Of a stretch of 17,092 nucleotides of DNA, positions 1 to 17,092 are shown piece after piece (the stretch's first letter is position 1; each line of letters starts with the position of its first letter). Location of the stretch: positions 1-17,092 of the forward strand of contig JAAXUD010000007.1 in assembly GCA_013336205.1 (NCBI GenBank), in the 5' to 3' direction. The stretch comes from Lentimicrobium sp. (GTDB lineage Bacteria > Bacteroidota > Bacteroidia > Bacteroidales > Lentimicrobiaceae). A model generated the notes under the pieces. It made no database searches and was not told the origin of the DNA. It saw only the letters and a program-made list of their open reading frames with translations. The position numbers were made by a program, and so were the translations under genes.

Positions 1-1221
1 ATAGTGAGCTATTTAAGTGTTGGTAGTTTGCTCTTAATTGGTGAAATTATTATCACCATTTCAGTACTTTCGGCACTTTACGGAATTCTGAACGCCTCGG
101 TGCACCGCGATATCAAGAAAATGCTGGCGTTCTGCACCATCGAAAACATTGGCATCATTGGTATTGGTATTGGAATGGGTATGATTGGCAAATCTATTGG
201 CAATCCCTTTATAATGATGGCCGGATTTGGAGGCGCACTGCTGCATACACTCAATCATTCCCTGTTCAAATCTTTGCTCTTTTTTGCCGCCGGCAATATT
301 TACCAGATGACTCATACCCGCAACATGGAACACCTGGGTGGGCTTATCCGCCGTATGCCCTTTACAGCGGTGGCATTTCTGCTGGGCGCTCTGGCCATCG
401 GGGGCTTGCCTCCCTTCAACGGATTTATTTCTGAGTTTTTAATTTACTCAGGATTGATTGAGGGAATCAGAAATTCAAATCCTGAAATCAGTACACTCAT
501 GATTGTGAGTATTGCAGGACTTGCCATGGCCGGTGGGCTTTCACTGATTACTTTTACCAAGACCTTTGGCGTGGTATTTCTTGGTAATCCACGCAGGGAA
601 CTGGCGCATCAACCTGTAGAGGTTTCAGGCCTGATGCAGGCTCCCATGATTTTGATATTGTTGCTCATTGTGGTCATTGGTCTGGTTCCGGGGCTTCTGC
701 TCAGGCCGCTGATGGCGGCATTGTTTCCGTTGGGGCAATCAGCCGGATTTCTGAAACCGGCAATATCAATTTTTTCTACACTTACCACTGTCGGACTCGT
801 ATCCGGTATTTTCATTCTGCTGGTTGGTGCTTTGCTAATCATCAGAAAGTTTGTTACCCGGGAAGCCCGGGTAAATGTATCGCCAACCTGGGGCTGTGGG
901 TATGTGGCGCCGGATGCCGTAATGCAATACACCGGAAAGTCATTCTCCAAAAGTCTGGCTAAACTGTTCAGCCTGATTGCCATTGAAGAGAAAAAGTACA
1001 AAGAGATTTCCGCTACTAATGTTTTCCCCAAGAAAAGAACTTATGTAGCCCGGTATAACGAGTTTTTTGAGACTATCTTTATTGACAGAGCCTTGCGCTT
1101 AATGCTGAGTTTTTTTAACCTTTTTCTTTTCATCCATAATGGCCGGATTCAGGCTTATATTCTCTATGGATTTTTCTTCATTTTGCTGGTGCTGGTTGGT
1201 ACAGTCCTAAATATATTTTGA
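1..1221 (+). CDS. hyfB: HyfB-like antiporter subunit of a hydrogenase-4/Ehr-type complex, 5' end outside window
   Basis: C-terminal part (about 406 codons) of a NuoL/M/N-family (proton_antipo_M) membrane subunit. The frame is open through base 1, so the GTG at 4 is not taken as the start; the next paralogue, about 673 residues, suggests that roughly 270 residues are missing. Visible motifs are SIENIGIIG-like (FCTIENIGIIG), NHSLFKSLLFF with the channel lysine, GLPPFNGFISEF, and TFTKTFGVVFLG with the distal lysine. After the last antiporter helices comes a cytoplasmic domain with PTWGCGY (889-903), typical of HyfB/HycC, and a final membrane helix. It should conduct ions in the inner membrane as part of the complex encoded downstream. 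The next gene starts 2 nt after its stop. It is clearly paralogous to that gene over its whole visible length, so this is a tandem duplication and not HyfD, which lacks the WGCGY tail. Confidence 0.9.
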   Translation: MVSYLSVGSLLLIGEIIITISVLSALYGILNASVHRDIKKMLAFCTIENIGIIGIGIGMGMIGKSIGNPFIMMAGFGGALLHTLNHSLFKSLLFFAAGNIYQMTHTRNMEHLGGLIRRMPFTAVAFLLGALAIGGLPPFNGFISEFLIYSGLIEGIRNSNPEISTLMIVSIAGLAMAGGLSLITFTKTFGVVFLGNPRRELAHQPVEVSGLMQAPMILILLLIVVIGLVPGLLLRPLMAALFPLGQSAGFLKPAISIFSTLTTVGLVSGIFILLVGALLIIRKFVTREARVNVSPTWGCGYVAPDAVMQYTGKSFSKSLAKLFSLIAIEEKKYKEISATNVFPKKRTYVARYNEFFETIFIDRALRLMLSFFNLFLFIHNGRIQAYILYGFFFILLVLVGTVLNIF

Positions 1222-1223
1222 TT

Positions 1224-3245
1224 ATGCTGCCCCTTATTTTGCTGATATTCATTCCTTTGGTTGCTGCTGTCGCGCTTCTTGCTATGGGCGACAAGCACAA
1301 AGCTATGATTGCAGCGGCATCAATTACCTTAAGTGCAGCAATCAGTTCTTTTATTGCGGTAAAGGCCTTGCAGGGAAGTGGTTTCGAATATACCTACAAT
1401 GGAGGCCAGGTCTTTGGCGATGTCAGGCTGGCGGTTGATCCCCTGTCTGCCTGGTTTATACTGCTGATGAATTTTACAGTGATTACCGCTGTTTTTTATG
1501 GGCGCAGTTATATGCGGGCTTATAAAGGAATGAATGCTGACCTGAACCTGCATTGGATTGGTTTTTTGGTGAATCATTCGGCCATGCTGGGTATATACAT
1601 GGTTCACAACAGCCTGGCTTTTTTGGTGGTGTGGGAGGTAATGGCCATATCTGCCTTTTTACTGGTTATTTTTGAGCACTGGAAAGTGGAAACCCTAAAG
1701 GCTGGCATCAATTACCTTATTCAGTCACACGTCAGCATCGTGTTTCTGATGATCGGATTTCTATGGATTGCCGGGGTTCAGGGTACTTATGACTTTTCCG
1801 CGATTACAGCTTACAGCCGGCAGGCAACACCAGCGGCCGGCGTGCTTTTATTCGTCTTGTTTTTTATAGGATTCGGGATTAAAGCGGGTTTTGTTCCGTT
1901 TCATACCTGGCTGCCTTATGCACATCCGGCGGCACCGGCGCATATTTCCGGAATGATGTCAGGGGTAATAATAAAAACCGGGATTTATGGTATTTTGCGT
2001 ATCATACTGCTCGAAAATACCAATTTTCTGATCATTGGTTCCATTGTGCTGCTGGTTTCAATTATTTCAGGACTTTACGGAGTGATGCTGGCCATTGTGC
2101 AGCACAACCTCAAAAAACTACTGGCTTACCACAGCATCGAGAATATTGGAATTATAGGTATGGGAATTGGACTGGGCGTAATAGGAGTCGGGCTTGGCAA
2201 TCCCTTGCTTGCTTTTGCCGGATTTGCCGGCGGATTGCTGCATGTGCTCAACCATTCACTCTTTAAATCGTTGTTGTTTTATGGTTCCGGCAATATATAC
2301 CAGGCCATTCACTCGCTGAACATCGATAGCATGGGCGGACTTATCAAACAAATGCCCCGCACCGCCGCACTTTTTCTTATAGCGGCACTCGCAATCTGTG
2401 GTTTGCCTCCGTTTAATGGCTTTGTTAGTGAATTCCTGATATATCTTGGCCTTTTTGAAGCTATTCAGACCGGGCAGTTTGAATTTACCGCACTTATTAT
2501 CCTCTCTACCCTTGGCCTGGTGCTGATCGGGGGACTGGCGATTCTGTGTTTTACCAAAGCATTCGGGATTATTTTTCTGGGCACAGCGCGGAGTGAACAC
2601 AAGCACATTCCACAGGAAGCAGACACGGGGAAATTACTTCCAATGTACCTGGTGGTCGCATTAATTATAGCCATAGGATTGTTTCCCGGGATTTTTATTG
2701 AATTTCTCAGGTTGCCGGTTCAGCAATTTACCGGCGATGTGTTTGTATCCGGAGCCCATCCGGCAATTATTTCAACCATACAAAATGTTACCCGGGCCAC
2801 CTGGGGATTTCTACTCCTGGTTGCTGCAATCTGGTATGTCAGGAAATGGATTACAGCTTCTGCAACCACAGCCAGCGGACCAACCTGGGGTTGCGGTTAT
2901 AAAACCAGCGATGCCCGCCTGCAATATACGGCCAGTTCTTTCGTCAGGAACTATCGTAAACTGGTAGAGCCAATGCTTTCAGTTACAAAGCACAAGACGA
3001 TAATCAAAGGTATTGTTCCTGAAAAAGGACATTCATCAACCCATGTTTATGATTTACTGGAAAGTGCCATTATTGACCGCCCTATCCGGAGAATCAAAGG
3101 TTTCATCGGAAAATTCAATTTCCTTCAGAATGGCAGTGTGCAATTTTATGTATTGTACGGGGTCATCTTCATCTTTATCATCATCACCTTCCCACTTGTG
3201 GTGGAAGCAGTGGTGTTTTTATTTGAATTAATCAAACAATTATAA
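1224..3245 (+). CDS. hyfB: HyfB-like antiporter subunit, second tandem copy, full length
   Basis: Complete NuoL-like/HyfB-like subunit of 673 residues, close to E. coli HyfB/HycC in length. Counting from the ATG at 1224, the ion-path residues of the family are present: Glu138 (VVWEVMAIS), Lys220 (GFGIKAGFVPFHTWLPYAH), Lys251, Lys348 (NHSLFKSLLF) and Lys445 (FTKAFG). The C-terminal tail carries PTWGCGY (about residue 553 onward) and a last transmembrane helix. The start could also be the TTG at 1218, overlapping the previous stop; the ATG two codons later is preferred. There is no Shine-Dalgarno sequence, as usual in Bacteroidota. The gene ends 9 nt before the hyfC-like gene, so it is co-transcribed. 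It is predicted to form a proton- or sodium-conducting unit of the membrane arm. Which ion is used cannot be read from the sequence. Confidence 0.93.
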   Translation: MLPLILLIFIPLVAAVALLAMGDKHKAMIAAASITLSAAISSFIAVKALQGSGFEYTYNGGQVFGDVRLAVDPLSAWFILLMNFTVITAVFYGRSYMRAYKGMNADLNLHWIGFLVNHSAMLGIYMVHNSLAFLVVWEVMAISAFLLVIFEHWKVETLKAGINYLIQSHVSIVFLMIGFLWIAGVQGTYDFSAITAYSRQATPAAGVLLFVLFFIGFGIKAGFVPFHTWLPYAHPAAPAHISGMMSGVIIKTGIYGILRIILLENTNFLIIGSIVLLVSIISGLYGVMLAIVQHNLKKLLAYHSIENIGIIGMGIGLGVIGVGLGNPLLAFAGFAGGLLHVLNHSLFKSLLFYGSGNIYQAIHSLNIDSMGGLIKQMPRTAALFLIAALAICGLPPFNGFVSEFLIYLGLFEAIQTGQFEFTALIILSTLGLVLIGGLAILCFTKAFGIIFLGTARSEHKHIPQEADTGKLLPMYLVVALIIAIGLFPGIFIEFLRLPVQQFTGDVFVSGAHPAIISTIQNVTRATWGFLLLVAAIWYVRKWITASATTASGPTWGCGYKTSDARLQYTASSFVRNYRKLVEPMLSVTKHKTIIKGIVPEKGHSSTHVYDLLESAIIDRPIRRIKGFIGKFNFLQNGSVQFYVLYGVIFIFIIITFPLVVEAVVFLFELIKQL

Positions 3246-3254
3246 TCAATACCC

Positions 3255-4163
3255 ATGCTAAGTCTGATACTGATTGTTGCGGCCAGCTTCTTTTTTACGG
3301 GAATTATTATCCGTACAAAAAGCATTTTGTCGGGCCGGAAGGGGCCTGGTATTATGCAGCCAATGAAAGATATCTGGCGCTTGTTGCGAAAAGGCAGTGT
3401 TTACAGCGAAACTTCAAGTTTTGTATTTCGCCTTGCCCCTACGGTTTATTTTGCTTCGGTTATTATGGCGCTGTTGTTTATTCCATTTGGCAATCAGTCC
3501 GGCTTGTTCTCTTTCGATGGCGATTTTGTTTTCTTTGCCTATGTGCTGGCCCTGGGTAAGTTCTTCAGCATTATTGGTGCACTGGATACAGGCAGCAGCT
3601 TCGAAGGCATGGGCGCCAGTCGTGAAGCGCTTTACTCTTTACTTGCCGAACCGGCTTTTTTCCTGTTGATGGGCTCTTTCGCACTGCTAACCGGTCACAC
3701 CTCGTTTGCAGATATTTTCGGAACACTCCATTTTGCTTCCCAGATATCCTATGCCATCGGCGCACTGGCCTCTATCGTGTTGCTTGCCATTGCCCTCATT
3801 GAGAACAGCCGCATGCCCATTGATGATCCCAAAACCCACCTTGAGCTCACTATGGTGCACGAGGTTATTATACTCGACAACAGTGGCTTTGATCTGGGGA
3901 TGATCCTTCAGGCTACCAACCTGAAGTTTGCCATGTATGGGGCTTTGGTAGCAAATATGTTTCTTACCCGCGGTTATGAAATTTACTATTCCATCCCTAT
4001 TTTTATAAGCATTCAGTTTTTGTTTGCCATGATAATCGGAATACTGGAATCTTTCTGGGCAAGATTCAGGATGAATCACAACCCGCAGTTTATTCTGATG
4101 ATTACTTCAATAGCCCTTTTTATATTTCTGGGCGTATTATTGATGTTGGGCAAAATTGTTTAA
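3255..4163 (+). CDS. hyfC: HyfC/NuoH-like membrane anchor subunit
   Basis: A 302-residue member of the NuoH/HycD/HyfC family (E. coli HycD is about 307). This subunit sits at the junction of membrane and peripheral arms and couples the latter to ion movement. Recognisable motifs, in order: GRKGPGIMQPMKDIW (27-41), the cytoplasmic loop that contacts the peripheral arm; DTGSSFEGMGASREA (111-125); and ENSRMPIDDPKTHLELTMVH (183-202), the acidic loop that is the family signature. About eight hydrophobic helices are visible. Both coupling loops are intact. This matters because the peripheral subunits in this operon have lost most cofactor ligands, so the docking site still appears to be under selection. 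It lies 9 nt after the second hyfB-like gene and 17 nt before the hyfE-like gene. Confidence 0.94.
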   Translation: MLSLILIVAASFFFTGIIIRTKSILSGRKGPGIMQPMKDIWRLLRKGSVYSETSSFVFRLAPTVYFASVIMALLFIPFGNQSGLFSFDGDFVFFAYVLALGKFFSIIGALDTGSSFEGMGASREALYSLLAEPAFFLLMGSFALLTGHTSFADIFGTLHFASQISYAIGALASIVLLAIALIENSRMPIDDPKTHLELTMVHEVIILDNSGFDLGMILQATNLKFAMYGALVANMFLTRGYEIYYSIPIFISIQFLFAMIIGILESFWARFRMNHNPQFILMITSIALFIFLGVLLMLGKIV

Positions 4164-4180
4164 CCTGAAAATTAACCATT

Positions 4181-4810
4181 ATGTCAGATGTACTTCTAAT
4201 CCTGTTTGCAATTACCCTGATTTATATCGGGGTGGCCAACAGGTTGTTTACCTATATTTCAGTACTTGCGTTTCAGGGTGTGCTGCTCTTCGGTATTGCA
4301 TTTATCCAGTTAATAGAAATCAATACAATCAACCTTGTTTTTGTATTACTGGAGACGATAATTTTCAAAACAATTGCCATCCCGATCTTTTTGCGGAGGG
4401 TTATAAAGCGCAACCAGATCAAAAGAGAAGCAGAGCCGTTTGTTTCCAATTTCGTTTCTGTAGTTATAATTACTGCAATCATCATAAGCTCCTTTTTGCT
4501 CTCCAACACAGTACACGATGAGCACCTGGAGAAAATGTTTTTTGTAATTGCACTCTCTTCTCTTTTTACCGGACTCTATATCATCGCAAGCCGCCGAAAG
4601 GTAATTACCCATGTTATGGGATTTCTGATTATCGAAAATGGTGTTTTCGTGCTTTCACTAGCTGTGGGGAATGAGATGCCTATGCTGGTGAATACCGGAA
4701 TCCTGCTCGATATTTTTGTGAGTGTGCTGCTACTGGGCATTTTCGTCAATAAAATAGGCGATGTGATTAAGGAACAGGATGTTGAATCGCTGAGTAGTTT
4801 AAAAGATTAA
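4181..4810 (+). CDS. hyfE: HyfE/NuoK-like membrane subunit
   Basis: A 209-residue integral membrane protein of the HyfE (NuoK-related) family, about the usual HyfE length. It carries acidic residues within helices: Glu59 (FVLLETIIFKT), Glu152 (FLIIENGVF) and Asp177 (GILLDIFVSV). The segment GFLIIENGVFVLSLAVGNEM closely follows the HyfE pattern of an ENG followed by a hydrophobic helix. A charged cytoplasmic stretch (RRVIKRNQIKREAE, 72-85) separates the two helical bundles. Its role in the family is to complete the E-channel next to the HyfC subunit, through buried glutamates. It lies directly downstream of hyfC, where hydrogenase-4 operons normally carry hyfD first, and no hyfD is present between them. 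The hyfF-like gene follows after 11 nt. Confidence 0.92.
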   Translation: MSDVLLILFAITLIYIGVANRLFTYISVLAFQGVLLFGIAFIQLIEINTINLVFVLLETIIFKTIAIPIFLRRVIKRNQIKREAEPFVSNFVSVVIITAIIISSFLLSNTVHDEHLEKMFFVIALSSLFTGLYIIASRRKVITHVMGFLIIENGVFVLSLAVGNEMPMLVNTGILLDIFVSVLLLGIFVNKIGDVIKEQDVESLSSLKD

Positions 4811-4821
4811 AAAACGGAACT

Positions 4822-6249
4822 ATGATTGGAATTTATCTTTCATCTGCCCTGCTTATTGCCCTGTTGCTTTTTCTGATTAGAAACAACGGAGTGAAATATG
4901 CATTACTGGGCGCTTTCGTGATATTACAACTGGTGTATGCTTACTATGCTTTCACTCATCAGAATATTGTTGATCTCGAATATTTTATGCCCGATGCTTT
5001 GGGGACGTTGTTCCTGATTGTCCTTAGTATTGTTATCATTCCTGCCTTGATTCACAGTCATATTTATTTTGTGTACCATCCTTATCTACCAAGGGAACAG
5101 GGGATGTATTATGCATCCATGGTTATTCTGATTACCGCGCTGAGTGCGGCCTATGTATCAAACCATATTGCCGTAACCTGGGTGTTTGTAGAATTGACAA
5201 CACTAAGCGCATCGGCCCTGATTTACCACCGGCGTAATATTCTTACCCTTGAAGGTACATGGAAGTATATCTTTGTATGCTCTATCAGCATTACCCTGGT
5301 TTTTATCGGAATTCTTTTCCTGAGTATTGCCATTCAACAGGAAGGGCTCAAGGATCTGACCTACATCAGCCTGATGCAGAATGCTCATCTGCTGAATGTT
5401 TTCTGGTTAAAGCTGGCTTTCCTGTTCATATTTACAGGATTTACCTCCAAAGCCGGGCTTGTTCCCATGTACACTGCCGGCATTGATGCCAAGGATAAGT
5501 CGCCTCACCCTGCAGGAGCGTTACTCAGCAGTGTACTGATGAATATGGGATTTCTTGGTATTTTCAGGTTTTATGAGATTATCAGTCATACAACAATCCA
5601 TGAATGGAGTAATAGTGTAATGATCATTTCAGGACTTGCCTCAGTTTTTGTTGCAACTGTATACATGCTTAAGGTAAAGAATTTCAAACGCCTGATGGCT
5701 TATTCAAGTGTTGAGCATATGGGGCTGGTTATCCTGGGATTGGCGGCAGGCGGGATTGGCGCATACGCCGCGATATTGCACCTGGTGTTACATTCATTCG
5801 CCAAACCGGCGCTCTTTCTGCAATTCGGTCAGATGAACCGGACCTATAACAGCAAAAATATCTATCAGATGGGTGGGTATTTCCGCTTGAATCCAACAGG
5901 GGCAATGGTGCTGTTGCTCGCCTTTTTCACAGTTACAGCCATGCCGCCTTCAGGAATGTTTATCAGCGAATTTCTGATTTTCCGTTCATTGTTCGAAGCA
6001 CATCAGCTCTGGCTGCTGGTTATCGTGCTTTTATTACTTACATTCATTATCTGGGCTTTTGGCAAAAATGTATTCCGCATTTTATTTACCAGGCCGGTCG
6101 CATTCGATGAGTCGAAATTCGTAAAGATTAAGCCGCTTGAATCACTCAGCCAGTTTGTTTTGCTGGCCCTGGTTCTATGGCTTGGCTTTAATCCACCAGC
6201 CGGTATGATTGAGATGATTCAAACTGCTGTTGCTAATCTGCCTCATTAA
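4822..6249 (+). CDS. hyfF: HyfF-like antiporter subunit with a divergent TM7-TM8 loop
   Basis: A 475-residue NuoN/NuoM-type antiporter-like subunit (family length about 480-530). The ion-path residues are visible: Glu124 (VFVELTTLSAS), Lys210 (GFTSKAGLVPM), Lys328 (LHSFAKPALFL) and Lys415 (AFGKNVFRIL). The family motif MPPSGMFISEF is also present (cf. LPPFNGFISEF in the HyfB copies). The loop after TM7 is odd: where HyfF proteins usually carry HTWLPDAH followed by a conserved Ser/Pro stretch, this one has YTAGIDAK (217-224) then DKSPHPAGALLSS. The frame is intact and the flanking motifs align, so this is sequence divergence and not a frameshift. The gene ends 2 nt before hyfG. It is predicted to be the third antiporter-like unit of the complex in this window. 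Confidence 0.92.
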   Translation: MIGIYLSSALLIALLLFLIRNNGVKYALLGAFVILQLVYAYYAFTHQNIVDLEYFMPDALGTLFLIVLSIVIIPALIHSHIYFVYHPYLPREQGMYYASMVILITALSAAYVSNHIAVTWVFVELTTLSASALIYHRRNILTLEGTWKYIFVCSISITLVFIGILFLSIAIQQEGLKDLTYISLMQNAHLLNVFWLKLAFLFIFTGFTSKAGLVPMYTAGIDAKDKSPHPAGALLSSVLMNMGFLGIFRFYEIISHTTIHEWSNSVMIISGLASVFVATVYMLKVKNFKRLMAYSSVEHMGLVILGLAAGGIGAYAAILHLVLHSFAKPALFLQFGQMNRTYNSKNIYQMGGYFRLNPTGAMVLLLAFFTVTAMPPSGMFISEFLIFRSLFEAHQLWLLVIVLLLLTFIIWAFGKNVFRILFTRPVAFDESKFVKIKPLESLSQFVLLALVLWLGFNPPAGMIEMIQTAVANLPH

Positions 6250-6251
6250 TT

Positions 6252-7751
6252 ATGAAAAAATCCATCGAAATAAAAAATAACCAGACCATCTCCATTGCTT
6301 CCATTCCGGAGCTGGACTATGCTGACTTCCTTGGCTTCAACACAGCAATGATGGCCGATGAAGCCTGTCATTGTGTGCAATACTTCGCTGTCAGCCGGCC
6401 TGGTGCTTTTCAGCTGATATGTTGTATGGCGAACGACAGGGAGCACAATATCAGTGTCAGTTCATCCCTGGTTAAACCTGGGGCAAAACTGGCTTCTTTT
6501 ACCCGACGCCACTTTTCATTCCATTTTTTTGAGCGGGAGATTCATGAAAACTATGGTTTGCAATACACCGATCATCCCTGGTTAAAGCCAATCCGCTTCC
6601 CATTTGACAGGGCAGATATGAAGCAGCAGATTGCCAACTACCCATTCTATCATATGGATAGTGAGGAGTTGCATGAAGTCGGAGTCGGGCCTATTCATGC
6701 AGGCGTTATTGAGCCGGGGCACTTCAGGTTCATCTGCAACGGCGAGCAGATTTTACATCTTGAAATTCAACTTGGATTTCAACATCGCGGTGTTGAGTAC
6801 CTTATGTTGCAAAAGAAAAACCTGTTGCAACAGACTATACTGGCCGAATCAATTTCCGGCGATACAGTGGTAGGTCATACTACAGCGTTTGCCAGCATTT
6901 GGGAGAACCTGGCTGGTTTCAAACCTTCACCCGACCTGGTTTATGCGCGCACTGTGGCCCTTGAGTGGGAACGCATTGCCATTCACTCCGGCGACCTGAG
7001 TGCCATAGCTACTGATATTGCTTATCAACTTGGTAGTAGCGTATTTGGGCGACTCCGGACACCAATTATCAATGCTTTTCAGGAATGGTGTGGCAACCGC
7101 CTGGCAAAAAGTCTGATTCGCCCCGGGCGAAACCGCTTCCCGTTCACCCCGGCTACCGAAGCTGTTTTTACGGGCGTTCTTGATGCTTACTGGCCTGATT
7201 ATACAGAAATGTTTGACCGTATGATCGATTTGCCCTCTGTGCTTGCCCGACTCGAAAAAACCGGGGTTGTCAGCCGGGAGCAGTCGTTGAGTATTGGCGC
7301 TGTCGGGCTGAGCGCACGCGGCAGCGGTGTTGAACGCGATGTGCGCAAATCGCATCCTTACCTTGGTTACGAAGCATTAAGCCATCAACCATTGATTTTG
7401 CCTCAGGGGGATGTGGATGCCCGCACCCGTTTGCGTGATCTTGAAATCAGACAATCAATCGGTTATGTGCGCGAAATGATGAAAAATACACCTCCGGTGA
7501 TTCAGCCTTTGCTATTGAATGAAACACTTGCCTCCGACAGTTTCAGCATGACAATGATTGAAGGCTGGCGCGGAGAGATCTGCCATTGCGCTTTAACCGG
7601 AGCTGAAGGTGAACTGATTGCTTATAAGATCAAGGACCCATCGGTCCACAACTGGCTGGCCCTGGCCCTGTCGGTGCGCAACAATGAGATTTCAGATTTT
7701 CCCATCTGCAATAAGAGCTTTAACCTCAGCTATTGCGGACATGACCTTTAG
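6252..7751 (+). CDS. hyfG: HyfG/HycE-like large subunit (NuoC-NuoD fusion) lacking NiFe ligands; Ehr-type
   Basis: A 499-residue fusion. Residues ~1-120 are a NuoC-like 30-kDa domain (FEREIHENYGL at 93-103, DHPWLKPIRFPF). Residues ~140-499 are a NuoD/hydrogenase large-subunit domain with GVGPIHAGVIEPGHFRF (144-160), HRGVEYLM (178-185), ARGSGVERDVRKSHPYLGY (355-373) and KDPSVHNW (461-468). In active group 4 hydrogenases two CxxC pairs bind NiFe. Here the N-terminal pair is replaced: ESISGDT (199-205) stands where ERICGIC is expected, giving Ser202 and Thr205. The C-terminal DPCxxC falls on NLSYCG (491-496), leaving Ser493 and Gly496; Cys495 lies between the ligand positions. The protein stops four residues later (CGHDL), so the tail normally removed by a maturation protease is absent. 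It is therefore predicted not to bind NiFe and not to be a hydrogenase. By family it docks on HyfC and the small subunit at the cytoplasmic face. Confidence 0.92.
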   Translation: MKKSIEIKNNQTISIASIPELDYADFLGFNTAMMADEACHCVQYFAVSRPGAFQLICCMANDREHNISVSSSLVKPGAKLASFTRRHFSFHFFEREIHENYGLQYTDHPWLKPIRFPFDRADMKQQIANYPFYHMDSEELHEVGVGPIHAGVIEPGHFRFICNGEQILHLEIQLGFQHRGVEYLMLQKKNLLQQTILAESISGDTVVGHTTAFASIWENLAGFKPSPDLVYARTVALEWERIAIHSGDLSAIATDIAYQLGSSVFGRLRTPIINAFQEWCGNRLAKSLIRPGRNRFPFTPATEAVFTGVLDAYWPDYTEMFDRMIDLPSVLARLEKTGVVSREQSLSIGAVGLSARGSGVERDVRKSHPYLGYEALSHQPLILPQGDVDARTRLRDLEIRQSIGYVREMMKNTPPVIQPLLLNETLASDSFSMTMIEGWRGEICHCALTGAEGELIAYKIKDPSVHNWLALALSVRNNEISDFPICNKSFNLSYCGHDL

Positions 7752-7765
7752 CAAACTGTGTTTTC

Positions 7766-7778
7766 AGGTTTTTAACCT
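7766..7778 (+). repeat. short inverted repeat in the widest operon gap
   Basis: AGGTT-TTT-AACCT forms a perfect 5-bp stem with a 3-nt loop in the 34-nt gap between the large-subunit gene and the ferredoxin/small-subunit fusion gene, the longest gap in the operon. It is too weak to be a convincing terminator. It might modulate mRNA processing, or it may be chance. Confidence 0.25.
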
Positions 7779-7785
7779 TTGAATT

Positions 7786-8553
7786 ATGATACCAGAACTC
7801 AAAATATTATTCCACCAGGGAAAACAGTTTATACCGGATGTAACGACCGTTGAGGTGCCGGGCATTTTCCGTGGCAGACCGGTGATCAGTGAAAAGGAAG
7901 TTGATACCGAAGCCCTGCTTCATTGCTGCCCAACCGGGGCACTGAAGTCCGGTCCAAAAATCAGCCTCGATATGGGACTATGTCTGTTTTGCGGTGAGTG
8001 TGCAGAGAAATTCCCTGACAAAGTCTCTTTTACCAAAGATTATAAACTTGCGTCCAACTTCCGCGAAGGATTGGTGGTGCATGAAGGAGAGGATCACCCG
8101 GTTTTTATTAATCCCGAATTGGTTAGACAGGAAATTACCCGGATTTTCAGTGGCTCGATCAAATTGCGGCAGGTGTCGGCAGGTGGTGACAATAGTTGCG
8201 AGTGGGAGTTGAATGCTGCCGGAAATGTGCAGTTCGACATGGGGCGTTTCGGTATTGAATTTGTGGCTTCACCCCGGCATGCCGATGGGATTGTAATCAC
8301 CGGCCCTATCACACAAAACATGGCTGAACCACTTCAGCTATGCTACGATGCAACTCCTTCGCCAAAGATCATTATACTGGCGGGGGTTGATGCCATCAGT
8401 GGAGGAATCTTTGCCGGAAGTCCGGCCATCGACCGCAGCTTTCTCAATAAATACCCGATTGACCTCTATATACCCGGAAATCCGGTGCATCCGCTGAACT
8501 TTATCAATGGAGTGCTGGGGCTGATCAGGAGTAAAAGAAGCATCAAAAAGTAA
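7786..8553 (+). CDS. Fused HyfH-type ferredoxin domain and HyfI/NuoB-type small subunit with most Fe-S ligands lost
   Basis: A 255-residue protein. Residues ~1-95 match HycF/HyfH (FRGRP at 28-32, CPTGAL at 48-53, GLCLFCGECAEKFP at 64-77, TKDYKLAS). Residues ~120-255 match HycG/HyfI/NuoB (RFGIEFVASPRHADGIVITG at 154-173, ISGGIF, LYIPGNPVHP at 227-236). In the ferredoxin part, the first CxxCxxC is gone (Glu/Thr/Leu around 38-45) but its fourth cysteine Cys48 remains. The second motif keeps Cys66, Cys69 and Cys72, while its fourth position is Phe76. By ferredoxin topology this keeps one complete [4Fe-4S] site (48, 66, 69, 72; N6b-like) and removes the other (N6a-like). In the small-subunit part only Cys138 of the four proximal-cluster (N2-like) ligands is left; the others read Asp135, Asp202 and Asn232. 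In hydrogenase-4 the two domains are separate genes. It is the last gene of the operon, and a terminator follows. Confidence 0.88.
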   Translation: MIPELKILFHQGKQFIPDVTTVEVPGIFRGRPVISEKEVDTEALLHCCPTGALKSGPKISLDMGLCLFCGECAEKFPDKVSFTKDYKLASNFREGLVVHEGEDHPVFINPELVRQEITRIFSGSIKLRQVSAGGDNSCEWELNAAGNVQFDMGRFGIEFVASPRHADGIVITGPITQNMAEPLQLCYDATPSPKIIILAGVDAISGGIFAGSPAIDRSFLNKYPIDLYIPGNPVHPLNFINGVLGLIRSKRSIKK

Positions 8554-8588
8554 CAGCAGCGGTTATTATTTTCCTGAAAAAGGATAAA

Positions 8589-8626
8589 AAAATAGCGGAA
8601 AGGACAATTGGTCTTTCCGCTATTTT
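8589..8626. terminator. bidirectional intrinsic terminator between convergent genes
   Basis: A perfect 14-bp stem (AAAATAGCGGAAAG at 8589-8602 paired with CTTTCCGCTATTTT at 8613-8626) encloses a 10-nt loop. The arms begin and end in A and T runs, so it reads as an intrinsic terminator on either strand. It lies 35 nt after the stop of the hydrogenase-like operon and 17 nt after the stop of the minus-strand peptidase gene, so it probably serves both. Confidence 0.88.
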
Positions 8627-8643
8627 CTTATTGCAGCTTGTGG

Positions 8644-10755
8644 TTATTTCAGCCCGCGTTTTTTGAGCAGAGGCTCCAGGGAAGGTTCCTGTCCCCTGAA
8701 TTTTTTATACTGAATCATACCTTCATCATCACCATTTTCGGCAAGGCAATGTTTACGGAACGCTGCGGCGAGTTCGGGGTTAAAAATGTCGCCTGACTGC
8801 TTGAAGTAATCAAATGCATCCGCATCGAGCACTGCTGCCCACAGATAAACATAATACCCGGCAGCATACCCGCCATCGAAAATATGGGCGAAATAGGTGG
8901 AACGATAGCGTGGCCATATTTCGCTGATAAGGCCGATATTGTCCATCGCCTGCTTTTCAAATGCAACTACATCTTCAACTTTGGCAGGAGTTGCCAGCTT
9001 GTGATAATCCATATCCAGAATGGAAGCCGCGATGTATTCCACATTGTCAAACCCCTGGTTGAAAAGACCGCTGTTCTGGATTTTCGTGATGAGGGCATCG
9101 GGAATGACTTCTCCGGTTTTGTAATGTTTGGCGAACATGCGCAGCACTTCCGGCTCACCTGCCCAGTTTTCCATTACCTGTGACGGAAGTTCAACATAAT
9201 CCTGAGGAACATTGCCGGCAGTGCGGGTGTACTTACCCTGGGTAAACAAGCCATGGAGTCCATGCCCGAATTCGTGGAAAAGTGTGGTGGTTTCATCCCA
9301 GTTCAGCAGTGCAGGTTTATCACCTGTTGGCGGGGTGAAATTACAGACAATAGAAACAATAGGATCAACTTTCTTGTCGTTTTCCCAGCCTGAAGACTGA
9401 AAATCTGTACACCAGGCGCCACCGCTCTTCGATTCGCGGGGGTAGTAATCCAGGTAGAGGATGCCGAGGTGGGTGCCATCGGCTTCCTTAACTTCAAATG
9501 TTTCAACATCGGCATGATAAACAGGCAGGTTGGTAACTTTGGTAAAGGTGATGCCATACAGTTTTCCGGCAACAGCAAACATACCATCGCGCACATTGTC
9601 AAGACTGAAATAAGGTTTTAGCTCATTTTCGTCGAGATCGTATTTTTCTTTACGGAGTTTTTCGGCATAAAACCACCAATCCCACGACTCCAGTTTGAAA
9701 CCGGCACCTTCTTTATCAGCTATTTTCTGCATTTCTGCCAGTTCAGCTTTGGCAACCGGCAAAGCAGCGACCATCAGTTTATTGAGAAATTCATCAACAT
9801 TGGCAGTGGTTTTGGCCATATTTTCATCAATCACATAAGCCGCGTAGTTGTCAAATCCGAGCAGGGCTGCTTTTTCAGCGCGCAGGCTTATCATTTCAGC
9901 AAGTACAAGTTTGTTATCGTTGGCGTTGTCGTTGTTGCCCCGCATAAAGTAGCCACGGTAAATCTTTTCACGCAGTTCGCGGTTTTTGGCATACTGAAGA
10001 AATGGAATCATGCTTGGCTTGGCCAGGGTAAAAACCCACTTGCCTTCCATGCCGGCTGATTTTGCGGCTTCAGCAGCAGCAGAAACCACACCTTCAGGTA
10101 AGCCATCGAGATCGGCCTGATTTTCAACAACCAGCTTGAAGTTCTTATTGGTTTCGGCCAGCAGGTTTTCGCCAAATTTAAGCCCAAGCGTAGCAAGTTT
10201 TTCATTAATTTTCTTCAGCTGTTCCTGTTGTTCAGCATTCAGATTGGCACCTTTGCGTTCGAAATCGCGGTAGTACTTTTCAACGACCCTGATTTGTTGT
10301 GCATCAAGCCCTGACTCATTCCTTTTCTCATAAACAACCTTAATCTTCGCGAATAATTCAGGGTTCATCGAGATTTCATCGTTGTGCATTGACAGCATGG
10401 GAGAAACCTGCTGGGCTATTTCCTGAATCTTGTCGCTGTTATTGGCAGCCTGTAAATTGAAAAAGACTTTACTTACTTTGGTAAGCAATTTGCCAGATTT
10501 ATCATAAGCCAGGATGGTATTTTCGAAAGTAGGGGCTTCCTGATTTGCTGTGATGGCAGTAATCTCGTCGTTGTGTTGCTTCATGCCTTCAACAAAGGCA
10601 GGCATAAAGTGGGCAGTGTCAATCTTATCGAAAGGTGGCACCTGGAAAGGAGTAGTGTAATCGGCAAAGAACGGATTGTCGGTCTTGGGTTGGGTCTTGC
10701 AGCCGGTTGATGCAAGGGCAGCGACTGCGATGATCATCAGAAAAAGATTTTTCAT
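8644..10755 (-). CDS. dcp: M3 family metallopeptidase lipoprotein (peptidyl-dipeptidase Dcp type)
   Basis: A 703-residue zinc peptidase of the M3 (thimet oligopeptidase/Dcp) family, near the usual ~680-710. It carries HEFGHGLH (494-501: zinc ligands His494 and His498, catalytic Glu495) and the downstream third ligand Glu522 in DYVELPSQVMENW. The substrate-binding segment is HIFDGGYAAGYYVYLW, and the Dcp-like C-terminus is FRGQEPSLEPLL. Such enzymes cut short peptides, in Dcp by removing C-terminal dipeptides. The chosen ATG (10755) gives MKNLFLMIIAVAALASTGC, a lipoprotein signal peptide with Cys19 as lipidation site, so the enzyme should be membrane-anchored outside the cytoplasm. A longer frame from 10806 would bury this signal and start inside the promoter -7 box, so it is not used. 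It is monocistronic here and has no evident link to the neighbouring operon. Confidence 0.94.
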   Translation of the reverse strand: MKNLFLMIIAVAALASTGCKTQPKTDNPFFADYTTPFQVPPFDKIDTAHFMPAFVEGMKQHNDEITAITANQEAPTFENTILAYDKSGKLLTKVSKVFFNLQAANNSDKIQEIAQQVSPMLSMHNDEISMNPELFAKIKVVYEKRNESGLDAQQIRVVEKYYRDFERKGANLNAEQQEQLKKINEKLATLGLKFGENLLAETNKNFKLVVENQADLDGLPEGVVSAAAEAAKSAGMEGKWVFTLAKPSMIPFLQYAKNRELREKIYRGYFMRGNNDNANDNKLVLAEMISLRAEKAALLGFDNYAAYVIDENMAKTTANVDEFLNKLMVAALPVAKAELAEMQKIADKEGAGFKLESWDWWFYAEKLRKEKYDLDENELKPYFSLDNVRDGMFAVAGKLYGITFTKVTNLPVYHADVETFEVKEADGTHLGILYLDYYPRESKSGGAWCTDFQSSGWENDKKVDPIVSIVCNFTPPTGDKPALLNWDETTTLFHEFGHGLHGLFTQGKYTRTAGNVPQDYVELPSQVMENWAGEPEVLRMFAKHYKTGEVIPDALITKIQNSGLFNQGFDNVEYIAASILDMDYHKLATPAKVEDVVAFEKQAMDNIGLISEIWPRYRSTYFAHIFDGGYAAGYYVYLWAAVLDADAFDYFKQSGDIFNPELAAAFRKHCLAENGDDEGMIQYKKFRGQEPSLEPLLKKRGLK

Positions 10756-10803
10756 GGAGATAAAACAGGGATTAGGGTTAAAACACCTTTGTGAATTATC
10801 CGG

Positions 10804-10834
10804 CAAATGTAAACTCTAAAGTGGTATAAACAAG
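10804..10834 (-). promoter_or_regulatory. Bacteroidota-type promoter of the M3 peptidase gene
   Basis: On the minus strand, CTTG (10834-10831) is followed after 19 nt by TACATTTG (10811-10804). This fits the Bacteroidota housekeeping pattern of TTTG at about -33 and TAnnTTTG at about -7. It lies about 50 nt upstream of the preferred ATG at 10755, a plausible leader length, and supports that start. Confidence 0.6.
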
Positions 10835-11106
10835 GAGGATGAGATAAATATTCACTGCGTTTTTAATCTTTTCTGGATCGGATGGATTTTAGAAGTCGAA
10901 AAGGTCTGAACAGGGAATTACGGCGATTATTCCTATAATTCATGTTCAGCACTATTCTTCTGCTTTTATATTTTAACTCAATTTGTAAATCAGCAGCATA
11001 TTTGAAATTCAAAGGGCGCTGATTATTTGAGCATTATCCGGAGGCCAGCGTTATAATAATAATATATGTTTAATTCTGATCTGATAAAAGTAATAAAAAA
11101 ATAGTA

Positions 11107-11114
11107 TAATTTTG
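11107..11114 (+). promoter_or_regulatory. possible -7 box for the giant surface-protein gene
   Basis: TAATTTTG matches the Bacteroidota TAnnTTTG box exactly, but no good TTTG lies 19-21 nt upstream. If used, the leader would be about 380 nt. The region is A/T-rich, so one chance match is likely and this is only a candidate. Confidence 0.22.
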
Positions 11115-11254
11115 TTTGGAGGAGTAAGGGTAAACGGTCGGTTAATTGTCTTTATTACTGAAGATATATATATTCGGTTCAGCATTATCATAAATCCGGT
11201 AATGTAAAGAAACCGGCTAACATATTAAGGATTTAATAATTAAATAGAATTTGT

Positions 11255-11277
11255 GCCCGAAGATCTGTGTTCCGGGC
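11255..11277 (+). repeat. bulged hairpin in the long leader
   Basis: GCCCG (11255-11259) followed by AA pairs with TT and CGGGC (11273-11277), with one bulged C at 11272 and an 8-nt loop. No T-run follows directly, so it does not look like an intrinsic terminator. It is the only GC-rich structure in the A/T-rich leader. Confidence 0.3.
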
Positions 11278-11285
11278 TGGTTAAT

Positions 11286-11333
11286 TTGTTGTAATGATTT
11301 GTTATGTAATTAGTTGTGAATAAATTACAACAA
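11286..11333. repeat. spaced 10-bp inverted repeat
   Basis: TTGTTGTAAT (11286-11295) and its exact reverse complement ATTACAACAA (11324-11333) are separated by 28 nt. This could be a pair of half-sites for a DNA-binding protein or a large-loop RNA hairpin. The A/T-rich background raises the chance of coincidence. Confidence 0.35.
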
Positions 11334-11448
11334 TATTTTAATTCACTTGTTATTGTTTAAAAGTAGCTTGATTCGTATTTGTTAATTATTTAATCAGAAA
11401 GGAGGCAAAGCCGGTAAAGAATTTCTGCTTAATATCCGTTAATTCTAT

Positions 11449-11460
11449 TCCGTTTACGGA
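11449..11460. repeat. short palindrome next to an SD-like tract
   Basis: TCCGTTTACGGA is an inverted repeat (5-bp arms, 2-nt centre) directly followed by GAGGAGG (11461-11467). That purine tract lies 33 nt upstream of the ATG at 11501, too far to act as a normal ribosome binding site for it. Confidence 0.35.
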
Positions 11461-11500
11461 GAGGAGGAAAATCCTTTAAACATTAATTAAAAACAATCTT

Positions 11501-11587
11501 ATGCAAAAAAAACCTACTTATTTACGATGGTTTGTGGTTTTAACTATGATGGCATTCATCTGGTTGGGCAATACACAGGCCAATGCC
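11501..11587 (+). other. Sec signal peptide of the giant surface protein
   Basis: Residues 1-29 have a basic start (MQKKPTYLR), a hydrophobic core (WFVVLTMMAFIWLG) and a small-residue cleavage region (NTQANA before MG). There is no lipobox cysteine, so signal peptidase I processing is expected. Confidence 0.8.
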
Positions 11588-14500
11588 ATGGGCGATGGCA
11601 CAAAAAGCGCCACGACCCCCGATAACGCATCTGAAATTGCACCTCCTGCACAAAGGGGAGCTACTGCAATTATACCACAAGGCCGTTTGGAACTTGGTGG
11701 AAACAGATTGCCCTCAAGCCTGCTTTACGACAACGGTCCACTGGTAAACAGCCCGGGAACCGGAGCAGGTGGAGCTGATGAAAGTGTATTGCAATCTACT
11801 TCCCTTGGCATGGGAACAATTGGCTTTGGATTTCAATACCTGGTTGGAAATCATATCGCTGATGATTTTGTGGTGGCAGGCAACTGGACCATTGATCAGT
11901 TTACATTTTATGCGTATCAGACTGGTTCAACAACAACCTCAACCATAACCGGCGGCTACCTTCAGATTTTTGATGGTGATCCTTCTGCCGGCGGAACACT
12001 CATCTGGGGTGACATGGTCACCAACAGAATGGCTTCAACTTCTTTCACCAATATTTATCGTGTGACTCAAACAACCTCAGGGGCTACAAACCGTCCGATT
12101 ATGGAGGTAGTTTGTTCTACGCCCGGTCTGGTGCTTTCAGCTGGTACTTATTGGGTTGAATATACTATTGATGGCTCACTGGCTTCCGGCCCCTGGGCGC
12201 CTCCTGTTACAATCAATGGTCAAACAACTACCGGTAATGCACATCAAAGCCTTGTAGGTGTCTGGGGCCCGGCCAATGATGGTGGTACTCTGACACTGCA
12301 GGGTTTCCCATTCCTTATTGAAGGAACAGCCGCAGCGCCTGGTCTTGATTTTGTTTCTCCAAGTCTTTCTATGGGATTCCGTCCGATAGGCGCCTGGATG
12401 GAACCAGCCAGATATGAGGTAGTAAATATTCCTGGCGGTGGTGCAGCAAGCATCGCTACAGCCGATATTGATAATACCTACGATGGTTTTGTAGAGGTAG
12501 TTGCACCTGCACTGCCATTTATTCTTGACGAAGGCGAAACCACCACGGAGTTTGGTTTAACCGCTACTGACGCTGCAGTGGCACCGGGTGCTTTCAACGG
12601 TACTTTTGCCCTGATATATGGCAGCGCCAGAGCGATGATCACTGCGACCTATGATGGTACTGCTTACACACCTCTTTATGCAGATGTCATAGAAACTGCG
12701 GGTCCATTACCTCCAACAGTTGCCAATATGGCTCCTGCTGCAATACCTCAGCCTTCAGGACGCGAATCAGGCGGGTTATATAAAAACTATATACTTCCCA
12801 ACGACCTTGGTGCTTCAGCTACCGATGTTGATTATGCCTATATTCTCGAACCTCCGGTTGACATGTTGTTAAATTTGACTACAAGTTTTGGCAGCCCTGT
12901 TAACTATGCCGTTTATGCCGAAGATTTTGAAGGTGAAGGCGGCCCTATGGCACACAATGCTTTGGTACAGTCAATTGATGTGCTCACCAATTTCCCGATG
13001 TTTGCCGGTGATACCTATTATATGATTGGCAGTGCATTGAATAGCTGGGGAGGAAGTTACACTTTACTTCCAATGCCGGTTCCGGATGCTGTTACTTATG
13101 TTTCACCTGCCGACGGTGCTATCAACATTAACAACGGAATGTCACTCAACTGGCTTTTTGGCGCCAATGTAGCTGAGTATCAGGTGATCCTTGGTACAAC
13201 TTATCCACCGGCCACTGTAGTGGTTGATTGGACAAGTGACCTGGCAGAATCCTATACACTGACTGGTCTGAATCCAAATCTCCAGTATTTCTGGCAGATT
13301 AATGTTAGAAATACCCAGGGTACCACTTTTGGTCCGGTATGGGGTTTCACCACAACCATCGACGTTCCTACCGGGCTCACTGCTTCTGTTGTTGATCCGG
13401 GACCTACCGTTCCTACAGTTGCTGTGAATCTATCATGGACTGGTAACAACAGCCGTGCTTTCCTGGGCTATAATGTATACCGCAACGGGGTTAAAATCAA
13501 TCCTGCCCTTGTAACCGGTACAACATACAACGACCCAGGCCTTGCCCGGAATACAACCTATACCTATAACGTAACCGCTGTTTTTGATGAAGGCGAATCT
13601 GCTTTCTCATTGCCTGCTGTTGTTACCACTCAGGGTGTTGGTATTGTTAACGGAACAGTAACCGATGTATTGGTCACCACGCCAATTGCCGGTGCTTCTG
13701 TTGTAATAAGCGGACCCGCAGGCACCTATAATCTGACTACAGCCGCCAACGGAACTTATTCCGCCCAGGTGTATGCCGGAACCTATAGCTATACTGTTTC
13801 AGCCCCTGGTTATATCAATGGCACTGCTTCAGGTGTTGTTGTTGCTCATGCTGCAACCGTAACTCTCAATTTCGCCCTGCTGGAAACCCCTTTCCCTGTT
13901 GATTATGTTATTGCAACCGAACTGAATGAAGAAAATGTGCTGCTTCAGTGGGGATTTGATCTTGATAAAGGCGCAGGCAATCGTGCCCTGGTTGAATTCC
14001 AGGTATGGCGCGAAAAAGTTTATCTGCCCGGTGCTTTTGAACAGATCGGAACCACCTCGCAAACTCAGTTTGTTGATTTTGACTGGGGATTGCAGGACTG
14101 GGGTGTTTATAGATGGTATATAGTTGCCGTTTATACCGCCAATCAATCTGCTCCGGTTGGTTCCAACACGCTTGACAAAGACATGAATACCATGGTTGAT
14201 GTTACTGTTGTGTTGAACTCAAACGACAGCCCGGCCGGTACCATGGTTACATTCCAGAATATCTCAGAACCTTTTCTCGACCTGACTTATTCAACCACCT
14301 TAGGTGCCAGTGGCACTTTTGAATGGGATGCTTTCCGCAGAGGTACTTATGATATTGAGGTTTACAAAGCTGGATATGTTCCTGTTTTTGAAAGCTCAGT
14401 TGATATATTCGACGAAAGCTCTTTCGAATGGCTGCTGATAGAAATACTGGCTGCTCCCGAAAACCTTTATGTTACTCCAACTGGTCTCGCAACCTGGGAA

Positions 14501-17092
14501 GCTGGTGCTGTACCTCCTCCTTTGCGTTCATTCCAGAATTACAAGGTATTCCTCGATGGCGTTCTTGTCGCTGAAGTTGCAGATCCTTTGTACCAGTATG
14601 GTACCAATGGAGAAGCCCTGGTTGATGGCGAAACTTACCTGGCAGAAGTCGCTGCTGTTTACAGCACCGGCCAGTCAGCTAAAACCGGCTATACCTGGAC
14701 TTACATCGCCTGCGATAATTATGCTACACCCGGAAGTTTTACCGCTGTTCAGGTTGAAGGAACTGTTGACGTGTCGCTGACATGGACTGTTCCAACTATT
14801 CCACCTGCCGACGATCAGATTGATTTTGCCCGCCTCTACCGCGATGGTGAAGTTCTTGCTGAATTAACCGGCACATCATATCTGGATGAAGACCTCGATT
14901 TTGCAACCTATACTTACTGCATCACTTTTGTTTACGAAAGCGGTGCTGAAACATGTCCAGCTACTATTTGTGAGACTGTGGAAGTAATTGGTGGTGGTTT
15001 TGTTAACGGAAATGTTAAACAGGCTGCTTACCTTGGTGGTGCAAACATTGAAGGCGCTGAAGTAGTATTAACCAATACAGCCGACAACACAATCACTTTT
15101 ACCTTTACAACAAACGCCGCTGGTAATTATACCGGTGAAGTGCTGGCAGGTACCTATGATTATGTAGTAAGTGCTGCCGGTTATGTTTCTGAAACACTTG
15201 AAGATGTATTTATAGCGCAGACAGCTACCGTTACACGTAACTTCGTTTTGATGGAGTATCCTTTCCCTGTTAGCAATGTTGTTGCAGTTGATCAGGAAAC
15301 CAGTGCTTTAATCTACTGGAATACTCCTGGTACAAACCAGGGTGGCAGTAATACCGTTTATGAGGAATTTGACAATGGTATGCCATCAATGTTAGTTACC
15401 GATACTCCTGCAGCTAACTGGACAGTAGCCAATGATTTCCTTAACCTGAATACTCCGGGTGCAGGCGTTTGGCGTTCAGCTTATTACAATGCAGAATTTG
15501 GTGATTTCATGTATGAAGTTGAAATGCAGCGTACTGTTGGTGCTGTAACAGGCTCCATGGGTATCTACGTAAGAGGCACCGGATTAATGAATCCTACTGT
15601 TGGAAGCGGATCCTATGCCAATGTTTTCACCATTACCCAGAACGGTTCTTACTGGTATGCTACCTTACTGGATGGCGACCTTATGGGCGACTGGACAGGC
15701 TGGTTAACCTCAAGTGCAATCAATACAACCGGACCTAATGTATTATCAGCGGTTGCTTCTGGTTCAACTGTTCAGTTTATGGTGAACGGAATCCTTGTAC
15801 ATACAGTAACTAACACTACCCTTACCGGTGGTTATTGTGGTGTTTTTGCTCACGAAGGCACTGTAGCTAATACAACTGTTTGGGATTATATGATGATCGA
15901 ACCGGGGACTGTTGTAGTCCGCGATTTGATGACCAATCATATCTCAAGAGAAACCAAAGGTAACCTGCAGGAAGTATTCACAACCAATGTAAATACTGTA
16001 GAACCACGCGGACTCAACGTTCATACACCGGTTACCGGCTCAGGCCGTGAACTTATGGGTTACAATGTATGGCGTACTTCATGCGACGGAACAGCTGGCC
16101 TTACCTTCTTAGGTTACACGCTCGACTCTACCTTTGTTGACAACCAGTTTGGCGCTTTAGACGCCGGTGTTTACAAGTGGGCAGTTGAAGCCGTTTATAC
16201 AGCCAACAATGCTGAGCCACAGTTCTCTAACTGTCTGGATAAAGATATGATTACACAGGTAAGTGTAACCGTAACTACCAACAGTCTTGATAGTCCTGTT
16301 GAAACCCAGGTTATGTTCACCAACACTTCAGAACCAGACCTCGAATTGGTATATGAAGTAGAACTTGACGAAACCGGCTACTATGCATGGGATGAATTCC
16401 GCAAAGGCACCTATGATATCTATGTTGAGAAATACGGATTTGCTCCGATAGCGATCAGCGGATATGTAATAGATGGTCCTGAAGCATTTGAATGGGTGCT
16501 CGAAGAGCTCCTGATGCCGGTTGCTGATCTTTATGTAACACCAACCGCTTATGCAACCTGGAGACAGGGTGGCATCATTCCATTTGAACCAACTTCCTTC
16601 GATTTTGAAGCCGATGCTCAGGGATGGGAAATACAGAATGTAGCAACCGGATGGAGATGGGGTAACAATGCCTCCTTATCATCCAGCTTCATGAACTTCA
16701 ATGGAAACAGTACTAATTTCATTGCTGTGAATGCTGACGGCGCCGGTTCAGCCGGACCTGCTATTGTTGAAATGGCTAAATCACCGGTAATGGATCTTTC
16801 CAATGCACAGATGGCTTACCTCAATTTCGACTACCTGCTTCGCTTTGATGATCTCAGTGTTCATTATAGTATTGCTGGAGGTTCACCTGTATTGCTCGAG
16901 CAACTTGATGAGTATTATACAGCAGGTTGGGCAAGCGTTTCAATCGAACTTCCTGAGGAAGCTCTGGTAGCCGATGTGCAAATAATCTTCCTTTTCGAAG
17001 AAGCAAATACATGGGGTTATGGCGCTGGTGTTGATAATGTAGCTGTTACAGACGAGGCACCTGAAAATGCCCGTGCACTGCAATACTACAAA
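11501..17092 (+). CDS. Giant secreted multidomain (FN3 / carboxypeptidase-regulatory-like / jelly-roll) surface protein, 3' end outside window
   Basis: Open for 1864 codons to the window edge. An in-frame stop at 11477 makes ATG 11501 the first start. After a signal peptide (1-29, cleavage after ANA) comes a beta-rich domain (~75-285, with GNHIADDFVVAG and YLQIFDGDPSAGG). Next are a linker domain (~290-415), a PPC-like beta sandwich (~418-525, ending FAGDTYYMIGSALNSWGG) and two FN3 domains (531-618; 621-710). Then come a carboxypeptidase-regulatory-like domain (714-~796), an FN3, a beta domain and two more FN3 domains. A second regulatory-like domain starts at 1166. It is followed by an FN3 holding an inserted LamG-like domain, another beta domain, and an FN3 holding an inserted choice-of-anchor-J/MAM-like domain. 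No catalytic motif is seen. An adhesin or matrix protein is likely. In Bacteroidota such proteins usually end with a type IX secretion sorting domain, which would lie beyond the window and cannot be confirmed. Confidence 0.88.
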   Translation, partial: MQKKPTYLRWFVVLTMMAFIWLGNTQANAMGDGTKSATTPDNASEIAPPAQRGATAIIPQGRLELGGNRLPSSLLYDNGPLVNSPGTGAGGADESVLQSTSLGMGTIGFGFQYLVGNHIADDFVVAGNWTIDQFTFYAYQTGSTTTSTITGGYLQIFDGDPSAGGTLIWGDMVTNRMASTSFTNIYRVTQTTSGATNRPIMEVVCSTPGLVLSAGTYWVEYTIDGSLASGPWAPPVTINGQTTTGNAHQSLVGVWGPANDGGTLTLQGFPFLIEGTAAAPGLDFVSPSLSMGFRPIGAWMEPARYEVVNIPGGGAASIATADIDNTYDGFVEVVAPALPFILDEGETTTEFGLTATDAAVAPGAFNGTFALIYGSARAMITATYDGTAYTPLYADVIETAGPLPPTVANMAPAAIPQPSGRESGGLYKNYILPNDLGASATDVDYAYILEPPVDMLLNLTTSFGSPVNYAVYAEDFEGEGGPMAHNALVQSIDVLTNFPMFAGDTYYMIGSALNSWGGSYTLLPMPVPDAVTYVSPADGAININNGMSLNWLFGANVAEYQVILGTTYPPATVVVDWTSDLAESYTLTGLNPNLQYFWQINVRNTQGTTFGPVWGFTTTIDVPTGLTASVVDPGPTVPTVAVNLSWTGNNSRAFLGYNVYRNGVKINPALVTGTTYNDPGLARNTTYTYNVTAVFDEGESAFSLPAVVTTQGVGIVNGTVTDVLVTTPIAGASVVISGPAGTYNLTTAANGTYSAQVYAGTYSYTVSAPGYINGTASGVVVAHAATVTLNFALLETPFPVDYVIATELNEENVLLQWGFDLDKGAGNRALVEFQVWREKVYLPGAFEQIGTTSQTQFVDFDWGLQDWGVYRWYIVAVYTANQSAPVGSNTLDKDMNTMVDVTVVLNSNDSPAGTMVTFQNISEPFLDLTYSTTLGASGTFEWDAFRRGTYDIEVYKAGYVPVFESSVDIFDESSFEWLLIEILAAPENLYVTPTGLATWEAGAVPPPLRSFQNYKVFLDGVLVAEVADPLYQYGTNGEALVDGETYLAEVAAVYSTGQSAKTGYTWTYIACDNYATPGSFTAVQVEGTVDVSLTWTVPTIPPADDQIDFARLYRDGEVLAELTGTSYLDEDLDFATYTYCITFVYESGAETCPATICETVEVIGGGFVNGNVKQAAYLGGANIEGAEVVLTNTADNTITFTFTTNAAGNYTGEVLAGTYDYVVSAAGYVSETLEDVFIAQTATVTRNFVLMEYPFPVSNVVAVDQETSALIYWNTPGTNQGGSNTVYEEFDNGMPSMLVTDTPAANWTVANDFLNLNTPGAGVWRSAYYNAEFGDFMYEVEMQRTVGAVTGSMGIYVRGTGLMNPTVGSGSYANVFTITQNGSYWYATLLDGDLMGDWTGWLTSSAINTTGPNVLSAVASGSTVQFMVNGILVHTVTNTTLTGGYCGVFAHEGTVANTTVWDYMMIEPGTVVVRDLMTNHISRETKGNLQEVFTTNVNTVEPRGLNVHTPVTGSGRELMGYNVWRTSCDGTAGLTFLGYTLDSTFVDNQFGALDAGVYKWAVEAVYTANNAEPQFSNCLDKDMITQVSVTVTTNSLDSPVETQVMFTNTSEPDLELVYEVELDETGYYAWDEFRKGTYDIYVEKYGFAPIAISGYVIDGPEAFEWVLEELLMPVADLYVTPTAYATWRQGGIIPFEPTSFDFEADAQGWEIQNVATGWRWGNNASLSSSFMNFNGNSTNFIAVNADGAGSAGPAIVEMAKSPVMDLSNAQMAYLNFDYLLRFDDLSVHYSIAGGSPVLLEQLDEYYTAGWASVSIELPEEALVADVQIIFLFEEANTWGYGAGVDNVAVTDEAPENARALQYYK
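13640..14713 (+). repeat. supermodule copy 1: regulatory-like domain, FN3, beta domain, FN3
   Basis: Within the giant protein this copy holds, in order, a carboxypeptidase-regulatory-like domain (YAGTYSYTVSAPGY, NFALLETPFPV) and an FN3 (LVEFQVWRE, VYRWYIVAVYTAN). A beta domain follows (LDKDM, FEWDAFRRGTYDIEVYKAGY), then an FN3 (LYVTPTGLATWEAG, RSFQNYKVFLDG). The same landmarks recur in the same order from 14996. One extra FN3 (about 14714-14992) separates the two copies. Confidence 0.75.
15347..16045 (+). other. LamG/concanavalin-like domain plus linker inserted in an FN3 loop
   Basis: Between the FN3 strand ALIYWNTPG (followed by TNQGG) and the strand RELMGYNVWR lie 233 extra residues. About 188 of them (to 15910) look like a LamG/concanavalin-type jelly roll: YEEFDNG start, FMYEVEMQR, MGIYVRG, STVQFMVNGILVHT, GGYCGVFAHEG and TTVWDYMMIEPG. 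The remaining ~45 residues (15911-16045) are a linker I do not recognise. Such domains often bind glycans, but no specific ligand site is evident. Confidence 0.65.
16592..17071 (+). other. choice-of-anchor-J/MAM-like domain inserted in an FN3 loop
   Basis: About 160 residues starting TSFDFEADAQGWEIQN and ending GYGAGVDNVAVTDEAPEN. The opening phrase, the WRWGNN segment, the SPVMDLSNAQMAYLNFDYL strand and the closing GVDNVAV are typical of the choice-of-anchor J / MAM-like jelly-roll domain of Bacteroidota surface proteins. It sits between YATWRQGGIIPFEP and RALQYYK, which are contiguous in the copy 1 FN3 (ATWEAGAVPPPLRSFQNYK). Confidence 0.7.

Follow-up and report, generated by a model that had tools for sequence, protein, structure and literature searches.

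Energy-converting-hydrogenase-related (Ehr) complexes have been described in Nitrospira, ammonia-oxidising archaea, Sulfobacillus, Riflemargulisbacteria and Geobacter sulfurreducens, and according to the accessible portions of the reports their large subunit is devoid of the [NiFe] ligands or CxxC motifs (PMC10284858, PMC12342949, PMC10432482, PMC4378227, PMC6349859). As far as these portions go, most of the same reports assign no function to Ehr, and in one of them the complex is suspected of redox-driven charge translocation with formate dehydrogenase as a partner (PMC6349859). The G. sulfurreducens cluster GSU0739-45 comprises NuoL-like, HyfE-like, large and small subunits, and the available excerpt, which does not take up the large-subunit motifs, suggests a link of this Ehr complex to formate oxidation (PMC7894505). 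Formate hydrogenlyase (HycC-HycG) and hydrogenase 4 of Escherichia coli have the same subunit make-up as the operon analysed here, HycE, HycF and HycG being among the nearest solved relatives of its products. Further sequence relatives are MbhJ, MbhN, MbhL and MbsJ of the Pyrococcus furiosus MBH and MBS complexes, in which the electron wire between ferredoxin and the active site is intact.

The complex encoded in the window, as the whole stretch of 17,092 nucleotides is called hereafter, can be regarded as an extreme Ehr-like complex and a relative of the membrane-bound [NiFe] hydrogenases and complex I, a likeness that is based on gene make-up, motif loss and the published descriptions of Ehr complexes. 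It shares with the latter, as the accessible text depicts them, a group 4 hydrogenase/complex I-like composition and a large subunit without [NiFe] ligands, but the window complex also lacks the N6a- and N2-type ligands and has its ferredoxin and NuoB-like domains fused. Formate hydrogenlyase has a [NiFe] site and a proximal cluster according to the available part of PMC9474812, whereas the window complex is without both. In the alignment HycF has both cysteine motifs, while its counterpart in the window keeps the ligand set of one cluster; in contrast to MBH and MBS, no electron wire could be recognised, and compared with respiratory complex I (NuoB, NuoI, NuoCD) the N2 and N6a ligand sets are missing. 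A literature search of incomplete coverage, which likely missed key papers, returned no description of N2-type ligand loss, and the accessible parts of the Ehr literature (PMC6349859, PMC10284858, PMC10432482, PMC4378227, PMC12342949, PMC7894505) make no mention of N2- or N6a-type ligand loss.

A seven-gene Hyf/Ech-type operon occupies bases 4-8553 (+) of the window (Table 1), in which NuoL/M-, NuoH-, HyfE-, NuoCD- and NuoB/I-like subunits are all present; the first HyfB-like copy is longer in relatives than in the window. The last gene encodes a fused small subunit, where a HycF/NuoI-like ferredoxin domain (residues ~15-105) is followed by a HycG/NuoB-like domain (~118-250). When genome contigs were scanned for the fused gene, the best 80 of 146 loci were kept, 79 of which are titled Bacteroidota and one (L010) only "uncultured bacterium". 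In 75 of these 80 loci the fused gene is preceded by a large-subunit gene, and the complete gene set was found in 56, many of the others being cut by contig ends. Three of the five loci without an upstream large-subunit gene have less than 0.5 kb of upstream sequence, while the 6.9 and 5.0 kb available ahead of the fused gene in L037 and L076, respectively, contain no recognised large-subunit gene, which indicates that the fused gene is separable from the operon. In several other loci the fused gene follows a gap of 0.3-1.7 kb, and L038 carries a second, 65%-identical copy of it ~8 kb downstream of the first. Within the same order, the fused protein was matched in 46 of 198 genomes (the window's genome included; E <= 1e-25). 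Downstream of the operon, the window contains an ordinary M3-family peptidase gene and an open frame that, judged by eye, apparently encodes a large repetitive surface or secreted protein.

Table 1. Positions of the operon genes, of the ligand sites in the fused small subunit and of other features in the window and in related loci
Sequence	Feature	Position	Strand	Remarks
Window	HyfB-like antiporter subunit, first copy	4-1221	+	5' part cut; window starts at base 1 of contig
Window	HyfB-like antiporter subunit, second copy	1218-3245	+	
Window	HyfC/HycD/NuoH-like subunit	3255-4163	+	conserved acidic residues
Window	HyfE-like membrane subunit	4181-4810	+	NCBIfam PRK11492, E 9e-16, below its cut-off
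Window	HyfF/NuoM/N-like antiporter subunit	4822-6249	+	conserved Lys/Glu
Window	Large subunit, HycE/NuoCD-like	6252-7751	+	without [NiFe] ligands
Window	Fused small subunit	7786-8553	+	255 aa
Window	Motif 1, Cys 1-3 lost	~7894-7917	+	residues ~37-44
Window	Cys48, last Cys of motif 1	7927-7929	+	N6b-type ligand, kept; followed by Pro49
Window	CxxCxxC of motif 2	7981-8001	+	N6b-type ligands, kept
Window	Cys66	7981-7983	+	
Window	Cys69	7990-7992	+	
Window	Cys72	7999-8001	+	
Window	Phe76 for last Cys of motif 2	8011-8013	+	N6a-type ligand lost
Window	Asp135-x-x-Cys138 for CxxC of proximal/N2 cluster	8188-8199	+	by alignment to MbhJ and HycG
Window	Asp202 for third N2-type Cys	8389-8391	+	
Window	Asn232 for fourth N2-type Cys	8479-8481	+	IPGNP; IPGCP in HycG
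Window	M3-family peptidase	8644-10806	-	nearest peptidyl-dipeptidase Dcp
Window	Open frame	11501-17092	+	at least 1864 aa; runs past window end
L038	Second fused small subunit	18741-19511	+	
L114	SulP	614-2398	-	Pfam
L115	SulP	565-2286	+	Pfam
L118	SulP	2759-4492	+	blast cluster only
L123	SulP	6921-9137	+	Pfam
L115	PTS EIIA-like	2457-3128	+	blast cluster in L116-L121

A preliminary description of the locus had stated that Cys48, followed by proline, and Cys66, Cys69 and Cys72 are kept in the ferredoxin domain and that Phe76 stands in place of the last cysteine, which was borne out by direct reading of the sequence; no CxxCxxC occurs upstream of Cys48 in the 255-residue protein. Thus, four of the eight cysteines that make up the two CxxCxxCxxxC motifs of 2[4Fe-4S] ferredoxin subunits are present. 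No ferredoxin Pfam match was obtained in the fused protein and its NCBIfam NuoI-type matches fell far below the cut-off, but in phmmer searches the ferredoxin piece alone matched HycF (7z0s_F, E = 6e-4) and MbhN (6cfw_N, E = 1e-3). In these alignments the CxxCxxC of the window falls on the second motif of both proteins and Cys48-Pro on the last cysteine of their first motif. In NuoI/Nqo9, N6b is ligated by the fourth cysteine together with the fifth to seventh, and N6a by the first three and the eighth. By this pattern we take Cys48, Cys66, Cys69 and Cys72 to be the N6b ligand set and the lost cysteines to be that of N6a. The HycF/MbhN alignment, which places the four kept cysteines on one set and the four lost ones on the other, agrees with the crossed ligand pattern proposed earlier.

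All four cysteines are invariant among the sequences of the first search (the best 120 of ~8000 scored, the window included) as well as in a set of 82 rows that contains the window twice. Among the same best 120 of ~8000, the neighbouring Cys47 is a cysteine in only nine, and residue 76 is Phe in 111, Tyr in eight and Thr in one. The structure of the fused protein was modelled with a pLDDT of 72.9 from 35 near relatives and of 88.5 from 86 diverse rows. The fold matches listed for the predicted models span from about residue 99 onward, that is, they recognise the NuoB/HycG small-subunit fold. In the ferredoxin domain, which none of them covers, the predicted secondary structure at residues 32-82 (block pLDDT 95-97) is compatible with a beta-alpha-beta-beta-alpha-beta arrangement. 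Simple arithmetic gives a 1 in 70 chance per lineage that, of eight cysteines, random loss spares just the four of one crossed set. A single N6b-type [4Fe-4S] site is thus predicted whose ligands are invariant, and the binding of a cluster at Cys48/66/69/72 would follow from these ligands.

The NuoB/HycG-like half is changed as well: the ligands of the proximal [4Fe-4S] cluster of group 4 [NiFe] hydrogenase small subunits are replaced by the D135/C138/D202/N232 combination. Asp135, Asp202 and Asn232 were each found in 120 and Cys138 in 118 of the best 120 of ~8000 sequences scored. Among the 316 rows without the four N2 cysteines (listed matches and loci together), D135 occurs in 308, D202 in 298 and N232 in 301, while position 138 is more variable (C 275, T 15, D 10, A 7, S 4, N 3, G 2); the four positions taken together read DDSY, DDHF, DDHS, DDSH or DDNY in some of these sequences. 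Sequencing or frame error was ruled out as the source of the window's ligand state, since the same state is seen in relatives from 80 other loci. Cultured relatives that share it include Breznakibacter xylanolyticus DSM 6779 (L061) and Chryseolinea serpens (the source named for P0288). The genome of the window contains one other PF01058 match, on contig C113.

Alignment with HycE-type sequences put S202/T205 and S493/G496 at the four [NiFe] cysteine positions of the window's large subunit, which consequently has neither the four cysteine ligands of group 4 [NiFe] hydrogenases nor, like Ehr, the [NiFe]-binding CxxC motifs. The motifs RxCGxCxxxH and DPCxxC were found in none of 103 large subunits (the window included, a few rows being incomplete at an end). 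A search of the window's genome (89.75% complete) for HypD, which is required for [NiFe] centre assembly, gave no match. An active [NiFe] hydrogenase is therefore ruled out. In all, three redox sites are gone, and the one left has no recognised neighbour at either end.

The proton-path residues of the large subunit are kept. The path residues given for HycE in the available part of PMC9474812, E193, H284, R395, E437 and R478 (12 below the chain numbers of our alignment), correspond to E154, H245, R356, E398 and R440 of the window when counted along the alignment. In that order, these residues are present in 73, 73, 72, 73 and 73 of 73 members of the window's family, in 18, 17, 16, 18 and 18 of 18 further loci of the order, and in 10, 11, 11, 11 and 11 of 11 outer loci. 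Asp529 in the HycE canopy is called strictly conserved in the accessible text of PMC9474812, yet this residue is mostly changed in the window's family (N 63, D 5, S 5 of 73). The large subunits of N2-lost members (88 rows) conserve C41, C444 and W279, among others, which are rare in the 11 N2-intact rows (C41 and W279 in two, C444 in one). In the window's family C41 and C58 occur in 73 and C444 and C57 in 72 of 73 large subunits; these extra cysteines may form a new site or may be only lineage marks.

The membrane arm keeps the Lys/Glu residues of ion-pump subunits. In the HyfF-like subunit, E124, K210, K289, K328 and E383, assigned as pump residues by alignment to MbhH, are each present in 70 of 70 rows, and E140, K222, K253, K350 and E405 of the HyfB-like subunits, which are presumably pump residues, in all 111 rows with both copies pooled. 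Eight acidic residues tested in the NuoH-like subunit are kept in 69 or 70 of 70.

The distribution of ligand states was followed in a wider sample collected in three protein searches, the two further ones begun from L120 (46% identity to the window) and L114 (56%). Since each search contributed the best 120 of ~8000 sequences scored, the counts are not population frequencies. The sample comprised 467 rows, 464 of them distinct with the window included (355 listed proteins, 80 contig-scan rows and 29 genome loci); L002, a copy of the window, and plain NuoB matches were left out, and the N6a state was judged by fixed spacing from the fourth and seventh cysteines. Every one of the 464 distinct sequences has the full N6b set. 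Of the N6a ligands, all four are found in 79 sequences, only some in 29 and none in 356, so that the N6a set is incomplete in 385; these figures upheld the earlier view that random decay is unlikely. The four N2-type cysteines are present in 148 sequences and changed in 316, five of the latter at one position only. All four combinations of N6a and N2 states occur and N6b is kept in each: N6a is absent with N2 changed in 266 and with N2 kept in 90 sequences, both are kept in 40, and N6a is kept with N2 changed in 39, the partial N6a sets being associated with changed N2 in 11 and kept N2 in 18 cases. The group of 39, having N6a and N6b but a changed N2, shows that N6b is retained even where transfer to N2 is impossible. 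The preliminary description had also claimed that selection keeps one cluster and has dispensed with the outer entry cluster. This stood insofar as one ligand set is under strong selection and the N6a-type set is gone; what did not stand is that only the outer cluster was lost, because the N2/proximal ligands (D135, C138, D202, N232) are lost too and those 39 sequences changed N2 with all four N6a ligands in place. Relatives with an intact first motif in this type of operon, which had been named as a case against the claim, do exist (79 of 464, among them L133 of the same order, so that the window's ligand state is not common to all 46 matching genomes of the order), but on the tree described below they appear as the older state and leave the pattern standing.

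The ligand columns were excluded from the calculation of a 67-row tree, for which L122/L123 served as the root. The window falls in a 10-row group that has neither a complete N6a set nor N2 (support 100/97), 14 rows with N2 lost and N6a kept form another group (97/90), and all N2-lost rows lie on one side of a weakly supported branch (79/77). A single origin of N6a loss was rejected (p-AU 8.4e-7; 35 rows against 32, the partly lost L122 being among the 32). In the second N6a-less clade, to which some sequences named Ignavibacteria belong, N2 is mostly kept, which would allow a short N6b-N2 wire, and the complete set of eight cysteines also occurs. L134, L136, L137 and L138, where the first three cysteines are lost and the eighth is kept, are likely intermediates of N6a loss. 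Since none of the 103 large subunits has a [NiFe] site, its loss preceded the other changes within this sample, and the absent ligands together with the intermediates show that the proximal/N2 and outer N6a clusters were lost later. The simplest reading is that in the window's lineage [NiFe] was lost first, then N2 and then N6a, the step from N2 to N6a depending on the 79/77 branch, and that the other clade lost N6a alone. The reverse order of N6a before N2 in the window's lineage was dropped, as N6a-intact/N2-lost rows exist.

Four of 91 loci (L114, L115, L118 and L123), all of them N2-intact, have a gene for a SulP-family transporter next to or within the operon, and in L123 a SulP-STAS-EIIA fusion is located between the large and small subunit genes; no SulP gene was seen near the operon in the available flanks of the window's clade. 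An inorganic-carbon role, prompted by these neighbours, is a lead only. In seven outer loci, the operon is preceded by a gene for a PTS EIIA-like protein (PF00359 as confirmed in L115), whose N-terminus resembles a helix-turn-helix by eye.

Considering these results, the absence of any cluster or [NiFe] site beside N6b and the retention of the Lys/Glu and proton-path residues make ion translocation the most likely working of the complex. In the reading we prefer, to which we give about an even chance, this Ehr-like complex no longer makes hydrogen; without a cluster or [NiFe] site on either side there would be no recognised electron path through the head, the membrane arm would translocate or antiport ions, the head would act as a coupling or regulatory cap, and the lone [4Fe-4S] cluster would either hold the ferredoxin domain in shape or report redox, oxygen or iron status. 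The redox roles proposed for other Ehr complexes (PMC6349859, PMC7894505) speak against this reading, as do L037 and L076 with their fused gene apart from any recognised large-subunit gene in the available upstream sequence. A bolder form, in which a machine of the complex I superfamily works without electron transfer and the invariant cluster is a redox, oxygen or iron gate on the ion-translocating membrane arm, can be put forward only tentatively.

The main rival is electron transfer through the lone cluster, which would leave the complex a redox enzyme: the N6b-type cluster would take electrons directly from a soluble donor such as ferredoxin and hand them on, within the remodelled N2/[NiFe] pocket, to an acceptor or cofactor not yet recognised. 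The invariant N6b ligands speak for it, as do the C41, C444 and W279 residues typical of N2-lost large subunits and the proton path, and the conserved Lys/Glu and proton-path residues would fit a redox-driven pump as well. Two PF02508 (Rnf/Nqr-type) matches in the window's genome make reduced carriers plausible, and other Ehr complexes are suspected, in the accessible part of PMC6349859, of coupling a cytoplasmic redox reaction to charge translocation. On the other hand, no cofactor motif was recognised in the N2/[NiFe] pocket, and C41, W279 and C444 may be lineage marks given their occurrence in one or two of the 11 N2-intact rows. Moreover, N2 sits between N6b and the active site, and at the usual distances between these centres the gap left by its loss is too long for fast transfer. 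We consider this explanation rather unlikely.

Less probable, and doubtful in our judgement, is that another metal centre is bound in the former N2 pocket by Asp135, Cys138, Asp202 and Asn232, so that the wire is remodelled and not cut. The near-invariance of the two aspartates and of Asn232 in the window's clade suggests that the old N2 site may still bind or reduce something, and Asp is known as an Fe-S ligand in other ferredoxins. However, the variable position 138 and the DDSY-type rows are better suited by hydrogen-bond filling of an empty pocket than by a metal site. Ordinary decay, in which the ferredoxin domain degenerates and the kept cysteines are leftovers, could account for the 29 rows partly decayed at the N6a site but is extremely improbable, because the complete N6b set in every sequence of the sample contradicts both chance and decay, the other genes of the operon are open and conserved, and N6a has been lost repeatedly with the same result.

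It has long been asked how electron transfer in complex I is coupled to ion pumping at a distance. The loci analysed here provide a natural series: [NiFe], N2 and N6a are absent in varying combinations, but the membrane-arm residues, the proton-path residues and the N6b-type site are fixed. Such a series of losses separates the coupling machinery from the electron wire, and the role of the head without electron flow becomes testable. As regards Ehr-like complexes, the absence of the [NiFe] ligands is not the sole loss to look for. As its site is invariant in every relative examined, the lone N6b-type cluster may well serve a purpose other than electron transfer along the former route.
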